DNA of 64,000 nt from Lytechinus variegatus (Eukaryota; Echinodermata; Echinoidea; Temnopleuroida; Toxopneustidae), in NCBI RefSeq assembly GCF_018143015.1, contig NC_054758.1:5691001-5755000 (forward strand). Direction: 5' to 3'. The translations under genes were made by a program, and so were the position numbers. The notes under the pieces were generated by a model. That model was not told where the DNA came from. It saw nothing but the letters and a program-made list of their open reading frames with translations, and did no database searches. The first letter of the stretch is position 1. Every line of letters starts with the position of its first letter. Shown here piece after piece: positions 1-64,000 of the stretch.

Positions 1-65
1 ATTTTTGTAAGTATTCTTTTGTTGATTACTCCAGTGACATTTAAAAAAAAGGAGTGAAATGCAAA

Positions 66-661
66 TGTAACAGGTCAAAATGAACTGTTTATTGAAAATT
101 CATATATTTTCATTACTCTTAATAATTCGTCTGTAAGTAATAGATGCCTTTAGAGGAAGTGCACAAGAAGTAGTAAAAAAATAGAAATGTTAAACAATCT
201 TCATGCTTTTTAGGAAGTATGATTCACACTCTTTCTGGGTAAGAGTGATGCTGAATGGTCTTTGGGTCAAAACATCACATTCCAGAGCTATGAGCTTGTA
301 TTATGGTCGAGGCTTATGGAGAGTGATGACTGCATAAAAGGGAGAGAGGAGTTTGCTCCAATTCACTCCTGCACTGCACCCCATTCATGGGGCAGGCAGA
401 GAGGCTTCTTCATTTTCGGGTCAGAATTCTAGGTATTTGACATGACATTCGTGTAGCAGGTGAGGCTATCACGAGAGGAAATAATATGGTCCTCTAGGCC
501 AGATTGCCAGGGTTTTTTTTTTATTTCTTTATCTTTTGTTCCTGTACATGTACTTGGAAATTGTGGAATTTTGTATATAACGACTCATCGATATTAAACG
601 AACCGAAACACAAGGAATGGTGTCGTGTGTCATCTTTCTGCATCAGTTTCCGCGTGTTACA
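66..661 (+). mobile_element. Solo LTR, intron-less (spliced) form of the LTR element at 15630-20099
   Basis: The 596-bp unit starts TGTAACA and ends TGTTACA and is flanked by a perfect 4-bp duplication CAAA (62-65 and 662-665). It matches the reverse complement of the long LTRs at 15630-17032 and 18696-20099, but lacks two internal segments of 446 and 361 bp that have GT...AG edges in the sense direction. 1403 minus 807 gives exactly 596. A TATA-like TAAAAGG lies near 336-345, upstream of both junctions, and an ATTAAA lies near 594. The reading is a solo LTR left by an element whose RNA had been spliced before reverse transcription. It carries no coding capacity and is a fossil. Its sequence is still close to the long LTRs, so it is not old. 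Confidence 0.85.
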
Positions 662-1062
662 CAAATATAAACTGATAAATAACTTCATAAATGATACACG
701 AAGGTACCAGTAAAATAAGTAATTCACAAAGATGTACATTAATTCATAAGTCAATTTAGCTGATTATTTTTTTTTATTTCCAGTGAAAGAAATTAAAAAA
801 ATATAATACGGAAAAGTACAGAAATAACGAAACCCATACTCACGCATCCTACAAAAAAAATAATAAATTAATCCTTGTCCTTCAGGCCCCCTCATTTCCA
901 CGCTCACCCCGGCCCCACCTTTACAGACACCTCCTAATTAAGCTCCCTATACCCAAATGATCCAGTGCTGACCTACATACCAGATGATTACCCCTTTTTA
1001 TGGGGGAGGGGTGGCTCTCTCCATGCACTACCAAAGACCATTTGTCGCCCCTTTGTTTATCA
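662..1062. other. Unassigned AT-rich DNA
   Basis: I see no gene, repeat family or splice signal here beyond short A and T runs. A non-coding 5' exon of MFSD4B could lie here or before the window, but nothing marks one. Confidence 0.4.
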
Positions 1063-1290
1063 GGGGCGGATCAAGGATTTTTTTTTAGGGGGGGAGGGCA
1101 CATTTTTTTCAGAGGAAGATTTGACAGCCCCCCCAAAAAACTTTTTTTTTTTTTTTTTGGGGGGGGGGAGGGTGGCACGTGTATTTTAATGGCATTTTAT
1201 CTTTTACATTACATATTTTAATTGTGCCTTGATCTCAGGGGGGGGCACGTGCTGGATATGTGCCCCCCCCCCCGCTGGATCCGCCAATGG
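1063..1290. mobile_element. Miniature inverted-repeat element with poly-G/poly-C core
   Basis: The ends read GGCGGATCAAGG on the left and, reversed, GGCGGATCCAGC on the right. Between them lie long G, C, A and T runs. Related termini recur at 53926-54192. It is probably a hAT-type miniature element. The open frames across it are products of homopolymers, not genes. Confidence 0.5.
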
Positions 1291-1863
1291 GGATTATCTT
1301 CCTCTTTGGGAATCATCACATGGGAAAGTTGTGCTAGAGGAGTTTTTTTCTCATTGCCAATATGGAGCAAAATTTTGGGGGTTAATCACCATGAACCCCC
1401 CCCCCAAAGAAAAAAAAAGGAATTGCGAAATTCAATAAGTTTATTTCTTAATTACAGCATCAGCTAATCCCGGGCAGCTATTAATATCTTCTTCTATCAG
1501 TTGTTCGGCTCCAAATTCAAACCAGGCATTATTTTACGGGAATCTTTTTTCTTTCTTTTGCGACTATAAAATCAGTGACACCATACCTGTAAAGTATTCA
1601 GAAGAAGGAGGACGCGAAACAAGTCTTGTCTTAATTGCCTTTTCCAGTTTTCAAAATTTCAGCTTTCAAGCTAGTGCAGTGACGTGACAACACTGAAAAT
1701 TGGAGATTCAAATACTTTCAACGTTCAAAAGTAAGCTCTTGCATTCCACAAAGGTGTGATATTTTCCCGAATTTCTTTCTTTCATTAAATTGCACTAGGC
1801 CTAAGCTAAGACAGATTTTGTGCCCCACGTATTCATTTTCGTGTGTGTGTATAAAGTGAAGGG
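1291..1863. other. Unassigned DNA
   Basis: Apart from a C/A homopolymer run near 1395-1420 I see nothing that I can name. No convincing coding frame or repeat copy is present. Confidence 0.4.
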
Positions 1864-2380
1864 TTTAAAGAGGAAGTTCACCCTGATAAAAAACTTTGTT
1901 GTAAAAATAGCAGAAAAAAATAGTAAAAATTATTGGTGAAGGTTTGAGGAAAATACGTTAAAGAATAAGAAAGTTGTTAGAGTTCAAAGTTTTGGATTTG
2001 TGACGTCATAAACGAGCAGCTGCCCCATGGGCCATGTGTTATGTAATATGAAATGCATGAATTTCAAATTTTGCATGGTTCCTGATGACTTAATTATGTT
2101 TTCTATTCAAGATCGGGTGTGAAATGATTTGTCTATTGATATACAAAAGGTACAGTGAAAACCATTTTGAATTTTCTGAGAAAATGACATTTCATTGATT
2201 TTTTACCATTCGCTATGTAGGAATGCTGCTCGCATATGACGTCACAAATCAAATAATTGAAATTCTAATAACTTTTTAATTATTTGATGAATTTTTCTCA
2301 AACTTTCGTCAAATATTTTTTATTATTTTTTCTGCTATTTTTACAATAAACTTTTTGTCAGGGTGAACTTCCCCTTTAAA
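1864..2380. mobile_element. MITE with about 55-bp inverted ends and TTAA-type target
   Basis: Left end TTTAAAGAGGAAGTTCACCC pairs with the right end read in reverse (TTTAAAGGGGAAGTTCACCC), and the similarity runs through the poly-A and TGACGTCA-like segments inward. If TTAA is taken as the target duplication, the ends are AGRGGAAGTTCACCCTGA. Elements with similar ends occur at 14991-15587 and 35613-36207. It does not code. Confidence 0.7.
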
Positions 2381-2633
2381 GTTTTGATGAAGGCGATTCG
2401 CGAAGGGGAATCCCCACATTGTGTGGCATCGTCCACGTGCAAAGATTGAATCTGAGACCTTAAAACTTTTGGTTTTAGACTGTAATACTCTTATCAAAGG
2501 AAGCGACAGGGATCCAGATTTAAAAATACTACTGCCCCTGGGTCTCAATTTTTTTTCATCCTCATTTTTGGAAAGAATGTTGGAAATAATTCTGGTGGTA
2601 TTTATCGTTTAACGCCTAACCATGCTAACAGAT

Positions 2634-2765
2634 TTCCCCAGAGAGGGGCCACTTCCATCAACGAGTGGATACCATGCGCGACCATGGGTTTGTGAATAGC
2701 ACCTTAAACACGTACTTTCCATATTCAGAAAATGCACCCCTTAACAAGTATTGGCGTGTGAAACA
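2634..2765. mobile_element. Fragment of the hAT-like MITE seen whole at 8348-8903
   Basis: The stretch carries the left end of the family (GGGGCCACTTCCAT, then GAGTGGATACCATGCGCGAC) and the following CACCCCTTAACAAGTATTGG portion, then stops. The other end is absent, so this is a truncated copy about 90 bp upstream of the MFSD4B coding exon. Confidence 0.7.
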
Positions 2766-2857
2766 AATGGCATGAAATGTTCCAAAATGATGAGTGCATG
2801 TGGTCAAGTAAAGTGAAATTACTAAATCTTTATCTCTCTCTTCACTATGTAGACAAA

Positions 2858-3022
2858 ATGGCCGACTCGGACGATGAAGACGTCCTGTACGCCCATGACC
2901 TGGGTCGTAATCTTATCGGAGGCAAGCGGGTGAAGAACATGGATGATGTAATGAACGGAGGCAAAAAGGACAAAAGAAAACTGAGAAAAACGCTTGCACT
3001 ATGCATGGCATTCTTGTGCTTG
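2858..3022 (+). CDS. MFSD4B: MFSD4B coding exon 1 (residues 1-55)
   Basis: The exon is preceded by a pyrimidine tract and AG at 2851-2852 and ends at a GTAAGT donor (3023). It encodes an acidic cytoplasmic N terminus (MADSDDED), a basic KKDKRKLRK stretch and the start of helix 1. It ends in phase 0, matching exon 2. The ATG context (ACAAAATGG) is good. Confidence 0.92.
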
Positions 3023-6000
3023 GTAAGTCTTGAAGCTGTATCATTTTACAAGGTCACATTCACCCCCAATAAGTTGAATTCATGTAGATAAATATCAGAC
3101 AAGCATTGCAATTTTATGACTTACAACAACCCAAAATGCAGTTTGAGATTTTTATTATCTTTAAAAGCACGTCATAAAATTTGAAATGATAGCTTGACAA
3201 TCAATAAGACACACTGTAATTACTGGATTAAAATTTACTGAGAACTCCAGAGATAAGGAGGGGGGGGGGAGTTTAACAATGTCAGGATTCACTCAAGCAT
3301 GAGATGTGCACACTGCAATCTGAGAGAAACTTCCAAGCAGGCCAGGACAGTTGTGTAAAAAAAAATTTGCACTTCCATAATTGCTAATATTCTAATTTAA
3401 TTATTTTTTTATTTAATACTTTCATAATAGCTAATTTGCTCATTTATTTATTTTTTAAATTCATAATAGCTAATTTTCTCATTTAATTTACTTTTTTGAC
3501 CAAGTAAAAATTCTTTTGAGAGTAAAAGTAGAAAAACAGAGAGCAAAGTTTGAAAGAACTTAAAAGGAATAAGAAATTATATGGCTATTTCAGAACACTG
3601 AACTTGAGTTCACACTGGCCCGTTTGTGTTGTGTAATTGATATCATGCAATCACACAGCCAAAGTGATATGGAGACTGCGCATACATTCGTAATTCCGAA
3701 GGTTCGTTATTCCAAATTTTCCTAATTCGGAAGGTTTGTAGTCCGAAAACGAAATGAGGTTCTTAATTCCGAAGGTTCGTTAGTCTGAAATCGAAGTGAG
3801 GTTCTTAATTCCGAAGGTTCGTTAATCCGAAAACGAAATAAGGTTCGTAATCAGGATGTCAAATTGTGCGGGAGCGGGGAGCACCGCTCCCAGGAAGCAA
3901 CAGAAGAAATTGAGGAAATTGTGCCTTCATGAGAAAAATAAAAATGGGAAAAAGGAGAAGAAAAAAAGAAGAGGAAAAGGAAGGAGAGGAAGAGGAAAAG
4001 AAAGAAAAGAGGAAGGCAAGAAAGGGGAAGAGGAGGAGGAGGAAAAAAGAAGAAAAGAGAAAACTTAGAAAAAAGTGCCATATTTTCATTCATTTAGTTA
4101 CATCTAGACTAGCTTGCAAAACGTAGCAGAGTAATTCAGTAATACTGAGCACACTTATTCTGGATTTTTTTATACACATTTTACCTTGCACTTGCACAGT
4201 GCCAGTGAGACTTAGAAAAAAGTGCCATATTTTCATTCATTTAGTTACGCCTAGACTAGCTTGCAAAACGTAGCAGAGTAATTCAGTAATACTGAGCACA
4301 CTTATTCTGGATTTTTTATACATATTTTACCTTGCACTTGCACAGTGCCAGTGAGGTGAGGACAGGTCTGAGTGAGGAAATCGAGTATAGGCGCAAAACA
4401 ATGTTATTTATCTATCAATTGATACTTGAGATTCTGATATATATATCCGATATTATGTATCATGTAATAATAAGCATATGCTAGTTTATATGACATGTAC
4501 AAATGTATCATGTAAGCTAATTTGTGTTTGAAAAGCTGAGATTTATTACATGTATCATCATGAATTTCATTTTTCATATTTTGAAAAAAAAGCAGTACAC
4601 AATACATACGATTACAACTGTACAAAATTGCAAGGTCTATTTAAGCATAAAGCAGTACAGAATAAATACTGTAAGTTTGTATCAGTAAGAAGTCCTAACG
4701 TCCAGGCTGGAAATGTGTATTGTACCTCTAGGTCTAAACGACCCAACTCCATCATTAAACTTATAGTTTCTGATTGGGAATGGATCTTTCATCCATTTAG
4801 ATGCTCAATTATATGCACTACCTGTAACAGTACAAAGCCAAAGTGAGTACTGAAAGTCTATACATAAGTTATCAAGTATTATTGGGGTGACTTTGTAACA
4901 GTACAACCATGTGAATATGTAACTCATGTTGTATCTTTCTCCACAATGCGCAAAAATGTAGACATTTCAGAATAATGTTGATTATGAAAAATCAACCACA
5001 AGTGGTTTTTTTTTACCAGCTGATTGAGGAAACTTTGAGCTTCAAAACTTGCTCCTGAGGAAGAAAAAATAATTTGACGCCCTGTTCGTAATTCCGAAGA
5101 TTTGTCAGTCCGAAACAAAATGATTAACGAACCCCCCGCCAAATGAGTTTTTGGTATCCTTTCTTCAAATTGGCTCACTCATGCGTGAATAAGAAATAAC
5201 CTAAATAATATCCGATGAAAGAGGAGATTCTAAGCTTTAAATTGGTAGGTCATTTGTCTATTCTATTTATGATTAAGTTATGATAAATAATCGCTTAATC
5301 TCGGTTTTGTTTATTCTGGGACGCACTGTATATGATAAACCAAGGTTTTTTATATCCTGTCATTTTCTGTACATTCTTAAATGCAACACAGTGCACTGTT
5401 CTGGGCAAATCCATTAACCTTTTTGTACATCCGATCAAGTTTTACTTCACTCAACAAACTGACCAAGTCATGATCATTTGAGAGCATTACAGACTGTCAT
5501 AAGAACCAGAAATATAAGAGATAGAAAATTGTATGGGGGTATAGGGGTCGGATGTACATATTTCATGGAGTTGCCCAGTTTCTATCAAATTTTGAGATTG
5601 AGTCTCCATATATCGACACAAGAAAAATGTTGCATTTTTAAAATCTTGATCTGATACCCAGCCAAAATTAATTTTCATCTAAAATCACAAAATTCGATAA
5701 AGCACATTGAAATTTAATTTGCTTTAAATGTTTGATGGTAGACACACGTATTGAACTGGTGGCATGCACTTTTTGGCTGATTTACCACAGAAATTGAGGA
5801 AATAATTTTTTTTTATTCATCATCATCATTCATGTCCTTTTACGAGCTTTATACCTCTGTCACATTTGCTCTATGGCGGCCGTTAAGTGAGTCGAAAACA
5901 GCCGTTTTTGTCTCACCTGCGAAGCAAAGTGAGACTATAGGCGCCGCTTTTCCGACGGCGGCGGCGGCGGCGTCAACATCAAATCTTAACCTGAGGTTAA

Positions 6001-9000
6001 GTTTTTGAAATGATGTCATAACTTAGAAAGTATTTGGACCTAGTTCATAAAACTTGGCCATAAGGTTAATCAAGTATTACTGAACATCCTATTAGAGTTT
6101 CATGTCACATGACCAAGGTCAAAGGTCATTTAGGGTCAATGAACTTAGACCATGTTGGAGGAATCAACATCGAAATCTTAACCTGAGGTTAAGTTTTTGA
6201 AATGTCATCATAACTTAGAAAATATATGGACCTAGTTCATGAAACTTGGACATAAGGTTAATCAAGTATCACTGAACATCCTGCATGAGTTTCACGTCAC
6301 ATGACCAAGGTCAAAGGTCATTTAGGGTCAATGAACTTTGGCCGAATTGGGGATATCTGTTGAATTCCCATCATAACTTTGAAAGTTTATGGATCTGATT
6401 AATGAAACTTGGACATAATAGTAATCAAGCATCACTGAACATTTTGTGTAAGTTTCAGGTCTCATGATTAAGGTCAAAGGTCATTTAGGGTCAATGAACT
6501 TTGGCCGAATCGGGGGTATCTGTTGAATTACCATCATAACTTTGAAAGTTTATTGGTCTAGTTCATTGAACTTGGACATTAGAGTAATCAAGTATCACTG
6601 AACATCCTGTGCTCATTTCAGGTCACATGACCAAGGTCAAAGGTCAATGAACTTTGGCCGAATTGGGTGTATCTGTTGAATTACCATCATAACTTTGAAT
6701 GTTTATGGATCTGATTCATGAAACTTGTACATAAGAGTAATCAAGTATCACTGAACATCCTGTGCGAGTTTCAGGTCACATGATCAAGGTCAAAGGTCAT
6801 GTAAGGTCAATGAACTTTGGCCATGTTGGGGTTTTTTGTTGAATAACCATCATATCTCTGTAAGTTTATTGGTCTAGTTCATAAAAAGTGGTCTAGTTCA
6901 TTAAACTTGGACATAAGAGTAACCATGTATCACTGAACATCTTGTGCGAGTTAGATTTATAGTATTCATAGTCAGCACTGCTGCTATATTGAACCGCGTG
7001 ATGCAGGTGAGACGGCCAGAGGCATTCCACTTGTTATTCAAACCACCTATATGTAGCTGGTACAAAAAAATTTTGGTTGTTTTCAACTTGCCGTACCGCC
7101 GCCGTAGAGCAAATGTGACCGGGGTATTAAAGTTGTGTTTTAATTACAATTTCTGATTGATAAATCACATGAGATTGAGACTGCCATAAATATTAGAAGG
7201 GATTGACTTTCTCATTCTTTTACAGTCATGTGATCTCAATAGACTGCAATATATTTTAACTTGATGATGTATAACAGTATAAACAGTTTCACTTTTAAAA
7301 TATGCAATGATGTTGTATTATTATGTAACATCAGTCTCATTTGCCACTTTCACTTTTGCCCACACAATTCATTCAGTAAGTCTACCAATTGTGCCTTTAA
7401 AAAAAAAAATCCCCATGTATTCTGTAATATAGAAATGTGTTCAATGGAAAAGTGACCTCATCTTAAAAATTATGAATTTGGAGAAAATTTATGAAGAAAA
7501 TTTGAAGAGTGTTAGCCCCTGAAAATTATTCAAGGAGAAGTTCTCACAGACGTCCAGTTTGTTTCCATAAAAGCAGCACAAACAAAATCAGGGTTTGGCC
7601 GAAATTCATTTTAATAAAAAACATGAGTCAAGGATCTGGAAAAAAAATTGTGATAGTATATCACATGCAAGCAGTGCTCGGCACTCCTTAGTGCCATGTA
7701 CAGTAGTATAAATTCCAAAAAGCTCAACTTTTTCAGGGCAGTTGTAAATGATTTTTCCTCAGGGTGAATTCAATGTTACACTCAAACATATTATTCAAAC
7801 TGTGTATGCTTCTTTGGAGAATGTGCAGTCGTATTCATGAACCCTTAAAAACAACAATTTATTGACTTGAAAAACAACAGTTTTTCAGGGAGTTGTCTGG
7901 GAGTTGTCCGGGCTATATAGAGTGTATGTATGATTAAAAAAACTAACATCCTCAGATATTTTTTGTGGATAGGCTATATTTGTGAACCTTTTCCTTCATA
8001 AAAATGTTATCTCACATTGCTGCTTTTATTACAGACTCTATAAAGTTGATGTCAGGATGAACTTCTTTAATGTTTGTTTGTACTGGCCCTACATATAATA
8101 ATGTGTTCATCTACATGCATCATTGCATCTGCCGTCCATATTTGTGGTATACGTGTAGGTCTCTGGCTCTCTGCCAATATGCCCAATAAGAGATGATTTA
8201 TTAATCTAGTTTTATAGGGAATGGTTAGCAGACTTTAGTTGTTTCCTACGTTTCGTTCTCTTTAATAGGAAATGCCACGAGTATACGTAAGGTGGAAGAG
8301 GGGGCAGGGGCAGAGATTCCCCACCTACCGACTGACATGATATTTACCCGGGGGGCCACTTCCATTCACGAGTGGATACCATGCGCGACCATGGGGTCTC
8401 GAAAAGCACCCTAAACACGAAATTTCCATATTCTGAAAATGCACCCCTTAACAAGTATTGGCGTGTGAAACCTAACCCTTAACAAGTATTGGAAACAAAA
8501 CGATACTCTTGGCAAATATTTCCTGAAATGAACCCCTAAACAAGTAAAGGAATGTTTTATTGTTACGGGTCCTTTGGTTGTCGGCTTTACCTTATTTGGT
8601 TTAGTACGACCCCACCTTCTACACCTCGCGCAAATAGGACTCTAAACACGTAGTGTTGGGGCAAAAAGGACATCCTTTATAAAACATTTAATTTTGTTTT
8701 ATCATCCCCACAAATTCGACCCTAAACACGTAATTTTACTAGCGAAATAGATACCCTTTTTTCATTATTTTTGTGTTTTTGGCACCCTTTTCACGTTACG
8801 TACGTAACGTGCCCTATCGTGAAAAGGACATCCTTTTTACGTGTTTTTTTGGTCGCGCATGGTATCCACTCGTCAATGTAAGTGGCCCCCCCCCCCCCCC
8901 CGGATATTTATCACTTAATTTTGACAAATAAATTGCTTCCAGAATTTTGATGTTGACCTCAAACTCTTTTTTTTAATTGTCAGAAAATGTTCCCCTCTTG

Positions 9001-12000
9001 ACTATGGTAGGCTTCCCATTTACACCAAATGAGCAATGCATAATAAGGTTTTCAGTTTCAATAGTTGAAATTGTGCATTATAGCAATGGGGAAAATTATC
9101 CTGCGAACTAATATTCTACTTTTTTTTGGGGGGGGGCAATAAAAGCAATAAAAGACCGCAAAATAAACTACATCTTTTTTATATGGTTTTCTTTATTTTG
9201 GGGGACAGTAAACTTTAGGTTCGGACCAGTAGAAATGGAAAAACTGGGTACATGTATCTACTGGTCCGACATGAACAAGTTGGACCAGTAGGTTAGTGTG
9301 GTGCCCTTATATGAAAGTGACATGTCTCCATAATGATGAAATAAGTTGCAGCAAGAAATAACTAATGCGCTTTATCAGCTTTCAATCTAATTGTTTAACT
9401 TCTTGATAGAATTTTTTTAATCAACCTAATTTCATTTAATAAAATACAGAAGGAAGTGGGGATATCATCGTATGACATCATCAGCCCACCTAATGAATAT
9501 TCATGAAGACATGCCTAGAACTGTTTCACTGGAATAATGCAAATCTTTAAACTTCAATAAATTTGTTATTTGTTAGCTGATTTTCAGCATTTTACTGTGA
9601 ATTTTCCTCTTTTTATTGAGATACAAATATCTTCTGCCCAGAGGATCCCTTTAATTTAATTTATTTGATTTTTTATTTTTATGATAATGTTTTATCAAGA
9701 AATTAATATTAAATTACAAAATTTAAAAACAATTCTAAGTCAGATTATGATAAAAAAAGTTTACAATGGAGGTGAAAAGGATAGAGTTACACTGAGATGC
9801 AAATTAGAATGTAGCTTCCGATTTCTAAAGAAGTACAAAAGGCTACAAAGGTGCACTTTAGCCTTCGGTGGCGACCTATGATGCCGCCAGTTTCATGAGA
9901 AAACTAAAAATAATAACATATTAAAAAGACTGATCCATGATTTAAGTATACATGTATATTGTCTTTTGAAATATGAACAAGTTATAGTTTGTAAAATTTA
10001 TCCTTTTCCGACTATTTCTATTCCTTTTGAAAATGACAAAAATTAAGTCAAATTGGATAGGTATGTGTAATGTACCGTTACATACCGGTAATATAATTTT
10101 TCTTACCAAATTTGATTAGAATTTATGGTCAAAACAGGAAAGCTGTCAACTAAGTTATGTACAGTATTATGTATCTGTTACACAAAAGCTTTTTTGTGTA
10201 TATAGCAATATAAATAAAGACTAAAAAATTCAGAGCAAATTGCACTGCAATACCAGGAAGTTATACCAGGCTGCATTGATACTGATTACATGGTTATGTA
10301 ATTAGTGAGGAAATACTTGGAAATGGTGCCTGTTAAATCCAAGTACATGTAATTCGTAATTTTTGTCTCGCCTGCGTAGCGGAGCGAGACATAGGTATCA
10401 CTATTTCCGGCGTCGTAGTCATCAACAATTGTGTTGTACACCCAATAACTTTCTATAGCTTCGAGTTGGGATCACCAAATTCATACCAGAGGTCCATCTC
10501 CTGAAGGCACAGGTCAAGTTCGAATATGAGTCGAATTTGAATGAGGTCAAAGGTCAATGAACTTTCCATGACTGGCACTGTGCTATGTTGTACACATAAT
10601 AACTTTCTTTATCTTCGAGGTGGGATCACCAAATTCATACCAGAGGTCCATCTCCTGAAGGCACAGGTCAAGTTCGAATATGAGTCGAATTTGAATAAGG
10701 TCAAAGGTCAATGAACTTTCCATGACTGGCACTGTGCTGTATTGTACACACAATAACTTTCTATATCTTCGAGGTGGGATCACCTCGAGCGTTGTGGCCC
10801 AGAGGATTAGTCTTCGGACTTTGAAACAGAGGGTCGTGGGTTTGAATCCCAGCCATGGCGTAATTTCCTTCAGCAAGAAACTGATCCACAGTGTGCTGCA
10901 CTCAACCCAGGTGAGGTAAATGGGTACCGGTAGGAAGTAATTCCTTAAAAAGCTGTGTGCGCTATGAACGCCTAGCTTAGCCGGGTAATATAAGAGCGCC
11001 TTGAGCACCTAACAAGATGGATATGTGCGCAATATAAATACCCTATATTATTATTATTATCATCACCAAATTCATACCAGAGGTCCATCTCCTGAAGGCA
11101 CAGGTCAAGTTTGAATATGATTCAAATTTGAATAAGGTTAAAGGTCAATAAACTTTCCATGACTGGCACTGTGCTGTGTTGTACACACAATAACTTTCTA
11201 TGGCTTTGAGGTGAGATCACCAAATTCATAACAAGGTCCATCTCTTGAAGGTGCAGGTCAAGTTCAAATGTGAGCAGAATTTGAATAAGGTCAAAAGTCA
11301 ATGAACTTTCCATGACTGGCACTGTGCTGTGCTGTACACACAATAACTTTCTATATCTTCGAGGAAGGATTGCCAAATTCATACAAGAGGTCTATCTTTT
11401 GAAGGTGCAGGTCTAGTTCGAATGTGAGTTGAATTTGATTAAGGTCAAAGGTCAATGAACTGTCCATGACTGGCACTGTGCTGTGTTGTACCGGGGGGGG
11501 GCCACTTACATTGACGAGTGGATAGCATGCGCGACCAAAAAAACACGTAAAAAGGATGTCATATCACGATAGGGCACGTTACGTACGTAACATGATAAGG
11601 TTGTCAAAAACACAAAAATAATGAAAAGAGGGGGCCGTATTCTGAAAATTGTCTTAAGAGAAATATTCTTGTATCTTTAGAGTTACAATAAAATCCGTAT
11701 TTCGAAAATTGTCTTAACTTTTCTTGTAACTTTCACTGAGCGCATATGATGTCAGAGATGATAATGCGTAAATGTATATTTGGCGCATATTAATATGTCT
11801 GTGCGCAAGATAAAATATCGAGTTACAAGCTATTCCGAAAATTCTCTTATCTTTACGTTCTCTTAACTTCCTTGGAAAATACAATAAAATTTACAAGAGG
11901 TGGGGCGCTATTGTAACTTATTGTTGCATGCGATATTTGCCAGTCTGCAATAATCATTTCTTGCTGCATCCCGCAAGAACATCATGTTTTACAAAAGGAG

Positions 12001-15000
12001 ACATTCAAAAGACATTATAATGACGGATTGGTAGACTTTTCAGCAATTACAAATTGGTATTTGAGATGATGAATCTTTTCAGAGAAAATATATCTTTGAG
12101 AAGAGCAACGTGTATTTTTAGCACAGAAGCGCACAAGCATAAGCGTCGAAGGGCGCAAGGAAATTACGCCTCACATCAACAATGCGCTTCATTATTTTTA
12201 AGAAGAGATGCTTCTATTGGTCGGCCTAAGCATATAACAAGCTTAATAATTGGTTGATGACAGAATATTGGGCGTGTCAGAGATAAAATAGGGGACGTAC
12301 TTACAGAGATAAGACAATTTTCAGAATACCAATTTAAGAGAATTTTAGCGCGCTGTTATCTTGCTGACTTACAAGAAAAGTTAAGAGAAAAGTTAAGACA
12401 ATTTTCAGAATACCACCCCTGGTATCTATTTCGCTAGGAAAATTACGCGTTTAGAGTCGAATTTGTGACGATGATATAACAAAATTAAAATGTTTTATAA
12501 AGGATGTCCTTTTTGCCTAAACACTTCGTGTTTAGAGTCCGATTTGCGCGAGGTGTAGAAGGTGGGGTCGTACTAAACTAAATAGGTAAAGCCGATGACC
12601 GAAGGACCCGTAACAATAAAACATTCCTTTACTTGTTTAGGTGTTCATTTCAGGGAATATTTGCCAAGAGTATCATGTTGTTTCCAACACTTGTTAAGGG
12701 TAGGGTTTCACACGCCAATACTTGTTAAGGGGTGCATTTTCAGAATATGGAAAATACGTGTTTAGGGTGCTTTTCGAGACCCCATGGTCGCGCATGGTAT
12801 CCACTAGTGAATGGAAGTGGCCCCCCCCCCCGGGTGTTGTACACAATAACTTTTTATATCTTCGAGGTAGGATTGCCAAATTCATACAAGAGGTCCATCT
12901 CTTGAACTTTCCATGACTGGCACTGTGCTGTGTTGTACACACAATAGCTTTCTATAGCTTTGAGGTGGGATCGCCAAACTTGTAACAGAGGTCCATTTTT
13001 TGAAGGTGCAGGTCAGGTTCGAATGTGAGGTGAATTTGATTAAGGTCAAAGGTCAATGAACTTTCACACTACTTTATAATTTTATACTTTTTAAAACTAA
13101 CATTTTACTTCAGAACTCAGTACTCTCTATCCCTGAACCAGATTTTGTAATTTACTTGTTTATTCTTTAAAAACTGTTGTTGTTATTTATTTAATGAGCT
13201 ATAGTTCTTGGCACCATTTATAATATTCACACCACAATTCACCCCCTAAACTGCTGACAGCCTCAGAAGTCATATAGCATAGTTTTGACATGCAGTCTCT
13301 TCATGACTGCAATATGCAGGCGAGACAACGCTTGGCGTTTGCCTTGTTTTATATAAATACTACAGTGCGTATCAAAAAAAGTTTACACTTAGAAAAAATC
13401 CTGTAAAATTATATATTTGTAATATCCTGACGATTTTTCCACATTTTAGCATTGGTACAGATCCATTTAAGCAAATGACGATATAAGTGTCGAAAAATAT
13501 TTCCGCTTGAGTGAGCACCACTTAGTTTTGAAAAGTTGGTGAAAAATGATTTGCGCAGAACTTTGAAATAGTTATGCGAATAAAAGTAGACCTTAATCAT
13601 AAAGAACACGTGGAAATTAGCAAGTAAACTTGATATGAAGATATCTTTTACCTTTTTAAACTTGTTTCCTTGCCCAAAACACTTCGAAGAGTGCATTGCA
13701 CCCCATCCCACTCCCCCACACACCAAGTCCATCGTGACGATATTTGCTTTACACTGAGCTGTGATTTACATGAAATGGCTTAGGCTTGATTTTCATTTTG
13801 TTAATCATTGCCAAGCTTGGGAAAAGTGTGGAGAAACAAGTATTAAATGAAAATGAAATGTAAACCAACTTTAAATGATAAAAACTTAGTGAAAAATGCT
13901 GGAGATGTCTGATAAAAACTTTTGTTCAGATTCAGTTATGTCCACAGATCCAGCTGGCACAAAAAGGGTAAAAGTCGTGCTTACTAAGTGTTGAAATTTC
14001 AAATTAGGGCGGCAAAATTGTTACAAAATGCTTGAATGTATCCGTTTTATTTCAATTGGCTAAAAGTGCTAGGGAAATTTATGAGAAATGCTTCACAGGG
14101 CAAGTTTGATTTCGACCTTTCCCCTTGACACAGCGTGAAAACAAGCATTTCTGCGCAAACAGATTTCTGCGAGCTTTACAAAAATGGACAGTGCTCACTC
14201 AAGTGTAACATTCTGTCAAAACTTTTACCTTCATTGGATAGATGAGACCCAAACCCATAATTATATGTGAAAAAATTACCCACATGTTGTATATTTTTTA
14301 ACTCCCAGGGCTTTTTCGAAGTGTAAACTTTTTTTTGATACGCACTGTATAACAGACATATGCTGAGTACATTACATTAGAAATTGATGCATTATTATTC
14401 ACCAATATATATGGTCTGTTAACCAGAAATAATGCCCTTTTAATTTAGATTTTTTGGCATCGTCATTCATATTGACATTTATCAATCTTATGCTGAATAT
14501 AAATTACAAAGAAATAATCACTATTATGCGCCAAATGGCCAAATATTGACTCTTCTTTCAATTTTGGCACAAGGATATTTATTGATCAGGATGTGATAAG
14601 CATATTGATTTGGAATTTGGAGATTTTTTTGTACAGCCCTTTTTCATTTCCTTTCATTATTTTCACCTTTTGTTTTATCTTAACCCATTGCCTATTGGAA
14701 CAGGATCGTTCCTGTACAAAGCCTATGAGAATTACAGAATTCATTAGTCAACGGGATAATATCCTGTAAATATGTGTTTCATATTTTGGCATTTTTCTGG
14801 CTCCTCAGCAAATGCGATCAACTGTAAACCCACAAATTTTGAATTGATTTGAACAATGAGATGTGCTCTACTTGCTCTGCATTCAAAAGTCGCCTCAAAA
14901 CTATTGTTTGTTTAAAGTAACGGTTTTATGATGGAGACATTCTACATAAATTAGCTTTAATCTTCTCTCTTTCTTTGACTATTTTCCTATTAAAGGGGAA

Positions 15001-18000
15001 TGAAACCTTTGGAACAAATAGGCTTGTGTAGAAACAGAAAAATCAAAGAATAAGAATAAAGAAAGTTTGAGAAAAATCGGACAAATAGTAAGAAAGTTAT
15101 GAGCATTTGAATATTGCAATCACTAAAGCTATGGAGATCCTCACATTGGCAATGCGACAATGATGTGTGATGTCACTGATGAACAACTTTCCCTTTGGTG
15201 GACTATAAAATACCCACAAAATGTCTCTTTTTGCTTTTTCTTATGATGATACACACTCTTTATCCATGATGTATTCTTAGAAAATATGTATTACTTGCCC
15301 TCATGTAGAAAGAACACATGATTTATGGATACATGTAGATGTGATAAAAGAGGCAATTCAAGTGAAATACCTACTACAGTAATGGGGAGAGTTGTTCACA
15401 AGTGACATCACACATCTTTGTCGCATTGCCAATTTGCCATCTCCATAGCATTAGTGATCGCAATATTCAAATGCTCATAACTTTCTCATTCTTTGTCCGA
15501 TTTTTCTCAAACTTTCGTTGATCTGTTTCTTTGATTTTTCTGTTTTCACACAAGCTATCTTGTTCCAATGGTTCCATTCTCCTTTAAGTGCACAGAGGCA
15601 CTCATGGGCAGTGATATGCGCTATACAAGTGTAACACGCGGAAACTGATGCAGAAAGATGACACACGACACCATTCCTTGTGTTTCGGTTCGTTTAATAT
15701 CGATGAGTCGTTATATACAAAATTCCACAATTTCCAAGTACATGTACAGGAACAAAAGATAAAGAAATAAAAAAAAAACCTGCAAAAACCAATGAGAATA
15801 AAACAATTAACTAGAATGATGATATATGTTTGAAAAACACACAAAATAGAAATATACACATATTTGCTTGTGACTCTTAGATAAAACATTCATCAATATG
15901 ACGTCAAGTAGACTCGTAATAATAAATGATAAACATGTTGTCTATATCCATTCATTAAAACTTATTCAATATTGCCTGAATTCAACTCATCTAATCACAA
16001 ATTCAGTTCCTCCATCGTTGGATAACTTTTCCAACAAATAAATGAAATACATCCATTAAGTGAAATTTACCAACCAACAATAAAAATATGCCAACAAATT
16101 AGCATTGAAATACAGTGGTTTATAAATGATAACCACTCACCCTGGCAATCTGGCCTAGAGGACCATATTATTTCCTCTCGTGATAGCCTCACCCGCTACA
16201 CGAATGTCATGTCAAATACCTTTAAAAGGAAAGTAACAATTATTACACATAGTAAGCAATCGTTGTGACCCTTTACTCTGAAAACACAAAACTGAAACAT
16301 TGAATTTACAATTCAATAACCAAAATCTTCAACTCTAAAGATCATTTTACTAACCGTTTTACTTTATGATTAGAACCGAACACATTTTATGTTTATTACT
16401 ACATACTACAATCAAGTATACAATTACAAGTAATTAATATAAAATATCACAAAAATCATCTGAAGTGACAAAGACAGATGCACAACTAATTAATTATTCA
16501 ATTCACAAAACCCCTTAGAATAAGACAAATACATGTATGCTATGCTAGCATAGATAGCACTTTAATATAACCTAACCTCTTATTCCGAACAATAGAAAAT
16601 ACATTGTTAACCAACTTTATAAACTATTGTTCAAAACTAACAGAATTGACAAAATAATATCTTACCTAGAATTCTGACCCGAAAATGAAGAAGCCTCTCT
16701 GCCTGCCCCATGAATGGGGTGCAGTGCAGGAGTGAATTGGAGCAAACTCCTCTCTCCCTTTTATGCAGTCATCACTCTCCATAAGCCTTGACCATAATAC
16801 AAGCTCATAGCTCTGGAATGTGATGTTTTGACCCAAAGACCATTCAGCATCACTCTTACCCAGAAAGAGTGTGAATCATACTTCCTAAAAAGCATGAAGA
16901 TTGTTTAACATTTCTATTTTTTTACTACTTCTTGTGCACTTCCTCTAAAGGCATCTATTACTTACAGACGAATTATTAAGAGTAATGAAAATATATGAAT
17001 TTTCAATAAACAGTTCATTTTGACCTGTTACATACTCCCCTACTTAATTGAGTGACGTCCCGGCACTCACTATACCAAAATTATTACAAAAATTAAAGTC
17101 CTACTTAAAATAACACTACCTGGAGATGCTTGTTCCCAGTTACAGAACAAATCAATTTACAATTAATCATGGCACTAAATATATAAAGCCAGTAATCACC
17201 CGATACAGAATATAAAAATCTCGGCAATAACACGGTATTGGCGAACCCGCACCACTAATACGAACTTCCTGGTCTCGTGACGAGAATAAACACAGAAAAC
17301 ATATCTAGTGCAAAAACTCAACTGTTTCAGTTTTCAAGTACACTCCATATTATGTAATACTAGTCTCATGTTGAGGTTCCTAGCATTGAACATTCCAAGT
17401 GCTTCCTAACTGATCCTAACAGCTCCAGAGTTTATACCAACCAATTGTTTAGTTATCAACATAAACCTTCACAATCCATGTATCTCAACGAATAACAGAC
17501 CTTTATAAAATTATAGCCAGTAAAATCAATCACTACAATGCCATCCTTAAACCTCCAAAAATATACCTACTTATACTTTAAGCCGATTCAAACTGTTAAA
17601 GAATTACAAGACAATAAACAAATAACAATTACTAGATGTTTCCCCAAATCTTAGCAATTTCAAATGGAACAATGGTATACCAATATAACACACTGAAAAA
17701 TCTCATAACTTATGACTAATTCTCTCAACTACCACTGCGTCCTTTCCGGCCTCGAAGGTTAACAGATAAACAAAGGTAAAGAGAAAAACCTTACTGCCCC
17801 AATAGTCACTCCAGTATCCCTCTAATGCAATCCCGGTCTCAGATTGAGGTTCTCGAAATTAACATTGATACTTTATCCTGACTAAACCTAGCAGTACTCC
17901 TAGCCAAATCCCAGTTACAAATCAGAAAGATCAGCATATTACAATATGATAACCATTATAACACACAGACACATGAAAGTAAAACACTTTCATCAACACG

Positions 18001-21000
18001 TGGGCTCCCCTACTTTTTTTCCAAAGTAGCCCCTAAAACTATCAAATACACATTCTGGATCAAGCAATTAATTAACATTAATTCACGCCATAGCTTACAT
18101 GTAATTAAACCGAATATTAATCAAGATCCAAAACAAAAATTAAAAAGTTAACAAACTTCAAGTATCAGACAAAGAAACGCCTCAACTATTCATAGTTAAT
18201 CATGTTTGCCAAACCCAGAGCTTCTCTGCACATACTGTACTCCCTCCTATCAACATATAAAATACTGGTGTCTCTGGCTTCCTACACCCCAATGTGTGGT
18301 TCCCATCCAACCAGCCAAAATTACATAAGAAGGGGGGCATGGACTGTTCCAAACCACAGCATTACCATGACAACACAAAACTAATCTTCAACAGTACTCA
18401 GTATTCCCTTGACCAAAGCCATTTGGTCTGAAAACTCTTACAGGGTATCTCTTAAAATACCTTCCCACTAGTATTAGTCCCTATTAACTACACTTGTAGC
18501 CCCACATTATTTTAAACCAAACTACATTTTGGCTACAGCATTCACACTATGCACACACACAAATACATCTTAAACAGTGTTAAAGCTACGTTCATATTTA
18601 CAAATCAAGATGTCCACGGATGAGCTCCTCAGATTGTCAGGGTTTGAACTTGGTTGTATCCAACGACGAACATCGATCCTGCTGACAACGCCACTTGTAA
18701 CACGCGGAAACTGATGCAGAAAGATGACACACGACACCATTCCTTGTGTTTCGGTTCGTTTAATATCGATGAGTCGTTATATACAAAATTCCACAATTTC
18801 CAAGTACATGTACAGGAACAAAAGATAAAGAAATAAAAAAAAAACCTGCAAAAACCAATGAGAATAAAACAATTAACTAGAATGATGATATATGTTTGAA
18901 AAACACACAAAATAGAAATATACACATATTTGCTTGTGACTCTTAGATAAAACATTCATCAATATGACGTCAAGTAGACTCGTAATAATAAATGATAAAC
19001 ATGTTGTCTATATCCATTCATTAAAACTTATTCAATATTGCCTGAATTCAACTCATCTAATCACAAATTCAGTTCCTCCATCGTTGGATAACTTTTCCAA
19101 CAAATAAATGAAATACATCCATTAAGTGAAATTTACCAACCAACAATAAAAATATGCCAACAAATTAGCATTGAAATACAGTGGTTTATAAATGATAACC
19201 ACTCACCCTGGCAATCTGGCCTAGAGGACCATATTATTTCCTCTCGTGATAGCCTCACCCGCTACACGAATGTCATGTCAAATACCTTTAAAAGGAAAGT
19301 AACAATTATTACACATAGTAAGCAATCGTTGTGACCCTTTACTCTGAAAACACAAAACTGAAACATTGAATTTACAATTCAATAACCAAAATCTTCAACT
19401 CTAAAGATCATTTTACTAAACCGTTTTACTTTATGATTAGAACCGAACACATTTTATGTTTATTACTACATACTACAATCAAGTATACAATTACAAGTAA
19501 TTAATATAAAATATCACAAAAATCATCTGAAGTGACAAAGACAGATGCACAACTAATTAATTATTCAATTCACAAAACCCCTTAGAATAAGACAAATACA
19601 TGTATGCTATGCTAGCATAGATAGCACTTTAATATAACCTAACCTCTTATTCCGAACAATAGAAAATACATTGTTAACCAACTTTATAAACTATTGTTCA
19701 AAACTAACAGAATTGACAAAATAATATCTTACCTAGAATTCTGACCCGAAAATGAAGAAGCCTCTCTGCCTGCCCCATGAATGGGGTGCAGTGCAGGAGT
19801 GAATTGGAGCAAACTCCTCTCTCCCTTTTATGCAGTCATCACTCTCCATAAGCCTTGACCATAATACAAGCTCATAGCTCTGGAATGTGATGTTTTGACC
19901 CAAAGACCATTCAGCATCACTCTTACCCAGAAAGAGTGTGAATCATACTTCCTAAAAAGCATGAAGATTGTTTAACATTTCTATTTTTTTACTACTTCTT
20001 GTGCACTTCCTCTAAAGGCATCTATTACTTACAGACGAATTATTAAGAGTAATGAAAATATATGAATTTTCAATAAACAGTTCATTTTGACCTGTTACAT
20101 AAGCAACTTATTAGTTCATGTGATCATTGAATTAGATTCTTATACTTAACCACAGCAATTTGCTTTCAAAAGTGATGACAATAATAAGATAAATTTATAT
20201 AGCAACCACTATGTAAATACAGGGTTCCCACAGTGATGGAAAATCCTGGAGGAATTTGTGGTCATGGAAAGTCGGGGAAAAGTCGGGGAATTAGAACATT
20301 TGTGAAAAGCCAGCATTGCATTTACCTCTTGGCTATGGCAGCTTTCCAGTTTGTTGTGTCTCGCAACTCTCATACTCTGTGATCATACTCTGCTATTATA
20401 ATTGGTGTTCATGATTTCCATTTTCCCCTGTTTTGTGACATCCCAAATTCTACATAACTCCCGGGATGTCACGGGAAGTCATGGAAAGCAGCAATTTAGT
20501 CATGGAACAGTCATGGAATTCTGTTTTCAAATTTCTTTGCGAACCCTGAAATATCGTCTTTTGCACTATGATACTGCTATTACTTAAATTATATTATTAT
20601 TAAATCAGTCTACATGAATGCTTTGAATTTGATGGACTGAAAAGGATTAATTCATTAATAAACGTTAAAGGTAAAAGATAGTAGTTGCCACAAAAATATT
20701 GGAATTAGAAAAAAAATTCATGAGAAGGTCTTTCAAATCAAGGTTAATTGTTGCCATATGTTCATATGTCTAGATCTGGACTGGTTCATTAATGTAGAAA
20801 AAAAATTGTAGAATAAAAAAAAATGTAACATTATCTTTGTGAAATCTCAAAATCTTAGCTCAAAACAGATAATTCTGATGATCACTTACACAGAAAAAGA
20901 TATGTGGGATAGTGTAATAATATTGCTTGGAAAAATACATTTGATGGAATTCCAAGCTTATTTTACCCATTTTCTTCCAGAGTCATTTAGCAGATATTTT

Positions 21001-24000
21001 TTTTAATTCTACAAACATTTGGATATTAATTTCTTGGATTCTGCTTGAATCACAACTTGTAGGCCTATTCTTCTATAAATCAGGAACATGCTGCCTGAGC
21101 CATTCTTATTACATTTGGAAGTTGGTTCTGCAATTTATTGATGACAAATATCAAAAGAAAACTAAAAAGAGCATGTTCAAGAAGTTAAAATGAGAGTTCA
21201 AATCACAGAACAATTGTTGTCCCTTCAAAATTAATTTCGTGGTGATAAACTAAGATTTGAAAAATGAGAGCTTTTGTAAATTAGGATTGGCAGAACGTCG
21301 GCAAAAATAGTCAAATCTATATGGCATTCCTTCACATGCCCACACATTCATAATATATCTTTTTACTTGAATCATTCATAATTGTCTGGGACTGATCTAA
21401 TTTTTTCCTATTAAAACATGATAAAAGAGTACAGTAAAAAACATAATATATTGTAAACAACATTTTTGAATACAAGAATGAAAATGAAATGTGGAGGTAT
21501 GGTGTAGTGTTTCTGACTATAATCTCTTGATCAGAAGGTCATGGGCTCAAATCCTACTCCAAGCATTCATCCCTCCAGCAAGAAATTTATCCATATTGTG
21601 CTTCACCCAACCAAGGTGAGGTAAATCATTTGGCAGGGACTTGTTTCTTGAAATGCAGTGCATGTTAAGCTGCTCTGCTAAAGCCAGGGTAATTATGCTA
21701 CATTGATATAGAGTGATAGTGAGAGAGACAATAGAGACTATTTATAAAGCAAGTGTTGAGCGCTGTGTAAGCAAGTACTATTATCATAAACGATATTGCT
21801 CGTCTTTCAAGGGACATGAGTTCAATTCCTAGTTAGGGCGTTTTCCTCCAGCAAGGTATTTACCCATGCTGTACTGCACTCCACCCAGGTGAGGTGAAAG
21901 GGTACCCAGCAGGATTACTTCCTTGAAAAAACCAAGCGCTTTTAGCTCAGTTCGAGCTAAAGCCGGGTAATATGCACCACTGAATAGACAACTAGAAAAT
22001 CGGTGCCTCCTAAACGCTTGATATTATTATTAAAGCTTTGTTGTATCATATCAAAACTAGGATTTTAAAAAAAAAATCTTTATATATCCTCACAGGGTCT
22101 ATGCCTGTCCATTCTCGGCCCAACGCTTCTGAGCCTGACAGATCACCTGCACACGACGGTGCCCAAGATCTCCATGGTGTTCGCAGGACGGAGTGTCGGC
22201 TACCTCTCTGGAGCCATCCTCGGAGGCATGCTCTTCGAAGCCTTCAACCCTTTGTTCCTTCTTGCCATTGTCCTCCTCCTGTGCGGTATAGGGATCACGG
22301 TTGCCCCGTTCGCAGCAACGGTCCTTGCGCTGGGAGTGTGTATAAGTAGTGTTGGTATCAGCATGGGTGTCTTGGATACAGGTGAGCATGTCCAATCAAT
22401 CGCGATTATGAAAAGCCACCAACGTCAGAATTCTTTGTTCAGGAAATTTCCACTTTGTCCCTTTTGGAATGAGGAGGAGCAAACTGATTTGATAAGACTA
22501 ACACGTTCAGGTTTTTGATGTAGCTGGCTTTCCATAGTCATGACTGATTGGATCAGTGAAAAAAAAACTGGTGTCCAAACCCACTTTGTGCTTCTAGAAG
22601 GCCCCGTTGACAACAGATAAACTTTTCACATAATACTCAATGGCCCGTACTCTGAAGTCAGTTTTAATTTAGGCAACAGTCTAACTCTTTGTGTTACCAT
22701 GCCATTTTATCCAGTCCTCCAGGTTTTGCTCATCTTAGATTTAGATTTTGTCTGGGCAGTGTCCAATTAGTGCAAAATATTCAGATTAAATCACTGTCGT
22801 GTTCAATATTTGATACACCAGTGCTTTGTTTTATAGTATTACCTACAAAATTGGGAAACCTTAAGGACATACTGTTACTTGTGAATAATAATGACATTGG
22901 CCGTATTCTGAAGTCAGGTTTAACTTAGACCATGGTCTAACTCTGTCCTAAAATTATGGGAAGCCAAAAGTCTCAAAATTTTTATTAACTTTTATGTTTC
23001 TAAAGTTTACTGTGCTCTTTTCTGATTCAGCGATGGTGAAGACGATCACTCATTCATACTTCCGAGACAATTATGAATGATTTGATAGCCAATTGAGCTG
23101 AATTAGGATATCTCTACTGTTAGTGATTTATGTAACAATTGGCTGTCCATACTTAAATTACAACTTTAAACCTGAGTTTAAATTAAACCCGACTTCAGGA
23201 TACGGGCCAATGTCTTTATATGACACTACATTAATTCTCTTTCTCATTGACTGTCCAACCCCACAACATGAAAAAAATGATTCTCACATTGTCCAGTCTC
23301 CAGATTTAAGTGCACTTGCTGTGTGACCTCTTGTGGCTGCACACATCGGCCCATATTCTGAACTCGGGTCTGAATTACACCCTGGTTTAAAGTTGTGGTT
23401 TAACTATGGAGAGCCAATTGGGGGGCACAAATCCCTAACAGTACACATCCAATTTATAACCCTTCACTTCGTGGAGCGTTGTGGCCCAGTGGATTAGTCT
23501 CCGGACTTTGAAACAGAGGGTCGTGGGTTCAAATTCCAGCCATGGCGTAATTTCCATCAGGAAGAAACTGATCCACAATGTGCGGCACTCAACCCACGTG
23601 AGGTAAATGGGTACCGGTAGGAAGTAATTCCTTAAGAAGCTGTGTGCGCTCTGAACGCCTAGCTTAGCCGGGTAATATAGGAACGCCTTGAGCACCTAAC
23701 AAGGTGGATATGTGCACAAGATAAATACCTATATTATTATTATATTATAATCTCATATGTCTGGGAATGATAAATGAAGTATCTTCATTATGAAAGCAAA
23801 ATAGTAAACATATAAAATATACAATAAAAACACAATTGTTGGCTCCCCATGATATAAGAAAAGAGTTAGACTGTTGTCTAAGTTAAAACTGACTTCAGAA
23901 TACGGGCAATTGAGTGTTAAGTGAGAAGTGTATCTGTTGTCAACAGGCCTACTGGAAACACAAAAGTGGTTTGGACACGGGCCCGTATTCTCAAGTTTAA

Positions 24001-27000
24001 AGTTGTGGTTTAAATATGGATAGCCAATTGTCACAACTGGGCGTTGTGGCGTGCGCCTGTGATCCAAGCTGTGGGGGAAATTACAAATTGATGCTGAGGT
24101 TCGAGCCCTGATCATGTCTTTCGGATGGTGACGTTAAAGGTCGGTCCCAGACGTATATAATCATACCTGATTGATACACGTCTGACAAAACTCAAATACA
24201 CACACACTCTCACATAAATCACCATAAGTAGAGATTCAAATTCAAATTCAATTCGGTTTTATTAAACAATACTCATCAAAAAGTTCAAAGACTAACAATG
24301 TGAGTTTACATTTTAAAAACTACATAACAAAGAAATGAATAAATACATATGCAGTGACTATTAAAGAAGGAGAAAACAATATATACATTATGTTTAAAAT
24401 GCAATAATAGTATAAAAAGAAATAGAATGAGCAGATACATGTAATAAGACAGATTTAATTTATATATGTAAAAACAGGTGAAAAGCAAGAATGGCAAGAG
24501 TAAGCATGCGAAAAGGTGATAATAGAGAGGGTGATAAAGCAAAAATAACGGAGTGAAGGAGAAAAAAAAGGAAGACCCACACGTAAACAATAAATTGCAG
24601 ATTACAAATATAAGAATTATGTATAACAAAAGAATTATGTATAAAAAAAAAGATATCATACTTCAGCTCATTTGGCTCTCAAATCATTCATAATTGTCCA
24701 GGAAGTATAAATAGATGATTGTCTTCACCATCGATGAATCAGGAAAGAGCACACAAAGTCAAAACCTTCCTATCGATGGCACGTGTATGATGTCCATTTT
24801 TGTGCCAAAGTGCTTTTCACTGACACATACATTGTGGTGTTCCCTACTTACTACAGTTGAAATTTGATTGCATTCTCAAAACGATAAAATCAGAAATTAA
24901 TTCTCAAATCAGGATTTTTTTATTTGTAATTGTTAGCATTGGTATAAAGAATATTCACACCCAAAATTAGCTTTATATGAGCTTTTTATGGTGAATTAGA
25001 GCATAAATTAATATAAATAATTCATATTCAAAAAATCGGATGATATCTGAAATATTAACCATACAAAGTTGAAGACTACATCCCACACTATTATCTAGCC
25101 AATTTTCACGGCATTCACACGATTGGTGGTCGAGAGCTCAAGGGAGGGTTGATTCAACCCCCCCCCCCCTCTCTCTCCTAGTCTGCAGGCACAGACCCTG
25201 ATTGAAACTTTGATCAACAAGTGTGTCTCCACGCTAAGACTAGCACATACAAAATTTGCTGTTTCAATTTTAGGCATGAGTAGGCTGCACACACACCCTT
25301 GCCCTTAACTCAAGTGAAGGGTTTGCACAGTAGGCTACCTCCCTCCACCCGGTATTAGCTAATACCGGGGGTCTGGTTAGGGTCGAAGGGTTTCAATATA
25401 TCTTTGTGGACTTGTGTATAAATCTGAGCTGTGGGGCCTACAATGCTATCAGTGTTTGCGATAGTTTTTCATGAGGAAACCCTGAAAATATACAAATAGC
25501 GAATGGGCACGAGTGCTATGGTGCGAGATTTCACATGAGGTGAAAGAAAGATGCTCTATTCAACGAGGCGTTAGCCGAGTTGAATAGAGCGTTTCTTTCT
25601 TTCACTGAATGCGAAATCTCGCACCATTGCACGAATAAGAATATTCGCTATTTGTGTTGTACAATGCCTTGGAATCTAGCGAAAATATGAAAAAACAAGA
25701 GTTTTTCCCCTCCAGTAATCTATGAAAAGGGAGCAAAAATATTGATAGCGAAAAGCAAAATCCCCAAGCGCACATGATGTTGGACAGCATTGCACATTCA
25801 GCCAGCGTGCTGTACGCGCATTGTCACCTTATTCAATGAAATGGCATTGTGACGTCACCTCCTAAAGCCCGTGCAATGGTACATTTTGGATGGTACATCT
25901 TGTGTGCAACGGTACAAATGTGTGACATTCAGCCTTCCATTTGATCGCGTACAACAAGCTAAGTAGGCGTTGTACAATGTTATTTCATACATGTAAGCAT
26001 CGCTATATTGATTAAAAGTTTTATTGTTTTCCCTCCGTTGTTAAACTATGCGTACCTTGGGATGTCATGACTATAGTCATCAGTATCTTATAAATTGAGT
26101 ACCCGATTAGCTCCAAAATCTCAGGTGATTCTTGTCTGACCTAAGGTTTGCAATTATTGTTACAGCATTAGCGGCAAGAGAAAACTGTTTTTGGAACCTG
26201 AATGAATTTGAACAATCCCTTTAACCATTCCTCATCTTCTTTTTGTCACCCCCAGGTGCTAATCTCGTCTGCCTTCGAATGTGGGGAAAGAAACGTTCAG
26301 GCACCATGCTACAAGCCCTCCATTTTAGCTTTGCCCTCGGTGCCTTCTTCGCCCCCCTCCTGGCGTCTCCCTTTCTGGTAGACACCTCAACCACTGGCAA
26401 TATGGTGGAAACAACTTCCACTTTGGTTCCTCCAACTCTGAATGTAGCAATGACGGATGCCATCCATACCCTGGGTAATGAAAAATTCAACAGTGGCAAG
26501 CCTAATGATTTCGATGTCAAGTCTGATGATGGTAGCACCGGTGTCAAGTCTGATGATGGTAGCACCGGTGTCAAGTCTGATAATGGTAGCACCGATGTCA
26601 AGTCTGATGATGTTAGCACCGATGTCAAGTCTGATGATGGTAGCACCGATGTCAAGTCTGATGATGGTAGCACCGATGTCAAGTCTGATGATGGTAGCAC
26701 CGATGTCAAGTCTGATGATGGTAGCACCGATGTCAAGTCTGACGATGTTAGCATCGATGTCAAGTCTGATGATGGTAGCACCGGTGTCAAGTCTGATGAT
26801 GATAGCACCGATGTCAAGTCTGATGATGGCACCAGCAATAACAATCCTAATGATATTAAGCCTGGTACCACCAAGAACAAGCGTGATGGTCGTTCGACTG
26901 ATGACAAGTCTGACGATGGTACCTCCGATGACAAGTCTGATGATGGTGGCACCGTTGTCAAGTCTAATGGTGTTAACACTGATGTCAAGTCTGATGGTAG

Positions 27001-29344
27001 CAGCGATGTCAATTCTGATGATGGTAGCACAGATGAAAAGTCTGATGATGGTAGCACTGATGAAAAGTCTAATGATGGTAGCACTGATGAAAAGTCTAAT
27101 GATGGTAGCACTGATGAAAAGTCTGATAATGGTAGCACTGATGAAAAGTCTGATAATGGTAGCAATGATGTCAAGTCTGATAATGGTAGCACCAGTGTCA
27201 AGTCTGATGATAATAGCACCGATGTCAAGTCTGACAATGTTAGCAACGCTATCAAGTCTGATGATGGTAGCACCGATGAAAAGTCTGACGATGGTAGCAC
27301 CGATGAAAAGTCTGATAATGGTAGCACCGATGAAAAGTCTGACGATGCTAGCACCGATGAAAAAACTGATAATGGTAGCACTGATGAAAAGTCTGATGAT
27401 GGTAGCACTGATGAAAAGTCTGATGATGGTAGCACTGATGAAAAGTCTGATGGTAGTACAGATGAAAAGTCTGATGATGGTATTACTGATGAAAAGTCTG
27501 ATGATGGTAGCACTGATGAAAAGTCTGATGATGGTAGTACTGATGAAAAATCTGATGATGGTAGTACTGATGAAAAACCTGATGATGGTAGTACCGATGA
27601 AAAGTCTGATGATGGTAGTACTGATGAAAAACCTGATGATGGTAGTACCGATGAAAAGTCTGATGATGGTAGTACTGATGAAAAGTCTGATGATGGTAGC
27701 ACTGATGAAAAGTCTGACGATGGTAGCACCGATGAAAAGTCTGATGATGGTAGTTCTGATGAAAAGTCTCATGATGTTAGTACCGATGAAAAGTCTGATG
27801 ATGGTAGTACCGATGAAAAGTCTGATGATGGTAGTACCGATGAAAAGTCTGATGATGGTAGTACAGATGAAAAGTCTGATGATGGTAGCACTCATGAAAA
27901 GTCTGATGATGGTAGCACTGATGAAAAGTCTGATGATGGTAGCACCGATGAAAAGTCTGATGATGGTAGTTCTGATGAAAAGTCTCATGATGTTAGTACC
28001 GATGAAAAGTCTGATGATGGTAGTACCGATGAAAAGTCTGATGATGGTAGTACCGATGAAAAGTCTGATGATGATAGTACAGATGAAAAGTCTGATGATG
28101 GTAGCACTCATGAAAAGTCTGATGATGGTAGTACAGATGAAAAGTCTGATGATGGTATTACCGATGAAAAGTCTGATGATGGTAGCACTGATGAAAAGTC
28201 TGATGATGGTAGCACCGATGTCAAGTCTGATGACGGTAGCACCGATGTCAAGTCTGATGATGGTAGCACTGATGAAAAGTCTGATGATGGTAGCACTGAT
28301 GAAAAGTCTGATGGTAGCACCGATGAAAAGTCTAATAATGGTAGCACTGATGAAAAGTCTGATAATAGTTCCACCAATGAGAATGACGGCGAGTCCAAGA
28401 ATGCTAACGTTATCAGTTCCAACGAATCGACATCCTCCCCACAACATCAGGTTCCAAGATTTGCAATGCCATACATCATCATAGGGGTTTTTGTTCTCAT
28501 AACCTCAGTACTCTTTTTCTATTTCCTTTTCACTAAGCCCAAGAATGAACCTAAGTACGTCGCATCAGAGGATTCTGGTGCAGTTTCAGATAAGGACAAC
28601 TTCCCATTTAGAACCAGAGTTCTGCTTCTCCTGTTCTGCTTCTACTTCCTTTATGTTGGTGGAGAAGTGGCATATGGAAGCTTTGTACCTATGTTTGCCA
28701 GTAAGAGTCCTCACCAATTTGGGCAAGACCGTGCTAGCCATGTTGCAGCTCTGTTCTGGGGCACCTTCACCTTTGGGCGCGGCCTAGCCATATGTCTTGC
28801 CAGTGTCATCTCGCCTCTCAAGATGGTGATTGCCGACATGGTGGGATGCGTCACCACCTCTGTCATCTTGACTCTCTTTGCAGACACAAACGAGAATGTC
28901 TTGTGGTTAGGCAGTGCCTTGTTAGGACTGTCGATGGCATCGCTCTTCCCGACGGGAATCGCCTGGCTAGAAACGTACACTCGTGTCACCGGCAACACCG
29001 CATCATTCCTCGTAGTTGGTAGCGCCCTTGGCGAGATGTGCGTGCCTGTTGTCATCGGCTACCTCTTTGAAGACAAAATTGGCCCGATGGTACTGATGTA
29101 CTGGATGTTGGCGACGTCTGCATTGTCGGCCCTCATCTTCGCCTACGTGATGTGGTTGATGATGGAGAATGGGAAGGAGAAGGAGTCGCTTCCAGCCGAG
29201 AAAAGCCCCGCCTTGGATCTTCTTCACAGCGTCGAGGAGGCCTTCCCTGGTGAGGAATTCTTCAGCAATGGGACATCAAGCAGCAAGCAAATGAGTAAAC
29301 CTTTAGTCCCTCCAATACTCAAGAAGAAAGACCATAAAGAGTGA
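2858..29344 (+). CDS. MFSD4B: MFSD4B/NaGLT1-like sodium-dependent sugar transporter with giant acidic repeat loop (3 coding exons)
   Basis: Coding exons are 2858-3022, 22096-22381 and 26256-29344. Phases agree (165 nt, then 286 nt ending phase 1, then 3089 nt) and give 1179 residues; relatives have roughly 500. The protein is a 12-helix MFS carrier: helices 1-2 carry LGPTLLSL (62-69) and GRSVGYL (86-92); DTGAN (149-153) and QALHFSFALGAFFAPLL match the NaGLT1/MFSD4 family; YVGGEVAYGS (950-959) starts the second half, followed by FWGTFTFGRGLAI, MASLFPTG and GSALGEM. NaGLT1 family members carry glucose or related substrates with Na+ at the plasma membrane; that role is inferred from family. Between helices 5 and 6 (about 192-888, predicted outside the cell) sit about 69 copies of DDGSTDEKS. 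The start at 2858 follows a good splice acceptor (TAG at 2850-2852), so a non-coding 5' exon lies upstream. Confidence 0.93.
3023..3676. other. Start of MFSD4B intron 1, no feature
   Basis: AT-rich intron DNA with a short G run near 3259 and repeated small TAATTTATTT motifs near 3390-3490. I recognise no element. Confidence 0.5.
3677..3860 (+). repeat. Fragment of TTCGTAATTCCGAAGG foldback-element repeat array
   Basis: It begins CGCATACATTCGTAATTCCG, the same terminus as the foldback elements at 53385-53777 and 57955-61368, and contains five or so units alternating TTCGTTAxTCCGAAA and ACGAAATRAGG. It stops abruptly at about 3855. A further scrap of the same repeat is at 5085-5130. Confidence 0.75.
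3861..4062 (+). repeat. Purine (GA/AAG) low-complexity tract
   Basis: About 150 bp of almost pure purine (GAAAAGAAGAGG-type) spans about 3940-4060. The Lys/Glu-rich open frames on + and Phe/Ser-rich frames on - are by-products of composition. Confidence 0.8.
4063..4355 (+). repeat. Tandem duplication, 2 x 147 bp
   Basis: Two near-identical copies, 4063-4209 and 4210-4355, both start ACTTAGAAAAAAGTGCC and end CACAGTGCCAGTGAG. They differ by very few bases and by one base in length, so the duplication is recent. No function is apparent. Confidence 0.9.
4356..5851. other. Intron DNA without recognised features
   Basis: Apart from a short scrap of the TTCGTAATTCCGAAG repeat at 5085-5130 and a small CAT run near 5818 I see nothing. 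The open frames here are short, without family resemblance. Confidence 0.5.
5852..7126. mobile_element. Inverted-end element holding five tandem units with DR1 motifs
   Basis: The outer ends (CACATTTGCTCTATGGCGGC on the left, its near reverse complement at 7096-7118) enclose an inner pair GTCTCACCTGC (5920-5930) and GCAGGTGAGAC (near 7004-7014). Inside are about five units of 155-190 bp. Each has CATAACTT, GACCTAGTTCATRAAACTTGG, TCACTGAACATCCTGT and a perfect AGGTCAAAGGTCA, at 6116, 6308, 6471, 6634 and 6787. No protein is encoded. It is a non-autonomous DNA element; the tandem units resemble those of the element at 10361-13350. Confidence 0.7.
7127..8347. other. Intron DNA without recognised features
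   Basis: AT-rich sequence with no repeat or coding frame I can name. The open frames are short and of intron-like composition. Confidence 0.5.
8348..8903. mobile_element. hAT-like MITE, whole copy with 8-bp target duplication
   Basis: Ends read CCGGGGGGCCACTTCCATTC and, reversed from the right, a long G run then GCCACTTACATTGACGAGTGG. Both continue into GATACCATGCGCGACCA. Flanks ATATTTAC (8340-8347) and ATATTTAT (8904-8911) match at 7 of 8 bases. An 8-bp duplication points to the hAT superfamily. It is non-coding. A second copy lies at 11491-12833 and a fragment at 2634-2765. Confidence 0.8.
8904..10360. other. Intron DNA with one decayed MITE end
   Basis: The segment near 9405-9655 ends in CAGAGGATCCCTTTAA and resembles one half of a TTAA-target MITE (compare TTAAAGGGATGCTCC at 41278). 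GGACCAGTAG occurs three times, in both directions, near 9220-9295. Nothing else is recognised. Confidence 0.4.
10785..11061 (+). mobile_element. tRNA-derived SINE with 6-bp target duplication
   Basis: It starts with a tRNA-like head (GTTGTGGCCCAGAGGATTAG, then a B box in GGGTTTGAATCCC), followed by a body with CTCAACCCAGGTGAGGTAAA and AGCCGGGTAATA, and ends in an ATT-repeat tail. ATCACC flanks both sides (10779-10784 and 11062-11067). Copies occur at 23470-23747 (+), 46118-46377 (-) and 55820-56082 (-). Confidence 0.9.
11491..12833. mobile_element. hAT-like MITE, reversed copy with an internal insertion
   Basis: It is the reverse of the 8348-8903 element, with the same G-run ends and GAGTGGATAxCATGCGCGACCA termini. 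The flanks are a perfect 8-bp duplication GTGTTGTA (11483-11490 and 12834-12841), which splits a unit of the host tandem repeat. Its own body is interrupted at about 11631-12420. Confidence 0.85.
11631..12420. mobile_element. Inverted-end DNA element nested inside the hAT-like MITE
   Basis: The ends read GGCCGTATTCTGAAAATTGT and, from the right in reverse, GGTGGTATTCTGAAAATTGT, each followed by repeated CTTAACTTTTCTTGTAA-like sequence. The uninterrupted MITE at 8348-8903 shows the unbroken target. No transposase is visible; the 67-codon frame at 12054 has no family likeness. Confidence 0.75.
13363..14347. mobile_element. Tc1/mariner-like non-autonomous element with TA target
   Basis: Left end CAGTGCGTATCAAAAAAAGT and the right end in reverse (CAGTGCGTATCAAAAAAAAG) form inverted repeats of about 28 bp ending in GTTTACACTT. 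TA flanks both sides (13361-13362 and 14348-14349). At 985 bp it carries no transposase I can see. Inner segments with GAGTGAGCAC also pair with one another. Confidence 0.85.
14350..14990. other. Intron DNA without recognised features
   Basis: AT-rich, with a small palindrome around GGAACAGGATCGTTCC near 14698. I see no gene or repeat copy. Confidence 0.5.
14991..15587. mobile_element. MITE with TTAA target
   Basis: Left TTAAAGGGGAATGAAACC and right (in reverse) TTAAAGGAGAATGGAACC pair, and the similarity runs inward through CAAGCTTGTGT-like, CAGAAAAATCAAAG and AGAAAGTTATGAGCATTTGA. TTAA stands at both edges. It is non-coding and belongs with 1864-2380 and 35613-36207 by end structure. Confidence 0.75.
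15630..20099 (-). mobile_element. Non-coding LTR retroelement with two near-identical LTRs
   Basis: LTRs are 15630-17032 (1403 bp) and 18696-20099 (1404 bp), almost identical, hence a recent insertion. In the minus sense each begins TGTAACAGG and ends GTGTTACA. Next to the 5' LTR (18696-20099) lies a primer-binding-like TGGCGTTGTCAGCAGGAT (rc of about 18676-18693), and a purine tract AAGTAGGGGAGTA abuts the 3' LTR at about 17033. Flanks CAAG and TAAG match at 3 of 4 bases, in line with the 4-bp duplication of the solo LTR at 66-661. The 1.66-kb interior (17033-18695) shows no gag, protease, RT or integrase, so this is a LARD/TRIM-like passenger of another, probably Ty3-like, element. The fossil looks structurally whole for its non-coding type. 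Confidence 0.88.
20220..20548. mobile_element. hAT-like MITE with CAGGGTTC ends
   Basis: The ends CAGGGTTCCCACAG and, in reverse from the right, CAGGGTTCGCAAAG form the inverted pair typical of many hAT miniature elements. The interior repeats GTCATGGAA and GTCGGGGAA. I could not find an exact 8-bp duplication. Confidence 0.6.
20549..21494. other. Intron DNA without recognised features
   Basis: AT-rich sequence with no repeat copy or coding frame that I can name. A similar stretch (GATCACTNACACAGAAAAG and following) recurs at 30134-30200 after the gene, so part of it may be an old interspersed repeat. Confidence 0.45.
21495..21787 (+). mobile_element. Old tRNA-derived SINE
   Basis: The head (GGTATGGTGTAGTG, then GGTCATGGGCTCAAATCCTA as A- and B-box-like parts) and the body motif CACCCAACCAAGGTGAGGTAAA match the SINE family at 10785 at lower similarity. 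It ends in TACTATTATCAT. It lies directly before another copy. Confidence 0.65.
21788..22032 (+). mobile_element. 5'-truncated tRNA-derived SINE
   Basis: It enters at the B-box region (GACATGAGTTCAATTCCTAG) and continues with CTGCACTCCACCCAGGTGAG, AAAGCCGGGTAATATG and an ATTATTATTA tail. It ends 63 bp before the splice acceptor of MFSD4B exon 2. Confidence 0.75.
22096..22381 (+). CDS. MFSD4B: MFSD4B coding exon 2 (residues 56-151)
   Basis: Acceptor TATCCTCACAG ends at 22095 and donor GTGAGC starts at 22382. The exon encodes the end of helix 1 to helix 4: GLCLSILGPTLLSL, the MFS loop GRSVGYLSGAILGG, helix 3 and ISSVGISMGVLDT. It ends in phase 1; the split Gly codon is completed in exon 3. GC content is clearly higher than in the surrounding intron. 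Confidence 0.93.
22382..22898. other. Start of MFSD4B intron 2
   Basis: A degraded piece of the CCCGTATTCTGAAGTCAG MITE family is at about 22643-22690. Otherwise nothing is recognised. Confidence 0.45.
22899..23211. mobile_element. MITE, CCGTATTCTGAAGTCAGG family
   Basis: Left end GGCCGTATTCTGAAGTCAGG pairs with the right end in reverse (GGCCCGTATCCTGAAGTCGG). Inside are TTTAACTTAGACCATGGTCTA and ATGGTGAAGACGATCA. Related copies or parts lie at 23345-23915, 23978-24032, 24660-24765 and 38128-38318. Confidence 0.7.
23345..23915. mobile_element. MITE of the CCGTATTCTGAAGTCAGG family, split by a SINE
   Basis: Left end GGCCCATATTCTGAACTCGG and right end ACTGACTTCAGAATACGGGC flank a body interrupted by the SINE at 23470-23747. 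Without the SINE its length is close to the copy at 22899-23211. Confidence 0.65.
23470..23747 (+). mobile_element. tRNA-derived SINE
   Basis: It has the same head, body and ATT tail as the SINE at 10785-11061 and is highly similar to it (GCGTTGTGGCCCAGTGGATT; GCTTAGCCGGGTAATATAGG). It sits inside a MITE. Confidence 0.88.
23978..24051. mobile_element. Half MITE, CCCGTATTCTCAAG end
   Basis: This is a left end of the CCGTATTCTGAAGTCAGG family that stops where a SINE-like sequence starts. The segment 24660-24765 (TCATAATTGTCCAGGAAGTA and GTCTTCACCATCGATGAATC) matches the inner part of the same family in reverse and may be its other half. Confidence 0.5.
24052..24235 (+). mobile_element. SINE-like sequence with 7SL-like head
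   Basis: GGGCGTTGTGGCGTGCGCCT is followed by GTGATCCAAGCT and GATGCTGAGGTTCGAGCCC. The first part lines up with the 7SL RNA/Alu segment GTGGCGCGTGCCTGTAGTCC with few mismatches, and GGTTCGAGCCC fits a Pol III B box. CACACACACTC lies near the end. Alternatively it is an ordinary tRNA-derived SINE with a chance match. Confidence 0.45.
24236..25492. other. Intron 2 DNA, AT-rich
   Basis: From 24236 a run ATTCAAATTCAAATTCAATT then TTTTATTAAAC resembles the 3' tail of a retroelement; a similar tail is at 57262-57400. The segment at 24660-24765 belongs to a MITE family. A C run followed by CT repeats is at 25159-25177. The rest is unassigned. Confidence 0.4.
25493..25655. repeat. Long imperfect inverted repeat
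   Basis: The arms of about 75 bp both read AATAGCGAAT..., ATGGTGCGAGATTT, GTGAAAGAAAG and GCTCTATTCAAC from the outside inward, meeting at GAGGCGTTAGCCGAGTT. It could be the fold-back part of a larger element reaching about 25985, where GTTGTACAATG recurs (compare 25658). Confidence 0.65.
25656..26255. other. End of MFSD4B intron 2
   Basis: It includes the probable right part of the inverted-repeat element (to about 25985) and then unique sequence leading to the pyrimidine tract and CAG acceptor at 26253-26255. Confidence 0.5.
26256..29344 (+). CDS. MFSD4B: MFSD4B coding exon 3 (residues 151-1179), with the acidic repeat loop
   Basis: Acceptor CACCCCCAG ends at 26255; the TGA stop is at 29342-29344. 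One 3.1-kb exon encodes helix 5 (QALHFSFALGAFFAPLL), a Thr-rich linker, the repeat domain (about 237-860), a Ser/Asn-rich linker, helix 6 (889-909), a cytoplasmic loop, helices 7-12 and a cytoplasmic tail with PILKKKDHKE at the end. Several SDNGSTD units carry N-G-S glycosylation sequons. Unit length changes are multiples of three, so the frame is kept throughout. The frames open on the other strand and in +2 follow from the 27-bp repeat. Confidence 0.95.
26513..28385 (+). repeat. MFSD4B: Coding minisatellite, about 69 units of 27 bp
   Basis: The unit GATGATGGTAGCACTGATGA plus AAAGTCT encodes DDGSTDEKS. Early units use GTC (DVKS), and from about 27030 GAA (DEKS) dominates. A degenerate stretch (about 26826-27010) separates the two blocks. 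Some units are 24 bp (SDGSTDEK). A block of eight units is duplicated: the rare GGTAGTTCTGATGAAAAGTC followed by CATGATGTTAG occurs at 27749 and 27965, exactly 216 bp apart. Confidence 0.95.
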
Positions 29345-29380
29345 TGTAGGCCATTAATTACCTAGTCAGTACTGCTTCAG

Positions 29381-29386
29381 AATAAA
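29381..29386 (+). terminator. MFSD4B: Candidate poly(A) signal of MFSD4B
   Basis: AATAAA lies 37 bp after the TGA. Other AATAAA or ATTAAA motifs occur further on, so a longer 3' UTR is possible. Confidence 0.5.
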
Positions 29387-31584
29387 TTTTAATTTACCTA
29401 CCCTCATCTCACTACCAGGGATGTCTCTATCATTGGTGCCTTGCAAAAAAATATTTGCAATCAAAATCAAATTTCAGTTGCAAATTTACAACTAAACTTT
29501 AACGAAAACACATTGATTTATACTCGATAATACAAGAAGCAGAATTGCAACCAAATGCACATTTGCAATGAATTGCAAGACTTATGATGGATTTGGGGAC
29601 CTAAAATTGACTGGCATCCGATTACAAGTTTCTTGCGACACTTCATGAATTGTGACGAGCATCCCATACTGTGGCATCATACTAGAGGCCAAAGATGCTT
29701 CAGTCTCTGAAAGGTTAAGAATGCTCTCCCAGGCAAGCCCATGTATATTGGGTCCAATACAAACGATATGGGATAATCAGAAGCAGCAAAAAAGGTCCTC
29801 ATGCATCATTTGTTTTATAACTGAGAACATGAGCAGTTATAGTGTTTTCAGTTTAGCAGCTCCATGCTTGGGTTGCCTTGCTCCTATGACTGATTATTCC
29901 ATTCATATGGTCAATCAATATATTTTCAGAGCAATTATTAGTATTCATGAGGTGCTGACTTTCTAGTTTCCCATTAAATGGCGCAAAATAATAGGCCTAT
30001 TGCCCCAGGTGTAGCTTCCGCTGCTAAAGTCTTTTAAATCAAGGTATTGTCAAAATATCATACATCTTGATCTGGTACATAACCGTAAACTTTGTGTGAT
30101 CATGAAATCTTGGCTCAAAATCGATAATTCTGATGATCACTAACACAGAAAAGCATATGTGGGACAGTTTAGTAATATTACTTAAAAAAATATCCAACAT
30201 TTCATGGAATTCTGTGCTTGCTCATTTCTCAGCAATTAAACATTTCCTTCCAGAGCTGAAAGATTATGAAAAAATAAAAACTTAAACTTTTGAATTTTAA
30301 GTGATCTCCATTGACGTTGATATCATTTTTATTTTTCCAATTGAAAATATATATTTATATGGCGAACTTGATATTTGCCTTAAAAGATAGTACATATTAG
30401 GGGAAAAAAGGAATTGCAATAGTTTATTGAATGTTTGTCACGTGATCATGTGTTCTAAATGTGTTCCATCAAATGGTAAAAAAAACATAAAGCCTTTATT
30501 GTGAAAAGTAGCCTAACTGATTAATGGTGAAGAATTATTCTTGAGCCCTTATGGATTTGCTTTTATCTTCCAAAATTGCAATAATTTTTATGATTTCATT
30601 GCTGCATTTATTTAGTTAACGTTCCTGGTATAAATTGAGGTTTTTTTCTAATGGTAAACCAATGATTGTTTTCATTTAAATTATCACATCTGTAACATGT
30701 TTTAATTTTTTGGGAGGCAAAATAGTAACAAAATGATCAAGCAGTTTCTGTATTCTTGCATTTTAATGAGTCTGGGGATAACTTCAAGAGTTTCAGTTTG
30801 TTTCCTGCTTGCTATTGTTTAGTTTGGTAATAATTTTCTGTTAATAATATTACAATCAAACTCTTGTGAACATCTGAAATATATTAATTTTGAAATTTAT
30901 TGATTATATAGATGAATGAGGATCCATTTAATTATGTCTTACCTTTGGTAATGTTTGATATGTGTTTTGCTTTTATTATAATTTTGGACTTTCAACCAAA
31001 ATTAATTGTGCACCTGTTTACTTGTAAGCCTTTATAGTGTTATTCCATACCTTTACTGTTGATATGCATAGGGTTGAGTGGAGTTCATTACATTTAAATC
31101 ATTTATTTATACAATAACATTTCTTCAGTTCACCTCTGATCATGTTAAAACATGATAGTTCCAATGTGCATATTTATTTTTAAATTCATTGACTCTTTTC
31201 TTTTTACAATTTTTTGAGATTATCCATATGATTGTAGATTACAAATTCCAAGGTTATACATATACCTGTATATTGACTGTGGGGGTCCATTCAGACTAGG
31301 GTTTTTCATTTGTCTCGTTCTCTGTAAACATACCTTTTTAATGATTATCACAGATGTGTGAACTGCATTCTTCTGTTCAAGTTTGGTCTCTTAGGCAAGC
31401 GTGTCCTGGGCACTGTCTTACAAAGAGTCACAATTGCTCCAATTAACCACAACTATGGAATGCCATCAGTATCATAATTCTCCAGATATGGAAAGCTGTC
31501 AATGTCATAATGCTCTAGATATGAAATATACAAAACAACACTATGGAAATGATTTATTCTTTTGTGATTTGAGGGGGCTTGACA
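29387..31584. other. 3' flank of MFSD4B
   Basis: AT-rich DNA, possibly partly 3' UTR. The segment 30040-30250 echoes intron 1 (GATAATTCTGATGATCACT, compare 20868-20885), which suggests an old repeat. No gene is seen. Confidence 0.45.
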
Positions 31585-31745
31585 GGCACCACGTAGCCAG
31601 GGGGGTGGTGCCCCCCCCCCAAAAAAAAAAGTCCCCAAAAAGAAAAAAAAAGGGGGAAAAAGAAAGGAGAAAAGAAAAAGCGAAAGGAGGAAATGGAAGA
31701 AAGGTAGCTTTGTGGGTTTTTCTTGTCTTGTTATTTTTTTTCTCA
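31585..31745. repeat. Homopolymer-rich repeat (G, C, A runs)
   Basis: CAGGCACCACGTAGCCAGGG leads into a GGTGGTGCCCCCCCCCC and A-rich stretch, then AAAG/GGAAA runs. It looks like a truncated end of a non-coding dispersed repeat. The overlapping open frames are low-complexity. Confidence 0.5.
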
Positions 31746-32924
31746 AAATAGAAACTCCTCCACTCTTGCTCTAAATTTATATACATGAATTTTGCTTCCG
31801 CGCTATGCGGGATTAAATGACAATTTTGCAGTTCTCCTTTCTTTCCCTTACCCTTTCTCTAAACCTGTTTTTTCACCTCAGATGTGTTTCTTGCCAGTTC
31901 AAGTTCAAATGTATACATTAGGGAATTAAAGTAAGGTAAGGCCGAAGTATATGAAGTTATCTTCTTTTTTTTCAAATTGAGCGCACAACTTCTGGTCTGC
32001 TCGGCTCCGGGCGGGTAAAATCTTTATATCAATTTCTGCCGTCACCTTCATATAGGCAACTTCTCATTACTAAACAACCATCATTTGGGGGCAAACAGGT
32101 TCCTACATTTGAAAAGAGGAAGGTATAAAATTTGTGTCGTATTAAATAAAAAAGTACAATAGTCTTTTTTATCAAATTCCTGTCCCATTTTGCACCTCAG
32201 TTTGAAATTTTGAATAGCACTTAAGTTTCTTTATCATTCAAAATGAATTGCAGCTGTCTTTGAAACAGGCCCACGTCTGTAAAGAGTTCAGACACATCAT
32301 TTGTTTGTAATTGCTCAAAGCATATGAAATCAGAATTTTGCTGTATGTTATGCTGATGATAATGATGGTGATGACAATGGTGATGATGATAAAGATGATA
32401 ATGATGATGATGATGGTGGTGATGATTGTTATTAGGAAACATGTTTTTGATTTCCATTTCTCTTTTGAGGAACTCATTTGTAGTTTTTGTATATTCATCA
32501 AAATTTCTGTGCCTTGGATTCCTTACTAATTTTACCACCAAAAACAGAAGTTGTATTTTTCTTTTGAAATTGGGGAAAGGACACCTACCATTATTGTTTA
32601 ACGGAGTATTCAATTTGCCTCTTCTATGTACAGTACATGTATTTGAAGTAGTTCTTTAAGAACTACATTTCTGCTGCTATATGTACATGTATATGGTGAC
32701 TCGACATTTGCTCCGGGTGTTGTTTCATCTAAGGTGTATATTTAGGGTTGCAATATGGGTTTATTTCATGTAAAGGGCTTTGTTTAGGGTAGGGTGTAGT
32801 GTAATTAGTTTTAACTCCAGGGTTGAATTAAGTTCAATGATTAGTGTGTAGAATTTATAGCGGAGCAATTTTTACCGGAGCAAACGTCAAGGAACCATCT
32901 GTACTGCTATTCCAGTATCCTAAG
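31746..32924. other. Intergenic DNA with a short GAT microsatellite
   Basis: A GATGAT/GGTGAT tract spans about 32350-32430. Nothing else is recognised; the His- and Ile-rich frames are microsatellite products. Confidence 0.5.
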
Positions 32925-33068
32925 TAAATGGAAGCTTTAGTGTATCCAAGATGACATACACTTTTTTGTATGTCGTCTTGGCGTAATAATGTTATTATGT
33001 CGACTTGGCGAGATAATGTATCTTGTCATCTCTACAAGTCGATGGCTATTTAAAGCTTCCATATTAAG
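32925..33068. mobile_element. Palindromic MITE-like sequence
   Basis: AATGGAAGCTTTAG... on the left and TAAAGCTTCCATATT on the right are inverted. Inside, AAGATGACATACAC and GTATGTCGTCTTGG, then GACTTGGCGA and ACAAGTCGA, also pair. Confidence 0.5.
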
Positions 33069-33934
33069 TGTAATCAGTGATCAACTATTAAAGTGATAAA
33101 GTACTTCAATATGATCGTGATGTATGTGATTATGATACATGATTATTATGGTGTTGGTACAAAGGTTTGACTTGAAAGGTCAACTGATAATCAGTGCCCT
33201 GGTATCACAAAACTTTTTGATTGTTCATAGGGCTGATTTTTTCATTGATTGCATTGATTATTATGTACTATCAGTCACATGAAACAGCTTTATGATCAAT
33301 TGCTATGCTTTGTGGTATTTGGACCCTGAGTTGTGTATGATTTGATTCAGTTGTGAAATCCACCTTGTCAATGGAAGATTCTGATCATTCTTTTTAGTAC
33401 TGTATATTTCTATGAAATAGAAAGAGGTAACGTACATGTATCGTTATGTTGGTTTTGTGGATTGTTTACTATGAAACAATGGTCATCCATAAGTGGTTGA
33501 AGTATTTTATCGAAAAGATCCTATCATAGTAGGTAGGGTCTTGTACTTTTTCTGTGTTTCCAATATTCAGACATTTTCTTCTTTTTTTTTTTATAGAAAG
33601 GTGCCAAAAATATTTTTTGTGCTTATGTTACTCATAATTAACTGTATCTCAACTCCAGTTTTTCAGCTGATGTAATTAACGTTGATATAATTTGTATATG
33701 TCCATGACTCTCTTTATCACATTTTGCACTGTGCAGGCGATGGTTCGTCGAGGTCTCTGCCTTGTTTATTCATGAAATACTTATCAGTGACAAATGTTCA
33801 GCGAATATAACAAATTTCTGTTGACCAATCAAATGATGCCATTTCAGTAGCCTATAACACTAACTTTGCTTTGTGAAATACTGCGACCTTACATGTATAT
33901 CACCCCTAATTGTAGAGGCCAGGTGCCATTATTA
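33069..33934. other. Intergenic DNA, nothing recognised
   Basis: No gene, repeat copy or regulatory site that I can support. Confidence 0.5.
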
Positions 33935-34183
33935 CACTGCAAAAACTCCCGGTGTTGATTTAACACCAGCCCGGCATCTATAGATGTCCACACCAGAGAA
34001 GTGTTAAACAGCACCCGTTTCGTTTTGGTCTAACACCAGAAAGGTGTTTATACAACACCAATTAGTATTAAAACAGCATTGGTTTGATTCCAAACTGGTG
34101 TTGTTTCAATACTTATCTTGTGTGGACATATATACATGTAGATTCCGGGCTGGTGTTAAATCGACACCGGATTTTTTGCAGTG
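33935..34183. mobile_element. MITE with CACTGCAAAAA ends and TA target
   Basis: Left CACTGCAAAAACTCCCGGTG and the right end in reverse (CACTGCAAAAAATCCGGTG) pair and run on into GATTTAACACCAGCCCGG. TA flanks both sides (33933-33934 and 34184-34185). The interior repeats TAACACCAG and CAACACCA. A second copy is at 63134-63359. Confidence 0.85.
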
Positions 34184-34303
34184 TAGTTGCAGAAAGGACA
34201 CCATGTGATTGGCTTAGTGCTAATTAGCAAATCGCAAGTTGAAGTTACTGTTGTAAGCTACTGAAATCACACCCTTGATGTGACCAATAGCAAGTCAGCT
34301 AAT

Positions 34304-34357
34304 TGATGTAAGCCACTGATTGGTCAAAACTTTTGACCAGTCAGTGGCTTACATCAT
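34304..34357. repeat. Near-perfect palindrome, 25-bp arms
   Basis: GATGTAAGCCACTGATTGGT runs on CAAAA, and the other arm reads back with one mismatch, leaving virtually no spacer. A weaker GTAAGCTACTGAAAT motif occurs nearby (34253) and at 34724. Confidence 0.8.
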
Positions 34358-35612
34358 CTGACTGAAAAACTATGCTCATGTTGTAAAATGTAGTAAAATT
34401 GTGACTTGTAGCAAATGTGCTTTCAAAGAGTAACGTTTATTATTCATGCATGCCGCATCTGGATATTAATCAAAATCCTGAATTCTATGATGTGGAATCC
34501 AGGTTTTGGGGATATTGATAATTATGTTAGATTATCGAGATCAAATGAAATGTTGTCTTCCTGATATTTATGTAAAATTGTAATAAATTGTAAAAGACAA
34601 TCCTGTAATGTGGCACTATACATAGCCTTATAGACCAGTTCTAGCAAGAATGTTGAAGCATCATCAATATTCAATAGAATGTTTGGGCTGTTTCACAAGA
34701 CTTGTTACCCATGAAATAGCTGTTATAAGCTACTGAAATAATGTTTTCTAATTGGCCGAAAACTTATTTCTCAGAATTCTTGTATTTATGACTGATAAAA
34801 AGTAACAGTTATGATAGGCACCATCATAACTTTTATGCTAATTTTTACCATGCAGTTTTTCTTAGTTAAGTGATGTAATTTGACCCCCCCCCCCTTCTTG
34901 CAGCTAGAGAAGGGGAGGGGCGGTCCAAGTGTGAATGAAAATTGCCACCCCCTCCTGAAATTTAAAACCTCCATTGGAAATAAGCCATGTCATGATGTCG
35001 GCTTTCATGGGCTACCTTGTCATGGTATTCTGATACTTAATGTTACTCTTGTACCTGTTATATTGTACCTGACTTTGAGATCAATCAATACCTGACTATA
35101 AGATCAATCAATTTTTTTTTCGATGTCAAGATTTTTAAAAAATCATAGGGGTAAAATGAATTAACCTTCCTTTGATGAGCTTAGTCACTTTTGCTCCCTC
35201 ATTGGCATAGTTTCTTCAGCAAACATACTCTTGCCTGCCCTCCCCCCAGAGGATTATGTACCACCACCCCCCCCCCCCTGCCATTCAACAACTCATCGTC
35301 GAGAGGTTTATCTGCATGATTTGGGCAGTTCCAGCTGTATTTTGTCATGTTTTTTTTTTGTTATTTATTTAACTCATCTAAAATTGTTCGTCCATATAAT
35401 TAGAATATGACACCCCACTCCCTCCTCCACCCCCCCCCCTCCCCCCCTCCTCCCTCTCCTTCCCCGTTCTCTGTCTTCTTGGTGATGGATTTAGAATGTA
35501 CATGTAATGTATTCCAAATTATGATATGTATATTTTTTGTGGAATGTTCAGGTGTAATGTTTCCAAACTATTTTTCAGGTACTAATTATAGATTTTTTTT
35601 CGTTCAAGTGGT
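34358..35612. other. Intergenic DNA with C-rich runs
   Basis: C runs are at 34884-34893, 35264-35279 and 35424-35460. I see no gene or recognisable element. Confidence 0.45.
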
Positions 35613-36207
35613 GCTTATTAAAGTCAAGTCCACCCCAAAAAAACGATGATTTGCATAGAGAAAAATGAAACTAGCATAACACTGAAAATTTCATCAAAAT
35701 CAGATGTAAAATAAGAAAGTTATGACATTTAAAGGTTTGCCTATTTTTCACAAAACAGTGTTATGCACATCTCAGTGACATGCAAAGGAGACAGTCAGTG
35801 ATGTCCATCAATCACTATTTCTTTTGTTTTTTATTGTTTGAATATACATTATTTCAATTTTTTACAGATTTGACAATAAGGACCAACTTGACAGAACCAT
35901 AGTAGTAAATAATAATTCCACTTGTTCAGGGAGGAATTAATCATCGTTTCACTTGACAATGGGGAGAAAATGAGAATATTTCATATAATAAAATACAAAA
36001 CAAATAGTGAGTGGATGACATCATCAGTTCCTCATTTGCATACAGACCAGGATGTGCATGTAACTGTTTTGTGAAATGAAGCGAAACTTTAAAATGTCAT
36101 AACTTTCTTATTTTACCTCCGATTTTGATGAAATTTTCAGTGTTATGCTTGTTGAATTTTTCTCCTTTTTTCAAATAAACTTTTTGTTGGGGTGGACTTG
36201 TACTTTA
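35613..36207. mobile_element. MITE with long inverted ends
   Basis: The left end TTAAAGTCAAGTCCACCCC pairs with the right (in reverse) TAAAGTACAAGTCCACCCC. The match continues through TAGCATAACACTGAAAATTT, GTAAAATAAGAAAGTTATGA and GTTTTGTGAAA. It is non-coding. Confidence 0.8.
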
Positions 36208-36529
36208 GTGACAAATTATGTTGGCTAGTGTGTCTATTTTGAAATTGAATCTTTTCTACCCTATTTTTTTAATTTTCCACTTCACTGTTAAACCTTACTT
36301 TATATTAAGCAGCTGTTTGATTTTGGCAATTGTTTTGGGAATAGATTTGCTGTTTTATTATTTTGTCTAATGATGAGATTAAGTATCTATATGTAATGAT
36401 TATATATAGATTTTACAAGGATTTGATGTTTATGAAATAAATGTCAGACTTTATCATTCCAAAGCGTTAAGTGCCAATGTATGTCTATTTTTATTGTTGG
36501 GATTTTTTAGGGATGAGGAATGCCCCCCC
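36208..36529. other. Intergenic DNA, nothing recognised
   Basis: AT-rich sequence, no supportable feature. Confidence 0.5.
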
Positions 36530-36780
36530 AAAAAAAAAATATGATGATAGATGTATGTATGTATATATATATGTGCATATTAATAAGTTTTATGAATGAA
36601 TGGGTTGATGAAGGATGGTTGGAAGGAAGGAAGGAAAAGAAAGAAAGAAAGAAAGGAAGGACAGAAGGAAGGAAGGAAAGAAAGAAGAAAGAAAGAAAGA
36701 AGAGGAAAGAAAGAAGGAAGGAAAGAAAGAAGGAAAGAAAGAAAGTATGGAAAGAAATGAATGGATGAAAGAATTGAAGT
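36530..36780 (+). repeat. GGAA/GAAA microsatellite
   Basis: A purine tract of GGAAGGAAAGAAAGAAA type covers about 36620-36760. It is not a gene, despite several open frames on both strands. Confidence 0.9.
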
Positions 36781-37029
36781 ACGAACACAAATCATGAATT
36801 AAAAAAATAATTAATAGATTAAAAGGCATACATGCATCAATGAATAGAGGAATAGAAAATGAATGATATAATACTTATGTTTAATGTCATTACCTTAATA
36901 TTAGGCTAGAAGAATATGTCTCATTTCTTGGTCACTGTCTTGTCGGGTATGTTTGTATTCTAGAATGTAGAAATATGGTCAGTTCATGACTCTGGATTGA
37001 TTCCTTGAATCTTGTGAGACATCCTCTTG
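36781..37029. other. Intergenic DNA, nothing recognised
   Basis: AT-rich, no supportable feature. Confidence 0.4.
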
Positions 37030-37186
37030 AAGCAGACGAGGGACCCGCTGCTGAAAGCATTGCAATCAATCGCAAGTCTAAAAATCTGCGTAGCTTGATT
37101 TTCAACAAATCAACAGCGCGCATTAGGGACTTGCGATTGATAATTTGACTTGCGTGTAAACGCAACTCTTTCTGCAACGGACCCGT
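37030..37186. mobile_element. Short palindromic MITE
   Basis: GGGACCCGCTGCTGAAAGCA and, in reverse from the right, CGGGTCCGTTGCAGAAAGAG form the ends. CAATCGCAAGTC-like segments pair inside. Confidence 0.55.
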
Positions 37187-38127
37187 GGTCTTGTTGGAAG
37201 AAGGGGTGTGACCCCCGTAATTTTGGAAGTAGTAAAAAATGAAAATAAAAAAGAAAATGCAGAAATAACTAGATAGAGGAGTATAAAAAGAGGTATATAG
37301 TCTATGTTACCTTACGGTAAATTCCCCCCCCCCCCCATGAATAAAACTACCTTACCTTAATGTTTTCTTGTTCTTCCCCTATCAAAATACATGGCGACCC
37401 CCCCCCCCCCCCCGTTTGAAATCCGAATTAAAGGAAAGTTCAGCCTGACGGGGGAAATGTAAAAATGGCAACAACAAAAAAACTATTGGTGAACGTCTGA
37501 GGAAAAGTGCATCAAAGATTTTTTTAAATCCATAAGAACTTTTTTTATTGTTTTTTACGTCATGTATGACTAGCAGTTTAACCATTAGGCTAATGTGTAG
37601 TAAAAATATCAATGAAATGACGTTTCCTATTAGAAAAAAAATTATAATGTTTTTTATTGTACCTTCAGAAAAATAGCAATAGACAACACACCAACTCCTG
37701 TGTAAAAGTGATTTTTAATCCCTGATGAACCATGCATGTATAGGCCTACATAACATAATCATAGGCCATAAATGCTCATATGACGCCACAAATCAGTAAT
37801 CTTAATTTCTAAAACTAATCTTAATCTTTGAAGGATTTCCCTCAAACCTTCACCACTACTTTGGAATTATTTCTGGTATTCAACAAGCTCCCCCCCCCCC
37901 CTTTAGCACTCGTATGTGTAAATACCAGCTAAAATCTAGTACTTAAACGTGGTTATAATTAAACTATTCCAAGAAGGTATAACTCCCATGGTATGTAATA
38001 GGTTTACATTACCATTTTGAGACAAGCTTAATTGGTTACCATTCGATATAAAGCCAGGACCAACGATGGTTATTTTGATAGGAGTCAATTGTGGGCAGAC
38101 GACCTATGGGTGACGTCATAATTTTAC
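37187..38127. other. Intergenic DNA with a decayed MITE
   Basis: TTAAAGGAAAGTTCAGCCTGA at about 37428 and CACCACTACTTTGGAATTAT near 37850 look like the two decayed ends of a relative of the 1864-2380 MITE. C runs occur at 37324, 37398 and 37890. Confidence 0.4.
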
Positions 38128-38318
38128 CAAATTACATCTCCGGCCTATCGTATAAATAGATGATTGTCTTCACCATCGATGAATCAGGAAAGAGCACAGT
38201 AAACATAAGAAACGTACAACTTAATAAAAAAAATATATGACACTTTTAGCTTCCCATAATTTTAGCAAAGAGTTAGACCATGGTCTTAGTTAAACCTGAC
38301 TTAAGAATACGGGCCCTT
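38128..38318. mobile_element. Truncated MITE, CCGTATTCTTAAG end
   Basis: It shares GTCTTCACCATCGATGAATC with 24720-24740, and ends ACCTGACTTAAGAATACGGG, the right end of the family at 22899-23211. Confidence 0.6.
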
Positions 38319-38719
38319 ACGGTCTACTTTTTTTTCAAATCCAGCTGACTTCTTTCTTTTTGTTTTTACATGGTCTCTTCTATCCTTCCTCCTTGGTTAT
38401 CTCTCTCCACTCGCTTTTCATTCTGACGTATGAGTGACTATCTTGCTAATTTATTTTTGTTGTATTGCAATACGTGTTCATTCCTTCAATGTTCAATATT
38501 TATACGTCATTAGTGCTTATTCATGGATTTCATATTATAATGTATACTGCCAGTGGAGGACAAATTTCTGTTTTTAATATGGACCAATAAATGAATCTGA
38601 ATATCGTTCTCCCACTTTCCTTTTGAATTCAGACAACAATTCTCGAAGACCTCATTCCATGTTGAATTGAATGTTCCCAAGCACCCACATTTGCAGATGG
38701 CTATCGTTCTTACTCGGGG
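38319..38719. other. Intergenic DNA, nothing recognised
   Basis: Unique-looking AT-rich DNA. Confidence 0.45.
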
Positions 38720-39185
38720 TTCTTAAATGGGCTCTAAGAGCCTCCTCATAACCCTGCCACGCTCATCTGTACATCATCGTTATGAAGACAGTGAGATGTA
38801 ACCATCAAGGCAACTTCAAGGAACTACTACTACTCTATTAAGCTCTAAGAGCTCTAGGAGCCACCTTATAACCCTGCCACGCTCATCTGTACATCATCGT
38901 TATGAAGACAGTGAGATGTAACCATCAAGCAACTTCAAGGTAACTACTACTACTCTATTAAGCTCTAAGAGCTCTAGGAGCCTCCTTATAACCCTGCCAC
39001 GCTCATCTGTACAACATCGTTATGAAGACAGTGAGATGTAACCATCAAGGCAACTTCAGGTAACTACTACTACTCTATTAAGCTCTAAGAGCTCTAGGAG
39101 CCTCCTTATAACCCTGCCACGCTCATCTGTACAACATCGTTATGAAGACAGTGAGATGTAACCATCAAGGCAACTTCAAAGTAAC
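38720..39185 (+). repeat. Tandem repeat, four copies of about 120 bp
   Basis: Copies start at about 38720 (partial), 38821, 38941 and 39061, exactly 120 bp apart for the last three. Each has ACTACTACTACTCTATTAAG, CTCTAAGAGCTCTAGGAGCC, CCCTGCCACGCTCATCTG and GAAGACAGTGAGATGTAACC. The array ends about 490 bp before the start codon of the small membrane-protein gene. Confidence 0.92.
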
Positions 39186-39678
39186 TTACAACTTCAGTTA
39201 TAAAGTATAAAATCCGAGTGTCCCTCTCCCCCCCCCCCCCCACCCATCCCCTTTTGTTCCTCTCAATCTGCCCCCTCTTTTCACCCTTTTCACTACTTAA
39301 AACAAAATCTTTTCCACAATATTCAATACACACTTTATAATATCCCCATCATTATAGACACCAGTATAGTATAAACCATAGAGCTATTTTGGTATAAACC
39401 ATTGTTATCGGGTAAAAGACAAGGATAAAGGATGACCCAGTCCGCCACTATCCTGTGAATGGCGTCTTTGAAACCATAAAACATTTTCATCACGCCCGAA
39501 TGCTTTTCGAACGAGCCGCCATAGATAGAATGCACACAACAGACTGAGGCTGGTTCAAACAGTATTTCGCTCATGGCGTTTATAGCGCAGTATTATAATA
39601 TAGTTGACATCTCGAACAGTATTTCCGGGTTACGTTTGCTTGAATTTTAATAAACTGGTATATTATCGGAGAAAGAAA
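39186..39678. other. Upstream region of the small membrane-protein gene
   Basis: It has a C run (39229-39241) and no obvious TATA box at a convincing distance. TTTAATAAACTGG near 39648 is AT-rich. The promoter cannot be placed from sequence alone. Confidence 0.35.
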
Positions 39679-42455
39679 ATGGTGAGTATATATATTCATA
39701 TGTTTCAAAGGCCATTCTGTCTCGTACTGTATATTCCACACAAAGTAGAGTCAAATATATATATTGCTAGATGGCGTGAATCAACAATTTCGTGCATGAG
39801 GCCTATGTTTTGTTTTCGGGTGTATATACATGTACATATGCCCGAATGTGTAGAGCTTTCTCTACAGGGCAGTTTATTGCAATCACAGTCTTTATTTTTC
39901 ATACAGGCCTATATAATGAAATGAAAAAGTATAGATGCAGATCTCTTTATTTTGAGTAAAACCTCCTTATAGGTACAAGTATGTCATTGTGTGCGCCATT
40001 CGAAAGTCAAATTGAGACGAATTGTAGGTAATAATAACCGTGACGGACACTGACATTAAAAACAAGCGTTGCCTGTAATTATGAACACCTTTTTGTTCCC
40101 TTCTCGGTTCGAAATTTGTACGTTTATTAGGGGCATAGCTTGCAACTAAACGAATGTAGTCCATGAATATAATAGCTATACCATTTTATACGGCGCGTAT
40201 CATTTAGCAGTGTATATTTTCATTATTATACATGTACATATAACATATAGGCCTAAACGAAGCAGATAATATTTGAAGATAAAACTCATCTCAAGATTAT
40301 TTGGGTTATTTTTACTTCATATTTTAAATCGCAACTTTTGTATACACGAGTCTATATGGACCCTATATCCTTTCATTTATGTGACCATATATTACAAATT
40401 TGAAAACTTATCCTACGATTCTACTTGAAACTTGATGTAGTAATCCCTTTGGCAGCTTATTTAGAAGCTATCTGGATGATGAATAAAGTGAGCCACTGGA
40501 AGGAGCATCATGAAGTGCAGAAATGGTGATGAATAGACATAGCAATTTGTTTATGTACATTAAAACATGCTTTGCTATGCTATAATCCAGTACATTATTT
40601 TACTATTTATATTTTTTCAATTTATTTCAGATCACAATGACGTCATTACTCCATGTGTGTATAGCCAGTGTGCTGTCTGTCCTCGGTTTCCTCGTGGATA
40701 AAGCAGTGTCACAGACGACAGACACGATGAATGAGACTGTTATCATCGCACCAGACACAGGAGCCCAGGTCCTCAGTAAGTAGTCATGGGGGGTGTTGCA
40801 GGCTGGGGGAGGGACAGCCGATCAGCTGGAATGATCACAGTTTCCACACAGTGTGATAGTAATAAATAAATAATAATATGAACATTTGTAATGCGACAGT
40901 TTCCATCATAAAGAAGATGCTCATGGTGCAATAAAGAAAAGGAAAAAGAAAAAAGAAAGGAAGGAAGAAAGAACACCTACTAAAAAGATGGGTAGAATAA
41001 CAATTACCTAAAAGCTTGCGTGAATAACCAGGTTTTAAGAGAACTTTGGAAAGTGGTGAGACAAGAAATATTGCGGATCTCTATAGGAAAGGCCCAGCAA
41101 GTTGAAATGATCGATCCCCCATGAATTATGAGATTGTGGTACAGCGAGTAAGAATGAACTAGAAGACCTAGAGGGATTGTATGGAGTAATCCAGGAAGAG
41201 TTGTATTGATGTGCAGTTCTGTGTTTAAATAGTGGACCGGGTAAATATATTTTCACAGTGTTAAAATACTCGAATTTAAAGGGATGCTCCGGATAGAAAA
41301 TATTCATAGGGGGCCTCTGTCAATATAAATGGAGTAAAATTCACAGAGCAAAATGCTGAATATTTCGTCAAAATCTGATAACAAATAGCAAAGTTATTAA
41401 ATTTTGAAGTTAAGCAATATATTGTGAAAATAGTTATATGCACGTCGTCATTAATATTCATTCGATGGGCTGGTGACACATCCCCATTTATCTTATATGA
41501 AATCATAATTGTTTTTCATACATGTGTAAATGATATGTCTCCCTTAAAATGAAATAAGTTGTAGCGATGAATATCTTAATGCACTTAATTAGCTGTTATT
41601 CCAATATTTTTGGTCCTTGAAGGAAAAACATATTTTTTCAGTGTTTTGTTTGACTGATTTTTCATTATCTGTTCAAACCATATTATTTTTAGCTTGGAGT
41701 ATACACCCCTTTTACAGTACGAATATATTTTCACGCTGTATTTCGCAAAACTATCGAGAATTATTAGGGCAAAATCTGCCGTCTTTTGATATTTCTAAAA
41801 AAAATAGAATAATGATATACACTTGATATCGCATTTGCTGGTCGGAACAATAAAGATAATAAAAGGCTGGGCTATGACGAGCGTCACAAAAATATTATAA
41901 CCGTATACCCAATCACAAAACATGATTTGTAAAATATTTAATATTCGCCATCTCCCGGCCTATCCATGGAAAATGAAGTTGAATACTTCTGCTGATGGAG
42001 AAATGACTATTACCCCTATTAATATCTTAAACATTTCTCAAAATAGCTAGGGCACCAATTTTCAATCAACCAACCAATCAGTCAGTTTAATATTAGAGTT
42101 GGGGGTTATGCACTGAGTTATGACATAACTGAACACCAGAAAAACAGCCGCTTTGGCTGTAGAAGGCTATCCAGCACATATTTGGAGAATTAATCAATGA
42201 AAATATGAATATGTAAATAAATTCTGCATAATTAAAATTAGCAATGATCAATTATCCAATCATTCAGATTTCCGGTATCTGTCGACGGACGAAAGAGCGG
42301 CTCTCTGGGCCTGTTTTCTCGGTGGACTGATGGCGATCGCTGGAGCTGGAATCCTCTACTACGAATACCGTCTCAAGAAATACGAGCAGTTCTTCCCGTA
42401 CAACCCAAGGAAGAAGTACAAGAAGTCCAAGGGCGTTGAAGAAACATCTCATTGA
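39679..42455 (+). CDS. Unrecognised small single-pass membrane protein, 111 aa, three exons
   Basis: Exons are 39679-39681 (only the ATG, followed by GTGAGT), 40631-40775 and 42268-42455; the phases fit (3, 145 and 188 nt). The product has a hydrophobic N terminus that could be a signal peptide (LLHVCIASVLSVLGFLVDKA), a short Thr/Asp-rich segment with a possible glycosylation site (NET), then LSTDERAALWACFLGGLMA leading into a single helix (LGGLMAIAGAGILYY), and a strongly basic Tyr-rich tail (EYRLKKYEQFFPYNPRKKYK). I do not recognise a family. Codon use and GC rise in exons 2 and 3 support coding. An alternative start is the in-frame ATG in exon 2 at 40637. It points toward the CNT gene. Decayed copies of its last exon follow it. 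Confidence 0.72.
40631..40775 (+). CDS. Small membrane-protein gene, exon 2
   Basis: Acceptor TTTATTTCAG ends at 40630 and donor GTAAGT starts at 40776. It encodes the hydrophobic leader and TTDTMNETVIIAPDTGAQVL; it ends in phase 1. Confidence 0.72.
40776..42267. other. Intron 2 of the small membrane-protein gene
   Basis: An A/G-rich stretch is at 40935-40975. From 41278, TTAAAGGGATGCTCC looks like one end of a TTAA-target MITE, possibly reaching about 41625. The rest is unassigned. Confidence 0.4.
42268..42455 (+). CDS. Small membrane-protein gene, exon 3
   Basis: Acceptor CATTCAG ends at 42267. The exon encodes the transmembrane helix and basic tail, and ends ETSH and TGA at 42453-42455. 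Frame, hydrophobicity and GC content support it. Confidence 0.75.
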
Positions 42456-43320
42456 GCGCATGGTTATTTTCGATTGATGCGATCATGGACTAAAGTCTCG
42501 ACAAGAATATATGCCGTCTAAGGAAAAAAAAAGTTTCTTCTTATTCAAGAGAAGAAGTACTAGACATCCGTGATAATGGAAGAGACATCACATTGACAGG
42601 AATTTCAAAGTTTTATTATCTGCTTTAGTTGATGTAAACATGGACAAACCTCGTCAGAGATCATGCAGCATCTCAAGAAATATAAGTTGTTATACTTATT
42701 ATTCTTAAGGAGAAGTGCAAGAAATCCTACAGAATTAACAATCATAATAATTGGATTTATATAGCGCTTTTTCCAGAGGATACAAAGCGCTGTTAATTGC
42801 ATAAGACAAGTTAAGGTTTATGGTTATATAAGTGTGTTTTGAATGTTTTTTGAAAGAGTTAAGAGAAGAGAGGTTTCGAAGAGATGGAGGGATTTTGTTC
42901 CAAAGACGGGGGCAAGAGATTGATATAATAAACAGGATGTCACAATTTATAATTGTGATCACATCGCGAAAATGTTTACAGTCCTTATTATCCATTTCGA
43001 TTATTTGGCCAAATTTTCCTCAAAAATCGTGTATAGCGTCTCAGAATTCTCTTCCTATTCTCGTAAGAAAGTACTTGAAGACTATCGAAGATACGTCACA
43101 ATTGCAACGTTTTTATTGATACTTTATTAATTTCGTGAATCTCTTGAAAGATCGTGTTGCGTCTCAAGAAATCTAAGTATTTACTTATTATTCTAAAGGA
43201 GAAGGACAAGACATCCAAACGAATCGAAGGCACCGCACTGAAAGCAATCTCATAATCTTTATTATCCATTCCCATGAAGACATGGACCAAAACCTCGTCA
43301 AAGGCTGACAGTCATTCGAA
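42369..43320 (+). repeat. Decayed tandem copies of the last-exon tail and 3' UTR
   Basis: An anchor related to CGTCTCAAGAAAT, followed by a TTCTTxTTATTCT-like and GGAGAAGxxCAAGACATCC-like stretch, recurs at 42369 (the gene itself), 42515, 42669, 43037 and 43160. The spacing is about 125-155 bp, except where the LINE fragment at about 42738-42955 intervenes. The following CATGGACxAAAxCCTCG motif also repeats (42485, 42638, 43272). The downstream copies have no open frame. Confidence 0.7.
42738..42955 (-). mobile_element. LINE 3'-end fragment (reverse transcriptase C terminus)
   Basis: The minus frame reads SCPRLWNKIPPSLRNLSSLN then SFKKHSKHTY, the typical last segment of CR1/L2-like LINE ORF2 proteins. 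It is followed by a tail with AGCGCTATATAAATCC and ATTATTATGATTG. Everything upstream in the element is missing. It interrupts the tandem array of exon copies. Confidence 0.75.
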
Positions 43321-44413
43321 AACCGCCTTTAGTTCATTTTATTTTCTAACGAAGAATTATAGGCCTATACAATAAACCCAACAGTCGGAAACGTCACACT
43401 GACAGCATCGTTGAATCTTGAAATCTTAAATAGCAAATGTTTACCTTTATTCCATGGTAAATGTTGACGACGAGTGATTTTGGCTCCCAATTCACCTAAC
43501 TTGCGGATCGTCACATCCGTCGGAATTTATTCCTAGGTTTCGGCGCCAATATTACGCCGAGATAATAAATGCCTAACGCAGTCGTGAAAACTGGCGAAGC
43601 TATTTACTGATTTAAGATTTACCTTGTCACTTTGGGTGATTATTGTTAAGAGTCGAGAACCATTGTGGAATAGGTCTATGGTGTGATCTATATTGACGTC
43701 AATATGCATTACGAGCTGATTATTATCACTTCATGCTTTTGAAAAGTAAATCTTTCAGATATATGAAATTTTATTGTTACGATGACAAAAGCGTAAATGT
43801 ACCACAATTTATTTTTATAAAGACAATTGGCAATTAGCAGTTGGCGTGAAAATTGATAACTTTGAATAAAGAAATTTAATTCAAAAGGACTTATTAATCG
43901 GGACATTGGATTGAGATGATTAGTAATCATTACTATTATAGACTCAATATCGTTGTTTCCCCTGACTAAAAACACACACAAAAAATGAACTGATTATCAA
44001 ATTGAATGCAATGTCGAAATCGATGAAGCGTGTAGTGACAATGATCATTTTATTCCAGAAAAATTAGATGCACTTCATATTTTTGGTTGTTAATCATAAT
44101 TATTTGTTGTATATTATATTAATTTGGTTAAGATTTTTAAATAATTCTGTATGTATATATTGCACCGGTAAAAGGATATTTTTATACAGTCTGGGTTTAT
44201 TAATAAAATCGTATTTGTTGGAGGAATATTATATTTGATTCTTATTACAAGTTAATGACAAGTCCGAATGTTGGTTCAAATACTACTAGTATACCAATTG
44301 TTTGAAAGAAAATTGCATGAGAATCAATTATTTTTAAAACCAATAGACGTTCCATATTTCAACCAACAAATTTCTTCAGTTGTATTGTTGATATTTTCTG
44401 AAGTTGTCATTAA
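43321..44413. other. Intergenic DNA, nothing recognised
   Basis: A last weak echo of the exon copies may lie at 43330-43430 (AACGTCACACTGACAGCATC). Otherwise it is AT-rich unique DNA. Confidence 0.4.
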
Positions 44414-44433
44414 GCGGGGGGGGGGGGGGGGGG
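44414..44433 (+). repeat. Poly-G run
   Basis: About 18 consecutive G after TTAAGC. Comparable C or G runs of 10 or more are scattered over the window. Confidence 0.9.
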
Positions 44434-44489
44434 TATATGAATAAGAAAGAGACATGGGATTCTATATTTCATCAGCTCTTCCTCTTATC

Positions 44490-44779
44490 AAAGCCATCTT
44501 CATCATCACCATCATCATCATCATCGTCATCATCATAATAATCATCATCATCATCACCATAATCATCACCAATCATCATCATCGTCATCATCATAAAATC
44601 ATCATCATCACCATCATCATCACCATCATCATCATCAAAATCATCATCACCATTATCATCATCACCATCATCATCATCACCATCATCATCACCATCATCA
44701 TCATCATCATCACCATCATCACATCATCATCACCATCATCATCACCATCATCATCACCATCATCATCACCATCATCATC

Positions 44780-44835
<56 letters not shown>

Positions 44836-45331
44836 CACCATCATCATCGTCATCATCATAATAATCATCATCACCATAATCATCAACATAATTATCATCA
44901 TCACCATCATCATCAACATCATTATCACCATTATCACCATCATTTCACCATCATCATCATCACCATCATCATCACCATTATCATCATCATCACCATCATC
45001 ATCAACATCATTATCACCATTATCACCATCATTATCATCATCACCATCATCACCATTATCATCACCATCATCATCACCATCATCATCATCTTCTCACCAT
45101 TATCACACCATTATCATCACCATCATCACCATCATCATCATCATCATCACCATCATCATCACCATCATCATCTCACCATTATCATCACCATTATCATCAC
45201 CAACATCATCCCACATCATCATCATCATCATCACCATCATCATCACCATCATCACCATCATCATCACCATCATCATCTTCACCATTATCATCACCATCAT
45301 CATCATCATCACCATCATCATCACCATCATC

Positions 45332-45363
<32 letters not shown>

Positions 45364-45393
45364 CACCATCATCATCACCATCATCATCATCTC
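44490..45393 (+). repeat. TCA/ATC trinucleotide microsatellite, about 0.9 kb
   Basis: Almost uninterrupted CATCAT/CACCAT triplets with scattered variants run for about 900 bp. The Ser-, Ile- and Met-rich open frames on both strands are by-products. Shorter tracts of the same type are at 32350, 50395 and 52635. Confidence 0.97.
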
Positions 45394-45833
45394 TCTTCCT
45401 CCCTTTGTCTTATTCCTCCGACCCTTTCTCAATCAGTCTCGATCTCTCTCATATACATTATCACTGGCTTGCATAATACGCAACCTGTTTCAACTCGAAA
45501 TTACAAGAATTGGCAGCTGACAATAATAATAATATTCCCAAATTTATTACAAAAAGCACACCAAGTATAATTGCATTCTTACTGCATATTGCATGATATC
45601 AATGCGACACTTGGCCACCATACATTCAATATTTCTTTTGGTAAATAAGAAAATCTATTGATGTATGTTTTTATTCATCCAGGAAGAAAGACAAATTACG
45701 AATAGATATAAATCTGATCATCTGGACTTACTGTTTGAAACAGAGAACAGTTTCACGTCCAATCTGGGACCCTTCTACAGCTCGTCTGAAATTGAAGGAA
45801 ATCGTCGTTGCCGCTTTCAAAACAGCAAGTCAA
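45394..45833. other. Intergenic DNA, nothing recognised
   Basis: Unique-looking DNA between the microsatellite and a small MITE. Confidence 0.45.
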
Positions 45834-45963
45834 GGGTCCCGTAACACAAAGGTTAGCGATTGATCGTACGCTTGATTTTTACGACTGATTGTACACTGTT
45901 TTAAATGGAATCAGTCGTAGAAAAATGTTCTACGATCACTGCTAAGCTTTGTGTTACGGGCCC
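45834..45963. mobile_element. Short palindromic MITE, CCCGTAACACAAAG family
   Basis: Left GGGTCCCGTAACACAAAGGT and right end in reverse GGGGCCCGTAACACAAAGCT. TACGACTGATTG and AATCAGTCGTA pair inside. A second copy is at 49072-49161 in a CNT intron. Confidence 0.8.
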
Positions 45964-46117
45964 CTGATGATCAGATTTATTTCTATTCGTAATGTAAGAA
46001 AAAAAATGATTAGAATTCTGAAAACACTCAGCGTTTGGGTACTCTTAGAAACACAAATAGCGAAAAGTTTGAAAAGGGCTAAGGAATGACAGCGTTTTTC
46101 CCGTTGATTTGATAATA

Positions 46118-46377
46118 AGAATATAAGGTATTTATATTGCGCACATATCCACCTTGTTAGGTGCTCAAGGCGCTCCTATATTACCCCGGCTAAGCTAGGC
46201 GTTCATAGCGCGAACAGCTTTTTAAGGAATTACTTCCTGCCATTTACCTCACCTGGGTTGAGTGCAGCACATTGTGGATCAGTTTCTTGCTGAAGGAAAT
46301 TGCGCCATGGCTGGGATTTGAACCCACGACCCTCGGTTCCAAAGTCCGAAGACTAATCCACTGGGCCACAACGCTCC
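46118..46377 (-). mobile_element. tRNA-derived SINE (reverse)
   Basis: Read in reverse it has GCGTTGTGGCCCAGTGGATT, the CTCAACCCAGGTGAGG body and AGCGCCTTGAGCACCTAAC, as at 10785-11061. Confidence 0.88.
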
Positions 46378-47268
46378 ACTCCAACCACTTTCCGTCCTTC
46401 TAATTTTGATATTCTTTGTATCGTTATGTATACTGGGCTTAAAAAATATGATTATTATGGAATTCCTAGTTCATGAATTATATCAACTAACATGACCCAG
46501 AATCTTCCATCTGAAATGTGCATGTTACATAATATTAGCAGCCTGAATTATTGGCAGCGAGCTTCGAACAATAATATTCGAATTGAATAAGAGACTACTA
46601 GTCAGAGGCAGTGACAAAACAATGATTTTTTTTTTCTTAAAGAGCAAAACAAAAATAATGATGTTTTATATCTTTATCATTTTCCCAAAACTTATCTCTC
46701 TTCCCATTCCACCTCTCCTCTCTGTGGTGTCTCTTACTCACTCACTCACTCTCTTTCCCTCTCTCTCTCTCTCTCTGTCATCTTTATTTTCTATTACACT
46801 CACTCCCTATAAAGGTAAGAAAATTTCAAATGACTTTCAAACTATCACAAATGACCTTTGGAGTAGATGGATTGGAAACCTATTACTTGCGAAATTTAAA
46901 TCTATATCTTATAATATTCCTTTCAATATTTCATAAATGTATTTAGCCTATATAAATTTACATATTTTTCAAAATACATAAGTTCTTTCCAGACATGGGA
47001 GGGTGAAATCGTGTTGAAGAAAGATTGAACATCAAATCCTTTTTCTTTTGAGAAAACTGAATTCTTAACGATGTGTTCATTCACTCGAAAACGAGTGACT
47101 CTAACGTCACTCTCAAGGTAGTGAATAGGGATTGAAATCCATTCACGTTTTACTCTTTCTTGTGCAGACATCAAGGCAGTGTTCACACGATTTCTCTAGT
47201 TCCAATGGAGTAAGATTAGATCACACGAGATTTGGCGCTATGTCGGGATGATCCTTTATTTCCATTGG
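46378..47268. other. 3' flank of the CNT gene
   Basis: A CTCACT/CTCTCT tract is at 46735-46785. No gene is seen; in the sense of the CNT gene its start may be 3' UTR. Confidence 0.45.
47255..47260 (-). terminator. SLC28A3-like: Candidate poly(A) signal of the CNT gene
   Basis: AATAAA on the minus strand lies about 9 bp after the TAG stop (47269-47271). A signal so close to the stop is possible but unusual. Confidence 0.4.
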
Positions 47269-47342
47269 CTAGTAGATGGTTGTCATGGGGATGGGCGTGG
47301 TCGAGTTCCCTGATATTACTTCTTCCGGTACGTACAATACCC
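47269..47342 (-). CDS. SLC28A3-like: CNT last exon
   Basis: Acceptor CATATCCAG (minus) precedes 47342. It completes the Gly of CIAG and encodes [20 protein letters not shown] and a short end, then TAG at 47269-47271. NST could be glycosylated if the tail is outside, as in vertebrate CNTs. Confidence 0.82.
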
Positions 47343-50300
47343 CTGGATATGATAAAGAAGATAAAATGAAATCAGAGGGCCAAATGTAGACTTATATATA
47401 GAATCCCTTAGCAGGCGATGGAGAAAAGGGAAATAATAACAAATGTTGATCGTCTTGCATTAGTGTATTCCTGTCATATAATCCCAATAAGGTATGGGGT
47501 CACATTTGAATTGAAAAATCCAAATAAAAATCCAAAATGAAAAATAAAAGTTAAAGAGGGTTACTTTCCACAAAAATATACTGCAAGCGTTATGACGTTC
47601 GCTGTATCCTTTAGGTTTGTGAATGGTAATATTCTCAGCTAACCAGGAATTTGAGGTTCAGAATCAGTGTTGGCCCCTTTCACTTCCACGACGCTCGACG
47701 CATTCACGAACATAGAAAATACATTGTCAAGTGCCATTCATGACAAGGAACAACCAAGAAGTCTTTGTCGAAAACTGGTTACTCAAAACAGCAGTTTCGC
47801 CCTGGACTCTAGACAAAAGACATATTTGCAATATTTCGTCAGCTCCAAAACTCAAGACGAAACTGCCGTTCCTGTTCTGAATCACCATAATTTTCGACAA
47901 TTTTCTCCCAGTTGTTCTTTGTCGTTTGACGGACATTTCCAATACATTTTACTGTGTTCTTGTATTTGTCCCCGTTGCTTGCAGCAGTTTCGAAAATTGT
48001 CTATGGAGTAGAAAAGTTCGGCAAAACTTACCTGCAATGCAAGCTGTCATGAAGCACGCAGCCGTCCCCGCTATCAGCGCTCTGATCACGACCGCTGCTA
48101 GGTCAGGTTTCCTGCTCGGTGCGAGGGGTGCTAACCCTCCCAGCTGGACCCCTATCGAGGAGATGTTGGCGAAGCCGCAGAGGGCGTATGTCGCGATAAC
48201 TTCGGATCGTTCCTGAAAAAAAAAATTAAAGGGACATTTTATTTATTAATTTCTAATGAATTTAAAGAAAAAAATAATAGGATATATAATGAATAATTTA
48301 CCATAGGGACGTGTCCACCTGAAAAATCAACCCCAAAACACAAACTACTCATTAGATGTAAGTAAGATTATAAACGTTTTTTTTTCTGAAGTAAAAATAA
48401 GGGGAGAACGATCAACTAAGAAACAAAGAATAAAGGAAAAGCAACGACTCTTCATCACGAACTTTCACATATCTTAAGGTTACATCTAGTTATTAGAAAT
48501 TCCTGAAAAGTGATCAAGTCATTCATCTTTTCAATAGTGCCACTAACAAAATCAATTTATATAATGATTACCAAACTCTACATTCATTATAAAATAAGTA
48601 AGATTAGACGTTAAGAATAGATTCTCTTCTGAAAGGATCTACGCTAGACATTATCTTGAAAATAAATCGTCCATTGGAATTCCTATGATTCTTTTTAGAG
48701 TGTTCATAACACATTTTGAATTTTAAAAAGATGTTTAAAAAATGTTTACGATAGCGTTGGTCCAGCACCCGTCTCTCTGTTTTCAATGAATGTAGCGAGT
48801 TTATCGTAAGCAACGAACTCGTTGACGAATGTCTTGATGCCGATGAGTTCAGCGACGAGACGGCAGTCGGCCCACTCGACACCCATGATAAACGCAACTG
48901 GCATGAACACGTAGGAGCATATAACCTGAAAGAGGAGAAGATTAAGAAGATATCGATTTAAATTCTTAGATTGTATATTTCTGTAAAGTTAGAGGCGAAT
49001 AAGAATTTGTATTTACATTTTAAAAGGTTGTATAGAACTCAATTCTGATTGATATACTAATATCCAAAGTCCCGTAACACAAAGGTTAGCGATTGATTGT
49101 ACGATTGATTTTACATTGTTCATTGCTATATACATTGTAAGCTTTGTGTTACGGGACCCAGTTCTCTCATTCCTTTTCACCATGCATGCCATGTTTTTTT
49201 TTAATAATGCCCTGCAAAACTCTATGGCGGCACCCCTGACTCCAATCTGTTGGGATTAGCGAGCAGAGGGTTGGATAATACTTACTTTGAAAGGTGAGTT
49301 CAGAGTATTCCACAAAATATATACTTATACAACATCACAGAGAAGGAGGCAGTTATTCCTGACTCCATTTTCTTTTAGATGAATCATCAAGGTAAGAGCT
49401 GGGCAAAGTGGACATAGGGTTAAACCAATACTTACTTCGAAGGTGAGTTGAGGATATCCGACCAATCCACCAAAGTAACTGAGAAGGGCGTTGACCAAGG
49501 CAAGAAGAGAAATGAAAGCTACGAGGTTTGCTGCGATGTTGAGCACTAGAGGTATGGCGGTTGACGCCCCGGACGCAGCTGCCTCTATGAAGTTTCTCTC
49601 TGTCCTGTGAAGGGTTAAAGGAAGAATCATCATTTGGTCTAATTTTCATACTTCATTGGCCCTTTGGGCAAATACAAATTGTCTTTTTATCACTGGGCGT
49701 ATGGGTTGTGGTTGAAGATTGATTGCCCCCCTCCCATCCCCCGAAAAAAGAAAAATCAGTCGCTGACTTACTACATCTATGATTTTCCCCTATATATGCC
49801 TACTTTCTAAGTGTTATAAGGTCCAGAATTTGCAAGACTCTGAGGGGGCCCTCAGTTTTTCTTTTCAAACAAAATTGATAAGCAAAGACTTTTTAAAATG
49901 GGTGTATACCAATTGGGGACCAACCCCCCGATCTGTATCGGCTCATAGAACCCTTTTTTATTGCTCTACCTGGTCGACGAAGGTGAATCCTGTTTGCTTG
50001 ATCTTTGAGATTTTTTAAAAAACAATCAGGGACTTACCCCTTTTCAATAGTCAAATTATCCGAATTCGCCGTCTTTGATTTTTCGGTTTCCGGATAGAAG
50101 AGTTTGGAGACAGCTAGAGCTGCCGGTGCGGACATAACCGAAGCGGACACCAGATGGGCAGCACTGATACCGCTCAGAACATAGGCTCCCAGAACGCTAC
50201 CAGCGATAGTGGCAAAGCCTCCGGTCATAACCGCGTGGATTTCTGAGCGCGTCATGTCTTTAAGAAATGGACGAATGAGCAGCGGTGCTTCGGTCTGTAA

Positions 50301-53300
50301 ACATTTGTAAAATACATGAAGATTATAATTACATTTAGAAATATGGTGATAATAATGTCGACATTGATGACGGCGATGGTGACGACGAGAATGATGGTTA
50401 TGGTGGTGGGGTGATGATGATGATGATGGTGAGGGTGATGATGATGGTGAAGATGATGTTGATGATGATGGTGATGATGGTGGTGATGATGATGGTGGTG
50501 ATGATGATGATGATGATGATGATGGTGGTGATGGTGATGATGGTGGTGATGATAATGAACATGATGGTGATGACGATCACTCTCCTCATTATCGTCATCA
50601 CCATCATGTTCATCATGATGGTGGTAATGATGATGATGATGATGATGTTGATATGGTAATGGTGATGATAATCATAGTGTGTGATTGCAGTACTAGCAGT
50701 GGTAGTAGTGATGGTGGTGATGGTAGTGGTGTAATGATAGCAATTTAATCAATCTTCTTAGCCTGGCTTGCGAAATAGTGTCCCTCTCCATTTATTTTAG
50801 GAATATTTGGTATTTTCCAACTCAACATAATAAAAAAACTGTAACTATATGAATTTATATACCTGTCCAATGAAGATATTCCCAGCAGCATTAAGAGATT
50901 CTGAGGCTGATGTTCTCATTGTCCTTTGCATTAGCCAGGCTAGCTTCCTAATCACAAACTGCATGGCACCAATATAGTACAGGATTGAGATAGCACTGCT
51001 GAAATAGATAATGATAGGTAGTACCTAGAAGGAAAAAAATGAAGTAGAAAAGAGATAGCTACATGAATCTATGAAAGTTCATCTTATGTTGCGAGATATT
51101 ATTTTCCATGTGATATCCGGTCAGGTAAATCCCCGATGGCTTTACAAGCTGCCTATTTATATTTTGATTTTCCAACTTTTTGAGGTGGCCTTATTGCTTG
51201 TTTTACAAACATTTAACGGTTGGCGATGACTGATGTCTGATGTTAATAAAACATGGAGACATTCTCGAGGTGTCATGTGTCAGCATTCGATTGCAATTGA
51301 AAGAACTTTCACTCGTATGAACAAGCAACATAATTATTCACTCTTGACAAATATTACGCACTAACGTTGTTGTTGTTGTTTATTTCAAACAAGACTGTGT
51401 ACAAAAATATATAAATAATTACCCATGTCAAATCATCTGCTTACCGCGAAAGCAAAATAATGTTCGTTGTAGTCTTCCCCAAACAGAAACAGGGAACCAG
51501 CGCTAGAGAACCCTAGGAAGGCCTGGACCACGTTACCAATCCATTGAAAGAGAACATAGCCAGGATAGGTCCGTAGGATCAGGATCCCGAAGACGAACTG
51601 TAGGACCAGTCCCCAGATGACAGGCCTCCACTTCACCTAGGACATTATGTAAAGAGGATAATGAAAATTCTGAAAGATGCAGCCTACGAATTCGCATGAA
51701 CACAATTTAAAAGTATGATATAATCTATGCATACAATATCAATTAATTTTCTTGTGCAAGTGCCAACTTTCATTCGATATTGATCGATTGATCATTTATT
51801 CCATTCTCATAAAAAAATATTTACTCAATTGTATTCACAATAATTGATTTTTTTCATTTACTATAGAAAAAGAAGAACCTTTGAAAAGACATATATGGCT
51901 TTGCAAAATAAAAGTTAAAACAAAAATATATAATTCACATTATAATCATGGTAACAAGGCAACAGATTAGGCCAAAAGGAAATATGTATGGACCAAGTTT
52001 AACAAGGCTTCAATGTGATCTTTACAGCTCTTTACCATTCTTGCTAAATAATTCTTACTTTTGTAAGTCAGATCGACCCATTATTAAAGAAAATTTTGGT
52101 GAAATTTATACAATACAATAATCCAATGGGGGGGGGGGTCTGCCTCCCACATTCCCCCTAACGACGCTAAAGTCTCACAACGATCGAATATAAATCCTTG
52201 CTTTCGATTGGCTGAAAGTTTTGTTACTATGGTGACAGTCGGTCAATGACAAGTAATCAATAATGAAATGAAAATAATGAAAACCAATAAAGAACATTGT
52301 CAGAAGTTTCTTGAGCGAGTGATAAGTTTTATTCCAAACAAGTAAGTTACATCTTTCCAAGAGTCATATCCACTTTCTACCGGTATACAGCTATATAATT
52401 TCGCTGGTCCCTTACCCTTTCTGGATACTTGGAGAATACATACAGGAGTGTGATGAATATGACGAGACCACCGAAAGAGATGAGTTGAATGGGGTTGTCA
52501 CGTGTTAAGAAAAAGAGTATGATGCCAAACCCGATGACTGCTAAGATTGCGAGGATCCTGTCAAGATATCCAAGAAAAATAACATCGGAATTATATGATA
52601 GGCATACATATTTAGATTGTATTTTACCAGATCGACAAGATGATGATGATAATGATGATGGTGATGATTATGATGATGATCATCATCATCATCATCAGCT
52701 ACTTCATCATCATCTTCATCACCAACATCATCATCATCATTATGAACATCATCTTCTTCTTTTTCTTCATCATCATCATCATCATTATCATCATCATATT
52801 CATCAACTTCATCATCAACTTTATCATCATCTTCATGATCATTATCGTCATCATTTCTTCTTCTTCTTCTTCTTCTATTGCCACATGTAATACATAACAG
52901 CATTGTCTTTAGACCATACCAATCTGAGAAAAAAAGGTCAGTAAGACAATTACCACTTCGTTTTCTCCACACCTCTGACCATCATCAACCACATGGGATG
53001 GAGGCATTTCTTGAAGATGACATCGCCCTTCGTATCCCTGACCAACGCGTACGTCGCCGACAGCAACACGAGCGAGGTGATGATCAGGACGACGAAAGCC
53101 TCTTCGAAATCGTAGATGCAGGCGTAGATAAGGTAGGCAGAGAAGAGGAGTAGGAGTACTGTCTTGATGGTATTGACGATGACCGTTCTGTTCTGTTTCA
53201 AGACCTCGGCGATTCGGTCAGTGATGCGGTATATGTGCTGTTAAAATAAAAATGTAGAGGCAAAATGATTGGCTATGAACTTTTGAAATCTTTTGGATGA

Positions 53301-56300
53301 AGTTCTATTTGGGTTTTTGTCGTTCGTTGTTGTTCTTGGAGTTGCTTACATCCATGTTTCATCTATCTGCTCATTGCTAAATACCGCATACATTCGTAAT
53401 TTCGAAGTTTCGTTATTCCGAAGGTTCGTATTTTCGAAGGTTCGTAAGTCCGAAAACGAAATGAAGTTCGTAATTCCGAAAGGTTCGTTAGTCCGAAAAC
53501 AAAGTGAGCTTCGTAATTCCGAAGGTTCGTTAGTCCGAAAACGTAATGATTAACGAACATTATTTCGTTTCCGGAACAACGAACCTTATTTCGTTTTCGG
53601 ATTAACGAACCTTCGGAACAACGAACCTTATTTCGTTTTCGGATTATCGAACCTTCGGAATAATGTCACAAATGTTCGGATTAACGAACCCTTTTACGTT
53701 TTCGGATTAACGTACATCGACGTATAGGCAATTTACGTGGTCGGAATTACGAACCTTCGGAATTACGAAGTGTAACCGCTAAATACATCGCATACTTGTA
53801 CTTGCTAGTTTAAACTTAATCTTGGGGGTAAGGCAAGATATATGTCACCTAGATATGTTACATATTAATAAAGAGTATTTGTATATGTTTGCTTACATAT
53901 TCAGCATAGAAAATTAAAACAGTGGCGGTTCCTGGAAACCTTGGGGGGGAGGAAAATCAAGAGAGTCCGACTTTTTTTTCCTTTTTTTTTATTGCGACGA
54001 TTTTTTTTTGACGAGCGAAAATGATAATCACACTCTAAGTAAACCTTTCCCTTGACGCCATGCAGCGACAAAAAAAATGTCTATGCACTTTCCTATTGTT
54101 TCCCCCCCCCCCCCCCCCCCTCTCTCTCTTTCTCATGTTTTTTTTTTAAAGAAAGTAACATTTTCCTCCATCCCCATCCTTGATCCGCCACTTAATTACA
54201 CAAAACAGACCTACATAAAGCACTTTAAGAAACCAAGTACAACCAATTAGAAATATGATTAACTAATCCTGAAATCCTTTTTTTTTGTTAATTAGGATTA
54301 TTTTTATTTTTGTATGATGTATGTGAAAGTAGGAATTGGATGGTTGAGAGAGGTTGGTGTGGCAGATGGATTTGTAATTGGTTGGTGTAGAATAGTTGAT
54401 GGTGTTGAGATGGTTTGGTAGGCTGAAAGGTAGTGGCTGCAAGGCAGCTCAGGTCCTAACTGGTTGGAAAGTTGGTAGAATCCTGGTAGTTGGCTGTTCG
54501 CTGAAGGGTTGGTTGAGCTTGCTGGCCGGCGTCCTGGGCAGTGGCGATGTTTAAGGCTGGTTGGCGGACTCTTGTATAGGATTTGTTGGTGGTATACGGA
54601 TTGGTAAGAGATTGGTAGTTGATTAAGGACAGGTTTTTACAAAACCTTCATACCTGTCCTCCAAAACACATCAAAACAGTCTGATCATACTGCGATGTTA
54701 ATGGTTGACCTCTATCCCCCGAAGACCAAAGCTTGTCACAAACACAGCCACACACCAGACATCACATCTTGAGCTAGGTAACTATCGACTCAACCTACTG
54801 CCCATCGCAGACGTTACGATCTAATTGCGACACATCTGCGATTGATCATGATCGCATTGCATGTAGCGCACCTTGCGATCCATTTACGATGGAACTACAC
54901 TTGGAACTTCGGTACTACTGCTATTTGATTGGATGGAGCATGAACTATTAACTGATTACGTTGTAAAGATTCGAAAGGTCAAATCCTTATGATTGTCTTG
55001 CGATTTGTCTGTTTCGTCTAATTTGTGTCTCATAAAATGGCAATCCGATGGCTCATTTCACTCAGTCGCAAACTAGTCGCAGATCGATCGTAAGGCTTGC
55101 GAATTATCCACCTTGAAAATCAGATGCTCAGCATGCTATTCCCGATAGTTCACATAAACACCCAGATATTAAAAAATCAATTTATATACAATATGGTAGC
55201 AGTAATAGTATCATAATCATCTACATGTCTGAAATATATTCATTCCATGAATATTGTTCAAAATATTGTTGGACAACTGAAAAAAAATATTGTCATAAAG
55301 AACTTGCTCGAAATTTGGTACGCAGTATAAATATAACATAATCATACACATCAATTTAATTTATCAATTGTATTTTGCTTTGAATATTATATGCAGGCTG
55401 CAAAGGAATATGAAATAATAATAACAAAAATCTTTGTATTTCTTTATTGGAGGGAAATAAAGGGAGACGGTTATGCCTCAAAATGTGTTTTCAGTTAAAA
55501 AAAAAAAGTTCTTGCTATGGAGACATGAAAATTCAAGCAACTCAGTGATCGTTTTGATAACCCTACCCTTTCGCTCCTTGCATTTCACAGTCACGTGCCG
55601 GTCACGTGAATGGTCAGCAGTGATGGATTATGGGAAACAGAAAGTTTACCTTCCACAGCGTCATCTGAAAATTTTCATTCCCATCATCCTTACATTGGTC
55701 AGGTGACTTGCCATCTTCAAGGTCAAAGTTCAGTTTGTCTTTCATTTCCTGTGATAAAAGATAATTACAATTAACTGTTAGAAAATTGCTTATTTTGAAG
55801 GACAAAATAAAAAAAAATTATATAAGATTAGTATAGCGCACGTATCCACCCTGCTAGGTGCTCAAGGCGCTCCTACCCCGGCTAAGCTAGTCTACCGATT
55901 CCAATGCGCACAGCTTTTTTGAGGAATTACTTCCTGCCGGTACCCATTTACCTCCCCTGGGTTGAGTGCAGCACAATGTGGCTAAATTTCTTGCTGAAGG
56001 AAAACACGCCATGGCTTGGAATCGAACCCACGTCCTTCAGATTGAAAGACGAGAGTCTTAACCACTAGACCACGACGCCCCCAAACAAAGTGAACTCATG
56101 AAATGTTATAACGATAATAGAATTGCGCTAAAATCATGAACGATGTCATCTGATTTTCTATTTTCTGTATCTAACCAGTGTAGGTTTACCACTGTATCTG
56201 ACTTTTAAATGGTACCATCTCATGGTAAAATGCTATTGAATGGTGCCAATATTTTTTCTTTCTTCCTTTTTTTTTTAACAAATGCACACCTAGTTACCAA

Positions 56301-59300
56301 TAATGCATATAGCATTGCCATTTATTTGAAAGCAAGATAAAAGAGCATTGTAGATTAAATGCTTTGCTCACGGGCATAGGTGCTGCGGCCGGGGATCGAA
56401 CCCCGGACTTTCCATGTACCTTAAACAACAAAGTTTAAATTCAAATATTTTATTATCACTAATTTAATTAGGTATGATTGTTTAAGATTTTAAATTGTTT
56501 AAACAACTACTGTGCGATTCACATCATAAACGGCGTTGATTAAATTATTTTTAACCGTGTATATCAGCCTCTAATTACTGTAAAATGTCGAATCAACATT
56601 TAAAATTTGGGAGGAGGGTGACATCCTTTTCTAAATGTTGCATTTATACCACGTTAATGGTTCGAACAAACATTTAAAATGTTGGATACAGCGGCAGTAT
56701 ACAAGGTTCGACAAATGGAAAAGGTTGCCACTCTTCCAACCTTTCAAATGTTGATTTAACATTTCATTTTCATTCGAGAGAGGGAGGGGGTGAGAAATGA
56801 GAAAATTTATTTTGATCAGAGAGACCATTCCCAGCGTCATTTTTCAAAGGTTTATTGATTGAAAATTATTGTTTAAATTAACTTTAGATTGTCCATTAAA
56901 GGAAAAACTGTTTCAAGTTAACAAAAAAAAAACACATCAACAGCAAGTATAATGATACGTAATTATTACGATAATGGCAATAATGAACTCTCAAAAATGG
57001 ACTTTAGATGCATCCAGATCCGACCAGCCGAAAATTTGATTTAGATTAAATCTGTATAGATTTGAAATTGAAGCTATAGATTTAAATCCTTTGACATTAA
57101 CACCCCTCCCCTCCCCCATTTTTTAAAGGATACAGGTTAAATCCAGAGTTTAACTGCACTGTAAAATATATTGGGTAAAGTATTAACCATCACGGGGTAA
57201 ATATGTGCCCAACAAATTTTGGGCAGTATTTTACCCAATGCGAGAAGCATATTTCAATTCTTTTTCAATTCTTTTTTATTTCATTTCCATTCAAAACATA
57301 ATACAAAGTAATATAAAACAATACAAATCAAATACAATTTTACAGAAGGGCATTCTTACTTCGTAAAAAAAACAGTATAATGTAGAGCATAAATGGATAT
57401 TGTCCAGTAAGGTTAAAATATAAGCAGCAATTACTTTAGAATGGGTAAAAAATCATCACACTGGATAGTTAAAAATGTCCAATGTTGGTTGGACACATAA
57501 ATACATGGAGCACTTTTACCCAATATTTTTAGAGCGCAGAGAGGGGGAAAGAGAGAAGCAAGAGAGAAAAGGAGAAAGCAGTGAGAATGGTGTAGCTATA
57601 GAGTTGAAAAATGCCCTGTTTATCAAAAATCTATTACAGTTCAAGAAACAAGGTCCTCCAAATTAAACATCCCATTTCCAAGGTCTTCCTAATTAATAAT
57701 CCTTATTGTAAAAGGGAAATACTAATTTCCTAGCAGTGTTTTCTTTCGCGTGGGACGGCAATAGTTGTTCGGTGTTTACACGACAAATGAAAGTCTAGCG
57801 AATGGCAATTATACAGATACCAGAGCAATAAAATGACTAATTTGTAAACTATTAGAAGTCCGCTATGTTATTCTTTCTGACCAATCTGCAAGATAAGTTG
57901 TATACAGATCAAAACAATGATAATATTGTTGACTTCTATGGCGGGTTTGAATTCGGTTACACTTCGTAATTCCGAAGGTTCTTTATTCCGAAGGTTCGTA
58001 ATTCCGAAACACGTAAATTGCCTATACCTCGATGTTCGTTAATCCGAAACGAAAAAGGGTTCGTTAATCCGAACATTTGTGGCGTAATTCCGACGATTCG
58101 TTATTCCGAAGGTTCGATAATCCGAAAACGAAATAAGGTTCGTTGTTCCGAAGGTTCGTTAATCCGAAAACGAAATGAGGTTCGTTGTTCCGAAGGTTCG
58201 TTAATCCGAAAACGAAAAAAGGTTCGTTATTCCGAAGGTTCGTTGATCCGAAAACGAAATAAGGTTCGTTTTTCCGAAGGTTCGTTAATCCGAAAACGAA
58301 ATAAGGTTCGTTAATCCGAAAACAACATAAGGTTCGTTAATCCGAAAACAAAATAAGGTTCGTTAATCCGAAAACAACATAAGGTTCGTTAATCCGAAAA
58401 CAAAATAAGGTTCGTTAATCCGAAAAAATGAAAACCGGGAAAGCAGAGGCAGAGGCAAGGGGGGGGGCGGGGGACACTGTTGCCGTTCAATTATCATATG
58501 AGGATGGGAAGGCAAGGGCGGCCGAACGAATTTTCGTTAGGGGTAAAGCCACTGAACAAATGAAACTCATACGTCAAAATGGGCACTTTGGTCATATTTT
58601 CACCTTAAGACTATCATCTGCTTGAAGTCATTGTGTGTTTGATAGTGATTAAGTAGAGAAAAACTTTTTCGAAGTGACTTCTTATTATGGCAAAATGTAT
58701 ATTTAGGCTTTATTTTTCGGGAGAGATTATAATGAGCGAGCGGCTTGGTAAAACAAATTCAAAGGTGAAGTTGTATAACGTTTTTTTTGTGGTCAATTAT
58801 TCTTTAAATGGCATTATTGCGAGGTGTTGCTAGCGTGAATCACAAGCTAAAACTTTAGGTTATTTCAATAAAAAATGAAAATTAGTTTTTTAAAATCCGA
58901 GCAGATTTCTGCTGTCATTAAAAAGATGTGCATCTAACTAAAGAATTAACACGAGCGCAAAACGCGAGCTTAAACATACTGACCAGAAAAGGAACCTGTT
59001 AAAGAAAGCATTTAGTGACCTCTTTAGGATGCATATTTCACCAATCGAATGAGAGTGCGAAGCGCAAGCTGAAATTTTTCAAAATTCCAGCCTGAAAACT
59101 TAACTTAACTTGTATACTTTAAAAAGAGTATTTTATTTCGAAAAAAACATGAAAACGGCATATTTATTTTTGAAAAAGGTACTTTCCCATTTTGGAAAAT
59201 ATTAATTCCCCAGTTTTTTTTTTATTTCATTTTGATGCCCCCTGCCTCCCTCCCGGCGGATCCAACTTTCGTCAAATAGAGGGGGGGGGGGCAATTTTTT

Positions 59301-62300
59301 TAGCCATGTTTTCCTTGATCGGCAGTTTAAAGTTGATTTTTTTGTTTCTTTGAAAGGGTAGTCCTACACTCTAAAAAATGAAGTGCTATTTAGCTCTTAA
59401 AGAGCGTGTATAGTGACCGCACTCCGAAGTGCAGTCACTATACATTTGTGATCTTCAAAGCGAGATGCCTATGTAACTAAATTTAGATAATAACTGCTAG
59501 CAAGAAGCGCGAACAGAATTTTTAAATATATAAGCTCTGACCTGATCTAAAGGGGACATTTTAAGAACTTTTTGCAGTTAGCCATGAAGACGATGCGTGT
59601 TTTAACCAATGGCGGCGGAACGTATTATTTTTTGGGGGGGCAAAGCAAAAAAAAGGGGGCCAATAGGGGCAATTTGGTGCAAACGGATATTTTCACCATT
59701 AGATTATCATCTGTGTAAAGAGGTTGTGTGTTTTGTAGTAACTAAATTGAGCACAATTTTTTAAGTGATCACTAAAGTTATATATTTACGTTTCATTTCT
59801 GCGAGCGTAGAGAGCAAGCGGTTTGGGGGAAAAGTCAAATCTGAAGATGTAAAATTCGCCTTTTTGGTCAATTACTGTTAAAAGGGCATCCTTGTGAGAT
59901 GTTGCGAGCGAATCACGTGCTCAAACTTTTGGAAATTTCATGTGGGCCTAGAATGATAATATTGATATAGATATCATTTGCCCAGGGAAGCCACTTCAGT
60001 TCTGAAAACTATTCTCCCAGCTATTATTATTTTTTTACAAGAATTCTTAGAACACGTAGAATGTCCAGTTTTCAGGTTTGAAAATCGGAAAATTTGGCTC
60101 ACGTTTCTCGCTCGCATCAAGTATTGTTTATTGAGGAACTCATTCTATTCCTGGTTACAAAAAAAAAGAAGTATGAAATGTCCAGTTTTCAGGTTGGAAT
60201 ATCACAAATTTTAAGCTTGCGGTTCGCGCTCTCATTATTTAGTTCGTGAGATATCTATATTCTATTCATGAGTCACTAAATGCAGTCCTTAAAAGATTAC
60301 TTTCTGAAGCCTGTTGCATAAAACTTTTTACCTGAGAAAACTCTGGTAAAAACTAAAAACTATAAGGTTAGTCTGATTTCCGCCATTGACTTTAGCACAG
60401 GGCAAAAACTTCTGTAAAAACAACCTGAGTTTTCTCAGGGAAAAGTTTCATGCAACGGCCCCAGGTCAGTATTTCAACAAATTACAGCTCGCCCTCGCAT
60501 TAATTCTTTAGAAAGATACACATCTTTCTCACGATTACAAAAAAAATGCTCCGAATGCTCACTTCACGTCTTGTTACATGAAATGTCTACTAGTTTCAGC
60601 TTGCGATTCGCGCTTTCAACATCTCACAAGGATCATTATTAGTATTATTTTTATTACCAGCAGAAGCTGTTATTAAAAATGACATCCCCTCCAATACAAA
60701 TCCTATTATCTAGAGGTTGCTCGCGCGCTTCCAACACACTTGATCCCCTGCATCTTTAATTAAACCATTTGCTTATAGGCAGCAATTGCTCAGATAAAAT
60801 CGAAATTAGCCTATGCTTGATCAGGGCGCCATTCTTAATGAAATACATGCTTTGGCCCCAACACACGCATGTATCATCGATCATTATTACTATCATTGCA
60901 TAATATCGTGTAATCTTGTAATGACAACATCGTTTGTGTTACCAAAATGAATTATTTTCATTTTCGGAAATACGAACCTTATTTAATTTTCGGATTAACG
61001 AACCTTATTTCGTTTTCGGATTAACGAACCTTATTCCGTTTTCGGATTAACGAACCTTCGGAATTACGAACCTTATTTCGTTTTCGGATTAACGAACCTT
61101 CGGAATTACGAACCTTATTTCGTTTTCGGATTAACGAACCTTCGGAATTACGAACCTTATTTTGTTTTCGGATTAACGAACCTTCGGATTACGAACCTTA
61201 TTTCGTTTTCGGATTAACGAACCTTCGGAATTACGAACCTTATTTCGTTTTCGGATTGACGAACCTTCGGAATTACGAACCTTCGGAATTACGAACCTTC
61301 GGAAATACGAACCTTCGGAATAACCGAACCTTCGGAATTACGAAGCTTCGGAATTACGAATGTATGCGTTGAATTCTGGGGTCCGTTTCATAAAGAGTTA
61401 CAACTGTTGTAACTTTGCCATGATGGCAACTACCATGGTAACAGAGCTCAACAGCCAATCAGAATGAAGGTAACCATGGTAGTTGCCATAATGGCAAGTT
61501 ACAACAGTTGTAACTCTCTACAAAACGGTCCCATGGAATACATTTCAGACAAAACGATAAATAACAATATAAAACAAATAATACACATGTACGAAAAGTA
61601 GATATTTGGCAAAGCAGAAAGGCTGAGCCTTGATATAAAATTCGATCTCCAAGAAATCAAGTACATAATTTCATAACCTGTTTATTAAAAATACTAAATT
61701 AAAGGCATGAACACAAACATTTAACGTCCATACACACATAGATATCTGTTTTTTAACCCTAAGGCCGGGGGGGCCTCGGAGGCCCCCCCCCTCAACGAAT
61801 CGCGCAATATTTTCGCCGCGCGAAATTTTTTGACCGCGCCGCTCGCTGACTTTTTACTTTCAAGTCTTGCGCAACTTTTGAGACCAACTTTGCGTCACCC
61901 GGTACGTGGTTCCGAAATTACGCAACATTATGTAAGTGCATGTCAGACCAAAAATTGCTCAAAAACGTGATTTCGTGTACAAAGTCAATGCAAATTGTGT
62001 TTTCAACCAAAATTCATAAATGTATGATTATTTTAGTTTTGCTGGTCTAAATGTATTTATTTTATGCTTTTTATGATCACAGAAGAGTCCCCAACAAATT
62101 TCATTGAAAAAAACAATGAAAAACAAAAGGTCAAAAACAAAGAAATACATAAGAAATTACAAAAACCAATAAAATATAAGAAAATTATTTGATATCGCAT
62201 TTTTTTCATTTACACTTGTTAAGAACACCGCAAAGAGTTTCTATACCAAAAATAAGTACATTTGGAGCTTTATTTAGGGAGTTAGAGGAAAAAGTATGAT

Positions 62301-63068
62301 TTCGCATACTAATTACGCATAAATTAGCATAATCACTTAATAGCGATTCGCATGAAATAAATTACTATACAATCCTGTAGATTATGTCCCAGGCAACCCG
62401 CGTGCCAATTTTCGGCACAATCGCGCGGTCGACAGCCGAGATCTTAGGGGGGGGGCCTGGGAGCCCCCCCCCCCCCCGCCGTCCATATAAACTCCAAAAA
62501 TACCCCGGCCAAGATAGGGTTAAATTCAAACTGATTTTTTAATTTGCAATCATAAAAAAGCGCCGTTAAAAACTAATCAACAACAACTGTTCATTGTTTG
62601 ACTATACACTCTTAAATATATTGGGCAACATACTGTTCACACAACAATTGGTTAAAACTTTATCTAATTCTGGGTAGTCTTAAACCAATAATGTGTGCTT
62701 TGAGTGAAAATTACACAGCATTGATTGAAAAAGAGTTGGATTAATTTTTAAACCTAATGTTGTGTGGACAGTATGTTTCCCAACATTTTAAGAGTGTATA
62801 ACTTATTGTTTTGGTATTGTTATCCCCCCAAAAGAAATCAGACTTCAAGGATTTTAAAAACCGCTTTTCCATTTTGAATTTAATCTACTGACCAAAAAGC
62901 TGATTAATTTCTTACCGGTTCGATCGGTTCGACGCCGTTTGATTCCGGTTTCCTGGTCGTAAGACCATCGCAAGCACTCCCGTTATCGTTCATGGTACCG
63001 AGAGCGATATCGTCAAAGGCCTCGTTGTCGAAAGATTGAGTATTGGACGAGCTGTCGTCTGCCTTTAC
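47269..63068 (-). CDS. SLC28A3-like: Concentrative nucleoside transporter (CNT, SLC28 family), 12 exons in window, 5' end missing
   Basis: Exons, in gene order: 63068-62916, 55748-55650, 53237-52954, 52557-52416, 51636-51445, 51024-50863, 50294-50038, 49604-49436, 48925-48750, 48628-48610 (inferred), 48212-48032 and 47342-47269. Together they give 635 residues; animal CNTs have about 650-690, so little is missing at the N terminus. Matches to CNT3-type proteins run the whole length: [100 protein letters not shown], the family signature [12 protein letters not shown] (515-526) and [14 protein letters not shown]. The family imports nucleosides with Na+ (H+ in some) across the plasma membrane through an elevator-type trimer. 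Substrate range cannot be read from sequence. The N terminus is acidic and Asn/Asp-rich, the C terminus short. Confidence 0.93.
47343..48031. other. CNT intron
   Basis: Nothing recognised. Open frames on either strand lack family resemblance. Confidence 0.5.
48032..48212 (-). CDS. SLC28A3-like: CNT exon with [17 protein letters not shown]
   Basis: Acceptor TTTTTTTCAG ends just before 48212; donor GTAAGT. It encodes the conserved [32 protein letters not shown] and [16 protein letters not shown]. It enters in phase 0 and leaves in phase 1. Confidence 0.93.
48610..48628 (-). CDS. SLC28A3-like: CNT micro-exon, 19 nt (inferred)
   Basis: The exon at 48750-48925 ends in phase 2 and the exon at 48032-48212 starts in phase 0, so they cannot be joined directly. 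A 19-nt segment with acceptor CCTTTCAG and donor GTCTAA restores the frame and adds RESILN, giving GAGPTLSRESILNERSEVIA. This fits the spacing in human CNT3 between GGPK and RSEIIATY within about two residues. The donor is weak. The alternative is a base error at the neighbouring junctions. Confidence 0.6.
48750..48925 (-). CDS. SLC28A3-like: CNT exon with the family signature
   Basis: It encodes [20 protein letters not shown], then the signature [13 protein letters not shown] and [13 protein letters not shown]. Donor GTAAAC. Phase 0 in, phase 2 out. Confidence 0.94.
49072..49161. mobile_element. Short MITE, CCCGTAACACAAAG family, in a CNT intron
   Basis: GTCCCGTAACACAAAGGTTA on the left and GCTTTGTGTTACGGGAC on the right are inverted; compare 45834-45963. 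It is a shortened copy. Confidence 0.75.
49284..49365 (-). pseudogene. Relic of a duplicated CNT exon end
   Basis: The + strand AATACTTACTTTGAAAGGTG followed by AGTTCAGAGTATTCC matches the splice donor and last codons of the neighbouring exon (AATACTTACTTCGAAGGTGA at 49428). Further on ACAGAGAAGGAGGC matches AACTGAGAAGGGCG. It has no open frame of use and lies between two normal exons, so it looks like a decayed partial tandem duplication. Confidence 0.5.
49436..49604 (-). CDS. SLC28A3-like: CNT exon
   Basis: It encodes [20 protein letters not shown] and [20 protein letters not shown], then [14 protein letters not shown]. Acceptor CTTCACAG, donor GTAAGT. Phase 2 in, phase 0 out. Confidence 0.94.
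50038..50294 (-). CDS. SLC28A3-like: CNT exon
   Basis: It begins [20 protein letters not shown] and carries [19 protein letters not shown] and [20 protein letters not shown], the core substrate-site scaffold of CNTs. Phase 0 in, phase 2 out. Confidence 0.95.
50341..50745 (+). repeat. GAT/GGT trinucleotide tract in a CNT intron
   Basis: GATGATGATGGTGATGGTG-type triplets with a central inverted CATCATCACC segment near 50590-50615, which makes the tract partly self-complementary. Not coding. Confidence 0.92.
50863..51024 (-). CDS. SLC28A3-like: CNT exon
   Basis: It encodes [40 protein letters not shown] and [14 protein letters not shown]. The last part corresponds to the hairpin and helix that line the nucleoside site in CNTs. 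54 codons, phase 0 at both ends. Confidence 0.95.
51025..51444. other. CNT intron
   Basis: Nothing recognised apart from a short GTTGTT run near 51367. Confidence 0.5.
51445..51636 (-). CDS. SLC28A3-like: CNT exon
   Basis: It encodes [40 protein letters not shown] and [13 protein letters not shown]; 64 codons, phase 0 at both ends, acceptor GTCCTAG, donor GTAAGC. Confidence 0.95.
51637..52415. other. CNT intron
   Basis: AT-rich, with a G run at 52130-52138. Nothing else recognised. Confidence 0.5.
52416..52557 (-). CDS. SLC28A3-like: CNT exon
   Basis: It encodes [20 protein letters not shown] and [20 protein letters not shown], then FSKYPER; phase 2 in, phase 0 out; donor GTAAGG. Confidence 0.95.
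52630..52875 (+). repeat. ATC/TTC trinucleotide tract in a CNT intron
   Basis: GATGAT turns into CATCAT at about 52678 and continues as CATCATCTTC triplets, ending in TTCTTCTTC. The short GAT part can pair with the longer ATC part. The His/Asp-rich frames are not genes. Confidence 0.93.
52954..53237 (-). CDS. SLC28A3-like: CNT exon
   Basis: It encodes [20 protein letters not shown], two hydrophobic helices ([20 protein letters not shown] and [20 protein letters not shown]) and [18 protein letters not shown]. These are the N-terminal helices that precede the transport core in animal CNTs. Phase 0 in, phase 2 out. Confidence 0.93.
53385..53777. mobile_element. Short foldback element with 9-bp target duplication
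   Basis: It runs from CGCATACATTCGTAAT to GAATTACGAAGTGTAACC and consists wholly of TTCGTAATTCCGAAGG-type units that switch orientation near the middle. GCTAAATAC stands on both sides (53376-53384 and 53778-53786). It shares both termini with the 3.4-kb element at 57955-61368, reversed. Confidence 0.85.
53926..54192. mobile_element. MITE with CAGTGGCGG ends and homopolymer core
   Basis: CAGTGGCGGTTCCTGG on the left pairs with the right end in reverse (AGTGGCGGATCAAGG). T, C and G runs fill the inside. Compare 1063-1290. hAT-type by its ends; no clean duplication found. Confidence 0.55.
54300..54640 (+). repeat. G/T-rich degenerate TTGGT repeat
   Basis: Over about 320 bp the + strand has very few C and A and keeps returning to TTGGTAG, GGTTGG and TGGTTGG. 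It has no fixed period. It may be an old simple repeat. Confidence 0.6.
54641..55649. other. CNT intron
   Basis: TTGCGATxx and ATCGCA-type motifs recur at 54820-55095 in both directions and might be a decayed inverted-repeat element. Nothing else is recognised. Confidence 0.4.
55650..55748 (-). CDS. SLC28A3-like: CNT exon, N-terminal cytoplasmic region
   Basis: It encodes [20 protein letters not shown] and [13 protein letters not shown]; 33 codons, phase 0 at both ends, acceptor TATCACAG, donor GTAAAC. The acidic sequence is not conserved in the family; its assignment rests on splice sites and phase. Confidence 0.8.
55820..56082 (-). mobile_element. tRNA-derived SINE (reverse)
   Basis: Reversed it shows GGCGTCGTGGTCTAGTGGTT, a B-box region (GGGTTCGATTCCAAGCC), the body and AGGCGCTCC/GAGCACCTAGCAGGG tail. 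The head looks closer to a tRNA than in the other copies. Confidence 0.85.
56083..56269. other. CNT intron
   Basis: Nothing recognised. Confidence 0.4.
56270..56432 (-). mobile_element. Second-type tRNA-derived SINE fragment
   Basis: Reversed, it starts near GGTACATGGAAAGTCCGGGG, contains a perfect Pol III B box in GGGGTTCGATCCCCGG, and ends in an A-run (56263-56277 on + is T-rich). The body differs from the main SINE family here. Confidence 0.6.
56433..57954. other. CNT intron with a retro-tail-like stretch
   Basis: 57262-57400 is rich in CAATTCTTTTTTATTTC and ACAATACAAATC and resembles the 24236 stretch. 57150-57235 carries ATTGGGTAAA and TTTACCCAAT in inverted arrangement, a short MITE remnant. 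The rest is unassigned. Confidence 0.4.
57955..61368. mobile_element. 3.4-kb foldback element with tandem-repeat arms and 8-bp target duplication
   Basis: The perfect duplication TTGAATTC lies at 57947-57954 and 61369-61376. The left arm (57955-58427) starts GGTTACACTTCGTAATTCCG and repeats AAGGTTCGTTAATCCGAAAA with CGAAAT. The right arm (60960-61368) is the same repeat in reverse and ends ATTACGAATGTATGCG. The 2.5-kb middle (58428-60959) shows no transposase. It has homopolymer-rich parts (58455, 59280, 59630) and a small MITE at 60308-60462. The structure recalls the sea-urchin TU foldback elements. It sits in the first CNT intron seen here. Confidence 0.85.
60308..60462. mobile_element. 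Palindromic MITE inside the foldback element
   Basis: GCCTGTTGCATAAAACTTTT and the reversed right end GGCCGTTGCATGAAACTTTT pair and continue into CTGAGAAAACTC. Confidence 0.65.
61379..61535. mobile_element. Palindromic MITE, GTTACAACTGTTGTAACT family
   Basis: GGTCCGTTTCATAAAGAGTT on the left and the right end in reverse (GGACCGTTTTGTAGAGAGTT) pair over about 65 bp each, including ACAACTGTTGTAACTT and GGCAACTACCATGGTAAC. It is nearly a complete hairpin and stands right next to the foldback element's target duplication. Confidence 0.85.
61757..62519. mobile_element. piggyBac-like non-autonomous element (TTAA target, CCCTA ends)
   Basis: TTAA flanks both sides (61753-61756 and 62520-62523). 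The ends are CCCTAAGGCCGGG and, in reverse from the right, CCCTATCTTGGCCGGGG; CCCTA next to TTAA is typical of piggyBac. GGGGGCCTCGGAGGCCCCC lies near the left end and a similar G/C inverted stretch near the right. No transposase is seen in 763 bp. Confidence 0.8.
62607..62796. mobile_element. MITE with CACTCTTAA ends and TA target
   Basis: CACTCTTAAATATATTGGGC and reversed right end CACTCTTAAAATGTTGGGAA, followed by ACATACTGT. TA flanks both sides. A second copy is at 63554-63752. Confidence 0.85.
62916..63068 (-). CDS. SLC28A3-like: CNT exon, first seen in window
   Basis: It encodes [20 protein letters not shown] and [15 protein letters not shown], then [14 protein letters not shown]. Acceptor CGACATAG, donor GTAAGA. 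51 codons, phase 0. SFDNEAFDD is the kind of acidic N-terminal motif seen in animal CNTs. No initiator context is convincing, so exon 1 is beyond 64000. Confidence 0.78.
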
Positions 63069-63133
63069 CTATGTCGTGTATGTGTAAATAATTTGTTAAA
63101 TATGTGGTGAAATAATAAAACAAATAATGCACA

Positions 63134-63359
63134 CACTGAAAAAACTCTGGTGTTGATTAACCGCCAGCCCGGAATCTATTATGTCCATACCAGAGAAATG
63201 TTAAACAACACCAGTTTGGTCTAACATCAGATAGGTGTTCATACAACACCAATTAGTATTAAACAGCATCGGTTTGATTCCAAACTGGTGTTATCTCAAT
63301 TCTTCTCTGGTGTGAACATACCGGGCTGGTGTTAAATCAAAACCGTTGTTGTTGCAGTG
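63134..63359. mobile_element. MITE with CACTGxAAAAA ends
   Basis: Second copy of the 33935-34183 family: CACTGAAAAAACTCTGGTGT on the left, GTTGTTGTTGCAGTG on the right, TAACACCAG-type repeats inside. Confidence 0.8.
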
Positions 63360-63553
63360 CATGTTTGCCAGATTGATGAAAAGGTTTACCCAATATTGGG
63401 TAAAATGGGAACATGCATGTTGGTTAGGTAAAATGATATCCAATACTTTATAAATTTTACGCAATGTTGCGTTGAAATAGCCCAATATGGGGTTTTGGGT
63501 TAAACTTTACTCAGTGTATTTAGAGTGTATGTTATAAACTTACACTCTAGTTA

Positions 63554-63752
63554 CACTCTTAAAGTGATGGGCAACATACTGTCCATACAACAATTGGTTA
63601 AAAAAAATTATCAAACTCTGGATAGTTTTCAACCAATATTATTTAGTTTTCACTAAAAGCACACATTATTGGTTTAAAACTACCCAGAATTGGATAAAAA
63701 TTCTAACCAATTGTTGTGTGGACAGTATGTGTTTCCAACATTTTTAAGAGTG
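63554..63752. mobile_element. MITE with CACTCTTAA ends
   Basis: CACTCTTAAAGTGATGGGCA on the left and ACATTTTTAAGAGTG on the right; GGTTTAAAACTACCCAGAAT and ATTGTTGTGTGGACAGTATG match the copy at 62607-62796. Confidence 0.82.
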
Positions 63753-64000
63753 AAAATGGATTTAAAATAAATCCAGGTATACATCGAGTTGGAGTGTAGG
63801 AACCCGTTATTTAGTTTTAATCCTAAAGATTCATAATCAAATCTCCAAGGCTTTAAATTAAAATCCTTTGAGATTAAAAAATATCTTTAGGATTATAAGT
63901 ATACAATTGTAGAAATCCCGAATTCGATTGGTAGCTGAATACATGCAGTCCACTTGGATTTGTTTTTAAATCCTGCAGTAGTACAGGTAGAAGACCATGG
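63753..64000. other. CNT intron up to the window edge
   Basis: ATCCTAAAGAT and ATCTTTAGGAT segments are inverted near 63820-63895, perhaps a decayed MITE. No exon is seen. Confidence 0.4.

Follow-up and report, generated by a model that had tools for sequence, protein, structure and literature searches.

In the rod Na+/Ca2+-K+ exchanger NCKX1, a large cytoplasmic loop between helices contains tandem acidic repeats. ZIP/LIV-1 zinc transporters have large extracellular or histidine-rich, low-complexity parts outside the membrane. In the human sugar carrier MFSD4B, also called NaGLT1 and which we take to be SLC60A2, the loop between helices 5 and 6 has about 45 to 50 residues. PMC5627054 describes MFSD4B as a protein of 518 amino acids with sodium-dependent glucose transport, and a table there lists it as intracellular. 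Sea urchins themselves make phosphodontin, an acidic short-repeat phosphoprotein. According to PMC2830187, the Strongylocentrotus purpuratus protein is a very acidic tooth-matrix component with a predicted secretion signal and 35 short Ser-containing repeats of 11 to 12 residues (EISSGEGEQPK), outside any carrier.

We analyzed a stretch of 64,000 nucleotides from Lytechinus variegatus (C19:5691001-5755000; the assembly has 33 contigs totalling 869,567,369 bases), referred to here as the window. It contains a gene predicted to encode an MFSD4B-like carrier with a long acidic repeat, DDGSTDEKS, in the region of loop 5-6. NCKX1 resembles it in that tandem acidic repeats lie between its helices, but it belongs to an unrelated family and has its repeats on the cytoplasmic side. 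ZIP/LIV-1 proteins share the bulky part outside the membrane, but they are of another family and use metal-specific residues. The repeat is also not of the phosphodontin type, as its sequence differs and it lies within a membrane carrier. In the open-licence literature that we searched, we found no MFS carrier with an acidic disordered tandem repeat in an extracellular loop, no occurrence of the letters DDGSTDE, and no title on such a loop among papers on MFSD4B/NaGLT1 or coding minisatellites.

Gene model and identity of the carrier

A product of 1,179 amino acids, the length given in the preliminary description, was read from three exons on the forward strand of the window. The coding part of exon 1 (2858-3022) encodes the N-terminus and the start of TM1, ends in ...MAFLCL, and is followed by the donor TTG/GTAAGT, which scored 8.8 with splice-site matrices not trained on Lytechinus variegatus. 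Scored in the same way, exon 2 (22096-22381) has an acceptor of 9.2 and a donor of 10.8. It begins GLCLSILGPTLLSL, covers the rest of TM1 to about TM4, and ends ...MGVLDT plus the first base of the codon completed in exon 3. The coding part of exon 3 (26256-29344; acceptor 11.0) starts (G)ANLVCLRMWGKKRSGTMLQALHFSFALGAFFAPLLASPFLV and would encode TM5 and, after the entire repeat-bearing loop, TM6 to TM12, the C-terminus and the stop. A further, untranslated exon may lie 5' of exon 1.

Both flanks of the array matched the Pfam family MFS_1 (PF07690) above its cut-off of 33.4 bits. The N-terminal flank aligned with profile positions 1-142 of 347 (E 3.6e-10, 39.7 bits) and the C-terminal flank with positions 152-342 (E 5.2e-15, 55.6 bits). 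These are consecutive parts of the profile, so that a single MFS chain continues from one side of the array to the other. An array that forms a separate gene or is an accident of frame was ruled out, because the MFS_1 match continues across it and the open frame of exon 3 extends from 26225 to 29344.

Hydropathy analysis found helix segments in fitting order on both sides of the array, although several merge (3-4) and TM2 was not separated. The segments directly before (residues 167-195) and after (residues 881-913) the array are best read as TM5 and TM6. With this numbering, the array would lie between helices 5 and 6, as judged from hydropathy, the MFS_1 split point and an alignment with a provisional human sequence. 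The assigned limits of TM5 and TM6 enclose 694 residues, of which 621 are repeat; the human loop is far shorter, at about 45 to 50. The array roughly doubles the predicted protein, whose calculated mass is 124.6 kDa with it and 60.4 kDa without it. The nonrepeat portion at the N-terminal side (26381-26512, residues 193-236) reads DTSTTGNMVETT...GKPNDF, and that at the C-terminal side (28376-28462, residues 858-886) reads NENDGESKN...QHQVPRF, contains the sequon NEST and precedes TM6.

With the array removed, the product was co-linear with a provisional human MFSD4B sequence, showing 35% identity over 442 aligned positions, with the human loop 5-6 falling at the array. It scored 219 bits against human MFSD4B and 74.7 bits against part of MFSD4A, both sequences being provisional and the latter incomplete. 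A phmmer search of solved structures with the C-terminal half gave a single match (E 0.21), which we took as chance. Apart from the array, this is probably an ordinary MFSD4B-like carrier with 12 helices. MFS_1 on both flanks bears out the preliminary description of an MFS carrier with an in-frame repeat set into it; the placement in loop 5-6 is consistent with our data, and the likeness to MFSD4B is supported by comparison with the provisional human sequence. The same description called the loop extracellular. This is conditional, as the loop would face a lumen if MFSD4B is an intracellular protein, as the table in PMC5627054 has it.

Composition, reading frame and variation of the repeat

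Tandem Repeats Finder reported an array at 26512-28363 with a period of 27, 68.6 copies and 87% matches. Cutting by residues placed the repeat at 26513-28375 (residues 237-857) and gave 69 pieces with the consensus DDGSTDEKS, comprising 62 nine-residue units, 3 eight-residue units, two irregular pieces (14 and 16 residues) and two partial ends (4 and 5 residues). The unit is longer than 9 bp, a multiple of three, and set head to tail in the open frame of a gene, as in a coding minisatellite. About 69 acidic nine-residue repeats in one exon had been claimed and are present. The strongly negative charge was likewise confirmed by computation, with 180 Asp, 44 Glu, 69 Lys and 2 Arg giving a net charge of -153. 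Charged residues make up 47.5% of the repeat, and it falls on the disordered side of a charge-hydropathy line, so that it is probably disordered. It contains 198 Ser or Thr residues, 46 CK2-type [ST]xx[DE] sites, only 2 SxE sites and 10 sequons for N-glycosylation. A Pfam search with the repeat returned 0 families.

No frame break occurs in the 621 codons of the array, and all observed length changes are multiples of three. The array stays in frame because its unit is nine codons. These features had been offered as signs of coding, and while the observations hold, they carry less weight than was claimed. The open frame is weak evidence: a second forward frame reads through the tract as well (676 codons, 26454-28484), and reverse frames are open over much of it (705 and 515 codons). 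The length changes are weak evidence as well, since slippage inside GATGAT naturally steps by 3 bases. The stronger case for coding is that, within one exon and one frame, the array is flanked by carrier sequence on either side, and that no good splice-site pair removes the array alone. The predicted carrier is presumably expressed with the array.

Among the 62 nine-residue units there are 34 distinct DNA forms and 24 distinct protein forms, and position 8 is Lys in 62 of 62. To assess selection, changes were placed on one consensus, ignoring the kinship of units as copies. On that basis, 6 of 31 distinct changes were synonymous (P 0.75 versus random placement), and there was no clear sign of residue-level selection between units. 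When changes were weighted by occurrence, 59 of 148 were synonymous versus a null mean of 31.6 (P 0.07), an excess that leans towards some constraint. The same test on distinct changes reached P 0.04 in one of the other two forward frames, a result that we attribute to noise.

An internal duplication at 27719-28073 is offset by 216 bp, or 8 units, and includes an exact run of 139 bp (27719-27857) and its copy. This points to recent growth of the array by block duplication. For successive tens of nine-residue units, the mean differences from consensus were 2.8, 3.1, 2.7, 2.1, 1.9 and 1.8, with 2.0 for the last two units. A DVKS form, which differs from the consensus by two bases at once, is common at the 5' end. 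Because the consensus is the DEKS form, we draw no firm conclusion on a gradient of age.

Origin of the array and competing explanations

We believe, with a probability of roughly two in three, that the array is a coding minisatellite grown in the polar, permissive loop 5-6 of an MFSD4B-like carrier. In this model, a 27-bp unit would have arisen in the hydrophilic loop and grown by slippage or unequal exchange, in steps of 27 bp and larger ones such as 216 bp. The outcome would be an ordinary carrier with a disordered polyanionic tether of about 620 residues on the outer or lumenal face. The array is probably tolerated mainly because the loop is permissive. The array and its frame, the MFS_1 matches on both flanks, the confinement of the unit pattern to this array, the block duplication, the charged composition and the result for distinct changes count for this model, as does the S/D-rich loop of about 50 residues in an MFSD4A-like gene elsewhere in the genome (see below); the invariant Lys 8, the 621 codons without a frame break and the weighted synonymous excess count against it. 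If the carrier is expressed as predicted, loop 5-6 of an MFS protein can accommodate more inserted residues than the carrier itself contains, and nature has here tested both how permissive the loop is and how coding minisatellites remodel membrane proteins.

The repeat could instead be a selected functional domain, a polyanionic brush, perhaps modified by phosphate or glycans, that would bind Ca2+/Mg2+, mineral or matrix in the style of phosphodontin. We regard this as doubtful. The net charge, the abundant Ser and Thr, the CK2-type sites and the sequons would suit such a brush, and the fixed Lys 8 and the weighted excess point the same way; however, CK2-type sites are frequent by chance in any acidic sequence, SxE sites are nearly absent, and the distinct changes between units show no residue-level constraint. 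Phosphodontin is a precedent for an acidic short-repeat phosphoprotein in sea urchins, but its repeat differs in sequence and it has a predicted secretion signal (PMC2830187). A bolder form of the idea, somewhat less likely again, is a carrier of the NaGLT1 kind in which the modifiable outer brush is a working part, for example by condensing Ca2+/Mg2+ or by anchoring the carrier in a matrix close to surfaces that mineralise or absorb, and in which the brush would differ in length from one individual to another. Conservation of the array in other sea urchins would speak for a novel type of charged surface domain in a sugar carrier.

A function in attracting Na+ or Ca2+ had also been proposed. 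It is unsupported by our analysis, in which the differences between units were not clearly distinct from random placement by either measure (P 0.75 and 0.07). The body fluid of a marine animal resembles seawater, with abundant Na+ and charge screening that acts within very short distances, so that added attraction of Na+ would matter little. Any effect of the minisatellite would most likely be steric or arise from weak chemistry of divalent cations, glycans or phosphate, and not from the supply of Na+. Roles based on divalent ions or phosphate are possible.

Splicing could remove the array from most mRNA, leaving a common protein with a short loop, which we consider improbable. There is a weak donor, TGG/GTAATG at 26475 (4.2), before the array and a weak acceptor at 28451 (4.5) after it; they sum to 8.7, the best of 96 scored pairs, and join out of frame. 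The gene's own introns scored 18.0 (8.8 plus 9.2) and 21.8 (10.8 plus 11.0) with the same matrices, while the best in-frame pair removing the array alone (26405 with 28451) reached 7.1. Thus, no good pair for clean removal was found among the 96. Pairs with a stronger acceptor-like site at 28884 (10.2) reach 15.5 when out of frame and 14.4 when in frame (26475 with 28884), but they delete the protein up to residue 1027, which would take TM6 to about TM9. Within the array, the best pair scored only 3.7 plus 2.6.

A copy number inflated by misassembly from a shorter real array, or the reverse, is highly improbable: tandem arrays are prone to such errors, this is a single assembly, and the 216-bp block with its exact run is present twice, but the variety of DNA forms among the units and the frame kept throughout argue against it.

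Related sequences in the genome and other repeats in the window

The unit pattern, allowing up to 3 mismatches, had 62 matches in the 869.6-Mb genome, and the reversed pattern, used as a control, had 0. All 62 matches lie inside the array, and a dispersed satellite was thereby ruled out. At the protein level, a genome search with 199 residues of the repeat found 13 matches at E ≤0.001, 4 in the array and 9 elsewhere, the latter with 17 to 32% identity. Five of the nine were inspected (L018, L019, L020, L022 and L024); L020 and L024 yielded only short fragments in the reading frame used. L018 and L019 are short repeats of different kinds, and L022 has the appearance of a zinc-finger protein. 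L018 (C5:34367166-34367654) combines acidic and basic residues in short units like HSDTDLRND, within an open frame of 181 residues, and its sequence is unlike DDGSTDEKS.

Genome protein searches with both halves of the carrier found no second MFSD4B copy. With the C-terminal half, the one match at E ≤0.001, from 4 scored candidates, was the gene itself. The N-terminal half gave 7 matches at E ≤10. Two were the gene itself (L002 and L003), three lay on C3, and weak matches on C5 (E 0.09) and C15 (E 1.7) are unexplained. The C3 matches belong to one gene, presumably MFSD4A-like by comparison with a provisional human MFSD4A fragment (31% over 86 positions). In one of its exons, LQALHFCYGLGAVISPLLAEPFL is separated from the following KYAFWIMAAFQV by about 50 residues, most of them polar. 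This gene is of the same family and has S/D-rich residues in the same loop, but the loop has no repeat and the relationship is distant, the best piece having E 0.04.

Several other repeats were seen in the window. Intron 1 contains two direct repeats (15630-17034 and 18696-20101) whose alignment of 1,406 positions has a single gap and no mismatch. They have the ends TGTAACA...TGTTACA and stand about 1.66 kb apart, and the pair looks like a very young LTR-type element, probably a nonautonomous one. Long-unit tandem arrays with periods of 120 to 192 (one alternatively 316) lie at 5973-6886, 10432-11491 and 38731-39179. A CAT trinucleotide array of about 301 copies (79% matches) occupies 44495-45391. 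Arrays of one unit of the TTCGTAATTCCGAAGG / 42-bp type occur in both orientations at 3687-3851, 53393-53660, 57963-58426 and 60956-61360.
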